Positions 1-64,000 of a stretch of DNA of 64,000 bases are shown here, in pieces. Source of the DNA: Diprion similis (Eukaryota; Arthropoda; Insecta; Hymenoptera; Diprionidae). Position numbers and translations under genes: made by a program. The notes below the pieces were generated by a model. It saw nothing but the letters and a program-made list of their open reading frames with translations, was not told the DNA's origin and did no database searches. Location of the stretch: contig NC_060114.1 of the NCBI RefSeq assembly GCF_021155765.1, forward strand, positions 17,900,501 to 17,964,500. The letters run 5' to 3'. Within the stretch, counting starts at the first letter, position 1. Every line of letters starts with the position of its first letter.

Positions 1-84
1 CCCGATGTCTAAGAGGGAATTGATCGAACCGTTCTCGCCTCCTCGGCGCCGATGTTCGCTGTCCAAAACGCAAGTATGGTTCAA

Positions 85-481
85 GGTGTTTGGAACGTGG
101 TGTCACGTGACCGATTCAAGAGTTTTTACAGGAATTCATCTAATTTCTTGGTAAACTATCGATGCGATTAGAAATGTTTTGTGATATGATCGTTTCGATA
201 TTAGGAAGTCCGCTCTGATCAGCTAACACCGATAAATTATCATATTAATTAGTAATCGAGTCATTCGTAGAATATAACCTCAAGGCCTGCCTCGCGGCGA
301 AATAAATAGATAAAAAATCTATGCGACATTTATTCAGTCCGAGCTGACCACAGCTCACTTACCGACGATGGCAAGAACATTTTATGAGAAATTACAAATT
401 GATTTATGTTTTTACGACAGAATAATATCGATTCTCGGAAGAACTCTTGAATCGGTCATGTGACCCGATGATCAAAACACC
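85..481. repeat. MITE-like element with about 40-bp terminal inverted repeats
   Basis: The left end (GGTGTTTGG...GTCACGTGACCGATTCAAGAG) and the reverse complement of the right end (GGTGTTTTGATCA...GTCACATGACCGATTCAAGAG) match over about 40 bp. The interior has no reading frame. A diverged relative sits at 40201-40575, sharing the internal block around AAATAAATAGATAAAAAA followed by a TTTATTCAG and GCTCACTT segment. Two copies with terminal inverted repeats and no coding capacity fit a non-autonomous DNA transposon. A clear target-site duplication was not found. Confidence 0.6.
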
Positions 482-602
482 CTAAGGCATGGTGTAATTA
501 ACGGTTATCTTGTATATACGCAATCTATACATGCTTGGATGAACAGACGTGATACAAGGTGTTGCAGAATTTATCTCATGGATGTATGTATGTTTATTAA
601 TT

Positions 603-788
603 CCTTGGGCTTCCGGCTCACTTGTTTCAAGTACAAAACAAAATACGAGTTCGATTCTATATGAATTATGTGACAATGACTCCCAGTCTCCCATGTCGGC
701 TGCATCGACTGTCATTGTCACATAATTCGTATAGAATCGAACTTGCATTTTGAATCGAACCGAAAATAAGTTAGCCAGAAGCCCAAGG
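603..788. repeat. Foldback (palindromic) element
   Basis: The outer arms CCTTGGGCTTCCGGCT (603-618) and AGCCAGAAGCCCAAGG (773-788) are inverted copies. A second pair of inner arms of about 42 bp (about 639-680 and 711-752) carries TTATGTGACAATGAC and its inverse. Together they would fold into a nearly complete hairpin with a loop of about 30 nt. No coding potential. Most likely a small MITE; a hairpin RNA source is possible but unsupported. Confidence 0.7.
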
Positions 789-1218
789 CATTGACAAACA
801 TTACTGTACACACACTCTGTGAGAATCGGCTGTGGAATGTCGGAGGGTGTTATGTTCAAATTTAAATGCCAGCGAGTTTAAGTTAGCCAATTGCCATCCG
901 ACTTGACATAAAGCAAGCGACGCGCGCAGCTGGTAGAACGAGTGTGACCGTGAGTCTTCGGAAAAAGTGAGCAGTGATTTGTCGGTGTTAACTCGTATCT
1001 CGTTCGAAAGATCATTACCCAAGTCCCAAGTTTACGTTATGGATACATGCACCTTAAGGCGAAATATACATGAGTGATGATTCATTGATTCAAAAAATGA
1101 AAATGTACTTATTTATTTCTCCATACTAACTATAAATTCTATTCTTGAAAGGAATATTAGGAAATGTCAAACTTTGATTGTAACTTTTGTCCCTTTCCCC
1201 TCGGTGACCTCGAGGACA
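789..1218. other. Non-coding stretch, nothing recognised
   Basis: Only short overlapping frames without protein character. The last bases before 1219 contain a pyrimidine-rich run (CCCTTTCCCCT near 1191-1202) that could serve as an initiator for the candidate frame that follows. Confidence 0.4.
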
Positions 1219-1581
1219 ATGGAAAATTCAATAACGCATGTGCGCGTTTTGACCCATGTTCAAATATTGCTGCAAAATTGTTTACGTTACAGCAATGTGA
1301 TCGAAAACAGAAACAATACTGCGTACAGTTCTTACAATTTAAATAATTTTTATAACGCTTTAATTTCAACAAAATCCACGTTCAAACAGTTGGAATATCG
1401 AGAAAAAAAACTGTTGAGGGAGATGAAATCAAGGCTGTTGGGAGAATTAATAAAGACTTTTAAAGTGAAAGAAGAACAGAATGACACTGCTCAAATAATA
1501 GAGCATACAAAATATAATTTACCAACGATCGTGCAAAGTGTAGATTATTACGAAACCTGCACAGCATCTACTTATACGTAA
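1219..1581 (+). CDS. Candidate small intronless gene, function unknown
   Basis: An uninterrupted frame from ATG at 1219 (context GACAATGG) to TAA at 1579-1581 encodes about 120 residues. The frame is also open further upstream, but this ATG has the better context and follows a pyrimidine tract. The middle is rich in Lys, Arg, Glu and Leu (around QLEYREKKLLREMKSRLLGE) and would form an amphipathic helix or short coiled coil. No signal peptide, transmembrane segment or recognised domain is seen. It could be a real lineage-restricted protein, a separate exon of a larger gene, or chance. No good polyadenylation signal follows closely. Confidence 0.3.
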   Translation: MENSITHVRVLTHVQILLQNCLRYSNVIENRNNTAYSSYNLNNFYNALISTKSTFKQLEYREKKLLREMKSRLLGELIKTFKVKEEQNDTAQIIEHTKYNLPTIVQSVDYYETCTASTYT

Positions 1582-2199
1582 TTATTAGGCTAATTATAAA
1601 CCTGTCGAAAAGAATACTATACCGTTTATCAAGTATAATATGAACAAAAATTTATTGAGCAGACTAGTATTAGAATTATCTTAATGACTGTTCTGACATT
1701 TCTGTTAAACGTACGTTTATACACATTGATACTTCGAACGTAAAAAACGTTGACCGTGAAGTGCAAACAGTTAATTTTGGCTTATAATCATCGAGATTTT
1801 TGATTCATGTTTCCGTACCAAGCTTCATATCCTACTGCAAATTTACATGGGATTCTGTTCCAATTTCTTATACAAGGATACATACGTATACACATATCAG
1901 TAATACAATTTTCGTATCTGTATATATTCCTACGGTTGAAATTGGAAGATGATCGCTTATAAATTTGCAGTTAGGTGTCCGGATATCCTGAAGTGTTATT
2001 GCATCGAACCTTCGGAAATTGAACTAGGTACACAAAGGAAATAGAAATATCTGTGTGTTTTTTTGTGTGCACAGTCGACTTAAAGAGCCCGCGTTAAGAT
2101 GCGGCGAAAGCCGAAAGAAAAAGGAGGAATGAGAGTACTAGACAGTAAATTTGCCTAAGATAATTTGTGGTCTTTTAATGACGAAGATGAAAGGGAAGC
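1582..2199. other. AT-rich intergenic DNA
   Basis: No frame with protein character, no RNA gene and no clear repeat seen. Confidence 0.4.
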
Positions 2200-3260
2200 G
2201 GAAATGTGAGACAGAAAAGCGTAGGTCAGGGTCGCGCAGGCGCGTCTCCGGCGACCGAAGAACTCTGTAGCATGAGCTTCAATCCGTCCTTTCGATCCGC
2301 GGGCATAAACTTTGTCCTAGTTTATGGTTTATGGTACCCGCGTTATTTTGCACCCGCGTTTTGATGCTTCGAACTCGTATACATCGAGAGTTCGAGTCTC
2401 AACAGGGGGGGGGGGGGGGGGGGGGGGGTAGTTTTATAATACGCGGAAGTCTCGACTCCCGCGGATTGCTTACTTGGGCCTCATGATCGGCTGAGATCTA
2501 CGTCACCTTCGCAGTTTTTCGGCGCATCGCAGGTTGCAGTCTTTTCAACGATGAAAAGGGGGGAAGGGACCTGCAGAGGCCTCGGCTCGAAGAACGTGTT
2601 GTGTGTGCGCAAAGCGTTATTACGACGGACGAAGGAGGCGTGCTGTACCGCGATCGGAGGATCAGAGAAGATTCGGACGTTACTTCACGCGGGGCAACGC
2701 GACGTCCTCCTCGTGCCCGTGTCTTCGTGATACTGCGCGAGGACTGAAGACGAGTCGCATCGAGTTAGTCGCGCCTGCGCACCCTCTGCAGTTTTCACCC
2801 CTACCCGCAAGCTCTCTTGAGCGAAAAACGCGGCGACGATGAGGTGCTGCTGGTGCAGCGGTAGCCTGGATACATGCGCTATTACGCTAAATCACCGAAA
2901 TGCGTACCTGCATATTCGACAATAACAAGAGCGGCAACAATAAATGGCAACACTATACAATGGCGATACACGGAACATTGTGCGCGCCATTTTGAATGCA
3001 CGGGAACAAGCGCGTAATTGATATTTGACGCAGCGTGCGCCGTGGCATACAAAGAGGGCTTTTTCGTCCTTCTGCGAATCCTTTTGGGGATTGCAGGAGC
3101 GAGGTTGAGGGGTCGTGGTGCCGATGCACCCTGTGTTGCCATGGGAACGACCTACTTCCCCCTGGAGATTACGGTGGTAGTAGGCGCCTCACCGAGTGAC
3201 CGAGTGACCGACTGCGGGAATAACCAACCCTGTGTTCAACACCGAGCTGCAGTCATCTGA
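2200..3260. other. GC-rich island without a recognisable gene
   Basis: Base composition rises sharply compared with both flanks and CpG is frequent. Open frames here (for example 2603-2842) are Arg-rich and low-complexity, as expected from GC-rich DNA. The island could be a promoter plus untranslated first exon whose coding exons were not recognised, or a remnant of foreign or repetitive DNA. Confidence 0.4.
2405..2428. repeat. Poly-G tract of 24 bases
   Basis: A pure run of 24 G follows TCTCAACA. Such a long mononucleotide G run is rare, can form G-quadruplex structures, and its exact length may be a sequencing or assembly artefact. Confidence 0.9.
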
Positions 3261-4654
3261 ACCTAATTTCTTGTACATAATGCATACATACATACGTAGT
3301 ACTCGGCTAATTATCATTGTATACCGTTTGTCGTCCATAATAGCAGCTATTAACTCTTTTATTTTCCTTTTTCAATCTTCGGGCGGGTGGTGCAGGCTTA
3401 AATTTCGACACACATCAACTCGCTGTTTTTCCATCTGCACAATACGGGTAGATTTGTTAACGGGTAATGTTAATTGCCTATACTCAGGCGAATTTACCAT
3501 ATCCTTGAGCGTACATGACAATACACCTATATTAAAATATATGGTATACTACCGTTGTGATTTGAGGGGTGAAGATATTCCTTCGGGAAGGTTCGACGGG
3601 GCGAATTTTTAGTTGGGATTATTTTTTTCTTTTTTTTTTTTTCAAAGAACGGTTAAAACCAAGATAGAAAATAGTAAGAAACTGATGGCTGTTGTGTTTA
3701 AATTCACAGAGCCCGCACCTCGCGATTCCAGGACAGCTATTGACGACGCTTTAAATTTGCGATGATTCAGTGTATCGCCATTATTCTGTTGCGTGCGTGG
3801 CAACAATAAACCGTTTTATCGTTTTTCTGTGATGAATCAACAGTAGCAGAACCGTGGCTCGCTAAGACCATTTTCTCGGTAGCTCTGGCATCACTGCTCG
3901 GAATTTTTTTGTACTCATTTAATAGAATGGAAATTGTGTTCGAATTTTCTAGACTCGATTTTTTGTTTCTCATATTTTTCCTATAGTTCTTTACCAATAA
4001 AAGGTTTTGACGATATCGATGTATTTTCTAATGGTTCAAAGACAAACGTGAGATGCGAAGAATTCTGATCACAATAGGTATCGCGCGAAAATTATTCCGC
4101 GAACCCCACGGCCGTTGGATGAAACAAAGAACCGCTTCGCTTTGTTCACCACAATTGTTAAAGGCTGGAAGAGAAACGTCAGTTTTTTGTAGGTTCGTTT
4201 GATATTTGGCTATTTATTGGCATATCTATACAATATTATCAAGTTGACGTTGATTTCTCCGATTATCACCATTTTTGCAATCTCAGACAGCCAATTTTTT
4301 TTTTTTTTTTACATATACTTGATTTGTATCGTACAGAGGGTTTCCATTCGTATCGTCCGGAAACAGTAACAATGGAGAACAAATCGATAAGCGAAACGGA
4401 AAACAATAATAAAAAAACAGATTCGCTCTCTAAAAAAATAAATAAAGGTAACAGACGCAAAATCTCGTAATAACGATTTGTACAGACCATATGGTAATTA
4501 TAATAATCGGACAGCACTACTTATATCGAGATGATAACTAGTCAATAATTACAAAAGCACAGCATCGATTACTTTTCCCAACGTTATCCCAACTAGGAAA
4601 AAAGTAATCTTGGGATAGTCCTGTACTATTGTATCTACTATATACAAATCTATC
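3261..4654. other. Intergenic DNA, nothing recognised
   Basis: AT-rich, with poly-T runs near 3630 and 4300. Open frames on both strands lack protein character. Confidence 0.4.
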
Positions 4655-4915
4655 ATACCGGTAGAATTCGTGCAAATGTTTTCTGGGAAATTTAACCCAG
4701 AGTGAATTCGCCTGCATTTATGCAATTTAAGGTGCATTTTACTGATTAACTTCTGTTTTATGGTGATTGGTTGGAGAAAGTGAGAAATTCGGCCAATCGT
4801 GTAAAATGAACAAATATCGATCGGTAAAATGTAACTTGAATTGCATAAATGCAGGAGGATTTACTCTCAGTTAAATTGCCTAACAGAAATTTTCACGAAT
4901 CTTCCCGGTATATTA
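4655..4915. repeat. Imperfect inverted repeat (foldback element)
   Basis: The left arm (about 4655-4740, containing ACCGGTAGAATTCGTGCAAA and TGCATTTATGCAATTTAA) and the right arm (about 4826-4912, containing TTGCATAAATGCA and TTTTCACGAATCTTCCCGGT) are inverted copies with scattered mismatches, separated by about 85 bp. No coding capacity. Probably a degraded MITE. Confidence 0.65.
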
Positions 4916-5241
4916 GAACAATAGATCTTCGCAGTGTTTGGCAGTGTGGTTCGTGTACACTGTAACCAAGTTCATTAATGTACAGTGTGGCCTATTTTAA
5001 TCGCACGGCACCTTTGTTGATTTAAAAAAAATTTAATTCTGAAATGCGCATGAAAACTAGTAAAACGGATTTCTTTCAAGCTATGATTGACTTTTGTCCT
5101 GTTTCAGCAGAGAAATCCTGATGCTTGTTTCATTTTCATTTGACTTCTCTTCTATCTCTTAATTTTCAACAATAGGGGACATTAGTCTTGAGGATTACAA
5201 CAGACCACCCATCTCATGAGTCAAAACTTGATTGACTGAAT

Positions 5242-7085
5242 TTAGTCATCTTCTGTGCGCTGGAAGTACCTGGCCTCGATTCGCTTGCACAAGTTGACCA
5301 AGGTCGGATAGCTCTTGACGATGTTAGCCAATGAGTTGTTAGGCAGTGGTGTTGTAAGGATCGTGAAGATGTGTCCAAAGGCCAGAGCATCGAGTTCATT
5401 TGGACTGCTATAATTTTGAGAGCTTGGCTTAAACGTTTTTGTAAGTAAAAATAAAAAAGAACCTAGAAAGACCTAACAGTGCGTGGAACTTTATTGCACG
5501 TACCTGCAGATAGCAGTTTAAAATAAAGCTTTAAAAATCTATCACATGTCTAAACAATATCGTTACATTGGAGAATTGGTGAGAATAAAAATTGCCTACT
5601 AAGATTTCAACCGATTACAAATTCTTTCAAATCTAGATGGCAGGTTTCTTCCAAGGAATCATTCTTCTCATTCACTTTCAACATGCCGAATGAATCTTCT
5701 GTAAGAGGAAAAAGGCACTCAAGGGATCCGGTAGAGTTGCAAAGTGAATCTTGGGATATGGTATCAGGCAGGTGCACTTGGCCAACAGAAATATCTGATT
5801 CCTTTTTGAAATAGAGAGTGTTCACTGAACGACAGTGTTCAATGAGCTGCTGGAATTTGCCTATTGTAGCAGACATTCCGCAGGCAGAAGGAAGGAAGGA
5901 TGTAGTGGTCAGGGCATGAATGTGGCCAAACACTAAAGCATCCAATTCAGTTGGCCTTAGAGAAAAAAGAATTGGAATTTAGGATTGAACTTTAATGTCA
6001 ATTATCTTGCATCTTTTTTGTACTCATTCCCCTGATTCCTTATCATTTTTTGCATCACGGTGAAGTATTAAAACTCTGTATCAGCTAATTGTATGAAAAA
6101 TAAGTAATATACTCACTCGTCACCAAAGAAGTAGGTTTTTCCTTCGAGTCTCTCGGCAAGTGCTGTGCAGCAGTTCTTGACCTCACCAAATACCTCGTCA
6201 AGACTTTTATTGTACCAGCCCAAGACATTGAGTTTCTTTGTAATCTGATTCTGCTTTTGCCAGTTAAGAAGGTGATTCAGAGGCCAAGGATATACGCTGC
6301 CGTGCCTGGGCTTAGTGACGGAATTCAAGGTGGCCTGATCTACCCAACAGACATACTGTTCAGCATTAACTAGCACATTATTAACGAGCGATATGTAAGC
6401 TCGCATATCAGCCTTATCAGTTGCCCCAAGCTCTCCGGAAAGACTGGAACCCTTGCTGCTGATGAAGGAGACGATCGGGTCGAACTCCGATACAAGGAAA
6501 GCCCCACATTGAATAAAAGGGACTCTTCCCGAGGGAGACATGTATTCCGCGTTGCTTCTCGGTTCAATTTGGAACTCCAGGCCACACATTTTCAGGTACG
6601 CCTGAACCGCCAGGCAGTTTGCATTGTCAGGGAGCAGGATTTGCTCAACCTCATATGGCTGATACAATTTTATCGGCTGCGGCCAAGGCTCTTGAGCTAA
6701 GAGTAAATAGTAGGAGAGCAAAATTTATGAATAATTTCTCGGGGATTTAAACAGGATTACATAAGGTTATGTTAGGTTAGGGTCAGGTCAATTTCTGCTA
6801 CTAAGGCTAGGTTAGGTTGCAACGGGCAACTGATATACTGAATTTTAGTAGGGTTTGAATAGGTTAAATTACATTTACGTCATGTTTTACAACAGTTAAG
6901 CTTCGTCGTGTTAAATACAGATTCTGTCATGATAAAGTTGCGACGTTGTTCTGAAAGATAACCTGAGTCAGGTTAGGTTAGGGTCGAGTCGGAGCACGCG
7001 TAAGATCTCAAGAGGTTACGATTAGTGTCTGAAAATTACCTCCTAACTCCATGGCTATCGTATCTGAGAGTAGAACATCTGGCAT
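5242..7085 (-). CDS. Mtx2: Metaxin-2, mitochondrial outer-membrane import/SAM-associated protein
   Basis: Coding exons on the minus strand: 7085-7040, 6696-6117 and 5404-5242, giving 262 residues, the usual metaxin-2 length. The start ([15 protein letters not shown]) precedes the family landmarks [49 protein letters not shown] and [19 protein letters not shown]. Metaxins have a thioredoxin/GST-like N-terminal half and a GST-C half and act with metaxin-1 and SAM50 in outer-membrane beta-barrel assembly; this is family knowledge. All three exons join in frame (phases 1 and 2) with GT-AG sites. The last exon given here is the canonical one; a second, diverged version of it lies in the preceding intron and is listed separately. 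The gene is divergent from RpL23, with about 870 bp between the start codons. Confidence 0.93.
5490..5495 (-). terminator. Polyadenylation signal AATAAA for the short metaxin-2 transcript
   Basis: AATAAA on the minus strand about 110 bp after the stop codon of the alternative last exon and before the canonical last exon. It fits a proximal poly(A) site that would exclude the distal exon. Confidence 0.55.
5607..5955 (-). CDS. Mtx2: Alternative terminal exon of metaxin-2 (diverged duplicate of the last exon)
   Basis: This exon has its own acceptor (CTAAG at 5960-5956) in the same phase as the canonical last exon at 5404. Using it gives [19 protein letters not shown] in place of [19 protein letters not shown], then continues for about 60 residues beyond the normal C-terminus to a TGA at 5609-5607, for a total of 324 residues. 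The two exons share P-x-ELDAL-x-FGHI, a Cys in the following helix and a YF near the end, so they are paralogous. An AATAAA (minus strand) lies at 5495-5490, between this stop and the canonical exon, so it can end a transcript. The tail is Ser/Asp/Glu-rich and matches nothing I recognise. Alternative terminal exon use is inferred from sequence only. Confidence 0.75.
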
Positions 7086-7930
7086 TATGACAATTATTTT
7101 GACGGCGGTGGATTTACTTCGTTTATTAATTAATGTGGTAAGCTAAGTAAAAGCAGGCTTCGAACAGCAGAAGATACATGAATCTTAGGGACGTCGAGCT
7201 ATCGAGTTGCTGAATCGAGCGGTCGAAGTTTCATTTGAGGTGGGCATTTTTGAAATCCGATTGGAAGGTGATAATGCTGTTTGATTATTAAAATTACCGT
7301 GAATATCCAGATATTTTTCACCGCAGATAGCCATGCAACCATGCGTCGATGTCAGAGAGTCATCCTGCTATAATGAAAAAGAAGTTGTGTAATCGAAAAG
7401 TCGAGATAGGACCAAGCTGACGTTTGGTAACCTCTTCGCAATCCATGACGGAGAAAAACGTCTGCATAACACGCGCCCCGAGTAGTGGGTCTTTTGTTTT
7501 TCCAATCAGAGTTTCGTAGACTTTTGAAAACATTTTTTTGAATGTTGCGAACTAACGAGGATTTGGTATGAAAACAGTCGATTTAGAGAAAATTGATATG
7601 CGAACACCGAGCAAAAATCAATCACAACACCATTTCAAAAATGAGATATGTCAGAATGGCCACCGAAGCGATCAAATCAAGTACTCGAGAATCAGGTCAT
7701 AGAAATTTTGGATAAGCTTAATCCAGTCCTCTCATTATCAAATATAGGTGATAGAATAAATTTCCATAATTTTCTAGCCTCTTGTGTATCCAGAATTCTC
7801 TGATTCATGAGAGTGTGAACATTTTGCATTACGTTTGTACGAATTTTGACCAGCTGGTATTAGGCTGCGTGCAAATGATGCGCGTGAATCGTTAGATCCG
7901 GGGTCTGCAGTACCGATCGAGCGCCCCGAA
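7086..7930. promoter_or_regulatory. Shared intergenic region of the divergent Mtx2 and RpL23 genes
   Basis: About 850 bp lie between the oppositely oriented start codons. No frame of interest. It must hold both promoters if neither gene has a further untranslated exon. No TATA box was recognised. Confidence 0.5.
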
Positions 7931-7941
7931 CTTCCTCTTTC
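7931..7941 (+). promoter_or_regulatory. TOP-like pyrimidine tract at the RpL23 transcription start
   Basis: CTTCCTCTTTC lies about 13-23 bases before the ATG. Ribosomal protein mRNAs typically start with a C followed by pyrimidines (5' TOP) and have very short leaders, so this is the likely start site and a growth-dependent translational control element. The exact start base is inferred. Confidence 0.6.
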
Positions 7942-7953
7942 AAACGAGGCAAG

Positions 7954-9198
<1,245 letters not shown>

Positions 9199-9224
9199 AA
9201 TAACACCTTGTATACCGTTGACTC

Positions 9225-9230
9225 AATAAA
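9225..9230 (+). terminator. Polyadenylation signal AATAAA of RpL23
   Basis: AATAAA lies 27 bases after the stop codon, consistent with the very short 3' UTR of ribosomal protein mRNAs. Confidence 0.85.
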
Positions 9231-10879
9231 TACCAATTTGGACTCGTCATCGGTAGTTCACTTATTTGCTGTTTAATACGTCTGCAATGTGTCACGTATA
9301 GTAAAATGATCGTCACGCGGTTGTCAGGTACATTTTGTTTCAACGTTTAGATTATGCATTTTTGATAGTTTATTTTTTGATGAAAACAATAAGGTTGTTA
9401 TCAAAGTATTACTACATAGCAAGATGTTTTCTCTAAGTTTCATGGGGTCTCCTAGGATTTCACCATTCTTATTAAAATCTTAAATTGCTGTACAAGTAAG
9501 CATTTATTGAATACATCACTCACATGAATTCTAAGATTGGTAAAAAATTATCGTTTTTCTATTGAATGGATTATTGTTACCCGATTAATCGAGTATTATC
9601 GAATAATTTTCTTCACGATCGATTTCTGCTTTTTACTGCCATGATCGACGCAATACAATGTCAATTTATGTGATTGAAGTATGAATCATTGTCAATATCT
9701 TACTTATTAAGTACCTATTTGATATAACAAGTGAAAATTGAATGAATATTTTCGACTGAAATTGAAAAATATTTTGAAAAAAACTGTGAATTACCAAAAA
9801 AAACGCTTTTCCATACTGAATTTGAAGAAATATTGGTTTGAAATACACGTTTCAAGAAAAAAAAAAAAAAATTAATAAAAATCAAAATATGAAATGTTTG
9901 ATTAATCAATTCATATTCGATTAATATTCTTGGTTTGAATTTCTTCGACTGCACTATTATCGGATGACAATAATAATCAGGAAATTATTACAATATATAT
10001 ATTTGTTCGATTCTTTCATAGTCTACTAGTAATTGTTATGAAAGTTCCGATCCAACTTTCCCGCCCGCATCGGACCAAATGCGGGCGGGAGTAGTAGGGT
10101 TATGATACATATGCGCCAAGTAGGTGATTTTTGCACGGGTGTAGTTTATCGCCCGGAGAAAACTAAAAATGTGGTAGTCTAATTTAATAGTATATTGTGT
10201 CATGTGTGTTGCGATCATGAACTTTCGTTCCTTGTCACACACGATAGTTTTTATAATAAGTGCATGAAAATTGGTCGGGCTTTGCGTGGTAGTCTTACGG
10301 TACTCGAGTGGTCAATTTCTTCTCTTTGGAAACGAAAGTGATCTCCCAAGGGTCGAAAGTGAAGCAATTGTGAACTGCGCATGCGCGAACCTAACCTCAC
10401 AAGACTGAGATGAAATTGGCGACTTTCGTCCCGCTAAACTGCGACACAAAACCCCGCTTCTCATGCACGTATGATGAAAAGCAAGTCTTCCGCTCGCTGT
10501 TGATTTTTACTGCCCGCCGGTCGGATAAGAGCCACTTGCGTCCCGGATTTTAGGTAAGAGAAAACGCGAATATTATGCATATTTTATAAAAAAAATATTC
10601 CACAGATCCCAGAGGACCTCATGAGAGCTAAGATGGTCTTACAATTCATAGTAGATCTGTAAAATTATAGAGGATTCAAAACGGCATTAATTGACATTTT
10701 TATAGAAATTCACATGATTGTAACAGGAATACAATCATTCCCAAAGTTACTCCTTAAACTGCTTTCAAAACTTTGAAAAAGTGTTTTGGGATAGAATGAT
10801 TTGAAAAGCAAAGATACGCGTTGAGGTTCGCATTTTTTTTACCTTTAAAGCAAAAAAACCAACAGATATTCGTCCGTTG
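9231..10879. other. AT-rich intergenic DNA with a short GC-rich hairpin
   Basis: No gene recognised. A perfect stem CCCGCCCGCAT / ATGCGGGCGGG with an 8-base loop lies at about 10059-10089. Several poly-A and poly-T runs. Frames on both strands look like chance. Confidence 0.45.
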
Positions 10880-11180
10880 CCTCTGCGGTCAGTGTCTGCA
10901 GTCTTCCCTTCTCTTTGTCTTCTACTATCAACATTTTATTTCAATCTAATCAATCCCTTTCCTCTGCCCGGATGGATGACGTACCGCCAATGATGCATAG
11001 TTAAAGCTCGTTCGTTTTTGCTTTGTACAAACTGACATCTCGGCTTCAAGCTGAGACGCAATCTCACTTCCATGGTGGAGTCTCGCGAGTTGCGAAACCT
11101 TCTCAGTTTTTCAACGGTTTTCGTTCATATTTTGTTCGTTATCATCTGCATTCCAGACTCGATATTTTCCTTAGTGTATA
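10880..11180 (+). promoter_or_regulatory. Upstream block conserved between the integrin copies
   Basis: This block resembles the regions before the other two copies (about 20440-20732 and 21840-22147). Shared landmarks are TTTGATCTAATCAA-like and GACGTACCGCC/GCGTACCGACG-like motifs, a GAGACGCAATCTCA-like segment, and CAGACTTGATATTTTCC immediately before the start codon. It probably holds the promoter and 5' UTR duplicated with each gene unit. Confidence 0.55.
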
Positions 11181-14100
11181 ATGTTAGTTTCTCTGACTCT
11201 CATCCTCGCCCTATCGCCGCTCCTTGCTTTCTCCTACAACGTAGACACGAGTCACCCCATTGTCTACAAAGATCAGGAATCTGGGGGAAATGGATATTTC
11301 GGATACACCGTCACCCTCCGATCGGGCCAAAACTCTGCTGCCTCGGCAAGGTGAGTACATCCAATCGCTATCAGTGTGCCAGACCAGATGGACAAGAAAA
11401 AACCCGTCGCGATACGTGCGCGTTTGTGTTACCGTTTCCCCTTTCAATCGCAGCATCTTCATTGGTGCGCCCGAATACATGAAGGGCGAGGGTGCCTTGT
11501 ATCGGTGCTCGATAAATGACGACAAAACACCGAGCGGCACGTGCCGAAGATTGAACATCGACCAGGCCTCCGTTTCAGGAGAGATTCGTGTGCGGAATCT
11601 TCCTTCTCTGAAAATCGTACAAGTTGGGACCGTCGGGTGGCTTGGAGCAAGTCTTGCGACTCGAGATTACTCGGACTTGACGGTAATTATATGCAGCGGT
11701 GCGAACATGAGTGGCGCTGACTAATTACGTATAGTAACTGGCAGAACTTTCGAACGTCATCGAAGAGAGTGATTCACTTCGTTTTGATCGCCAATCTTCT
11801 TTCCAAGTATATATACGTAATAGGTATGAGCCGATCAGATTAACCTTTGAGAGATGAACCAGATTTTTACTGCGCCTGACAGGTACTGTGACCCAAAAAG
11901 GGACGGCGACCTTTGAACGAGAATTGTGATCCTCGTAATGATCGTAGAAGGTTGCTTTTTTTTTAAACAAAGTGCCAGATTTGTAGTTTTTCAAAGTCCT
12001 ACTTGTTTCTTGAATTATCTATTTTTTTAGTGGCAATACAAAGCTTCATAAAGGTTCAGAAGTGTACTTCTTGTCGCTTTTAATGATCGATCCGTACCTC
12101 TTATACCGTCACCGTAATCTTTAGGTCTGCGCTCCGCGTTCGTTATTCAAATACGTCGCAGATGACGGCGATGAAAGCTTTACACAAGGGTTAGTGGACG
12201 ATATGCGTGGAATCTGCTACACGCTGCCCGAAGCCATCGGCGACACCCTTTACCGCGATAACTCCGTGTTACCGCCTGATGGTGAGTGATACGAGTGCTG
12301 ATCACTGAAGTGATAAATACAAAATAACAGATGCAATTCTTGAATTGCATATTTGCAAAGTTATTGCGTTTCAGTTTTTTTCATTAATTGTCGTCATGTT
12401 AACGCAACATCGAACAAACTTGAAAGTTCATTTATCTGTATACTGTAATAGCGATTACCCTACTGAAAATTTTCATGTAATAAATGACATGCTGAATTCT
12501 TTTAAAACATTTGATGATGTAACACGTGATCATTTTCAGTAAGATTTCTCTGGTGTGACTTTTCAACAGTTGATACACGTATAGTTGTGATTGATTTTCA
12601 GAACACTTGTTACAAAGCATCAATCTCAATGCCCTTCACGGATTCTCCATCAACTATGCTGCGAAAAAGGTTTATGTTGTATTATACGCACATTTGTACT
12701 CTAGATAGGTATTATAAGTCCCTCGAGTTTTTTAATTGATGCACACGGGGAAAGTGATTACGAGACGGCTGATTTATTGGCCAGATCCGCGGTGTTGTTG
12801 GCGGAATCTGCATTGCTAACATAACTGACTCGGCGGAAAGATTAGCCGTCTTAGAATCACTTTCCCCGTGTGTACATAGGGACCTCGATATGTAATGAGG
12901 ATCGTCTTGATTACAGGTCTCGAACACAGTCGAGCTAATCATAGGAAGGCCAAGGTTGAACAAGGTAGAAATTCATCACGAAAATAAAACGGAGGTCAGA
13001 GTATATCCTGGTCTCGGTCCTGGCAATTTAGATCGTATATTAGCGAAAGCCGCAGAAGGTGCCAATCTTGGTAATTATAACCACGAATCTCGCAACCTTT
13101 TCATCACTTTTTATTCCGATGAAATTGAATCGAGAATTAATAACGTAATATTCCCAGGCTACTCGGTCACCTCGGGATACTTTTTCCGTCCTCAAGAGTT
13201 GGTCTTTGCCGCTGGAACGCCGGCGTGGAATTTTACGGGCCAAGTGCGTTTTGATTTACTAAAATTACATCATTCTAGTGAACGGAGAGTCGAAGTGAAA
13301 TAAATGTAATTCGCTGTCAGTATAATACAATACAATTTGATGCATGTCCGTCCCTTCGCTCAAAGGTCGTAGTTTACTTGCCGGGTACTGTGTGGGAAAC
13401 AAAAATCGACGGTTCCGTGCTTGGCGAGTACTTTGGCGCGAGTTTGGCGACGGGGGACTTTGACAACGACGGTCTGGACGACATTGCCGTAGGCGCACCG
13501 CACTGGGGTGAAGTAGACTACGGTCGAGTCTACACATTTTACGGGAACAATAAGGTAGGCATACAATTGACCCTCTTTCGATTTCATCTTCAGCATCGTC
13601 AATATCTTCTCCGACTTGGACTCCATTTTGCGTGGACACCTATCTTTCTATATCATTCACCTTACAATAGCGTCCTATCTGTAGTTAGTTTCGCAATCAG
13701 TATTTGCTATAAGCTTTCAGCACTTGTGCTTTGCTGCCTCGAATGTTCGTATCGTCAATCGAATAGTTTGTCAAATTTCATATTTTCTTGCGTACATCGC
13801 AGGGCGTTTTCAGGGAAGGTCTGATGCTCCAGGGTACATCAGAATACGGACAGTTCGGTTACACCTTGGCCGCCAGTGATCTGGACGGCGACGGTTACGC
13901 AGGTGAATATCTTGCGAATGCTGAAAGTTCCTGTTTTCTTCGAAGCAGGGACCCGCTAAACTATTCAGAAAATACGATTCAATTCACCATCCCCCGCAGA
14001 TTTGGTGGTGGGCGCTCCGTGGGAGGCGTCCGGTGCCGTCTACGTCTTTTACGGCCAGCGTGAGTTCGGCACCAAAGAAGGATGTACCCCGATAAAACAA

Positions 14101-17100
14101 CGAATCTCGCCCTCGGAGTTTAAGAGCTCTGTAACCATCCAGCGTTTTGGATTCTCGCTCGCGCTTCCTGTCGACGTCGATAACAATGGGTAAAGTTGTC
14201 AATTGCCTCACTTCGTATGAATTTTTAGAACAAAGCCGTGGATTGCACGTGCTGTCATATATTCGTTATCTTTCTCTGACCCAACGTTAATCGAATGCGC
14301 CCCCAGGTATCCCGATTTGGCAGTTGGTGCGTACAAATCTGGACACGCGATTCTATTGCGGAGTAAACCTGTCGTAAAGCTGACGCCTCGACTTGTCTCC
14401 TACTCACCTATATTGGACAGATCCGCTCGTAGTTTTGTCATCGGCGTCTGTGCCGAGTATCATGGAAAGGGAGCACCCGAATCTCAAGGTAATCGATGAC
14501 AATGATTCGCCGTTTGATAGTCACATGTTGTGTCATTATACGTCTGTTCAGTGCTCAGTATCGAGATCGCAGTGGATGAAGAATATACGCGCATTGAAAA
14601 CGACGAATCTATGAAGCTTTTTACAACCCCGTTCTCGCCAGATGAAATATCAACATGCGTCAACAGAACGCTTTATCTCGTGGTACGGTACAGAGAATAG
14701 ACTAATTAACTTATGTACGTGCGCATGAATGCCAATATTTGAAAAAATGTCATAGTACGGCTTCGTCGATTTTTGCACAGTGTTTTCCTGTGTTCAAAAA
14801 TTATCCTTCTTTCAGAGGGGATTTAAAAATTTTCTCGAACCAATCGTCATTCGTGGAAGGTTCAGCATCAGCAACAAAAGTAATATCGTTATGAATTTAT
14901 TACCTTAGACGATTCAAATTTATTCACATTTGCATGCATTCAATATTAATTACGAAGTGTGGGTCTAACTACAGGTAGACAGGGGGATAAATTCTGCTCA
15001 CATTGTCCTGTTCTGAATAAGGGCCATATGCTGGGGGAAGCAGAATTATTTGTACCTTTCAATACCGGATGTAAAGACGGCAAAGTGTGCAACTCAAATT
15101 TATCAATCAGCTGGATGGCTACAGGTGTCAGGTAAATGATTGCGTTTCAAATGTTTGTATTCTTGAATTTCCTTTCCCGTAGCCTCGTTCGTAAATTTGT
15201 CGGAATGCTTCGGAGCGTGAATAACAAATGGAATTACACATTATTGCAGCAACAATGATCAATGGGTTGTAGGATCGGGCGACGTAAATATTGATATCCG
15301 AGTAACGAATAACGGAGAGCCGGCGTTTCAAACGGAGATCATGATCAAAATGCCACCAGGAGTTCGCCTTCGAAAAGCGATACCGTCCTGCGTGGAGACT
15401 AAAGAGGGAAATTCCGTAGTTCTGGAATGCGACGTCGGCAACCCTCTCTTCAAAGGGGAACCGGTGAGTCGTGTTTACGAGTATCTCCTGACGATTTCCT
15501 TTGTCAATCAACAGTACCCACGAATACACTCGCATTCGTGTTATAGTACGTGATCGGAATCAACTTTAAACCATCAATGAACTGTTATGCAACACTCACG
15601 TGTCTGTAAATTGACTTGGAATGTTGCAGAAATCATTAGCCGTCGATCTTGATATGGGAGGAATCGCAAGCTCTGCCGGATCGACGATTTTGCGTTTCAC
15701 CGTTACTACGAAAACATGGAGCGTTGATCGCGGGGAGAAGAAAAGTGTTTTCTGTTTGCGACTCGAAAATAGAGCTCACATAACGCTGACAGGGTAAGAG
15801 AACACCGCGTGCCCTAGCGTGTGTCGCTATACAACATTAAATATCGAAATCTATGATGAGTTTTGCATCGGTATTCGATTACTAGAATTATTTAAAAAAA
15901 AGTCTCATTCGAATGCTCAATCGATTAATTTGTTGGCGCGTCTATTGCAGGGTGGCAAACGAACAAAACCACGAATACGGAAAGACAGGGAATAATACGA
16001 AGCTGTCTATTCGGCACACTTACCAACTTACCAAAAAGGGACCATCGTCACTACCGAAAGTACACTTTGCGGTCGACGTGCCCGTCGCCATTACCGACAA
16101 AAACGTTTCCATTGTTCACATTTATCTTCCAGAGGTAAATTTCATAGTTTATAAGATAGGTTGTGTCACTGAAAATTTTTGTCAATTGAATGCAGAAACC
16201 AGGTGAACTGAGCATTAAACTAGCGAATGATTAATCACCGTTTCTGAGAAATTGGGCGTACACCGTAAACAGTAACGAATGTCCAGCTTTAAATATTTTC
16301 TGCGTTGTTCAAACAGCTGGATAGTTCTGGAAACATGCACGAGTGCTCGATCGTCGACACTGTAGAATATAGGAAATCCATTCTGCCAAAATTGCTCAAT
16401 CCTCTGCAGCCGATGAAGAGCCGCGGAATTCCTGAGCTGAACTCTGAGGAAAAGAAGGAAGAGCAAGAAGTCGATGCAACAGATGAAGAAATATACTCCG
16501 GGGAGAAGAAAAATGAAATGTTCCAGGAGAGAAAGACGAGCATTGACGGTCAAGGCACCGATCGAACGATTTATGTGAATTGTTCAACGGCGGGCATAAC
16601 GTGCCGCACAGTAATGTGTGATTTTAACATATCAAAAACGTCTGGAGACGTAGGAAATTCGATCCTGGATATGATCTTTGACGTACAGCCATTGTTCACA
16701 CGTACGATATTGCTAAAGCATATTGAAAGATATTAATTTTTCTGCGACTGAATTTCCCTTCTGTATTATTAACTATTTTCAAATTTTCACGTTTTTCAGC
16801 CGACGAAAAATCTTTCACCGTAAACTTTAGCACCGACGCGCGAGCACTGATCATTGAGCCGATATTATTGGACACGATGAATGGTTCGCGGTGAGTTGTC
16901 CGGCGTTTGTGTTCATATATTATTCAATGTCTTTTATATAACGCGAGTATGTTTCACGCGGTTTTTCTTAGGTGTTTTCGGTACACAAAGTACCCGTTTC
17001 TACGCCGGTCGAGTGAGTCTGCGCATTGCGCATGCGCGGAGTACTGAAACGACCGCTTTTGACTCCTAGGAGTCAAAGTTGGTCATTTCTGTACGGCTCT

Positions 17101-18231
17101 CAGGCGCTGACGCGACAAACACAGCGAACTGATCTCACATTTTGCGACCCTAACCTCAATTTGGTGCTGCGCGAAAAACCGCGTAACATACTCTTGTTAT
17201 ATAAAGTATCGTGTATAACATGGAGGCAACGGTCTTTGCCTCCTTGTTATACAATGTACTATTCCACTCGTTTAAGCTCAAATTATCTATTGTTTTTTCT
17301 CACATACAACAGCTTCGTAACGGCTAAAGCATCGACGATGCTCTACAACGTGCCGGAGGCTCAAGAATTGTCAGGTTGGGTTTTACCAGTTTCGATCGGC
17401 TTTGGTCTTCTGCTACTGGTATTTCTGATCATCATTTTATTGAAAGTAAGTAGTTCAGGATATCGTGAAGCCAGTTGTAGTCATGCGTGGAACTCTTCAT
17501 AATATATTTAAAGGTAATTGAGTGGTGAATGTTTAGAGATTAAAAATAAGGCTTTATTCAACGCGTATCCAACATGGAGATTCGGCAGGCAGAGAACTTT
17601 GGGCCCACCGGGTTAGCAAACTTGAATCTAGGGATATTAACTAGGGAGTTACTAGGAACTAGAATATACTGCATTCTTCGTCATCATTCACGATCAGATA
17701 TTTTGCAGGACGAAGCAATTCGAATTTGTTGTTTATTTTGCTCTCGTTATTCGAATGAGCAAGACTTAGTAGGAAAGCGGATTGCGGCAGAAAATCGATC
17801 CACGAGCCGTCAGATCCGCGTATAATTTTTGGGCGTAATTTGCATTTAAAAATCTCGAAATTTCGTACTCTGATGCAGACTAGATTTTCTTGTTCTTCAT
17901 ATTTCGTTTGTAAAAGAGTGACTTCTCTCGTGTTCTGTGCGTAACGGAAATCGAATCACGTCTGTTTCCGTCTTCGTGTTAGTTGGAGTAATCAATCAAA
18001 TTCAAGAAAAATCAAAATTAATATTCCAGGTTGGTTTCTTCAACAGACCAAACAAGACGCGAACTGCGAAGACAAAAGAGATGGTAAGCGACTTACATTT
18101 TGCCACAACTACCATCTCCGATTTTACTCATCTTCGTTATATTTTTCACCCAATTTACTTTACCGTTAAAATTACAGAGATTGAAGTTGAACGGGGACGA
18201 CGGTTATAGTGAACTTGATCTGTACGGTTAA
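11181..18231 (+). CDS. Integrin alpha chain, insect alphaPS3-like, tandem copy 1
   Basis: Exons: 11181-11350, 11454-11682, 12125-12281, 12602-12669, 12917-13070, 13158-13243, 13366-13554, 13803-13902, 14000-14189, 14307-14488, 14552-14682, 14816-14879, 14975-15131, 15250-15463, 15630-15793, 15951-16134, 16317-16701, 16800-16890, 17313-17445, 18030-18083, 18178-18231. All 21 join in frame to give 1051 residues. A signal peptide (about 1-18) is followed by seven FG-GAP propeller repeats with three calcium loops, DFDNDGLDD, DLDGDGYAD and DVDNNGYPD; the last two are split by introns. Then come Cys-containing thigh/calf regions, a charged linker (exon 17), one membrane helix (about 994-1015), and the membrane-proximal GFFNR variant of the integrin GFFKR motif. 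No I-domain is present. It would pair with a beta subunit at the plasma membrane for adhesion. The closest family by layout is the alphaPS3/scab group; this assignment was not tested by a tree. Confidence 0.92.
12742..12872. mobile_element. Short palindromic MITE in intron 4 of integrin copy 1
   Basis: The ends CACACGGGGAAAGTGATT and AATCACTTTCCCCGTGTG are inverted, and the match continues to AGACGGCT/AGCCGTCT. The paralogous intron in copy 2 (23282-23393) reads straight through as TGGTGCATAGGAACC at this place, so it is an empty site. The insertion of about 131 bp therefore happened after the duplication or was lost from copy 2. Confidence 0.8.
13143..14490. repeat. Nearly identical block shared with 23826-25173 (copy 1 side)
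   Basis: Exons 6 to 10 and the introns between them differ from the second copy by only about a dozen bases by eye, although exons 1-5 and the introns before the block differ strongly. The left edge falls inside intron 5, just before TATTCCCAGGCTACTCGG. To the right, similarity declines gradually through exons 11-16. Confidence 0.85.
16932..17262. mobile_element. MITE insertion in intron 18 of integrin copy 1
   Basis: Intron 18 is 422 bp here and only 95 bp in copy 2, and the flanks align on both sides. The insert starts TTATATAACGCGAGTATGTT and contains an inverted match to it at about 17168-17205, a central palindrome TTTGACTCCTAGGAGTCAAA (about 17057-17076), and a terminal hairpin built from GGAGGCAA and TTGCCTCC. 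A second copy in inverse orientation lies at about 47150-47495. Confidence 0.8.
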
Positions 18232-18625
18232 GCGACTACAACGTACGGAGATTCTCAGGTAAAATGAAGAACCGTATAATGCACGACCGTTGTGGGCTGC
18301 AAAGGTAAAAAGGCTCTGTACTTGCCATTTCACACTGCAGACTGGAATTTGCAACTTGTGATTTAAATAATTAAGTTCATATATATCTACAATATTTGTT
18401 CACCAGTTCATCACGCACACGTCTACATCCCTGAACTGAGGCTTCGTTAGGTATCACATATTCGTATATACATACACACATATATATGTATATGTATATA
18501 TATACAGTGGGCATAATACAATACTTTTAGAAAATTTCGTAGTAGTATAGTAAAAAAGAATCTGATGTAAAATTTGTATATTATTATCATTACTGTAATT
18601 TTTGTTTCTCTTATGTCTTATGTCT

Positions 18626-18634
18626 TGATTAAAT
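18626..18634 (+). terminator. Possible polyadenylation signal (ATTAAA) of integrin copy 1
   Basis: ATTAAA lies about 400 bp after the stop codon of copy 1. The equivalent place after copy 2 carries AATAAA near 28752, which supports this position. Confidence 0.4.
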
Positions 18635-18815
18635 AACAACTTATGTTTTACAGAAAAGAAATATTTCTCTGCAATCATAATTATTCTATTTGACTGTTTT
18701 GCATCGTTTCCTGATTACAAGGAGGAAAGAGGGTAGAAAAGAGGCTATTATCGTCGTCATAGTCATCATACGTCATTTTTTATCCCAATTCGTGTGGCGC
18801 GTCCGAGCATAAGTT

Positions 18816-19745
18816 TTGTATTTCCACAGGCACGTCCATGCGGGTCACTTTAAAGGATATCAAATTTCAACGAAACAACGATATCGGTTCCGGTGTAAAT
18901 CGATGTTATACGTCTGGAGCGTGACATTTCCAAGAAGAAATTATTGCTGTATTCTACCCTTTCTTTCTGTCGCACTCTGTCTCTCTTTGGTTGGTCTCTT
19001 TGGTACAAACAACCTACTAGATCCGTCTCCATCTGGGTACAAGGAAGGCCTTAGCACTCAACACTCTTGCTTTCTTTTTACGATGATGTTAGACGTGAAA
19101 TTGGCGAACAGCGCTTTGATACACGGCTGTTAGGCGATATTTGTTAACTTCATTTGTTAAAATCGCAAACCACTTTGGAAAGCAGTCACTTTGAAATCGA
19201 TTGAAATCACTTGAATTTAATGTCTTGGCAATATTTCATTTGTGTATATGTAATATACCTAAACCCTGATCGGATGAAGCAGTGATCAAACCCAATCTAT
19301 TATCGTGACTGTACCTAATTCTTAAGACTGTGTTCCTCGTACGTCATTCGGATATACTGCAAATGACAGCTTCTATCTAAGGATATCTAAGCGGTTGGCA
19401 GATTATATGCGTGGAATTTTCTACAACCTGCCTGAAGCCCCGGCGACATCCTTTGCCATAAAAACTCCGTGCTTTTCCTCGCGGTCAGTGATCCGACTGT
19501 AGTGATTAGTCATCTGTAAACCAAATGGCAAATGCAACTGTTGACTCACATGTTTTATTGTTATAACGTTTATCAAGTTTTTTCCCTGCGGTTACATCAC
19601 CGCAGCGGTTTCGGATACATTTAAGCTTCCGTGCATGTCCTTAAATAAATTATTATCGCTGGCATAATTTCTCCGGAGTTACAGTGTGATAAATTATCAG
19701 ATCACTGGTTTCGAGGCGTCCATACTTTGCATGGAATCCCTGTAC
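18816..19745 (+). pseudogene. Relic A of a dead integrin alpha copy
   Basis: The segment GGCACGTCCATGCGGGTCACTTTA (about 18830-18853) matches GGCACGTCTACATGGGTAATTTTA upstream of copy 2. Then 19327-19480 matches exon 3 of the live genes (TATGCGTGGAATTTTCTACAACCTGCC) but has in-frame stops and indels. The stretch 19590-19745 matches intron 3 and exon 4 of copy 2, ending in a decayed counterpart of LHGFSI. Exons 1 and 2 are not found between these pieces. Confidence 0.75.
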
Positions 19746-19864
19746 CCCAGATTAAAATCGCAGGTGTTGAAGTCGCAAACTACTTTGAAAAGCAGTCGCT
19801 TTAAAATCCTTAAAAATAACTTCAAATCAGTTAAAATCAGTTGAAATCAGTTGAGATCATTTGC

Positions 19865-20185
19865 AATAATTGTAGGGTAGACTGCAAGCTGTTGTGGGTG
19901 AATACGGTCGTTGTTCCGACTAGCATGGCCGTCCACGTTAACAGGAGTGTACCAAGACTCTGTACTAGGTAGACTATTGTTCTCCTTGTTTCTTGATGAT
20001 ATTGTTGGTAATTTGATGTATTCTCGACACATGATTTTCCTGATGACACCCACATTTTTTTAAGTTGTCTATCCTCCAACAATAAGTTTAATAATGGCTT
20101 AATCACTCATGATGTCTCGGTCATCGGGCGATATACCCACCGCAATGGTCTCCAACTTAATGTTAATAAATCCAAGGTGCTAATT
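19865..20185 (+). pseudogene. Non-LTR retrotransposon reverse-transcriptase fragment (degraded)
   Basis: Read with frameshifts, the plus strand gives GVYQDSVLGRLLFSLFLDDI, matching the conserved GVPQGSVLGPLLFSLFINDI-type motif of Jockey-like reverse transcriptases. It is followed by a decayed catalytic FxDD box (F-P-D-D) and RNGLQLNVNKSKVLIQ, the motif that follows the palm. At least one frameshift and several in-frame stops are present, so it is inactive. It lies between two integrin relics, so it may mark an insertion into the dead array. The rest of the element was not found. Confidence 0.8.
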
Positions 20186-20439
20186 CAAGTTCATTTTTCA
20201 CTCTATAAATTGAAATTTCACAGAAATTTTTCTTTCACGAGAATTTAGAACTACTCTCGCTGTCTCGTCATTTTCTCACTTTTCGCCTCTCGGTGCTCAC
20301 AATGATAATAGTATCACCTGATATTTTTCTGTCAGTAACTGTAATTGGTCTGAATATGGTTTATTTCGTCTTAAGTAATCTAACTATACACCAAAATGTT
20401 ATTTCATAACAAATGATTACCTGTATTTATTTCAACTAT

Positions 20440-20902
20440 TGCTGTATGTCTCTCTCCCTCTCTCTCTCTCTCCTTATGTTTCTCATTGCGAGAATGTTCC
20501 TCAAATTTGAATCAATTTTTTTTGCCTTCCAAACAAATGATATACCGACGTTAGGGTATGGTTAATATGTGTGCCCCATCCCCATTTATCAATTGCCCTT
20601 TCCCTGTCCAGTCAGTTGCTGAGACGTGATGATATCGAGACTTTGCGTTTTCGCAACCTCCTTTCTTAGTCCTCCGACGGCCTTTGTTCGCTGTCAACTA
20701 CATTGCAGACTTGATATTTCCCGTGGAGCACAATAATCGTGTCTCTGATTCTCTTCCTTACCCTATCGCCGCTCCTTGCTTTCTCCTACAACGTGGACAC
20801 GAGTTACCCCATTGTCTTCGAGGATCAAGAATCTGGAGGAAATGGATATTTCGGATACACCGTCACCCTCCGATCGGGCCAAAACTCTGCTGCTTCAGCC
20901 AG
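20440..20902 (+). pseudogene. Relic B: promoter block and exon 1 of a dead integrin alpha copy
   Basis: Positions 20733-20902 match exon 1 of both live genes over the full 170 bases, including the donor AG|GTGAGTAC. Reading is open, giving SLILFLTLSPLLAFSYNVDT, but the start codon is ATA where both live genes have ATG. The upstream block also matches the live genes. Downstream of the donor there is no exon 2; the sequence passes within about 110 bp into a copy of the 3' flank. Confidence 0.85.
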
Positions 20903-21009
20903 GTGAGTACATCCAATCGCCAATTCCAATTGAAATCATAGACATTGATGCTGAGGGAGGACGACGCGTACCCCGAATTTGAACATCGGAAAGAAACTAA
21001 TACGACGCA

Positions 21010-21450
21010 CTCATCGTCAGATCCTCAGGTAAAATGAAGAACCGTGAACTGCACGACGGTTGTGTGCTGCAAAGGTAAAGGCTCTGTATTTGCCATTTCA
21101 CACTGCAGACTGAAATTCGCAACTTGTGATTTAAATAATTAAGTTCATACATGGCTACAATTTTTTTTCACAAGACCATCACACATGGGTCTACATTCCT
21201 AAACTAAGGCTTCGTTACTTTTCCACATGCATAAAAATCTGGAAATAATATAGTAGGTTTCGGGAAATTTTATGATTTCGTAATTATACTAATTAATGTA
21301 GTAAAAAGTAATCTGATGTGAAAATCGTGTATTGTCATTATTGTTATCATCATTCCTTTTGTATCTCCTGTCTCGATTAAATAATAACTTATATTCTAAA
21401 AAAAAACCATACGTCTCTCAAATTACAATAATTCAATGTTTATTGTTTTT
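21010..21450 (+). repeat. Duplicate of the integrin 3' UTR
   Basis: From TCAGGTAAAATGAAGAACCG onward this stretch matches 18255-18700, after the stop codon of copy 1, including CATTTCACACTGCAGACTG and GTGATTTAAATAATTAAGTTC. With relic B it shows a third gene unit that has lost everything from intron 1 to the last exon. Confidence 0.8.
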
Positions 21451-21839
21451 TTTCGTGCCTTGGGACCGTTCCGAAATCACGTAAGCACGGTCTATGAAGG
21501 GGAAGAACTAGCATTATTTTCGTTTCATTTATTGGTCAACACAGCGCGCTAGTGATCAAATCTTACATGATGAGAACGAGCCATCTGGAATTTCATTTGG
21601 TGCATCCAAAAATAAGCAACTACGTGTTCCTGCAGGCACGTCTACATGGGTAATTTTATAAATTATCAAATTTTGGAAAAACCCCTTAATGTTTCATCTA
21701 CGAGCAGCCTTTCAAAGTATAATGTTACTCCGGATTTAGTACGTAGAAAGAATTGACTTGGGAAACAACAAGATAAATCGATGGCTGCTTAAATTGTTGC
21801 TATATTTCTGTAGTGTGACCACACAACAGGAAATTAGTT

Positions 21840-22147
21840 GACGGATATTCTATTTCCTCTGTCTATCTCTCTCTCTATCTCTGTTTCTCTCATCACCACC
21901 GTTTTATTTTGATCTAATCAAATCGTCGCCGCTGTCCAAATGGACTGCGTACCGACGATGACGTATGATTAATATCTATACCCCTTCCTATCCATCAACT
22001 GTCCTTCCATCGACATGTCAGTTGATGAAACGCAATCTCATTGTCATCGCAGTTTCTGGCGAGTTGCGTATTCTTCTATATTAGTTTGTCAACGTCCTTT
22101 GTTCGTTGTTAACTGCGTTCCAGACTTAATATTTTCCGTGGTGTACA
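21840..22147 (+). promoter_or_regulatory. Upstream block of integrin copy 2
   Basis: This matches the blocks before copy 1 and relic B. It contains a CT-rich microsatellite at about 21865-21885 and TTTGATCTAATCAAA, and ends in CAGACTTAATATTTTCCGTGG directly before the start codon. Confidence 0.5.
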
Positions 22148-25100
22148 ATGTTCGTATCTCTGATTCTCTTCCTTACCCTATCGCCACTCCTTGTTTTCTC
22201 CTACAACGTAGACACGAGTCACCCCATCGTCTACGAACATCCGGAATCTGGAGGAAATGAATATTTCGGATACACCGTCGCTCTCCGATCGAACCAACAT
22301 CCTGCTGCCTCGGCCAGGTAAAAATGCCACGTTACGGTACATGCAATCACTATCAGTGTGCCGGATGGCATCGGTGGATAAATCCCTTAGCGATCCGTGT
22401 ACGTTTGACTTTATTACCGATTTCTCTTTTAACAGCAGCATCTTCATTGGTGCCCCGAAGTACGGGGAAGGTGAGGGTGCCTTGTACCGGTGCACCGTAA
22501 ATGAGAACGAAACACCCAGCAACTCCTGTCGAATACTGGAGGTCGACAAAGCCTCCACTTTGAAAAAAATCACGTTACAGTATGTTAAATCGGTAAAAAT
22601 CGAACGTACCGGGACCATCGGATGGCTTGGAGCCAGTCTCGCGACTCAAGAGTTCTCCGATCTTACGGTAATTAAATGCAGTGATGATGTGACTAAAACT
22701 ACTAATTGCAGTTACTGGCCGAAATTTCAAGATTCACCGGAGAAAATACACTTTCTTTGCGAATATTGTTTTTGTGTATACTTAATAGGCTCGCAGATCG
22801 GATGTCTCGGATCGGAATCAATATCATCGTCGTTGTAATTTTTAGGTTTGCGCTCCACTTACCTTATTCAAATATGATGGAACTGGCGACAGCTATGAAA
22901 AGGAAACAAAGACGTTGGCGTACGATATGCATGGGATTTGCTACAACCTGCCTGGAGCCATCAACGATACCCTTTACCGTGACAACTCCATTACGTTTCC
23001 TTTAAGTGAGTAATATGACTGCCGTGATTAGTCAGATAAACCCAATAACAGCTGCAATTGTTGCGTTACATGTTTCTACTGTTGTTACGCTTATAAAGAT
23101 TCTTCCGTTGCGGTTACATTATTGCGGTATCAGACATACTCGAACATTCGCATATGCCTATGTATATGTCATTATCGCTGGTATGATTATCCCGCAGTTA
23201 TATTGTGATAAATTTTCAGGTTACTTGTTGCGAGACGACCCTACTCTGCACGGATTCTCCATCCACTATGCAGCAAAAAAGGTTCATGTTATGTTATACG
23301 TATATAATTATACTCGGGTTAGATATACGTCCCTCGAGTTTTTAAATTGGTGCATAGGAACCCAGATGTGTAACATGATCCTCCTGATTGCAGGACCCGA
23401 AGACGGTTGAGCTGATTATCGGAAAACCTACCGTGAATGAGGTGGAAATTCATCACAAAAATAAGACGGAGACTAGAGGCTATCGTCTCAAGGATAATAC
23501 TGATCATGTAGTACAAAATGTCATGGCAGGTGCCAACCTTGGTAATCATAGCCACGGATCTCGTAAAGTTTTCATTATATTTTATTCCCATGGAATTAAA
23601 TCAATCACTAACCCTCCATGTGTAGACCGGGTCTTTAAAAACAGTCTAAATTTCAAACATATTTTCCTCTTTCAAATTCACTTGTTATTGACAACGGTTT
23701 TGAACTTTTGACTTTGGCAACTTCTGGGCCATATAGGAGACAGTTCGAGAAATAATCCTTTTTTCAAGATTTTTTGAAACCCTAAAACACTTTCTCTCGA
23801 AAAATATAGTGTGCATACAGAAGGTTAATAATATTCCCAGGCTACTCGGTCACCTCGGGATACTTTTTCCGTCCTCAAGAGTTGGTCTTTGCCGCTGGAA
23901 CGCCGGCGTGGAATCTAACGGGCCAAGTGCGTTTTGATTTACTAAAATTACATCATTCTAGTGAACGGAGAGTCGAAGTGAAATAAATGTAATTCGTTGT
24001 CAGTATAATACAATACAATTTGATGCATGTCCGTCCCTTCGCTCAAAGGTCGTAGTTTACTTGCCGGGTACTGTGTGGGAAACAAAAATCGACGGTTCCG
24101 TGCTTGGCGAGTACTTTGGCGCGAGTTTGGCGACGGGGGACTTTGACAACGACGGTCTGGACGACATTGCCGTAGGCGCACCGCACTGGGGTGAAGTAGA
24201 CTACGGTCGAGTCTACACATTTTACGGGAACAATAAGGTAGGCATACAATTGACCCTCTTTCGATTTCATATTCAGCATCGTCAATATCTTCTCCGACTT
24301 GGACTCCATTTTGCGTGGACACCTACCTTTCCGTATCATTCACCTTACAATAGCGTCCTATCTGTAGTTATTTTCGCAATCAGTATTTGCTATAAGCTTT
24401 CAGCACTTGTGCTTTGCTGCCTCGAATGTTCGTATCGTCAATCGAATAGTTTGTCAAATTTCATATTTTCTTGCGTACATCGCAGGGCGTTTTCAGGGAA
24501 GGTCTGATGCTCCAGGGTACATCAGAATACGGACAGTTCGGTTACACCTTGGCCGCCAGTGATCTGGACGGCGACGGTTACGCAGGTGAATATCTTGCGA
24601 ATGCTGAAAGTTCCTTTTTTCTTCGAAGCAGGGACCCGCTAAACTATTCAGAAAATACGATTCAATTCACCATCCCCCACAGATTTGGTGGTGGGCGCTC
24701 CGTGGGAGGCGTCCGGTGCCGTCTACGTCTTTTACGGCCAGCGTGAGTTCGGCACCAAAGAAGGATGTACCCCGATAAAACAACGAATCTCGCCCTCGGA
24801 GTTTAAGAGCTCTGTAACCATCCAGCGTTTTGGATTCTCGCTCGCGCTTCCTGTCGACGTCGATAACAATGGGTAAAGTTTTCAATTGCCTCACCTTGTA
24901 TGAATTTTTACAACAAAGCCGTGGATTGCACGTGCTGTCATATATTCGTTATCTTTCTCTGACCCAACGTTAATCGAATTCGCCCCCAGATATCCCGATT
25001 TGGCAGTTGGTGCGTACAAATCTGGACACGCGATTCTATTGCGGAGTAAACCTGTCGTAAAGCTGACGCCTCGACTTGTCTCCTACTCACCTATATTGGA

Positions 25101-28100
25101 CAGATCCGCTCGTAGTTTTGTCATCGGCGTCTGTGCCGAGTATCATGGAAAGGGAGCACCCGAATCTCTAGGTAATCGATGACAATGATTCGCCGTTTGA
25201 TGTTCACATATCGTGTCACATTATACGTCTGTCCAGTGCTCAGTGTCGAGATCGCAGTGGATGAAGAATATACGCGCATTGAAAATGACGAATCTATGAA
25301 GTCTTTTACAACCCCGTTCTCGCCAAATGAAATATCAACATGCGTCAACAAAACGCTTTATCTCGTGGTACGGTATAGAGAATAGACTAATTACCTTATG
25401 TACATGCGCCTGAATGCCAATATTTGAAAAAATGTCATAGTACGGTTTCGCCGATTTTTGCACATTGTTTGAGTGTGTTTAAAAATTATCCTTTTTTCAG
25501 AGGGAATTTGGAAATTTTTTCGAACCAATCGTCATTCGTGGAAGGTTCAGCGTCAGCAAAGAAAGTAATATCGCTATGGATTTATTGCCTCAGACGATTC
25601 AAATTTATTCACATTTGCATGCATTCAATATTACGAAGTTTGGGTCTAACTTCAGGTGAACAATTATTAATTACGAAGTGTGGGTGTAATTACAGGCAGA
25701 CAAGGGGATAAATTCTGCTCACATTGCCCCGTTCTGAACAAGGGCCATTTGCTGGAGGAAGCGGAATTATTTGTACCTTTCAATAGCGGATGTAAAGATG
25801 GCAAAGTGTGCAACTCAAATTTATCAATCAGCTGGATAGCTACAGGTGTCAGGTGAATGATTGCGTTTTAAATGTCTGAATTCCTGAATTTCCTACCCGA
25901 TTGCTTCACGTAAGAATTAATTTGTCAAAATGCTTCGGAGCGTGGATAACAAATGGAATTATAAATTATTGCAGCAACGATGATCAATGGGTTATAGGAT
26001 CGGGAGACGTAAATATTGATATCCGAGTATCGAACAACGGAGAGTCGGCGTTTCGAACGCAGATCACGATCGAAATGCCACCAGGAGTCCGTCTTCGAAA
26101 AGCGATACCGTCCTGCGTGGAGACTAAAGAGGGAAATTCCGTAGTTCTGAAATGCAACATCAGCAACCCTCTCTTCAAAGGGGAATCAGTAAGTCAAGTT
26201 AATAAACTATGCACGTTGAACGTATCACCTTTTCTTTGTCAATCAACAGTACGAATACACTCGCAATCGTGTTATAGTATGTAATTCGGACTGAATGTGA
26301 CTTGGAATGTTGCAGAAATTATTAGCCGTCGACCTCGACATGGGGGAAATCGCAAACTCGGCCGGAGGGACGACTTTGTGTTTTAACGCTACCACGAAAA
26401 CATGGAGCGTTGATCACGGGGAGAAGAAAAGTGTTTTCTGTTTGCGACTCGAAAATAGAGCTCACATAACGCTGACAGGGTAAGAGAACACCACGTGCCT
26501 CAGCGTGTGTCGCTATACGACATGAATTATCATAATGTATGATAAGTTTTGCATCCGTATTCGAATTCTAGAATTATTCAAAAAAAAGTCCCATGTGAAT
26601 GCTCGATCAACTAATTCGTTGGCGCGTCTATTGCAGGGTGGAAAACGAAGAAAACTACGAATACGGAAAGACAGGGAATAATACGAAGCTGTCTATTCGG
26701 CACACTTACCAACTTACCAAAAAGGGACCATCGTCACTGGTGAAAGTACACTTTGCGGTCGACGTGCCTGTCGCCATTACCGAAAAAAACGTGTCCATTG
26801 TTCACATTTACCCTCCAGAGGTAAATTTTGTAATTTATAAGATAGGTTGTGTCACTGAAAATTTTTGTCAATTGACTGCAGAAACCAGGTGAACTGCGTA
26901 TTAAAGTAACGAATGATTAATCACTGTTTTTGAAAAATCGAGCGTAAACCGTAAACAGTAACAGATGTCCAGTTTCAAATATTTTCTGCGCTGTTCAAAC
27001 AGCTGGATAGTTCTGGAAACATGCACAAGTGCTCGATCGTCGACACTGAAAAATACAGGGATACAATTTTGCCGCAAATGAAGAGTCGCGGAACTCCTGA
27101 GCAGAACGTTGAGAAAAAGGAGGAAGAGCAGGAAGTTGGTGCGAAAAATAAGAAAAAACACTCGTGGGAGGAGAAAAATATCACGCGTCAGGAGGAAAAG
27201 ACGAGCATTGACGGTCAAGGCACCGATCGAACAATTTATGTCAATTGTTCAACGGTGGGCATAAGATGTCGCACAGTAACGTGTGATGTTAACATATCAA
27301 AAACGTCTGAATACGTAGAATATTTCAATCTGGATATGATATTTGACCTACAGCCGTTACTTACATGTAAGATATTGCCATACAATATTGAAAGATATTT
27401 GTTTTTCTGCGACTGGATTTCCTTTCTCCATCAATATTACTTTTAGATTCTTACATTTTTCAGCCGACGGGAATTCTATTATCGTAAACTTTGGCACCGA
27501 AGCGCGAGCAGACAGAGACACGATGAATGGTTCGCGGTGAGTTGTCCGGCTTTTGTGTGCATCTATTATTCAATGCCTTGTTTACCAGTTCAATCTCAAA
27601 TTGCCCATTGTTTTTTCTTGCAACACAACAGCTTCGTAGAGGCTAAATCATCCACGATGCTCTACAAGTCGCCGGAGACTCAGAAATTGGCAGGCTCGAT
27701 TTTGCCAGTTTCGCTATGCCTTGGTCTTTTATCGTTGGTCATTCTGGTCGTCGTGTTATGGAAAGTAAGTGGTTTAGGGTATAGCGTGGCCAGTTGTAGT
27801 CATTCGAAAAAAATTTTCATCGTCACTCATGACCTGATACTTGAGATGAAGAAATTAAAACTTCTGGTTTCGTTAGCTCTGATTATTTAAATAAGCTAAC
27901 TCAAAGACGTGAAGCTGATGATGATTGGCATAGATTCGTACCCATTTTACGAATATGATTTGAAGTTCTCCAACTCTCAAACCCAAATCGTACTCTGAAT
28001 AGTTTCCTTTTTTGCAATTTTCCTTGTAAAGAAATTTTCATCACCAGTATCTGCATTTGATTGAATTCGTATCAAATACGCCTCACATAAAATAATTAAC

Positions 28101-28424
28101 TAATATCAACTGCAATAAAAAATATTTCAGGTTGGTTTCTTCAAAAGACCAGCAAAGGCGATGATCAGGAGTCCACAAAAGATGGTAAGCGACTATATTT
28201 TTCCTCAGAACGACTTTCTTTGACTTTTCTCCTCATCGTACGCTTCATCTTTCTCTTTTAATAGTCTGTGCATCAATTTTAACCGCGGCAATGTATTTTA
28301 CCTGAATATTTCACACATTTGGTTGTCATTAATAATGCATTATTCATTATTTATCTGATTGAAATTATAGGTATTGAACCTGAAGGCAGACGACAAATAC
28401 AGCGAACTTGATCTTCACAAATAA
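22148..28424 (+). CDS. Integrin alpha chain, insect alphaPS3-like, tandem copy 2
   Basis: Exons: 22148-22317, 22439-22667, 22846-23005, 23220-23281, 23394-23541, 23841-23926, 24049-24237, 24486-24585, 24683-24872, 24990-25171, 25237-25367, 25501-25564, 25696-25852, 25975-26188, 26316-26479, 26637-26820, 27003-27366, 27464-27536, 27632-27764, 28131-28184, 28371-28424. All 21 close in frame to give 1035 residues. Layout and intron phases equal those of copy 1: signal peptide, seven-repeat propeller, three DxDxDG calcium loops, thigh/calf region, charged linker, one membrane helix, then the canonical GFFKR. Exons 2, 3 and 5 (outer propeller blades) differ strongly from copy 1, while exons 6-10 are almost identical. 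Exon 2 has a tandem acceptor (AACAGCAG, 22431-22438) that could add one Ser. Both paralogues look functional. Confidence 0.92.
23606..23823. other. Insertion in intron 5 of integrin copy 2
   Basis: Intron 5 is 299 bp here and 87 bp in copy 1. The extra part lies between GGAATTAAATCAATCA and the start of the nearly identical block. No inverted ends were recognised, so its nature is unknown. Confidence 0.55.
23826..25173. repeat. Nearly identical block shared with 13143-14490 (copy 2 side)
   Basis: The offset to copy 1 is a constant 10683 bases from exon 6 to exon 10, so there are no net indels in about 1.35 kb of exon and intron. Outside the block the offset changes. Confidence 0.85.
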
Positions 28425-28751
28425 TCGAATAAAATCTGTCGAGATATCTATGTAAAGACGAGTACTATAAAAATAATAGTTACGCACTCGCCGTTTTAGA
28501 ATGCGAAGTGAATGCCATTAGCTATAATTGTAACAACTAACAATAAGTTGATACGTGTTTCGTACACTTTTCCGCCGATCCATCATAAACGCCAACTACA
28601 TCTTTAAACTGAGACGTCATCAGTTTTTACATAGATATTCTATATAAATATGGAGTCCTAGGGAAATTAAGTAGGAGAATAATAAGAAAAAATTTTACTA
28701 TCATCATTTTTATTATTTTCATTCATTTTTTTCCTCATGTCTTAATGAAAT

Positions 28752-28757
28752 AATAAA
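28752..28757 (+). terminator. Polyadenylation signal AATAAA of integrin copy 2
   Basis: AATAAA lies about 330 bases after the stop codon, in the stretch equivalent to the ATTAAA after copy 1. Confidence 0.5.
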
Positions 28758-31700
28758 TATATTACAGAAAAACAATATTTCCGTATATGTACTAATATTC
28801 TATGTATTTTACTATTTTTTTTCTTTACTTTCATGTTAGGTAGATAAGAGATTCATGAAAATATATGTTATGCGATTAAAGTGGGCGTGAAAATTTTCCA
28901 ACTAATAAATATTATGTCCGTAAACTTGTCGATCGAAAAGGCATAGAATACCTAGAAAAAAAAACAAAAAAAAAAAAATAATACGGAGCTTTTCGTATCT
29001 CATATGTCCTGGATTTCGAGAAGTCCATTGTGACAGTTGAAAAATAAAAGAAACTTGATGAAAAAATTGCAAAAATAACCCCCTTCTACATGAGCATATT
29101 ATTATTTTTTGAGAACTTCGTTACTTTACATACAACAGTATTATGTAACGTGACATGTACAGGATATCGAAAATCAATCTTTACACACGTGGATAATAAT
29201 ATTTGTATACACATCATTAGATAAACACTAAATATATAAAACAGTGTGCGTTCAAAGTACGCGCAAAAATTAAACATACATCTCATTGAAATTATATTAA
29301 TTTTTCAATACACGAGATATGTTGAATAATTGGGCGTATAACAAGTATTCATTACGCATCCAGCAATGTGTCGAGAATATAATTATTGCAAATGATTATT
29401 TAACGAATAATGACTTAAAAATAACTAAAAATACATACAAGTGATAAAGAAAAATGGTCATTTTCTTCTCGTCGTTAATAATAATAATCCCGTTTTAATT
29501 TTCTTACTAGTATTTTACGTATTATTGCAGACTTACGAAATATTGAAACGATTTTGGGTAAATTTTTCCCGCACCTTGCCAAAGAATAAAAGGTTACGGA
29601 TAGAAGGCATTGATGACATTATTCCGAATATGAAAAAATGTACACTTGTTTCCTGTGTTTCAAAATCGAAATATGGTGTACATAATAAGCATGAAATACC
29701 TAATTTTATTAAAAATCTCAACTACTTTGTAATTCAATGTTGATATGGGTTTTGACGTTATTGATTTCCTCATCGATTACACTGATTTGCAATAACAAAC
29801 AATAAATCATACAGAAAACCATTACCTTTAAAAAAAAGAAAAACGCCATATAATTTGTTCCTGCTTTTAATTATCGAGGCAGGTGATGCGAAACTCAGTA
29901 GGTAAGCACTACTCTTGTAGTATGGTTTTTTTTAGCAACTTTTTTTTTAAATTTAAGTATGTAGGCACAAGTGTCGTTTTCTTCTTCTGGTTCTTTAAGT
30001 AAATTTTTTTAATTTATTCATTTTTGTAATTAGAGTTTCTCTTCACCTGTCACTGGAGATTTTGAGGCATCGTTATCGTTAATTTGAGGAAATGCTTTCC
30101 TCTTCCTTGGTAGTGTAACAGTCTTGAAGTACGAGACGCTACAGATGTGATGTTCATATGGTTTTCAAGTCCTTGTGAGTTCAGAATTGAAATTTCGAAA
30201 CTCTGAACAGGGTCTCTGCACATTATCGATGAATTGCCTGACTGCCTTCAAGTCTCATTGTCAGCTTCAGTCAGTCAAACGAAGATGTGCCAAGCATATC
30301 CTGGTGGTTTCCCGTCTCCAGAGACGGAAAGAGAGTTGAAGTTTTTATCTTTGAGTTGACTGTTAATTTTATCCAATGTAATTTTCACTGCCACTGATTT
30401 TTATTGGTTTTATTGTTACATCATCTCTGTGCTTTCTTTGATTCGAAGTATATTGTTTTAGAAAAAAAAAAAATAAATTAACAAAAAGAAATGATGAAGT
30501 AATTTTTGTTTTTTCCGATGAATTTTCGATATTTTCATACAGTTTTTTTTTTTTTTTTTTTTTTTTTTTTCACCCATCATCAGGAAGTTATAGAGAAAAG
30601 AAATTATCTCAGTTATTCGCTACGCTTGACTGTTGTCATGAATTCTTTTTTCCTTCCCAATCATCGTCAAATTTTTCTGTCTGTACAAGGAAATGTATAG
30701 ATATTTCATGCTTACCATACATCATAATCCAACTGTACACGCATTATCGCTTTAATCTAATTCCATGATTATTCTACCTATGAATTTCCATTAATCTTTG
30801 TCTTGCTTAATTTCAGACATTCAATCATTTCTGGCGTCTCTTTTTCACGGATTTAAGGTACCATTGAGTTCCCCATGCAGGATAAGTGAATACTTACATA
30901 TTTTATGAATAGTATATTTTGTATATATTTTATATTTTAAATCCGTGAAAGCAGATACTTATAATTGAACAGAATTAGTGTGAAATTCATTTATATTTAC
31001 CCAATTAGTCGGCGAATTTGTTACCACTGAAGTGTGCTGATACTTTGCCATTATTTCTCCAAGAGACCAGAAAAACTATAGTCACACTAGTTAAAAACCC
31101 TAGTGGGATATAGTAGAGAACAAACCATCAACACAAGAAAAATTGTAGCTTCTATCTTACTCCATTGTGTCTTTGATTCGTATTCCATAGAAGCCTACAG
31201 TTTTTCAAGGTTTTTTAACCAAAGTATAATCTACACACATTTGCCATAGAATTTTTTTTTAATATAGTAGATTTTGACGAAATTCTATTTTAAATTTATA
31301 ACGTACACAAAGTGACACAAAAGATTTGCAACTATTCAAATGTTGTTCATTCGATGAATTTCAGATGACTTGAAGAAAAAAAGCTTCGGTATTTTTCAGG
31401 TGTCAATATTTTCGAGAGAAAAGACACGTATGGCTAACAAAATTTACGTGGTATTGAGGTAAAGATCTGCATGTTACACAGCTAATCTGAATTTCTTGAA
31501 ATTTCGGTAAACTGAACAGAATTTTTGCTCTTTTACTTCTTTGCTTATATATCTATATGTGTGTGTTGTGTATGCGTACATATGCATACTATGCAGACAC
31601 ACACACACACACGCACACACGCACGCACACACGCAACATATACATTTCCCTTATAATTCGTGATATATACAATGTAGCTATTCAATAGCAATTTCGCGAA

Positions 31701-32204
31701 AAATTGAAACTTTTATTTCTTATAGTTTTCCTACTTTGTCTTTTTTGTGTTTTTTTTTTGCAAAATATAATTAGTTTTCTTATAAATAATAGAAGATTAC
31801 GGCGCAACGTACAATCGTATTTTGATGAAGAAAAAAAAGCAAAATGAGAGAGAATTTAAGTGAGAAATATCTGTTTGGAAACCAACTCGATTCCATCGTA
31901 ACATTAATTTTCAACTTTCAAGTAAGCAGTGCAAATAAATAGTTTCCTCATCACGTTTATACGTTGCGCAACTCCTCGCGAAAAAAATTTCGAACAATTT
32001 CAAATTCAAAAGTTTTGAAATCGTCCCTGGTACTGCACGTTTGTTCGAAAAGGATAAACAACCAAGAGTAAAATCTCGATTGAAAACCTTTGGTGTGGCA
32101 GAGAGAATGTGTACCTAGTCAAATGCTGCTGGAGTCATAGACACAAGTGGGGCAAATTTGACAAAAATGGTAACGTGAAATACACTAGGGAGAAAAGCAA
32201 AGTT
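28758..32204. other. Intergenic region between two convergent genes
   Basis: AT-rich, with a run of 28 T at 30543-30570 and a CA/CG microsatellite at about 31597-31636. The plus-strand frame 29441-29743 is the longest and is not convincing. The right end must include the 3' UTR of NXF1. No gene, RNA gene or palindrome recognised. Confidence 0.5.
31597..31636. repeat. CA-rich microsatellite
   Basis: CACACA run with interspersed CG units, about 40 bp. Confidence 0.85.
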
Positions 32205-35200
32205 TCACGTTTTATTCGTTGAAAAAGCCTCCGGCGGTATTTGACCAAGTGTGTAAAATTCTTGAAACGCTGCCAAAGCGTTATTAAAGTCCCATTGAAC
32301 CTCCTCTAAGCATTTGAAACTCCATTCCAAGTTCATCTTTGTCTTCTCACTTAGAACTATTGTCATTTGTTGTTTTGCCTCGTCGCTAATTCCATCCTCA
32401 ACTAACATACCTGATGACAATGGTTCCGGTGTCGAGGAACTAGATAGCTGACTCTGTCGCACAGTGAATGCTTTTTTCTCCTGATCTTCAGTTGGCTGGC
32501 TTATGTGCAGTTGCTCATTGCGAATGCAGTACCCTCCACCCTCTGGGACGATGAGAAAGGTTCGATTGAAGTATCGGATAGAATTTTTCTTGCCATCTAG
32601 CTCCTTGAATAATCCGGTAACTGTTACCAGCATCATGGTTTCCTGTAAATTTAACGTAGATGGATAAACAAGTTTCAACAACATTTCAATAAGAAAAACA
32701 CGTAAGATGCACAAAACTTCGGTAAAATTCTATAATACATTAATTTTTTTCCGATTCAGCTTACCGTGGCTAAGCATAGATCCATTGTGAACCCGTCCAG
32801 GTCATGCTTCGTCTTAGGAATTTCTGATATGAAGGAGACGACGGGAAGTCTGCCTTGCTTTAATAGCTTCCGTTTTCTCTCCATGTCGTTAAGGCGGAAT
32901 AGATTTCTGTTCTCACATAAGTAGTTATCCGGTCTAGAAATCGATACAACAATGAATTCTTATTCTTCACGATCATGGAAAATGTAAACGGTAAAATACG
33001 AATTATAGCAGAGTTTTGCTCACTTTTTCTCATTGCTTCCATAAGAAGCAGTCATACTGAAGGAAGCCTGTTCATGATACGCCTCCAGCAGTGGCTGACG
33101 ATTATCGCTGTCGAATATCATGAAATACTGCTGCAGAAATTGGCCAGCAATTGCTTGCGCGTTTGTGTTACTGATGTACATTCTTTTCGTAGGTGGTAAA
33201 ATGGCTGCCTCGTCGGCGACGTCGAATAGAATAGGCGGTGGGAGTACAATTCCATCCTTTTCAAAGAACAAAGGCACGATGAAAACCTTAACTGACGAGG
33301 TTTCGGTGAAAAGTAGAATAGCAGCGATAATACTTACCAGTTTCAGAAGCCTCGGGAACCTCTTTCGCACGTCACTATCGCCGAGAAAGAAAAGCCAGAA
33401 GCCCGGAAGCTCGGAGTTAGTCGTAATCAGAGACAAAGAGACGTTTACAGTTATTAAAATTGGATTAGACAGGAGGTCAAGGGGGAAACAGAAATTGGGT
33501 ATTACGTAAGTATTTACGTCACGTTTCGTCAAACATAAGACGTTTGATGCAATTCCCAGGCTCACTATAACTTCCAAATCTATGTCAAGTCCCAACAATT
33601 TTCCAACGTTGTTTTCAGGCTACACAATAGACAGTTGTGTCTGAATTTCGGTGGAAAACTGATGAGCTTAAAAGAAATAGCTGTACCTGTGCTTCTGCTT
33701 TACAATACGTCGCTGCACTTCTGACAATCATTTTCAATGGTTCTCTGACAAGAGAGAACAGCATTATAGACTTGATTAGGACAAGATAAAGCAAATTGAA
33801 TCGGTTTACCTGAAATATGCAGCTTGACGATCTTTGTACTTTGCGCAAACGGGATTGCCAGCAAGTCTCAGTTCCTCCAGTTTTAGGTCCTTTATTACAT
33901 CCAAATGACTGACTTCTTGTATCTAAAATACAGCCGTGAAAATTTGACAGTTTTCTAAAGGTGATCTTTGGTTCGGGTAATTTGCCACTAACTCACCCGG
34001 TTCTCACCGATGTATAAAATTTTGAGTTTTGGTAACTTTTTGGTCAAAATATTTAGCCGCTCGATAACTGCCAGTTTGTTACCATCTAAGTTTAATGCTT
34101 CCAAGTTGGGTATGTGCTCGGCGACAATGTCGATCACTGCGGCCAACATCAGTGGCCTGAATAAGGCGCAAAAGTAGTCCGTCACTAGGTCTAAAATTGA
34201 AACAACATTAAAAGCAAGTGCCGATTTGAGATATTAATTAATAATAATCTCACAAAGTTTGTTGAACTACTGATCGAACTCACCAGGATCTTGATGAAAT
34301 TTGGAAAGATCTAGAGCGTTGGTTTCCTGCACGTATCTTTTGGCCATGGCAAGTTTCATTCTTTCTCTAAGCGTCTCATCAATTTCAACTTGGGGAAAAC
34401 CAGGTTTTACCCTTACTTGAATCTTGAATCCATCATTGGTAGTTATCTTACGATCGCAGTCGTACAATTTGTCAGCAGTTTTTGGGTCGTCAACGTAGAA
34501 CACTGCTTCATTTCGCAAGACTTTGTACTGGAAATAAAGGAAATTACGCCAATACAAAATATGGATCTTGAGTCACATTTGATATTCAAAAACAAAACTT
34601 ACCATTATCGGTACGAAGGTATCGGGTGATATATAACTGTTCAGGCTTTTCACTACAAAGTCTTTCTGGTACTTGTGTCCATACGGTATCTACAAAAAAA
34701 CGTTCAGATTCATATTTCGCTCTACTTTCAGACGCGGAAGCTGTCTTAATCATTTCGCAGAAACTCTCACCGTAACTTTGAACCAGTTGGAGTCGGCGAA
34801 CATTGGAGGCCGACGTTGGGGCCCCTGCCTTACGTCTCTCCGACCGCGTTGAGGAAATGGACTGATTCTACCCCAGGGCATCCTCCTACCAATTTTACCC
34901 CTGACCAAGACTTGCCTAGATCCATTGCTCGCCCCTACGGTCATTGAGATATCTTCGCCCAAGTAATTTTTTAACCCAGCTTCCAGGTTTCTTCCTCGAT
35001 CCGGTCCGTGTCTACCTTGTGATTTGAACGACACTCGAGGTCTTGCAGAGTCCGGACGAATTGTGCGATTGTCGTGATCTGTAGAAAATTACAATTGATC
35101 GAAGATCATAATACAAGACTGAAATATTTCGAATATGTGAATTTGCTTTAAATTTCGTATCAATACCACAATTGTTGATGAATTCTATAATATAAATGTA

Positions 35201-35339
35201 GCAGATTGCTTTAGGTGAGTTCTTTGAATTGAATTTTCTCCGCACAAATCCAGTTCTTCACATTCGCCAATTTGGGTCTAAGTAGCGTGTGCAGTAAAAA
35301 CATGGTTGTGCGTTGGCGTGTTTTACCTTTGTTCGTCAT
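32205..35339 (-). CDS. NXF1: Nuclear RNA export factor 1 (NXF1/TAP; small bristles)
   Basis: Minus-strand exons: 35339-35327, 35078-34771, 34689-34603, 34527-34284, 34190-33997, 33922-33810, 33374-33338, 33256-33024, 32933-32765, 32642-32205. All ten join in frame to give 611 residues (family about 620). In order: an Arg/Gly-rich N-terminus that binds RNA and adaptors; an RNP-type domain opening with NWFKVTIPYGHKY; leucine-rich repeats (LEALNLDGNKL, LKILYIGENR, LEELRLAGNPVC); an NTF2-like domain with PPPILFDV and FLQQYFMIFDSDNRQPLLEA, which binds NXT1/p15; and a C-terminal TAP-C/UBA-like domain with MNLEWSFKCLEEVQWDFNNA that binds FG nucleoporins. The protein exports bulk mRNA through nuclear pores. 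The first coding exon has only 13 bases (MTNK plus one base). Confidence 0.96.
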
Positions 35340-35859
35340 TCAGATAACCTACAATAGCGTTCACCGTGTCGTGCGAATATTTTGGCGAACGAGGGCGAAA
35401 GAAATACGTAGAGTTTGCATTACTCTCCCGAATAGTTAATCGGCTCATCGGGCGACGATGGTGTAAAGTGCAAACGCAATATTGCGTCGTACGAGTAGCT
35501 GCATCGTTGCTACTGTATTGAAGGGATTTTTAGGTTTGTCAATTCTCATTTTCTCTTACCGAAATAGTGTTTACTCTGCACGTTTTGCGTGGCGGGAATT
35601 CTTCCGTTCCATTGAACCTTGCTGGATTTCTTTGGCATTTTTAACGGAAAATCTTCACACGTTAACGGGAATCAGCAACGAAAATACAATACGCAGATTA
35701 TTCGGGTCCTTACAGGGCGGCCATTTGGTCTGCAGATGCGATGCGTTCGATTCAAGGAGCGATATGCGAGTTTCATGTATCGACCATCGATCGCTGCGAG
35801 GTATCGATCGATTCATTCGAAATTCAAATGTCGAACTTATTCAACGTGCAAGATCTTGT
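35340..35859. other. Upstream region of NXF1
   Basis: It must contain the NXF1 promoter on the minus strand. The plus-strand frame 35482-35961 runs into a palindromic element and has no protein character, so it is not called. Confidence 0.4.
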
Positions 35860-36098
35860 CCCCTGATTCTGACTTATTTTTCACTAGTAAAAGCGGTGAT
35901 AAGCATCATCTGGACCAATCAGAAGGCAGCTTTAAACAGTAAATACACTTTTCACAAGTGAAAATTAAGTAAAAATTAGCCGACTGGAGGCTAATTTTCA
36001 CTCGTGAAAAGAAAATCTTCCGTTTAAGGCTGCCTTGTGATTGGTCTAGATGACAGTTATTACCGCTTTCACGAGGAAAACATAAGTCAGAATCGGGG
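35860..36098. mobile_element. Palindromic MITE
   Basis: The ends CCCCTGATTCTGACTTAT and ATAAGTCAGAATCGGGG are inverted, and the arms match over about 110 bp each (for example GGACCAATCAGAAGGCAGC against GCTGCCTTGTGATTGGTC), with a short spacer around 35975-35990. No coding capacity. Confidence 0.8.
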
Positions 36099-39000
36099 TC
36101 CTGGTGCAAATAGAAAATAACTAACTTTGCGTAATAATTTTATCGTCAAGAAAGTATTGCGATCAATACATTGGTAGCAAATTACCTCGATCTCTTTAGT
36201 CGGTTCTCATTTCCATTATCTGCTTGAACTTCCAATAATCGAATGAATTCGGATCCTGAATTCTTTGTCGACTAGGTTACGGAATGATTCTTCTATATCT
36301 TCTTACAGCTAAATTCCAACTCACTTGGCAGTTTGAAATGTATTACCTTCGCTATATCTATCAAGATATAATCTCTGTAAAAACTGGGGATAGAATCATG
36401 TAAGTTCTGACTCGATTTGAGCAGAATTCGAATTCTTTACTCAATACTTATCGACGTAGTTGCGTAGTAATTGGTGTAGACTTTTCCGCCGCATGAACTT
36501 CGATCATTTCAAAGGGAAAAATTGGGTACTTAATACTCCTCCGCTTACTCACTTCTGTTTTTGATTACTTACATCTGCTCATTCAATGTACAGAATTTCC
36601 ATGTGAAGGATAACAGTAAGTATGCGTAGGTATGTGAGCCCAATCTACGGATAGAATCACATAAACCTAACGCAGTATTGAAATTGATAAACTGTGCACA
36701 CGCGCCTCGATTACGTGTCCAAGTATTATATACATGTATGTACATAGACATACATTTTCAGACGCAAAGGTGCCTGCAATACACGTGCAGATCGTCGCAT
36801 GCGGGTTTACCATGGCAACGAATTGTTGTTGTTGCTGTTGTAGTTATGTTTGTTGTTGTTGTTATTATTGTTACTGATCCCACTGCTATTGTTAGGTAAT
36901 ATTTTTCTTTATTTCAGACATACTTTGTACACATTTTTATGGATACGTGCAGCAACTATTATTGTCATCACCGATCGATATCGTAATAATGGTTCTCAAA
37001 GTAATGACAAGTCATCCCACGACAATGGAAAATTTGAACAACGCGACTACAGGCTATAACCGTGCAGAGCCGAAGATCGAAAGCCGGGACGAGGCGACAG
37101 TTCAAAGACCCTGTTTAATTCGAGGAAACTTTTCAAATACTCCAGTATAGTGTACTATTATGTATATAATGTATCTATAACACCATGTATGTATACGTAT
37201 AAGGCACATACATCGCGGTACATGAAATTGGAAGTAGCTTCACCGCGTTATCGTTATATGTACTGTTGTTTTCTTTTATGTGTCGTGCAATATATATATA
37301 TATACATATATGACTGAAAGGAAAACAATGGAGAGGAGTGAAAAATGAATATGAGGACTAAAAAAAAATAAAATGAAAACGTTCGCAAAGGCCATCGCGA
37401 TAATTCCGCGAACGGAAGAAGCAGCGGCTATATATACATTTATAGCTCATACTTTGCTGAAATCAATTATTAAATGACGAGAACATCCCGCTTGCACGTG
37501 TAAATACTGTTTACCCATGAAAAACAGTGCGCGTACATATTATACACTATACAATATGAAAATAAGGAAACGGAGTTGAGGTGATGTACGCAAAATTTGA
37601 ATTAATTTTATTTAAAAAAAAAAAAGGTGTTCAGATACTGGGCGTAGTTAATGATTGCATTGAGCGAAAGATTTTCCAAGCAAACTTATTACAAGGTTAT
37701 TATTAACGCATTGTACTATAATGGTATACTATAGGCATGGACGCGACAATTGCACACGTATATTCTCAGGAAATAAAGTAACATATATATACCATAAAAT
37801 CGAGACTCTAGACACGCGACGCTTACAGGCCGACGAACGGAGGCGAGGCGAGGGCTGGATGGTCAATAAACGTTGCCGCCCACGAGGTAGAAGCTTTAGC
37901 AGCAGGTGAGAACTGATTGGAAAAAAGGCCTACTCATCGTGGTTTTGTGTATACGTATACGTACACGTGGCTGGATATAACGAAGCTTGGAGCACTCGTT
38001 GAAACAAGCCCGACAAAACACAAAGAGCGATAAATACGTACATACAACTTGGGAACGCGGTGGAATGGGAATGGTGAAAAGAGGTGAAGACACACACACG
38101 CATTAAGGGTTATTGGAAACTCGGACGGTCAATATAATGGTACTCTGTCTGTTTTTGAAAAAATAAGATCAGCCAATGCTTGGGATATCAACAATAATTA
38201 ATTGGCTTGCATTTGTGAATAATTAAGTTTCGCCGAGAGCATTACGACGTAAAGTTTTTGTCGCAGACTGTATACGCTTGTGTACGAATTATGTGTACGA
38301 AAAGATGCACGGATTCATAAAATTGAAGTTAATAACTACATAACGTTAGACTAACGGATAGTCGAAAGAAAAATCACTATTTTGCAAAATTAGAATAATT
38401 TGGAACGAGGTGAGTTTCGAAAATATGAACATGTCAATGTTGTGGTACGATTTACTGAACATTAGACGATTCTCGAGAGTTGCAAAATACCTGGTTTTTA
38501 TAAGAAATACATCGTTATGATTTACACACTTCGAACTTTCACCCCGTGCAAATTCCGGATTGAATACGAGCCTGATTTCACGAGTTGACAATAACATAAG
38601 ATAATTAAACTATTACCAATCTGTAATACAATGGTCTTGGATGATCATACATCGTGGTTAGACATCCGTCATGTAATTTTTGACTATACATATGTATCTT
38701 CACCGTTAATTTCTGCGCGCGCGTCAACGTCGATCCCCACCCCTGGAGTATATGTTCCCGGGGGTTCCCCGAGTGGATATTTGCCAGTTTGCTACCCTGC
38801 AGTATCCACGGTCAACTTTCAAACGGTTTTCTGAGTGGTGCCTCGCGGTGTACGGGTGAGCTGTATTTTTAATAATTCGAGGTACAACAGTACTAGATTT
38901 TTAGCGTTTACACTTTTTAAATACATTTTCTGTTCAGTCAGCTGTTTGGTATAATGATCTTGCACCTCGAATTCAAACACCTGAGTAATCGTTTTGTGAT

Positions 39001-40200
39001 TTTGATTTGATCTCGAATAAAAGATTCGAAAGTTCTTCTGTACAAATCGGATTGAGTTCAACCCACAGAGAGTTTGAGGGTAAATGAAAAGTTGCTGATA
39101 AAAAATGAGGAAATAAGTTTTGGTAACTTTTGTAATCAAGATATATATATTTCAACAATCAAACTAGCATTAATAAACTCTGCATTCGAGAATTACAATA
39201 TTTTAAATTAAAATTATGTTCACTCCGCAAAGCGACTATGGATGTCAGTTTTATTCATAGCTGATTGACAGATTAGTTTTCATAGCTACGGCCTGATTAA
39301 TGATCAATCGATTGTACATAGTAATTACAATTGCAGGGCTGAAACATTTACAATACATTGAAAGTCATATTACGTACAGTATATTATTACCATAGTCTGT
39401 GACTGGTTTGATGTCATTGATGAAGACCTGCTAAGTTTGTTCAACGATTTGTAATCTAGAGTTTGGTTTTGAGAATTTTCAAGTTCCAGGATATAGAGAT
39501 TTGCAAAATTTTAACTACACGGTCACTTGAGTATTCGAGAGAAACGATATTTAAAAATTAGCCTTCGAGTCAGTTTTCTATGAATTCTTTTTCTCAACTT
39601 CATGCGATAGCGTGTGCTCTCTTGATCGAGCGCACCGTCATTTTTACTCTGGATTGATTCGTTGCACACCTTTTGCCTTCTGAAAACTGACCCTCGCGTG
39701 TTTCTCGGTGAGAAATAATCGATCGAAACGAGGGCAGACCCTCACGTGCGTATACCCGTAAACGCAAACTACTCGTAACTATTGTGTATACATTTATGAC
39801 ATATGCATATTACCATATAACTGTGCTGTATTCAAAATCACGACCATCATGAATATGTTTGGAAGTTCGTTAACATTATAAATATTCGATACTAATATAA
39901 AAGCTCGTCTTCTATCAGTTTTTCAGAGACTGGAAGGACTCCCAAGTACTGGACGATTCTCTGAACGTTCACAACTTTCCTCTGTAATAAGTAATTGTCG
40001 CAAGGTTTTAGGGATGAATAATTCATTCTGATTTGCTCCGTTCTACAGAACTGCTATCAACGATCTATGACACATAATTCCAATCGCGTCTAATGGAAGA
40101 CCTGGAAATATCCATATTTACGCGGTCGATTCTCACTTAAAAATATTTCACAGCTTTGCTGAAAATGATGACAGGATCTCGGTAAAAAAAACTCCCGCTA
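36099..40200. other. Long intergenic region, no gene recognised
   Basis: About 4.1 kb, AT-rich. It holds GTT-rich low-complexity DNA at about 36823-36875 and AT microsatellites near 37290. Frames at 36947-37150, 37721-37909 and 38631-38834 on the plus strand are short and without recognisable features. The stretch 36918-37150 follows a plausible acceptor (ATTTCAG) and could be a terminal exon of an unrecognised transcript. Confidence 0.4.
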
Positions 40201-40575
40201 AGGTGCGTTGAGCACGGGGTCACGTAACCGTTTTAAGATTACTTACATTTGTAAGATTCTATCTCATTTTATCGTAAAACATCGGTTCGCCTCGAATTTT
40301 TTGTTGTGACGTGATCGTTCAGATGTTAGATACATATTATTACCCGAATAATTTTTAAAACATAACCTTGAATTCCGTCTCGCAGAAAAATAAATAGATA
40401 AAAAAATTGTACAATATTTATTCAGCTTTAGCCGACCGTCGCTCACTTTCTCACAATAGCACAATCATTTTACAAAAAATTCCAAATCGATTCGAAATTC
40501 TAAGACAAAATTATCCCGATTATCCTAAATACACTTATAAATCTGGCACACGTGACATAGATGTTCAAAAGACGT
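40201..40575. repeat. Second copy of the MITE-like family at 85-481
   Basis: It shares with 85-481 the order GTCACGTAACCG near the left end, CGTCTCGCAGAAAAATAAATAGATAAAAA, TTTATTCAG, GCTCACTTTCTCACAATAGCA, and ACACGTGACATAGATG...CAAAAGACG near the right end. The terminal inverted repeats are more decayed than in the first copy. Confidence 0.55.
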
Positions 40576-41071
40576 TAATGCTGTAGTCAGTGTATTAACC
40601 GACTGAGTAAAATGTCAATGTTTCGAATAGTGTAATCAAAGCTTACAAATCACTAATGTGAAAGTACCACTGCAATCGGTGCAATCCTACATATACAAAG
40701 CCGAGCATAAACATTCAAAAACTGTTTTGTTTTATGCAAGAATGAGGCCAGCTAGGGAATCATGAATTAAAACGAGTGGTAGTTCAATAACAGGAATATA
40801 CATTTCATGGCATCGTTGTTGTGTAAAATAAAACGTTTTTGGGCACTTTCATTCGCCATTGCATGTAGAATTGCATTAGCTTCGGCATTTTCACGTCAGT
40901 GCTACGTAGGCCGTGATAATAAGCAAAAGAGGTGACATTTCACTCAGTCGGTAAGGCCTGACTAAAGCATCCTCTTAATGAGATCAAATTGGCCTCAGAG
41001 TTTGATAAATTTTAGAATTGTTCTTTCGAATAGCAATCCTTGAATACGGTGGTTAAAACCTTTTTCTAGCG

Positions 41072-41980
41072 ATGGGCTGCGGGTTCAGTCGCCGCGTGGT
41101 ACCAAACAGTAGCGGCGACCCGGGTGCAGGCGGCGAGAACGGCGGCTCCTTCGTCGCCGACGAAGTAGCGACGGCAGGGGCAAATGCAGCCAAGGCGGTC
41201 GTAGGGGGGGCGGCGAAAGATTCGCCCCTGAGTTTCGTAGTGCCGATCCGGGATACGGAGGGGTCAAAAGAGGGCAGTATAATACGCCGGCATCCGCCGG
41301 TGAGGCTGCGACGCCTCGAGGAAGAGCAGCAGCTCCAACGGCCTAAGCTGACCCTCGGAGCATTGGAACGCCGGCAGGCCGAGGCCGAGGAGAGGCGTCG
41401 AAAGGTGCGGAATTTCACGCTACCGCATTGCATGCCTCGGTGACCCGTGAATGATCCATACACGTGCAGTATGTTACGATCACGTGCAGGTCACCATGCA
41501 GCCCGTCGACGCGGTCGTGAAATTATAATAAGCGTTTTCGAAGTTTAACGCCAAGGTTATATATTATATCCAGTTATAATATTACACCAAGTCGAGGCAT
41601 GTATGATCCTCCCGTCTCGAAGTTTCTGATTAAATCTCACAGTCTGGCCGCCATGTTGTTCAGAGACGGGCGGAGCAATTGGGTCCTGTAAGTATACGCG
41701 TATACCTAATACAGCAACGCTGAGTGCTGCCGTTTCTTTTCAGATATTGGACTCCAGGGTCCAGTCTGCGCAGCACTTTCAGCGCAAGGTGCTGCAGGGA
41801 ACGGGAATAGCTACATCGTCTCCGTCTCCGTCGAACGACGTGGACCGGGACCGGGACCAGGAGCAGGTGGTCCAAGACCTAGGAGAACGCAAGGAGTCGG
41901 AAAACGCGGAGGGCGAACACCAGGAAGGATTGAATCGAGCTGCGGTACCACCTGCAGGAGCTGATTCTTCGTCATCTTGA
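41072..41980 (+). CDS. N-terminally acylated stathmin-domain-like protein (STMND1-like)
   Basis: Two coding exons, 41072-41404 and 41744-41980, phase 0, give 189 residues. The protein starts MGCGFSRR: Gly2 is a myristoylation site and Cys3 a palmitoylation site, so it should sit on membranes. A Gly/Ala-rich stretch is followed by PVRLRRLEEE, LTLGALERRQAEAEERRRK and, across the intron, ILDSRVQSAQHFQRKVLQ. This helix resembles the P-x-RL...LE-x-R...AEERRRK pattern of stathmin-domain-containing protein 1, which suggests tubulin binding. The tail is acidic and Ser-rich. If the intron is not removed, exon 1 continues only 12 codons to a TGA at 41441-41443, giving a 123-residue form. The family call is from memory and moderate; a plain coiled-coil protein is the alternative. 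Confidence 0.7.
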
Positions 41981-42073
41981 CAACGGGCCGATGCGTAGTG
42001 CTGTCTTGTTCATCATTGGTTGTCGATATATACTTTATACATTACGTATACATATCAGGGTCCGCGGAGGGGT

Positions 42074-42079
42074 AATAAA
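42074..42079 (+). terminator. Polyadenylation signal AATAAA
   Basis: AATAAA lies 94 bases after the stop codon of the stathmin-domain-like gene. Confidence 0.7.
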
Positions 42080-43490
42080 GTTATTTCCGGTCCTTGATCG
42101 TGTGTGACGAATACATCCACAGAATACACACTCGTGTAAGCGATTCCTCCTCAATCTTTATGTTTTCCCCGTTTAAGGTCAGGGTTGTACATATAGGCAA
42201 GTGTGAAAAACACGTGTCATCGATTTCATGGAAGTTCAGAACTAATATTCTGCTAATGTTCCGCCGATATTGAAAGTTCTTACATCGAAATAAAAAAAAA
42301 ACCAGTTGTACAGAATGTGGAAAATACGAAATCGATTGTAACCGTGCCGGGCGATGACACGTGTGGTAAACGCAATTTTAACCACTTTAAATTTATTCCT
42401 CCCGGGCAATTACCAAATATAGTGATATACATGTTATGTACTCATTATATCTGACTGTAAAATTCAAATGCAGTTAAAATTATTTTCAGTTTCAGCATCG
42501 TTGGCTATATAACGTTATGATATGGTCATCTTATGGTTTTCTTGCGAATAAAAGCGTAACTTCTTAATGATGAGTATGTACATAGATTAGTTGTAAACCG
42601 TATTGTTTATAGATGATAAAGTACATATAACCTAATATCCCATGTAATTGGAGATTGACAATTGTTTCTAAACTTGTGGGTACCCTTTATACTGTACAAT
42701 TAATTGTAAAACGTAAACTCTGTATACACGTGACCGCCATTTCGGTTCAGATTGAGGTGAGATTTGCAGCCATTTGTATGAAGTCAAGCTCCTTTTTTGC
42801 TTTCTCTCTCTCTCTCTCTCTCTCTGTCCATCTGCGATCACTCATACACTATGAAAAAAGTGGTGTTAAAATTGGTGAAAATTAACAGTTGGTGACCACA
42901 GCGTGAAAAGTTGTGTGATCAATTAGTAAATTGAATATCAGAAGCCATTAGATCCATATCAGATAGTGATGAATCGACACAAAATTACACTTAGTTTGTG
43001 TAGAAGTCCTGCGCGCCATATTTAGCTTCACAGTGTATATAACGAATAATATAGGCACCGTGCTATGATACTTTGACGTGAAAAGTGCACGTTTAGGTGG
43101 ACATTTCCAGAACTTTTTCAGGTTATTCATGGACATTAAACATCAAATATTTCCAGGATACAAGAAAAAATCAAGGCTAGTTTCCAGGACTTTTTGAGGA
43201 CAAGGAAAATTTAAGGACATTTTCAGGACCACTGGACTTCATGTTTTAGAAATTTTTGTGATATCAGGTTATTTGGTGTTCGTTCGTGGTTGCGAATATT
43301 CCTGTGTAGGTTTCAGAGTTGAGGAAACGAAGCAGGCCGAATGTATACCGATATGTAGATTAGACCGAACCCCGCAGGAGTGCAGAATCGAAAAGGCAAG
43401 AGAGGCAAGACACCGCGCAACGTGCAGGATTACAAAGACATGGCAGGCAGGCAGGCAGAGACCGAGGAGCCTGCAGAGTAGGTTCCTACC
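42080..43490. other. Intergenic DNA with a CT microsatellite
   Basis: A CT repeat of about 24 bp lies at 42802-42825. Around 43085-43235 there are repeated phrases of the type GGACATTTCCAG/GGACATTTTCAGGAC, a small tandem-like block. No gene recognised. Confidence 0.45.
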
Positions 43491-43919
43491 TATAAGAAGA
43501 GACGTGGATGATCGGGGGATCGGGGATCGGGGCTCCGGGTCGTGCGGCGTAGTGGGTGGTGTTGGACGGCGTCGACGGCGGTGGAGGTGGAGGTGGAGGT
43601 GGCAGAGGAAAGACGGGCACACGAGTATCCAGCAACCGCTGCCACCGGCAGTATCCACGTGTTCAACGTGGTGGGCCGTCGCGCGCGCCGCCGAAGTGCC
43701 GCCACTCGCATTATGACCCGGATGTTGAGATTACAGTTGGTGTTTAAATACATTATTATAGCGATACGAAAAACCGGATGCGCCGTGGTCGATTATAGCT
43801 AGCACGCGTCGTCGTCCAGCTCTGGTGGTACAAGTAGTATAGTAAGATTGCAGGAACGGCGCCCTCGTCGTCGTCGGCATCGCGACGCGGTGTGCATAAA
43901 ACGCGCGCTAGATCGAAAT
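43491..43919 (+). promoter_or_regulatory. GC-rich probable promoter and 5' UTR of dysfusion
   Basis: GC content rises sharply up to the short first coding exon at 43920. The block contains a GGAGGT repeat (about 43577-43604) and many CG dinucleotides. Frames here on both strands are Arg/Gly-rich shadows of composition. Confidence 0.45.
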
Positions 43920-46900
43920 ATGTTTAATCGGTAAGTGCAAAGACCCGCGCAGATCTATCGTGTCTCCTCCGATCCCCGGAACGCAGCTCTGCATCACACC
44001 CCAGGACGTACCGAAGAGTAATCAATGATTATATTCCTGGTGAAAATTTCTGCCACTACGAATTTTTACAGAAATTGGAAAGTTTCCTATTATTTCTTAC
44101 AAACTTGGAAAGAATTTTCTAATTTTCGATACAAAAAATTTATCATCTATCATGAAAATTTACAAGTTTTTATGAGAAACTAGTTATATTTATAATTTTT
44201 TACGAAAACCATTTCTTTTACACAAAATTATACGAAATGTCCCAATGTTAATCCCAATGTAGTCATTTTCACCAGGGTAAATAGGCGATGTGCAAGGGAG
44301 GTGTTATTTGTCAAACCTAGATCGGGTTAGACGGTTGTGTTTACCGGGCGTCTTCCTCTTCCTCCTGGTTTTCTCCTTGTTCTTCTTCGTCTTCTGCTTC
44401 GTCGTCGCCACCGCGTTTCCTCCGCTTGAAGCGACGGGTTTTCGCCCTGGAGGACAAAGAGCTGGGATGTCGCTAAGATCCGCGCTTAAACCCTTTTACA
44501 TTTATTTGTTACGTACACGAGGAAATGAAATACGGAATACCGGTAACCTCCGGGTTTCAGGATCTTTCCAGAAAGTAATTGTCTACGGTTACGTCATTTT
44601 GCGGTGCCGCTGCAGCGTTGCAGCCAGCTGCCCGGCCTCCCTGTGCTTTGCAGATATGCTGCTGCTGTAGGTATAGATAGGTATTGCAATTGCACGGTGA
44701 TCTTATACCGTCTCACCAAAATTACCCGCGCTTACTGGAAAAGGGCGGGAGATGAATGCGCGGATGGAATGAGAGAAAATTAAGGGGGTACGTTCTGCCA
44801 GGCGGAGAGAATAAAAGAGTGGATTTTACTCAAAACTGCAGGTTTTTTGATAAAATATGCACTTCGTGAAGTCCAGAGTCTACTGTAGAATCACTAAAAA
44901 TCACTGGCTGCAGAATAAAATCTGCTACATTCTAAATAGTAAAGAATATAGTTGACATTGATATTTTTTACATACGCTCTGATGTGTCCCTCCTTTCCTG
45001 CAGTTTTGAGTAGAATCTAATCTATTTCATGTCTTTGTGTAAGCAGACAAATAGAATTAACTGATAAAAACAGTTACCGATACACGTGGGAAATTCTGTC
45101 ATAACTATATTATTTTTTCTCAAATCTGGATTATTGATGAATCGTTTTTTCCGTGAATTCATACGATGATGGAAAAATTTATCGTTGAGCAATTTTTTCC
45201 AGCTTGTATTTCTTTTCTTTTATGTTGAATCTGGCTTTAATAACTAAACAAACCCGTATCTCGTAGGATTTCGAAAGCCAGCTTTTTCGACTATAGTTTA
45301 TGCAAATTATATTACCTGACAACGCTTATCCATCTTCAAATCGAGAGATATGTGTATAAAGTTAGCATTTTTGAGTAGCATGAAGCAGAATCAGAAAACC
45401 TTTGTCTAATAATCATCATTCGATGACGATTTTTCATCAAATGCATACTTAACAAGGTGCACTGTTCTGCGCAATTTCAATCGGTAGAAGCTTCTTCTAC
45501 TACCGTATAAATTATAAGTCGATGAATTTAGCTGGCTGGTGGAATTCCGCAGGTGAATATAAACGATGATCGCAATGTGAATCGAAAGTTATCAGGAAAC
45601 CATTTTGAATCCCAAAAAGCTGTGCCAAATGTCGATCCAACCCAAATGACGAAAGACCCATGAGCTTGTGTGTTGTGCGCTCCATGGTATTCTGAAACTT
45701 CATTACGAAGGTAAAGCAAAGAATAGCGAAACAACAACACTTAAAAGTACTTCAGGAAAAAAAAAGAGTGCAAGATTATTTTTATGCGTTGGAAGATCAG
45801 AAATCAGCTTTTAGGCTTTGTAATTCGTTACTGCTTTTGCATCTAGTGACTGTAGCAATAACTCGGCCGTCGGATGCAGTCTGCATCTGCACATTGATTA
45901 TGAGTTTGGAACGAGGCTGAAGGCAGAGCCAACTTCGAAACAGATTCCTCTAAATAATTCATAGTTTATACGACAAATGTGATTGCTTGGATGAAAGTAT
46001 AATCGGTAATGGAGAAAATATATGTATATGTATAATGCTGAAACTTCCAAAGTATTATATTCTCGAAAATTCTTCAAATGTACTCGGCTACAAACGAAAA
46101 TTTATTGGCCAAGGTTATATCCCTGTACATGAACATATCACGACGCAAAATACAAGTTTTCCAAGTAACAAGGCCAGAAGAAACGTTCAAAGAATTTTAT
46201 GTTCAAATTTAACGGTCGGCGGACTATCGTTGCGGCGATTTCGACCTTTCCTTATCATCGACGCTACCACGTTTAGTCTCGACCATTGCAGGATTCACTT
46301 GGTAATCAGTAATGCGCGTTTGAGAATAAAATAAAAGAAGGAAACTAAAAATAGGAACAGGTATATCGTTCAAGTGAGGAATAACTTCTCCGTCTTAAGT
46401 AAGAATACGTGATTTGCGGAGAATTCAAAGGAAAAACAAACTGTGTAGCAAAGAGGTTATTAATAATTAGTTTAAATATGTTGACTATTCAGATATTTGA
46501 GATTACAATTATTTAACCTCTATTTTTCAACTACCCTCAAACTCGTATTACTTATTTGCATCTCCTTCAAGAAGATTTTTGAAAATGACGAAAAACCCAT
46601 CGATTTGAGCGTATTCAATTTGCAAGTAATATATCACTCTATAGTTTAAATAATGTTTTCTGCGCACGTCATGTGGTACACTATAGGTACGTTATGGATA
46701 CGTATAAGTGTACAGGGGTTTAAATAATTGACTGCTAGATAAATATGTAGTAGATGGTTGCAGGATAATGAACCAAAGCGAAGGTTTTACCAAAAAAATT
46801 TCGAACGTATAGGTGAAGCTCGGAGCTTTCGAGCCTTGGTAAAACATATATTGATAGAACCTACGTCCGGTGAAGAAATACAACAGAGGATTATTCGTCC

Positions 46901-49900
46901 GTCGGACGCGATTTCTCTCAGTCTTCTGAGAATCGCAAACGAAAGGCGAACGTACGGCGCACAGCAAAAGAGATGCCCTATCTACCGTGGAATAGCAAAT
47001 ATGCCACCCTTCCGGGTGTAGTCGGTAGTACATATGGTATTTTATACCACTCGCTATGGAAAATTAGAATATTGAGCATACAAAGTCAATAGTACATATA
47101 TTGTGTAACAAATAGACAAACTCGGTCTTTTTGTAAGTTTGCAATATGATTCGTAGTCGAGCCGAAGACGAATGTTGCAAATACGCGAGGCGAAAAGACC
47201 GTTGCCTCCTTGTTGCACACGATTCTTTACATAACAAGAGTATGTTACGCTGTTCTTCACGAAGCAAGAAATTAAGGTTAGGGTTGCGTAATGTTAGATA
47301 TCTTGGTGACAGAGCATGCGCGTGGTACAGAAAAGACCGCTTTTAACTCCTACGACTTAAAAGTGGTCTTTTCAGTACTCCGCGCATGCGCATTCGCATT
47401 CGCAGACTCATTCTATCGTCATAGAAACGGGCACTTTGTGTATGGAAAACAAGTATGAAAAAACGCATAAAATATGCTTGCGTTATATGATAGTACTACA
47501 TTTCGTATAACGAGTATGGATAAGGCACTTTGACGAGACGTGAGGTTTACGGCCCAAGTCGAAGGCTAGTGCTGTAACACACGAGTCAAAAAGCCTTATC
47601 TAGGCGAGTTCCGAATCGAATTTTTTTTTAACACGAGAGCCAAGAAATCACGACGAAGTTGCGATTTTCAGGTTATAGTGCTAAAAAGATATCTTTATGC
47701 ACTTGTCGCTAGATAGTTTGACGCGAAATTCCCCGGAGAATGGATTACAATTGGAGAACAGGAGTGAGACGAAGAACACATACGTTTACTGTTGCATAAA
47801 CTGATCCTGGGGGTGTAGCTGGACGTAGATAATTAGGGTAGCGACAACTGCGATTGAGAAATGGGGATCGGGGTTGAGATTGACGTGATGGGGTACCTTG
47901 CATGTCCTCATACAAGGATAGACGCAAGCAAATCAACGAAAGGTGCGAGCAAGCTGCGTCGAGATTTGATAAATGCCGAAATAGCAAACCTCCGTGATCT
48001 CTTGCCGCTACCGGCTTCCACGCGGCAGCGATTGTCACAGCTACAGCTCATGGCGCTCGTTTGCGTTTTCCTACGCAAGGCAAACTACTTTCAACGAGGT
48101 GAGTGCGCACTCTAAGCTACCCATATTATTCTATCGCCATCCATTTAAGAATCCCTTTCTAAACCATTGTACAGAATAATATAAATCATGCTCATTGTTT
48201 AATCATAAATTGCGGAAAAAATACACCGCTCGAAGAGTTGCCCATCTTCTCTTGAGTTATCATTGACTCAGAAAGCAGTACCTTGTCGATATACCTTGGA
48301 AAATGTCTAGTCTATGTTCCATCGCATTGGCATTAGACATTAGACATTCAGGCGACAATAGCCACCCTGGTAAAGAGAAGTTGCGGTAATTCCAGAACTC
48401 AAAAATAAAAAGGTGCAAGTTTCACGAATTGATTTCAAAAGTCAGTATAGGTATCCTGATGATGTACCTTACGCGGAACTTTGTAGTCTATGCTTATACC
48501 ATTCGTTACTGCCCAGAGAAATTCCTGTGAGAAGGATTTGGTTCGATAGCGTGACCTAGGGTGGTCCTTAATTGGAGGTTGGAAAAATTTTCATTATGAC
48601 ACCCCCTAGATTTATTCCAAATCATTAAAAAAAAATCTGTGTAGATTTTTAAGCCTCTACGTCAACTGGAACACGTGCCTCTAAGCTCCGAAAGTTTTAA
48701 ATGTAAAATACATGTAGTTTTTGTAACCAGTCATTTTGTTTTGTATGACTTTGGTATAAATTGAAAGACCAATTTGAAACATGGCAGAGTTGTTGTTCAT
48801 AATGATAGGAACAAACCCTGAAAGCTTCAAAATTTTATAAACATTGTTCCCTTTTGAATATAAGCCTAATAAAAGTGATGCTATTAAGCTTATATATATA
48901 ATGGGAGGTATATTATAAAATTATGATAAAATTTAAACATTTTCAGGGTTCTTATTATTATGAGCAACAACTCTGCCAAGTTTCAAATCGATCCCCCAAT
49001 TTATACAAAAATCATAGAAAACGAAATAACCGATTATAAAAACTATATGTATTTTACATTTAAGGCTTAAAACTGTACCCAGATTTTTTGTTTATGATTT
49101 AAAACAGATCTGGGGGCGTCCCAATGAGAATTTCTCCGACCCCCAAATAAGGACCACCCATTGAATTATTCCGGGAACAATGTGTTCAGGGTCACAAGAC
49201 CACCTTGGTAAACAGTAGCGAGTAATCCCAGAGTCGAAGAATGAAAGGATTTCAGAGTAACGTTGAGAATAGTCGGTAGTTTTTCCGCAACCACGTGACA
49301 GCGCAGTAGACGCATGGATCGAGAGCCGCGCGGGACAAAGGATATACCTATAATCGATGCTACGGAGCGATGAGAGTAAAGTGATATCGAAAATTCCTCT
49401 CGTAAGGAGGAGGCGGCGAGGGCGGCGTGGTAGGGGGTGAAAGGGGGACTGTAGTTGCAGGTAGAGCGGGTGGAATACGAAGGTATCTCCTCCGCCCGTC
49501 GGCTCCGCGGCTCGGAGCAGGCGGAGGAGAGTTCCGGGTGATCCGCTGACCTCTCGGCCTCTCCGCAGCAAGTCTCACGCTCCCGTAACCTATACACTGT
49601 ATATATACTTATATGTATACAGCCTCCGATATTCTATAGGTATATCTGACTCCCCATCGTGCCTACATATCGCGCCTCATATATGCATGCAGCCTTACGA
49701 AAATCTCTGTGAGCTTTCTCCTCTTCAAGTTCGCCCCTTATTTTTTATATACACCACGTCTATACATGCATCGATGTTTCTTCGTCTTCCCTTCCACCTT
49801 TTAATCTTCTTCTTCTTCTTCTTCTTCTTCTTCTTCTTCTACTTCACTCGATGATTATACGAACCGTCAGCTAAAGTTCACCATAACAAGACTCTTGTAC

Positions 49901-52900
49901 TGTCTAGTCTCTCGCGGTTTTCGCGGAGCGAAAGGCACCGTTCAACTCACTTTGCGGATGATGTGTACCTGCATGCATATATCTGTTATATGTATATTCT
50001 AAGGTTGTAACTTGAGTTCATATACACATCGTTCGTGATGAGAATTATCTTTGATCAATTGTAAATTTTTTGTTCTTTACGGTGTTTTCGTGCAGGTATC
50101 GATTGCACCATGTTCCATTCTTTGAGGTTCTATGGCCAAATTTCTGTAATCTGGCATGATTCTCCTTTTCACGATGACGAGATTTGCGACGTTTATACTT
50201 CCGTTTGTAAATTCAGAAGCGACTACCAAAAGATCTTCATAGAAACTACTATACCGCTCTACAGTAATCATTGCATGTATATACTGCATCTCGACATGTT
50301 TCATGCGATTTGAGCTACAAATTTGAATTATCAATGATAAAATTTGAAGTGGAGGTTCTATTGCCATATTAGCGAGAAAAATTTTGCTATAAACTTTCTT
50401 AAAAGTAATTCTAAAACCAATATATACACGTGTGTATATATCTAATGCATGTAATCGGTCTGGTGCAAGTTGAAGACCATGTCGACGAATGCATGTAACA
50501 TATACCAGCTACATACAGGCGTATAATAAGATGCCGGATTCTGGGTAACCCTCGTCTTGTGAGGTCCATCATGGATCCTCTGAGTCCTGTGTTTGGTAGG
50601 GTCTACGTTCAGAATTCCGGCCGCCTCATGTGTCTATGTATCCGCATTGTTTGCGTTACGTTATCAGCAATCGTATAAGCCAGTTTTCGTTGTGATAAGT
50701 GTGTACTACATAACAGAATGCAATTTTGTGTAATCAAACATCAGCTCAATTTTCATTTGTTTCAGCCTTTAAACCAAATTCGTCGGAATCATCGAACATA
50801 CCGATGCCAAACATTGGGTTCTCAAAGGTGAGTGCATCAGGTATAACCAATGAACTTCACTCTTTCATTTATAAGCGACGCTCATAGACAGCCAATTCTA
50901 CGAAACAAAAGAAACATGGAACTGATTTCACTATTGTACTACAGCGTCAAGGGTCATTGAACGCCGTTATAAATTTTCCAATGGCGGCTCAACCGCTTGT
51001 CCAGCCAAAGGTTGTAACTTTGAAACCTCCGCCACGTTGTAACTGGTACAGATGATCATTGATCAGTGATCTATCTACTGACAGCCAGAAAAAAATTGTC
51101 AGCACAGCTGAATTTCAACACGATATTGCTTGTCGCACTGTCAACTACACAGTGAAAAACTTCTCTTTCCCATTATGATTTTCTTCCTTTAGGCCATGTC
51201 CGGATTTATCATGATGATGACACAACAGGGCAAGCTATTGTACATATCGGAAAATGCCACGGACTACCTTGGACACTCCATGGTGAGTTAACAAGTGCAT
51301 ATGATATATTGATTCATCGCTTCGATTCATTTTCCAAATACCATTTTTTATCACGTAGGAAGACCTCTTGATCCACGGTGACAGCATTTACGATGTGATA
51401 GACAAGCAGGACCACGTCGTAGTTCAGAATCAGCTTTCACGCAACGTCGCTGGAAACAACAATAGAAGATTATTCCTCTGCCGCATCAACGTCTCGAGGA
51501 ATACTCGACGTCAACTTAGATTCGGCGATCAAAAGGTACGTTATACCTGCTGCTTTCATGATTGCGTAACTGCAGAGCCGTACAACGTTTTGCACTTTTT
51601 CCTATGCACGCGTCCGGATTTACGATTTACGGTTTTTCTAGGTGGTCCTTGTAGAGGGACGATATCTACCCTTCGTTCCCCTGTGCAATCGCGGTGACTC
51701 TGTATTCCTTGCCTCCTGCACACCGGTTGTTCTCCCAGAAACGAGAGAAAGTGTCGTTCAGGGAGCGACGAATATATTTTCTACAATTCACTCAATGGAC
51801 ATGAAGTATATTCACATTGACAAGACGTGAGTGTAAGACTAACAAGCGACTTTAAGCTGGCCGTGAGCCAACCCTTGAACTTCCTGTTTTCGCACGGCAG
51901 GTTCCAATAATTTCACGGAACAAAATTTCGACCTTGGATTTTTTATCCAAAAAGCCTCCACCTAATAATTTTCGTCAGAGTTTGAATATTTTAAGACTTT
52001 TTCCCCACCATATTGGATTCGTCATTTTGCATTTTACAAATCTGACCTTAGATTTGTGATCAGCGACCCCAAATCCCAACGGTACCACTTTTCAGTCCAA
52101 TCCGTTCATCCATTCTCAAGATATAATCATTTTCAATTCATTTCTCGTAAATTTGTTATTTAAGTAATTCAAAAAGTACTAAACCGTTCAAAGCAGAAAT
52201 CTGATGAGTTCTAAGTTCGGAAAAGTCGCGACGATTCGGCAACAGAGAGACGGGAAGTTAAAAATTGATAACGAAAGTCGGCCAGTTGTACTCCATGTTT
52301 TTACATTTTATTATACTTCTTCCAAACAGGGCAGAAAGTCATATGGAATACAGCAGATCCGAGCTCGTCGGTGTATCTTGGTACAATCTTCTTCATTGGG
52401 ACTCCATTAGAACAGCTCACTGCAAACATCAAACCGGTGAGTTCGATAAGACAGCCGTTCTTTCAGTGATCCATTTACTTTTTCATGAATTTGAATGTGA
52501 TCATGAGTCGATACTCTTTGTTTTCTTCTTACCTTGTACGTTTTCTTCTCTTACTCCAGTTATCCAATCAGATCAAGAACGTTCGAGCACCGCCCTTTTA
52601 CGACTGCAAAGTCGGTCTGGAAAATGGTTCTGGGTTCATTGCGTTCTCCAAGTTAAAGACACGACGGAAGAGTGCCAACATCCGGTTATAGTTTGCACGA
52701 ATCAAGTACTGAGGTAAGAATAAAATGCTCTATAGTACATTTATGTATATTATAAATCATTTTTGTCACCACATATTTCAGTTTTTCTTTAGTGGCATAA
52801 ACAATAAAACCCTTGCAAATATACTTCATCAAGTCGCCACGTCGGACGTAATTTCCAGAGACGAACAAATCGAAGTATACTTATTTTCATCCTTCACGGT

Positions 52901-54369
52901 TCTCTAATGTGGGTACAACTTTCGTTTGACAGCGACAGTGAGGCTGACGTGATGAGGGCGAGTTCATGGCTGTACCAATATGCGTCCCAGACGAAATTCA
53001 GTTACGGTCCAGTGCCAGAATTGCAAACGCGGCCAACTCTATCCTACAACAACCACGATTATAACTTGAGGCGAAACCTCGTCACCAGCTATAATTCCAG
53101 CTGCAGTACGGCGAACGGCATCGAGGAGGCTCATTGCGTGGAAAAGTCCGACCTCGAGTACACCCTTATGACGAAAAAAAAGCAGCTGCAGCAGCAACAA
53201 CAGCACCTGCAGCAACAACAGCAACCGCAGCAGCAACAGCACGCATCTACGGTAATAAAATCGTTTATTGCCAATCTTGGACAGTCGTAGTCAGAACTTT
53301 TTCCTCGTATATCTCCTTATTGCAGATGAAAATTCCGTCATGCGATTCCTTCTCCTTATAGCGCTATTACATATGTGAGTGCAACTAATACATCCTGCAG
53401 AGAGAAGACCTCCGTACCCACACCTGTAATTCCTATTGTACCAGTTTTTACCGTTTCCATTCACGTCGAGGGTACACTTTTGTCGAATGTCTTCCTATAC
53501 ACCGTCTTTGTCCGTGTTTTAATTTTTATCATCTTGTTGATGCCGCGATATGTTCTTGGACGTTGCAGCACTCCTCAACGCACATTAGCCGGGAGACCTC
53601 GGAACCGGTGGACATGTCGATAAACGGAGCCGTGATCTCACACCATACAGGAGACATCGAGCAGCGAACCCTCCACATACTATCCCAAGCCCTGACATTC
53701 AACATCCGTAACAACAAGCAACGGAAGGGGAGCAGCACCCTGCTCCAGCAGCAGATGCATCACGGCAACTCAGTTCCCGGGGTGAGTTCCACGATTTTGC
53801 GAGAGTGTTCATCCCCGAGATGTTCTCCGAAGTACGTCAGTCTAACGGACCTGGACAAGAGTTACGGTGAGAGTACCGAGGTGACTTCAATCGTAGCTTC
53901 GGCTTGCTGCACAGCGACGGCGATAGACAGCTGCAGCTACAATTCGCAGAGGCGGCTGGTGATTAAAACGGCGACGATCGTCGAGCCAGCCGAGGTCTGC
54001 ACCGAGCCTTGGGGCACGGCTTGTACTTCCGTTGGAAACGCTTGGGTCGACACTCTCCAGAAGGTTCCCGATATCGTTCAGCTCCAGGAGCTCAGCCCCT
54101 GCGTCACGACGCCTACCACACCTTGCACCGACGTCTCGGCTGACTCGGACCTCAGATCCGGGACACCGATTTTCAATTTTGACTGGTCGGCCGAGCACCA
54201 TGTGCCCAGCCTCAAGGTCAATTTCCGCAACGTCACCAGCCACGATAGCAAGCGGACTCTTGTGCAGCCTTGTGAGGTTTCGCAGCCTGCTATCACCCTA
54301 CAGTTACCTGCTACGAGGCGAAAACATACAGGGGCGGGTTCTGACGTCACAAAAGGATTCACGAAATGA
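43920..54369 (+). CDS. dys: Dysfusion, bHLH-PAS transcription factor of the NPAS4 group
   Basis: Exons: 43920-43930, 47917-48098, 50766-50827, 51193-51282, 51359-51535, 51642-51826, 52330-52436, 52560-52713, 52933-53251, 53569-54369. They join in frame to 695 residues. The bHLH (about 5-62) reads [20 protein letters not shown] and [20 protein letters not shown], diagnostic of dysfusion/NPAS4. PAS-A starts at [24 protein letters not shown] includes [32 protein letters not shown] and [11 protein letters not shown] Gln tract (about 400-425) precedes a long Ser/Thr-rich C-terminus, probably a trans-activation region. In flies Dys dimerises with Tango and controls tracheal fusion and leg joints. 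The first exon (MFN plus two bases) is the least certain part; it was chosen because its phase 2 fits the acceptor ACAAG|G at 47916. An ATG at 47861, in frame within the adjoining intron, is the alternative start. Confidence 0.93.
44035..44278. mobile_element. MITE-like element in dysfusion intron 1
   Basis: The ends CCTGGTGAAAATTTC and ATTTTCACCAGGG are inverted over about 13 bp, bounding about 240 bp of AT-rich non-coding DNA with internal repeats of the ATTTTTTACGAAAA type. Confidence 0.6.
45000..46763. other. Part of dysfusion intron 1, nothing firm recognised
   Basis: AT-rich. Frames at 45512-45740 (minus) and 45987-46334 (plus) are open but show no domain, no supported splice context and ordinary AT-rich codon use, so they are not called as genes. 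Confidence 0.35.
46764..47021 (+). other. Orphan candidate exon inside dysfusion intron 1
   Basis: After a good acceptor (GGTTGCAG at 46756-46763) an open frame of 85 codons runs to a TAG at 47019-47021. The protein is balanced and non-repetitive (for example [20 protein letters not shown] and [16 protein letters not shown]), more protein-like than its neighbours. It has no in-frame ATG at its beginning, so it would be a terminal exon of another transcript or a pseudo-exon. It does not fit the dysfusion frame as a required exon. No family recognised. Confidence 0.35.
47150..47495 (-). mobile_element. Second copy of the MITE found in integrin intron 18
   Basis: In inverse orientation it shares AGAAACGGGCACTTTGTGTA, the GCGCATGCGC palindrome, AAGACCGCTTTT...AAAAGTGGTCTT around a centre near 47350, CATAACAAGAGTATGTTACGC, and GACCGTTGCCTCCTTGTTG with 16932-17262. 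Confidence 0.75.
48559..49160. mobile_element. Large foldback element of about 600 bp
   Basis: The ends GGGTGGTCCTTAATTGG and CCAAATAAGGACCACCC (the latter preceded by CCC) are inverted. The arms (about 48559-48855 and 48880-49160) match along most of their length, for example AAACATGGCAGAGTTGTTGTTCAT against ATGAGCAACAACTCTGCCAAGTTT. The loop is only about 25-30 bp. No coding capacity. This is a near-complete palindrome typical of foldback MITEs. Confidence 0.85.
49805..49840. repeat. CTT trinucleotide microsatellite
   Basis: About 12 CTT/TTC units in dysfusion intron 2. Confidence 0.9.
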
Positions 54370-54744
54370 GGACGAATGTTCTTCTGAAAGATCGTGGTTA
54401 CGCTGATCAGTGTTAATGTTTGTCTTTTTTTCGGATTGAACTGTGCGCCCGCGGATTATGGATTTCGATTTTGGGAGTCATGATTGCTATAAAAAATGCA
54501 TAACGGATACACCAATTTCTGTTAAATAAATTTGACTAGCAAAATTATTACGGCAAAGTTAACAGAACCAGAGGAATTAATTGTTTTTATGCGTTTGTGG
54601 CTATCATATCGTTACAATTATCCTCCGTGTAAATGTATTATTATCTCTATTACCTGTGTATAGTTATGTAGTTATACGCGAGTGTGATAATGTATGTTAC
54701 TATTTTCATTTTGGAGATGTTTGTATAATAATTATTATTACGTG

Positions 54745-54750
54745 AATAAA
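54745..54750 (+). terminator. Polyadenylation signal AATAAA of dysfusion
   Basis: AATAAA lies about 375 bp after the stop codon. An earlier AATAAA near 54525 is a possible proximal site. Confidence 0.55.
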
Positions 54751-55324
54751 ATGGTGCTAAAATTCTAAATCCTGCAGTCTAAAATCACCGAAATAGTATT
54801 ATTATTATATTTCAGTGGTCTAAATACGTGCGCCATACGCAAATACCTATCTATGCAAATTTTAGGGACTCTACCAGAGGTAATTCTGATTGTACGAGCG
54901 TTACCAGCAGTCGGTACAATTACCGTCCGCGCTGAAACTGCATTACCGACAAGTATAACCGCTGTGTTTCTAATGACGTCCGACGTCTTCGCGACCAAAC
55001 CAGTTTGAATTTTACAGCATGGCCTGTCAATCGTGGAATCGCTCTACAGCCGTCGTTGACTGAGGATATGTCCTCAGTCAAAGCAGCCGTTTGTGGTATT
55101 TGCTGAGTACGGGTATAAATTCTATGATAACAAGAATTTTCGGAATTTTTTGCTTTAGTTATGAGGATGGCAATATGGGCTCTTTGCGACTGAACAAAAC
55201 ATCGCATGTGTCAAGCAAATTCTTTGTTAATGCGAGCCCCTTTCAACCTTCAACCTTCCACCTCGTATCGTCAATACGAAGCTATTCGTAGTTGGCAAAG
55301 AAAACGGAACCGTAAATAAGAACC
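54751..55324. promoter_or_regulatory. Intergenic region upstream of ATR
   Basis: About 570 bp between two genes on the same strand. It should hold the ATR promoter. A hairpin-forming palindrome lies at 55056-55081; nothing else was recognised. Confidence 0.4.
55056..55081. repeat. Perfect 11-bp-arm palindrome upstream of ATR
   Basis: TTGACTGAGGA and TCCTCAGTCAA flank a 4-base centre TATG. It could be a dyad binding site, since it contains TGACTGA-like AP-1/bZIP half-sites, or the centre of a small foldback element. Confidence 0.6.
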
Positions 55325-58300
55325 ATGAGCAGCGAGACTACTGCCGAATTATCAAACTCGAGTAACAGGTAAGTTTTGTCTTTCTAATGCCTTCAACTCT
55401 AGTATATAACATTATTCGGAGACCGGCAAATTCGAACATCGGCAGATGTAACTTTGTTTGTAATTGTGAAATTTTTTCTTTTGTTGTTCTAATCCCTTCA
55501 GTTCTTGTATATAACATTATTTAGTCACTGCTAAATTCGAATATCAGCAGACGTAATTTCATCCTCTTTTACCCTATCATTCAAACTGTACATTCGTTAT
55601 TATAGTTCATCTATTAACAGCAGCGTAGCGACTGCAGAAACAGTATGGAGAGTGATAAACAACCCTTTGGTCGCGATATTGTCGGACCTACAAAACAACA
55701 CGGCAGAACGAACGATTCGCGTCATTTTGGGTTCTATTCTCAAGGGGTCTGCCAACCTGACGAATGTCTTGGTTCCCCCTCAATCGGGTGGAGAAAACTA
55801 CGAGAATCTCGAGAGACAGTATACAGGTAGAAATGGCATCTTATCAACACCAAGAAAAAAATTAATGAAAGCGTTAAAGTTTTACAAAGAATCACTTCTC
55901 CTATTTCATTGCAGAATTCACAATTTGGCTTTTTGGAACGATGTTCTACATATCAGGTGCGCCGTTTAGTACAGAAGTGCACTCTAGCAGTTTAGAAGTA
56001 CAAGCTTGTATGCTGCGCATACTAGCTACACATTACCCGCCTAATTTTAATCGAATATCTTCAGAGCTGCTGGATGTTTTGGAAGGTGTGTTTAAAGGAG
56101 TTTGGAATATGTTTTCTGGCATTGGCTAATAGCATGGTTTGAAAGTCAAGGAACTATGCGATATAATAACCTAGTGTCTGTATGTTTACAGACACTGTAA
56201 AATTTGAAGCAAAGTGTACGCCTGGAGATCAGATGGAGATAACCAGATTCCAGGCAGAGTCTGGTGTTATAGGTTATTTAGATCTCATTTCCTTGCCGCT
56301 TAAGATTCCTGAAAGAAGGCTACAATCTCTGCAGATTTCTATTTCAAAGGTAATATTAAGGGGTTAATAGTAGAACTCGATAACCAGAGCAAGTCATAAT
56401 AGTAGAATGAATAACAAGTCTGTATAAAAGATTTGTTCAATGAACTAATTTCTTTATTTATTTATTGAAACAAGAGCAGAATTAATCTGTCGATATATAT
56501 AAGAAAAAGTTTTACGTCGCATTTTAATTACAATATGTAATTTTTCAAATTTCAATTGCATCACTGATCCCATTTTACCCATCATTTCATCTTTGCAGAT
56601 CATTTTAAAGATTGGTGTTACACAATGGAATCAGTCAAGGTTGTGGGATGTGTGTCTCAAAATGATCGTCGATTCTTCTCCAGATGTAAAATTCCTTGCA
56701 CTAAAAATAGCAACGCAGATGATGGAACGATCGCTAATTGGACCAAAGGTGTCAATACGAACACAAGGTTTTTTCCATATTGTGTACATATTTGTATCAT
56801 ATTTTCCTTACAATCGTATTTTTTTTTCATTCAAGGATAAATATATAATCATAGTCCGGACTATAGAGATGGTCAAGCTTATTCCTACCTGGAAAAATCT
56901 TGGTGTACTATCGGCAGGCACAGATGCAGTATGGGCGGAAACTTTGACGAATTTTGTTAGAGGGATCGAAACTTCTCCAATCGCCACCAGCCTCTGTTAT
57001 GAAGTCATTGATCTGACAATCTGCAATGATTTTGATGGTAAGTTTAAAAGCAATTTGTAATTGAATAAGGTGGAATATACTAACTGATGAATAGTATTGA
57101 ATCATGAAGTGAATTACAGTAAGTTCTGAGCGTTTGAGAGAAGCGGCGTGCGCCAAAGTCACACGTTATTTATTGGACAATCCAACCTCATGTACTCCCG
57201 AGGATATAACCAAGTGTTCTATTTATCTTGAGAATTGGACAGTAAGCATTTTTTTTCTCTAAATAATACCGTTTATTAATAATGTCTCGAAATTGCAGAA
57301 GGCGCCGTAAATAGGTACCCTGAATAATTGATATTATTTTTGATTTTTAAAGGGTTTCCTTGAGATAATGCAGCACCTAGTGTTAAATGACATTGAATCT
57401 TCGATGGCTAAGCTTAAACAGAATTCGTTGATAACTAGCGAGACGTGGAGTATCTTGGGGAAGATTTTCACTGATAAGTTACAACGTAAAGAATTCCACT
57501 TCACTTTAGAAATTCTGAAATGTTCGAGCTGGCTCGACTTCCAGATTGCTCAGGCCAATATTGATGTTTCATTTTATGGAAGAGAGTCTGAAAGCATAGC
57601 TCTGATTTTCATAAATGAACTGCGTGGAAAATCCAGTGTAAACCAAACTTTAATTTTTGAGAATATAAATCAGCTCTGCAGGCACAGAGAAGTCAAGAAT
57701 GTGGAGTTACACGAAGTTCTCTTAGAATCCCTGCCACATGTTGGACAGTCATCTGTGAACGTGCGACAGCAAATTGTCACTGCTGCGAAATCCTTGGATG
57801 TTACGATGAAAATAAAATCCTTGGACACTCTCTGCCAGTTTGGAAATTTCGAAAAACGTCTTCCGCTCATCAAAATCTGCGTCATTTCCGACTACGTTGA
57901 GCTGGCAGTCGCTGCTATTAGGTAAGCTGCTTCGTACCGTGAAAAATGATTTGAAGGACGATTCTGCTCAAGTAATTCAAAGAAAGATCATGGCCAGAGT
58001 AGAATCCCGTTTCAAATTCACTTATTCGTGTACTTTTTCATTCTGCAGTACTAAAAACGAGAAAATTACTTTCAGAAACCTTAAGTTTGCCATCGGGGAA
58101 GGTAAATCTTACTCCGTCACCTCTGTAATAGAAATAATGAATCTAGCCACAGCTTCGGCTAAGGAAGAGTTGCGTTTAGCCGCAGCCGAATGTATGGGAG
58201 GAATATTTTGTCTGCTTTCCGGTCGAGCAGTGCTCGCGAGGTATTTGCTATATTCGTAGCTCACAAATTTTTTCAACATTCCAAAAGTTCTGTTTCATTC

Positions 58301-61300
58301 GATTATTTGGTGAAATTTTTACTTTCAGAGAGGTTGACCGCTCGACTGAATGGGTGATAAAATGTGCCGATTGTGACAAGGTTCTTGCCGGGGAAAAACA
58401 GAGCGCAGTCTGCAATGTCCCTTTTGAAGTAGAGCGATTTTTATTATCGCAATTTAAACTCTTCGCTACACTATCGACGAATCAACGTTTGCTCATGTCT
58501 CGCAATTTTCTGTCTTTCTCTAATCACACTAAATTCTTCAATAGCAATACAACGGCGAGAGTATGGCTACCGTATATCAGAGACGATAGCAAAAAACTGC
58601 GTGAAAATGTTGGCAAAGCAATTCTCTATGTTATACAAAACAAGATCGAACTTCAAGAGGAGTCGAAATGGGCTTCCCCAGATTTGAAAGAGTTTGAAAC
58701 GCTGCTTATGCAGGTCCTTACTGAAGTTCTGGAAAGTGTTCTTGCATCTCCAAATCTCGATTTACATCTCACGATCGTCGAAACTGCTCAGAAAGTGGCC
58801 AGGTATCTGCTTGAAATTTATTGTGAGGTGAAAAAGCAATAAACGTTTCTTATCGAAGACTGGTATTTTCATAAAACGTCCCAAGTTTCAGAGAGCATCT
58901 ATATCGCATGGAGGAACCACTGCTCAAAATTTTCTTGATAACGATTCTTCACACCAATTCAAACTCCATAGTAATATCAACAGCGGTCGCTGCTTTCCAG
59001 GAAATCGCTGCGTGCCATGAAACTACGCCAAAGTTATTGTACCATCGCTACAAGCGAGGATTTCTAGATGTAAGAACAACAGGTTTATGTCTTTGATAAT
59101 GTCTTTCGCTGAATACATGACCAAAAGTTGTTATTTTACAGTTAATGATCGAAATGGCGGTACGCAACTGCATCAATCACTCCTACAACTTGGCCACATC
59201 TTTGCACAGAGCTGCTAAATGCGTAGGGTATCAAGGCTCTCGTCAGCTCTTGCACAAGGACGGAAACTATGCTATCTGCGCTCTACTTCCTTGGGTAATC
59301 AAGTTTCCTCAAGTTAGATGCTTGTGCAGCGACATGGCTGAGCTCATAACGATGACCGAGAAGGACATGTTCGTAGAGTATTTTCAATACATCTGTCCTC
59401 ACGTTTTGATCAATGAAAATAAATCTACGGGACAAAAGTGCCTTCTGTTGATAGAAAGCATCACCAAGACCAGCATAAGCGATCTTATGAGCAGATCTTT
59501 CATGGTGAGTTATTATTGTTCGCTTATATTATATTTTTATCATCAGCGTCGTATTACACTTTGCATTCTCCGCATACAGGGAATATTTAGTGAGCTAATG
59601 CTGCATTTTCATACCCATATCGTCGACGTTATCCAGCATCTCGAGGTGCTTTCTCAATTCGACATGGAGTACGAAGGAAAGTTCGACTCTAGAGAAAATG
59701 TTGTAAGTCGCCGCATCTTCTACCCAGTAATTGGACCAACCCTGGAAACTTTAATATTTTTTATTTCAAATTCAGGCAGCTTACCTGAAGCCAAGACTCC
59801 ACGGAGTCCTCGTCAATCTGGACAGTAATCTGAGCTCTAGATCAGACGAAACTGTACAAAAATTAGCGTTAGGATCGTTAGCTGTTTTGATGCAGTTTAT
59901 GGGAGAGAGGCACTTGACTCCGTTGCGATTCAAACTGCTCGGCACTTTACGAACTTCGCTGAGTTTCAGCAGGCCTGGATTTCAAGAACTAGTTTGCGAC
60001 GCCTGGGACTCTTTCTTGCACAAGTGAGCTCTTCCCCATTTCTGCCGTTTGCGAAATTCTCGTTCTTCGTTGAATGCCACACTTCTCGTTGCAGTATCGC
60101 CGTAGGAGATCTAGGGCCCTTGATTCCGACGATCTTCATATCATTGGCAACGCTTCTCGAACGTCGACCTGATGAAACCAGTGCCATGATGGAGTACCTT
60201 GTGATCGAACGGAACAGAGAAGTCGCTGATTATATTCCTGAGCTGTTTTTCATAGACGATTTAAAAGTACCTGAAAAAATAGCAGCCGTTGTCAAACAAC
60301 ACATAGCTTCAACTCGGTAATCTGACCCATAAAACAAGCCTAGTATTTATCCTTTTTGTTTTTTCAATTACCGGTTGATTAGCTACAAAATTCGTGCCTG
60401 AGTTGTATAAAATTCGTAAAGGTCAAGTTTTGAAGAACTTTGCAAAACTTGATTGCTCAAGTTTTTTTTTTCAGACCAAATAACTTTGAGGATAATTTGA
60501 GCATGTGGTTGAAGCGCACGGTGCATGAAACGCACGAAATACGATACAAAGCTCTCATATATTTGAAAAAGTTTCTCGCAGACTCGCGCAGTCATCTGAA
60601 CGATACGATTCTTAGCGGGAATGTCGTGGATCCATTAATCGTAGAGGTAAGTAAGTTTGGGTTTTTTCTAATTGCTTGACAGTATTTTTTGAACCTTTCT
60701 AACGGCTGACATTCTTTCGCCCTAAAGCTGCTCGATACTCTGTTGAATGGGTGCAGGGACAAGGATGAAAATTTTCGATTGGCCTCGGGCGAATGTCTCG
60801 GAGAATTGGGTGCGGTAGAACCGAGTCTTTTACCCCGCAGGATCCAATCAAAAGGTACCGTGAATATAGAATATGGATTATCAAAGCACTCTGTTCTACT
60901 AGTTCAAAATCAAAAGCACTTTTCTAACGCCTATCGACTTGTGAGCGTCGAGTTATTAATCTCAGGCTTAATTCACTTCAGACGAATCCAAGTTCATCTT
61001 TGAAACCAACGAGGAATTTGCTTGTCTCGCTCTTACCTGTCTCGTCCGAGCGTTTCAGTCGCAAAAAAATACTCAAAGCATGGGCTGCTTCGCTCTTGCT
61101 ATACAGGTATGCCACAAAAACAATATCTTTATGTATTTTTGTCAATCCATTTCAATACACATAGACAATAAAATGATGTCTGAAATCTCGCTTTTGGAAT
61201 AAAAGGAATGCACTAAAAAAGTGGCGTTAAACTCCACTTATAAACACTGTGAAAGAAAATTAGTAATGTTAGATTTTGAACGTGATCAAGTATGATGATT

Positions 61301-64000
61301 TCAGGAAATCCTCAAAACCTACAGCATATCTCCAGACGGTACCAATCGCCACTGCTGGAAGCAGTTTCCGAATACTATACAACAAATGATTCATCCCTTT
61401 CTGAACTCTCATTACAAGATTACTACGATCAAAGATGGCAACGAATATCCGCATCCTATCTATGGGTGTGTTTCTTTACCTTTCTTCTTTTCAACGAAAC
61501 ATCGCTACCTGTTTAAAAAATAATTTGCCACTATATGCAAGCTTGTTTTGTTTCTGCATATTTTATTATCGACCTTCAGATCTGAAGAGGGTTCAACGTT
61601 CAACAAGTGGTCCTATAACTGGATATGCAGTATGTCCGACAGTGTGCATGACTCTGCTTTGAAAAATCTAATAGCAGCTTGCAGGCCAGCGTTTAGACGG
61701 GATGTAAAATCGTTGGTATTATTCATCCCCTATGTTGTGTGTAAGTGATACATGCATAAATTGCATTTCCTTTGCCATTGAGCATTCTGCACTCAGAATC
61801 TGTGTAAATATCAAAATTATCTTCTCATTCATAGCCCATATAGTAGCAAATGGAAATCCAGGTGAATGCAATAAGATTGGAGACGAAATTTTAGCTGTGA
61901 TAAACGTTATCGAACAGACAAGCGTGGACAAAAATTTAGTCGACAGACGTCCCCTTCGTTATCAGTCAGAGTCCGCAACTAATAGTACAAGAATTTCGGA
62001 TGAGGATAAAAGGATTCACTGCTCTCAAGTAAAAACTTACAGAACTGTCTCATATAAAATGTACATTCGAAATTATTCATTTGGACTCTAACTGTTCGGT
62101 ACATTCAAACAGGTCGTTTTCTCGATTTTGGATCACTTGCAAAGGTGGCTGAGAGAGAGAAGATCGGTACGTGATGAAAAGTATCGTTCCATAAAACGTA
62201 AGGATTACATAAACTTGGTGTTTCAAATTTTTACGACCTGTTGAAAACGAATTGAGAAAAGAAAAAACTTTTTATTCCTTGTTTCGTAATTTCACAGGCT
62301 TTTGCAAAACCTTCAATAGCCTGATACTGGCTCAGGGTTGTTACCAAACTCAGGAATACCATCGATCGCTGATGTACTTGGAGGATCACATGACATCTAG
62401 TAATCAAGGCCTTGCCGAGTCTATGGAAACAGGTTTACTAGCGGTAAATTTACAAAGCGTCATAAGTTATCTGACAAAATTCCTTGAAATTACAGTCTTC
62501 TTTGTTCCTCCTCTAGAAAATATACGCCCAGCTCGAAGAACCTGATGGCGTCTCAGGCATTCTGGCTACTCAGGACGAGGTTCCTACGCTTCAGCAGCTG
62601 GTACTGGCTCACGAAGTTAGTGGACAATTGCAGGTACAGTAAAATATGAGAAAGCAAACATTGGTTGGCCTTGTGTAACCCCAGCAAAAAAGTGATCGAA
62701 ATTATTCTCTACATACTGGCAGGATGCTGCGACATGTTACGAAAGATTGGCCCAAGGGAAAAACGTCAAGCCTAAATATTTGCAAGGGATGGTGCAGTGT
62801 TATCTTGGTCTCGATCACCCTTTTACAGCGACAAACATCACTGAGGGGATTCTTAACAACAGGTGAGTCGCTGTGTTTGGGCCTGACAATAATCAAATTT
62901 TTCTCGCCACTTTAAGTTTTCATATCAGTCGTCTGTTTCAGACCTGAATTGCAGCCTCTGATTGTAGATGATGAGATATTCTGGCGTCTTGCCGATTTTT
63001 CACAGCTGGACGATATGGCGAAAAATACGGCAAAGAAGTCGCTTCTGAACGGATTTATCGCCGGATTACCGCCAGATCTTAGTTCTATAAAACAAAGACT
63101 CGTTTCCATGTTGGGAGCAGCCTCGAGACAAGGAACTTATCAACAAAGCTATCCTCAGATAATGAAGTGAGTTTGTGATTCAGAATTACAATAAACTGTG
63201 TGATGTTATTGTTGGCTTTTCACCTTCCTGAAAATATCCTATAAGATTTCGTCATTGGTGGTCTATAAAGCAATCCTTTTGTTACAGGCTACATATTTTG
63301 AACGAGTTTGAAAAGGCCGCCGCCATAATGTTGGTTAATCCTGAACAGCTGCCGGATATATTTGACGAATGGGAAATGCGCGGGCAGCTGGTCAGAGCTT
63401 CTAGGGGAGTCGAATCCGTCCTTAGCATGCGAAGAGCAACCCTTGACCTGGCTGTTCAGTTACAAAGACAGACTACTGAAACTGAAAATTCAATTCTGAA
63501 ACAAGAAATTGGAAAAATATGGCTCAAGAGTGCCAAGATCGCAAGAAAGTAAGTTGCATCATGTTGTTAACAATTTATTATTTCTCTCTCTTTTGCAAAT
63601 TTTGTAATCCGTTCAAGGTTACCGAAAATTTTGATTGAAAATCTTCTCAGAATTTCATTACAGTTCGATAAATTTTTATCTTCAGGTCAAGATTGTACCA
63701 GCAGGCTTACATGTACATACTTTCTGCCAGCGACAGTTGTCCGCCTCAAGAATTGTACATAGAACAAGCTCAATTGTATTGGCAAAAGGGCTGTCAAGAA
63801 GAAGCTTTCACAACGTTAAAACGGTGTTTCGCTAATTGTTTTCAACCCTCAGCTCATTACAAACAGATGCCGCCGGATTCCTGTGTGGAGGAAAGACGGC
63901 AGTGTGCAAGGGTCTGCGTTTGAATACTTTTTTCCGAATTTTCTCCGATGAGACGAGTTCACTGTGAAATATGATTATTCTGACATCTGTGTTATTTGCA
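55325..64000 (+). CDS. mei-41: ATR checkpoint kinase (mei-41), N-terminal part, cut by window end
   Basis: Exons: 55325-55368, 55621-55826, 55915-56085, 56192-56349, 56599-56748, 56836-57037, 57120-57241, 57353-57921, 58049-58240, 58329-58802, 58892-59069, 59142-59504, 59580-59702, 59776-60023, 60095-60316, 60475-60646, 60728-60854, 60982-61106, 61305-61465, 61580-61740, 61835-62028, 62113-62197, 62298-62443, 62517-62633, 62723-62862, 62942-63166, 63288-63548, 63686-63911. These give 1854 residues in one frame; ATR is about 2600, so the FAT end and kinase domain lie beyond the edge. Identity rests on ATR landmarks: EYLVIERNREVADYIPELFF, GECLGELGAVEPSLL in the helical-repeat region, WSYNWICSMS, VFSILDHLQRW, KIYAQLEEPDGVSGI and IGKIWLKSAKIARK in the FAT region. 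ATR is recruited by ATRIP to RPA-coated DNA and starts the replication checkpoint. Exon 2 has a tandem acceptor (AACAGCAG) that could remove one Ser. The donor of exon 28 (AGG|GTCTGC) is weak and near the edge. Confidence 0.93.

Follow-up and report, generated by a model that had tools for sequence, protein, structure and literature searches.

Interlocus gene conversion and concerted evolution, as set out in passages of two sources (PMC3924837, PMC3924818), share with the locus described here a low silent and intronic divergence in part of a duplicated pair, as well as an insert and large indels at the ends of that part or close to them. According to these passages, conversion stops once pairing is interrupted by TE insertions or large indels (PMC3924837), is said to occur mainly above 80% identity, and has mean tract lengths for which most estimates run from 50 to several hundred bases (PMC3924818). 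A mosaic of high and low divergence between paralogues, ascribed to gene conversion, is also described for GOT1p1 and GOT1p2 of Tigriopus californicus, a copepod (PMC3728101); that case concerns a different gene, for which several populations were compared. In another known gene pair, conversion homogenises one part while the other part differs, as in our case; there, however, divergence peaks in exon 5 and the flanking introns are low, whereas in our pair the diverged part has diverged introns as well. Among insect integrins, Drosophila alphaPS3, alphaPS4 and alphaPS5 stem from repeated duplication, with alphaPS4 directly following alphaPS3; a majority of ItgaPS3 genes carry two leader sequences, and 'partial or chimaeric forms' are mentioned, whereas conversion is not (passages of PMC9348853 and PMC9218073). 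Our genes resemble these, by description, as duplicated insect integrin alpha genes. A narrow literature search, aimed in small part at gene conversion, found no paper describing conversion between paralogous integrin alpha genes; on the reading preferred below, the process is a known one in a new gene pair, seen in one assembled sequence.

The window (the whole stretch of 64,000 nucleotides of Diprion similis DNA that was analysed) contains a tandem pair of integrin alpha genes, both complete-looking and with 21 exons each:

11181–18231, + strand: gene A, integrin alpha, 21 exons, 1046 amino acids (hand-built exon model)
22148–28424, + strand: gene B, integrin alpha, 21 exons, 1030 amino acids (model transferred from A via alignment, then checked)

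The model of A is a transcript-free prediction based on GT/AG borders and a single open frame, and the exon lengths of B equal those of A modulo 3. Pfam FG-GAP (PF01839) matched three stretches per protein (E 3.5e-24 in A and 2.2e-24 in B) and the leg Ig-like domains Integrin_A_Ig_2 and Integrin_A_Ig_3 (PF20805, PF20806) were above cut-offs in both; for the thigh domain, the first Ig-like one, there was no Pfam match at E 0.001 in A or B. By reading, the membrane span is followed by GFFNR in A and GFFKR in B, a GFFxR-type motif that we take to be a mark of integrin alpha chains; the span and motif of A align with alphaIIb, in a stretch that is weak alone (i-E about 2.5). Of the 63 PDB matches of A, the best 60 carry alpha names of vertebrate type, led by alphaIIb and alpha4. 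An apparent stop in exon 14 of A and an apparent lost acceptor at exon 13 of B, which might have indicated broken genes, both disappeared with phase-consistent borders of exons 12 to 14, and neither predicted gene is called broken. Rfam yielded nothing at gathering thresholds, and no relative was found in the viral contigs scanned.

Divergence between A and B changes along the genes. dS is 0.62 in exons 1–5, 0.011 in exons 6–10, 0.15 in exons 11–13, 0.205 in exons 14–18 and 0.476 in exons 19–21, and intron divergence moves in step with it. The following parts were distinguished:

11181–13145, + strand: diverged 5′ part of A, exons 1–5 and their introns (taken to be blades 1–3), with 224 of 666 neutral sites different
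13146–14518, + strand: youngest homogenised tract in A, from the end of intron 5 through exons 6–10 to the start of intron 10 (divergence counts, change points)
23829–25201, + strand: youngest homogenised tract in B (divergence counts, change points)
14519–16935, + strand: probably older graded zone in A, exons 11–18, leg domains (reduced neutral divergence; 3′ end uncertain, 16.4–17.5 kb)
25202–27579, + strand: counterpart of the graded zone in B (BLAST, change points)
17313–18231, + strand: diverged 3′ part of A, exons 19–21, membrane span and cytoplasmic tail

Neutral sites omit 6 intron bases after and 15 before each exon, as well as codons with differing first two bases. By BIC they are best described by six segments (2475.1), four (2477.1) to eight (2477.6) being within about six units; for all sites, eight segments (5279.7) or six (5282.2) are preferred. 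Exons 2, 3 and 5, singled out as strongly diverged in an earlier, sequence-only reading, have dS values of 0.80, 0.74 and 0.98 and a dN of about 0.3; exon 4 is diverged as well (dS 0.72), exon 1 less so (dS 0.21), and introns 2–4 are strongly diverged with many gaps. Over 16936–18231 of A, 180 of 474 neutral sites differ, and neutral divergence outside the homogenised region amounts to 34–38%.

Within the young tract, 17 of 1373 aligned sites are mismatched and gaps are absent. The sequence-only reading had placed the block at 13143–14490, with a constant offset of 10683 to its counterpart; that placement and offset were right, change-point analysis giving the limits listed above, and the originally proposed interval holds 20 mismatches in 1348 sites, its first three bases lying outside the tract. 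Chance does not explain the likeness: 2000 shuffles by single sites never gave a 1300-site window with fewer than 179 mismatches, and 2000 by 50-site blocks never one with fewer than 86, whereas the best real window has 16. The 5′ edge is sharp, with a change point at 13146 in every all-site segmentation with 3 to 9 segments and at 13142–13159 in every neutral-site segmentation with 3 to 8 segments, the latter computed without the sites beside splice junctions. Neutral divergence differs between the 5′ flank and the tract (Fisher p = 2e-60) and between the tract and the next piece downstream (p = 1.6e-6). The signature of conversion put forward earlier, a sharp drop in divergence within the block at both synonymous and intronic sites, is thus present.

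The similarity also resides in the DNA. Neutral sites in the tract differ at 12 of 659 positions (1.8%), intron sites at 11 of 524 and four-fold sites at 1 of 135. Calcium loops are conserved across integrins generally, and protein selection alone could on that account be thought to hold exons 6–10 alike; but in the tract the introns and four-fold sites match almost as well as the protein does, so that this explanation, already disfavoured in the sequence-only reading, has practically no probability and was rejected. The similarity does not come from protein selection alone. The further claim that introns are as similar as exons was nearly, though not fully, correct, with 4 mismatches in 747 exonic and 13 in 626 noncoding sites (Fisher p = 0.013).

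The similarity had been described as limited to the calcium-binding blades. This was not borne out; reduced divergence runs on through the leg domains (Pfam) to about 16.9 kb, and BLAST reports 13146–16933 as a single 89% match between A and B. In successive pieces of this zone, 24 of 265, 49 of 223, 46 of 347 and 27 of 155 neutral sites differ (9–22%), the piece borders from 15131 on being our own choice, following exons and introns. Removal of one doubtful 22-site stretch reduces the second piece to 34 of 201; with that stretch removed, the last three pieces pooled differ from the 3′ flank (107/703 versus 180/474, p = 1e-18), and grading within the zone is weak (p = 0.036; first piece versus the others, p = 0.011). 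The zone is probably older than the young tract, judging from these counts. Its existence bears on a possible assembly artefact, in which the assembly put reads of one gene's exons 6–10, or reads of that gene's other haplotype, into both A and B. A difference of 1.2% could represent heterozygosity, and the lower divergence of coding than of noncoding sites would suit alleles as well; yet plain collapse would yield identical copies, and the block grades into an intermediate zone, not directly into background. We consider such an artefact highly improbable.

At or near both ends of the homogenised region, A and B differ by large heterologies:

23603–23828, + strand: extra DNA in intron 5 of B, about 215–226 bases, without counterpart in A, directly bordering the young tract on its 5′ side
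16933–17205, + strand: MITE-like insert with inverted ends in intron 18 of A

The ends of the insert (16933–16967 and 17173–17205) match in inverted orientation at 88.6% over 35 columns; the insert was not found in intron 18 of B, and the A-specific stretch of intron 18 extends overall to about 17251. A second, inverted copy of 16936–17242 lies at 47187–47488 (76.8%). Introns between the two heterologies have at most 59 gap columns each. The heterologies may set the limits of homogenisation, the 3′ one fitting loosely: the 3′ change point falls at 16.4 or 17.3–17.5 kb in all-site models and at 17485 in neutral-site models with at least four segments, the last of these beyond the MITE-like insert and not at it. 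Since conversion erases indels within its tract, indels outside the tract do not show that they stop it.

Remains of further copies lie between the two genes:

19316–19738, + strand: relic psiC1, what is left of exon 3 and intron 3 plus the beginning of exon 4 (69% to B along its full length, 70% to A at 19405–19584)
20733–20902, + strand: relic psiC2, a copy of exon 1 (87.4% to A over 20683–20920)
21019–21449, + strand: 3′ flank of psiC2, matching the 3′ flank of A at 18249–18700 (73.8%)

Read from its translation, psiC1 is frame-shifted within exon 3. psiC2 has an open frame and an intact donor in the right phase but has lost its ATG; its dN/dS versus A is about 0.24. Its 3′ flank, which partly matches the 3′ flank of B at 28704–28823 (69.9%), sits 116 bases past its exon 1, the intervening exons 2–21 being gone.

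The relics show that copies were lost and rearranged in the array, so that crossovers or deletions occurred here, and the sharp 5′ edge adjoins the insertion/deletion in intron 5. Both observations would suit a chimeric duplication, in which one unequal crossover in intron 5 produced a hybrid gene sharing exon 6 onward with its neighbour, followed by zero or one later conversion of exons 6–10. Such a history predicts even similarity to the gene end and past it, whereas neutral divergence climbs from 1.8% through 9–22% to 38%; with at least one additional event also needed, we regard it as unlikely. Of the two processes named in the sequence-only reading, recent gene conversion agrees with the sharp synonymous and intronic drop, but unequal exchange alone does not account for a downstream region that is not equally alike. 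Both flanks are diverged, and therefore an exchange with two ends is required.

Gene conversion between old tandem duplicates, acting more than once, is to our judgement the probable source of the pattern, which carries the signature of interlocus conversion, a silent and noncoding block of low divergence with high divergence on either side. A and B would be old tandem duplicates, as their neutral divergence outside the block suggests, between which conversion would repeatedly have copied DNA, one way or both, over a region reaching from intron 5 approximately to intron 18. About 1.37 kb with exons 6–10 would have been overwritten last, in a single event or a cluster of them, and earlier events would have left the zone of 9–22% divergence downstream. 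Pairing, and hence conversion, would end at large insertions or at excess divergence, and blades 1–3 and the membrane and tail exons would consequently have drifted apart independently. The comparison covers a single pair in one species, exons 6–18 having no further copy. The young tract is long for one event because it exceeds most of the estimated mean lengths in the passages of PMC3924818, and the pair differs from the cases there also in being known from one species. Identity between A and B outside the block is today mostly 63–80%, under the 80% level given in that source, which speaks against conversion. If conversion is accepted, exons 6–10 date the last conversion and exons 2–5 the duplication, and whole-protein trees of such genes would mislead.

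Exons 7, 8 and 9 each hold one of three canonical DxDxDG loops, presumably the calcium-loop motif, and that of exon 9 extends into exon 10. From alignment to solved integrins and the blade numbering we assume, exons 6–10 encode blades 4–7 and exons 1–5 blades 1–3. All seven propeller blades make one ring, so the picture of a shared core with different outer blades, drawn in the sequence-only reading, is geometrically wrong. That blades 1–3 carry ligand specificity would fit what is known of integrins; a literature search on propeller blades and specificity found nothing. Pooled dN/dS of exons 1–5 (0.43) gives no sign of positive selection for difference. Values above 1 occur in exons 11 (1.51), 18 (1.26) and 20 (1.51), each from few changes, and run against a simple picture.

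Selection could keep the ends different under ongoing conversion, by removing converted alleles of exons 1–5 and 19–21 from receptors that need different ligands and tails. The diverged parts are indeed blades 1–3 and the tail, exon 20 (tail) and exon 18 have the high ratios just given, and such a model has been put forward for the red and green opsins of humans (PMC3924837). However, pooled dN/dS reaches only 0.66 in exons 19–21 and the lower value above in exons 1–5, and with introns 2–4 diverged and gap-rich, conversion seems absent there and not pruned around selected sites; we think this account very unlikely. The locus is a compact case in which to ask what limits conversion, insertions or selection acting on the blades that bind ligand. 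It would be a long shot to suppose that repeated conversion bounded by fixed insertions is a lasting device, keeping blades 4–7 and the legs common while blades 1–3 and the tails are free to specialise, and that the leftover exon 1 at 20733–20902 still serves as an alternative leader of B.

GC-biased conversion may be reflected in a slight GC excess in the homogenised block. Intron GC (A/B) is 0.404/0.397 for introns 6–9, 0.384/0.367 for introns 1–5, 0.358/0.351 for introns 10–17 and 0.401/0.335 for introns 18–20; third-position GC is 0.578 (A) and 0.574 (B) in exons 6–10 and 0.49–0.56 elsewhere.

Two integrin alpha genes that look complete lie in tandem in the window with the same orientation, gene A and its paralogue B:

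11181-18231 (+), integrin alpha gene A
22148-28424 (+), integrin alpha gene B

Gene A was modelled manually from its open frames and splice signals, and the model was then carried to B; both predicted models have 21 exons in corresponding phases and a single open frame, with predicted proteins of 1046 aa (A) and 1030 aa (B). FG-GAP and integrin leg domains were matched in both (Pfam), and A, the only query used against PDB, matched integrin alphas (63 distinct sequences; best among the 60 listed, alphaIIb, E 1e-39).

A base-by-base alignment gives 71% identity between A and B over 11052-13145; 100-column windows containing enough sites vary there between 57 and 90%, with the peak in exon 1. 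At 13146 identity leaps to 98.8%, held until 14518, with 17 mismatches in 1373 bases and no gaps, so that the near-identity of exons 6-10 and their introns noticed in the sequence-only reading stands. The best 1300-site window has 16 mismatches; the lowest value was 179 in 2000 site shuffles and 86 in 2000 shuffles of 50-site blocks. Within the tract, mismatches are fewer in coding (4/747) than in noncoding (13/626) sequence (p = 0.013), which suggests constraint on each of the copies ever since; misplaced heterozygosity could mimic this difference if the tract were an assembly error, which we consider very unlikely.

Divergence between A and B by gene part (exons, Nei-Gojobori; introns, K2P)
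exons 1-5: dS 0.619, dN 0.264
exons 6-10: dS 0.011, dN 0.004
exons 11-13: dS 0.150, dN 0.043
exons 14-18: dS 0.205, dN 0.117
exons 19-21: dS 0.476, dN 0.313
introns 6-9: 0.8-4.4%
introns 10-12: 8-10%
introns 13-17: 11-30%
introns 1-4 and 18-20: 32-61%
intron 5 (spans tract edge): 21%

Neutral differences between A and B (2386 intron and 403 four-fold sites; positions in A)
5' flank: 224/666
13146-14518: 12/659
14519-15131: 24/265
15132-15629: 49/223
15630-16316: 46/347
16317-16935: 27/155
3' flank: 180/474

That selection on the protein alone kept the copies alike is, with introns 6-9 at 0.8-4.4%, scarcely conceivable. The neutral counts make the block first noticed the youngest part of a larger low-divergence region ending at about 16.9 kb; its proposed limitation to the calcium-binding blades thus does not follow. 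With a doubtful 22-site stretch (15471-15492) dropped, the four middle pieces differ modestly among themselves (p = 0.036), 14519-15131 being lower than the others (p = 0.011). Taken together, the other three (107/703) lie far below the 3' flank (180/474; p = 1e-18).

A similar middle flanked by two diverged ends is more than a single crossover can produce; conversion or two exchanges can do so, and the step from 1.8% to 9-22% would require at least two ages. Both features favour repeated gene conversion between A and B, which we regard as probable; a chimeric duplication followed by at most one conversion is unlikely. Selection for difference found no evidence in the A-B comparison (pooled dN/dS 0.28 to 0.66; values above 1 in individual exons 11, 18 and 20 involve few changes each), and conversion limited by selection seems very unlikely. 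Under repeated conversion, A and B are a clear-cut example of a known process; no earlier report of it in the integrin alpha family was found in the parts of the literature covered by a narrow search.

The 5' edge is sharp, with 86 identical bases directly after it, and adjoins about 215-226 bases of B intron 5 absent from A; A intron 5 and the start of B intron 5 are only 73% alike. Near the 3' end, about 320 bases of A intron 18 are absent from B, most of them belonging to a MITE-like element with inverted ends:

16933-17205, MITE-like element, inverted ends of about 35 bases
47187-47488, second copy, opposite orientation

Introns 2-5 and 18-20 have at least 92 gap columns each, introns 6-17 no more than 59 each, and intron 1 has 20. 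Insertions are known to end gene conversion, as stated in a passage of PMC3924837; since conversion erases indels inside its own tract, cause and effect are inseparable here for the edge insertions. The 3' change point falls at 16.4 or 17.3-17.5 kb for all sites and at 17485 for neutral sites, so the intron 18 insert, near the zone end, is at most a candidate limit.

Exon 5 of A ends with residue 259, which is aligned to residue 235 of alphaIIb (chain 8t2u), and exon 6 begins within codon 260; A 255-481 aligns with alpha4 214-443 of 3v4p, and the mature protein start (exons 1-2) with alpha4 1-75 (E 0.0046). On these alignments we assign blades 1-3 to exons 1-5, and blades 4-7 with the thigh start to exons 6-10. 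Exons 7, 8 and 9 contain the canonical calcium loops, the one in exon 9 extending into exon 10; the blade 4 stretch (exon 6) showed none. Ligand contacts of vertebrate integrins are mostly in the first blades. The functional proposal made in the sequence-only reading, a common structural core with different outer blades that in known integrins contribute to ligand specificity, goes beyond the data.

Relics of further integrin copies between A and B indicate that the array formerly held more copies:

19316-19738, psiC1, exon 3 to exon 4, frame shifted
20733-20902, psiC2, exon 1, with its 3' flank close behind (21019-21449)

The three copies of exon 1 (dS 0.19-0.26) are closer than A and B in exons 2-5 (A-B exon 1 vs exons 2-5, p = 0.0003), and the region 11131-11380 is 82-87% alike among A, B and psiC2, above its surroundings; this may reflect either another, small tract of conversion or a slower rate of change. 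The psiC2 exon 1, upstream of B, has lost its ATG and retains an open frame and an intact, correctly phased donor (dN/dS about 0.24 vs A); judged from sequence, it may be either a mere remnant or a leader exon used as an alternative. In Drosophila, two leaders are present in most ItgaPS3 genes (PMC9348853).

Other genes were seen in the window (domains, Pfam):

6113-6724 (-), metaxin-like open frame, Tom37 and GST_N_4
32205-34572 (-), nuclear RNA export factor exons at both ends (TAP_C and NXF_NTF2, 32205-32729; Tap-RNA_bind, 34267-34572)
52262-52717 (+), PAS-domain exon, PAS_11, near glutamine-rich codon repeats at 53.2 kb
63232-63552 (+), FAT-domain exon, PIK-related kinase type

The gene with the FAT-domain exon may also include two open frames without a Pfam match, at 57.3 and 59.1 kb.
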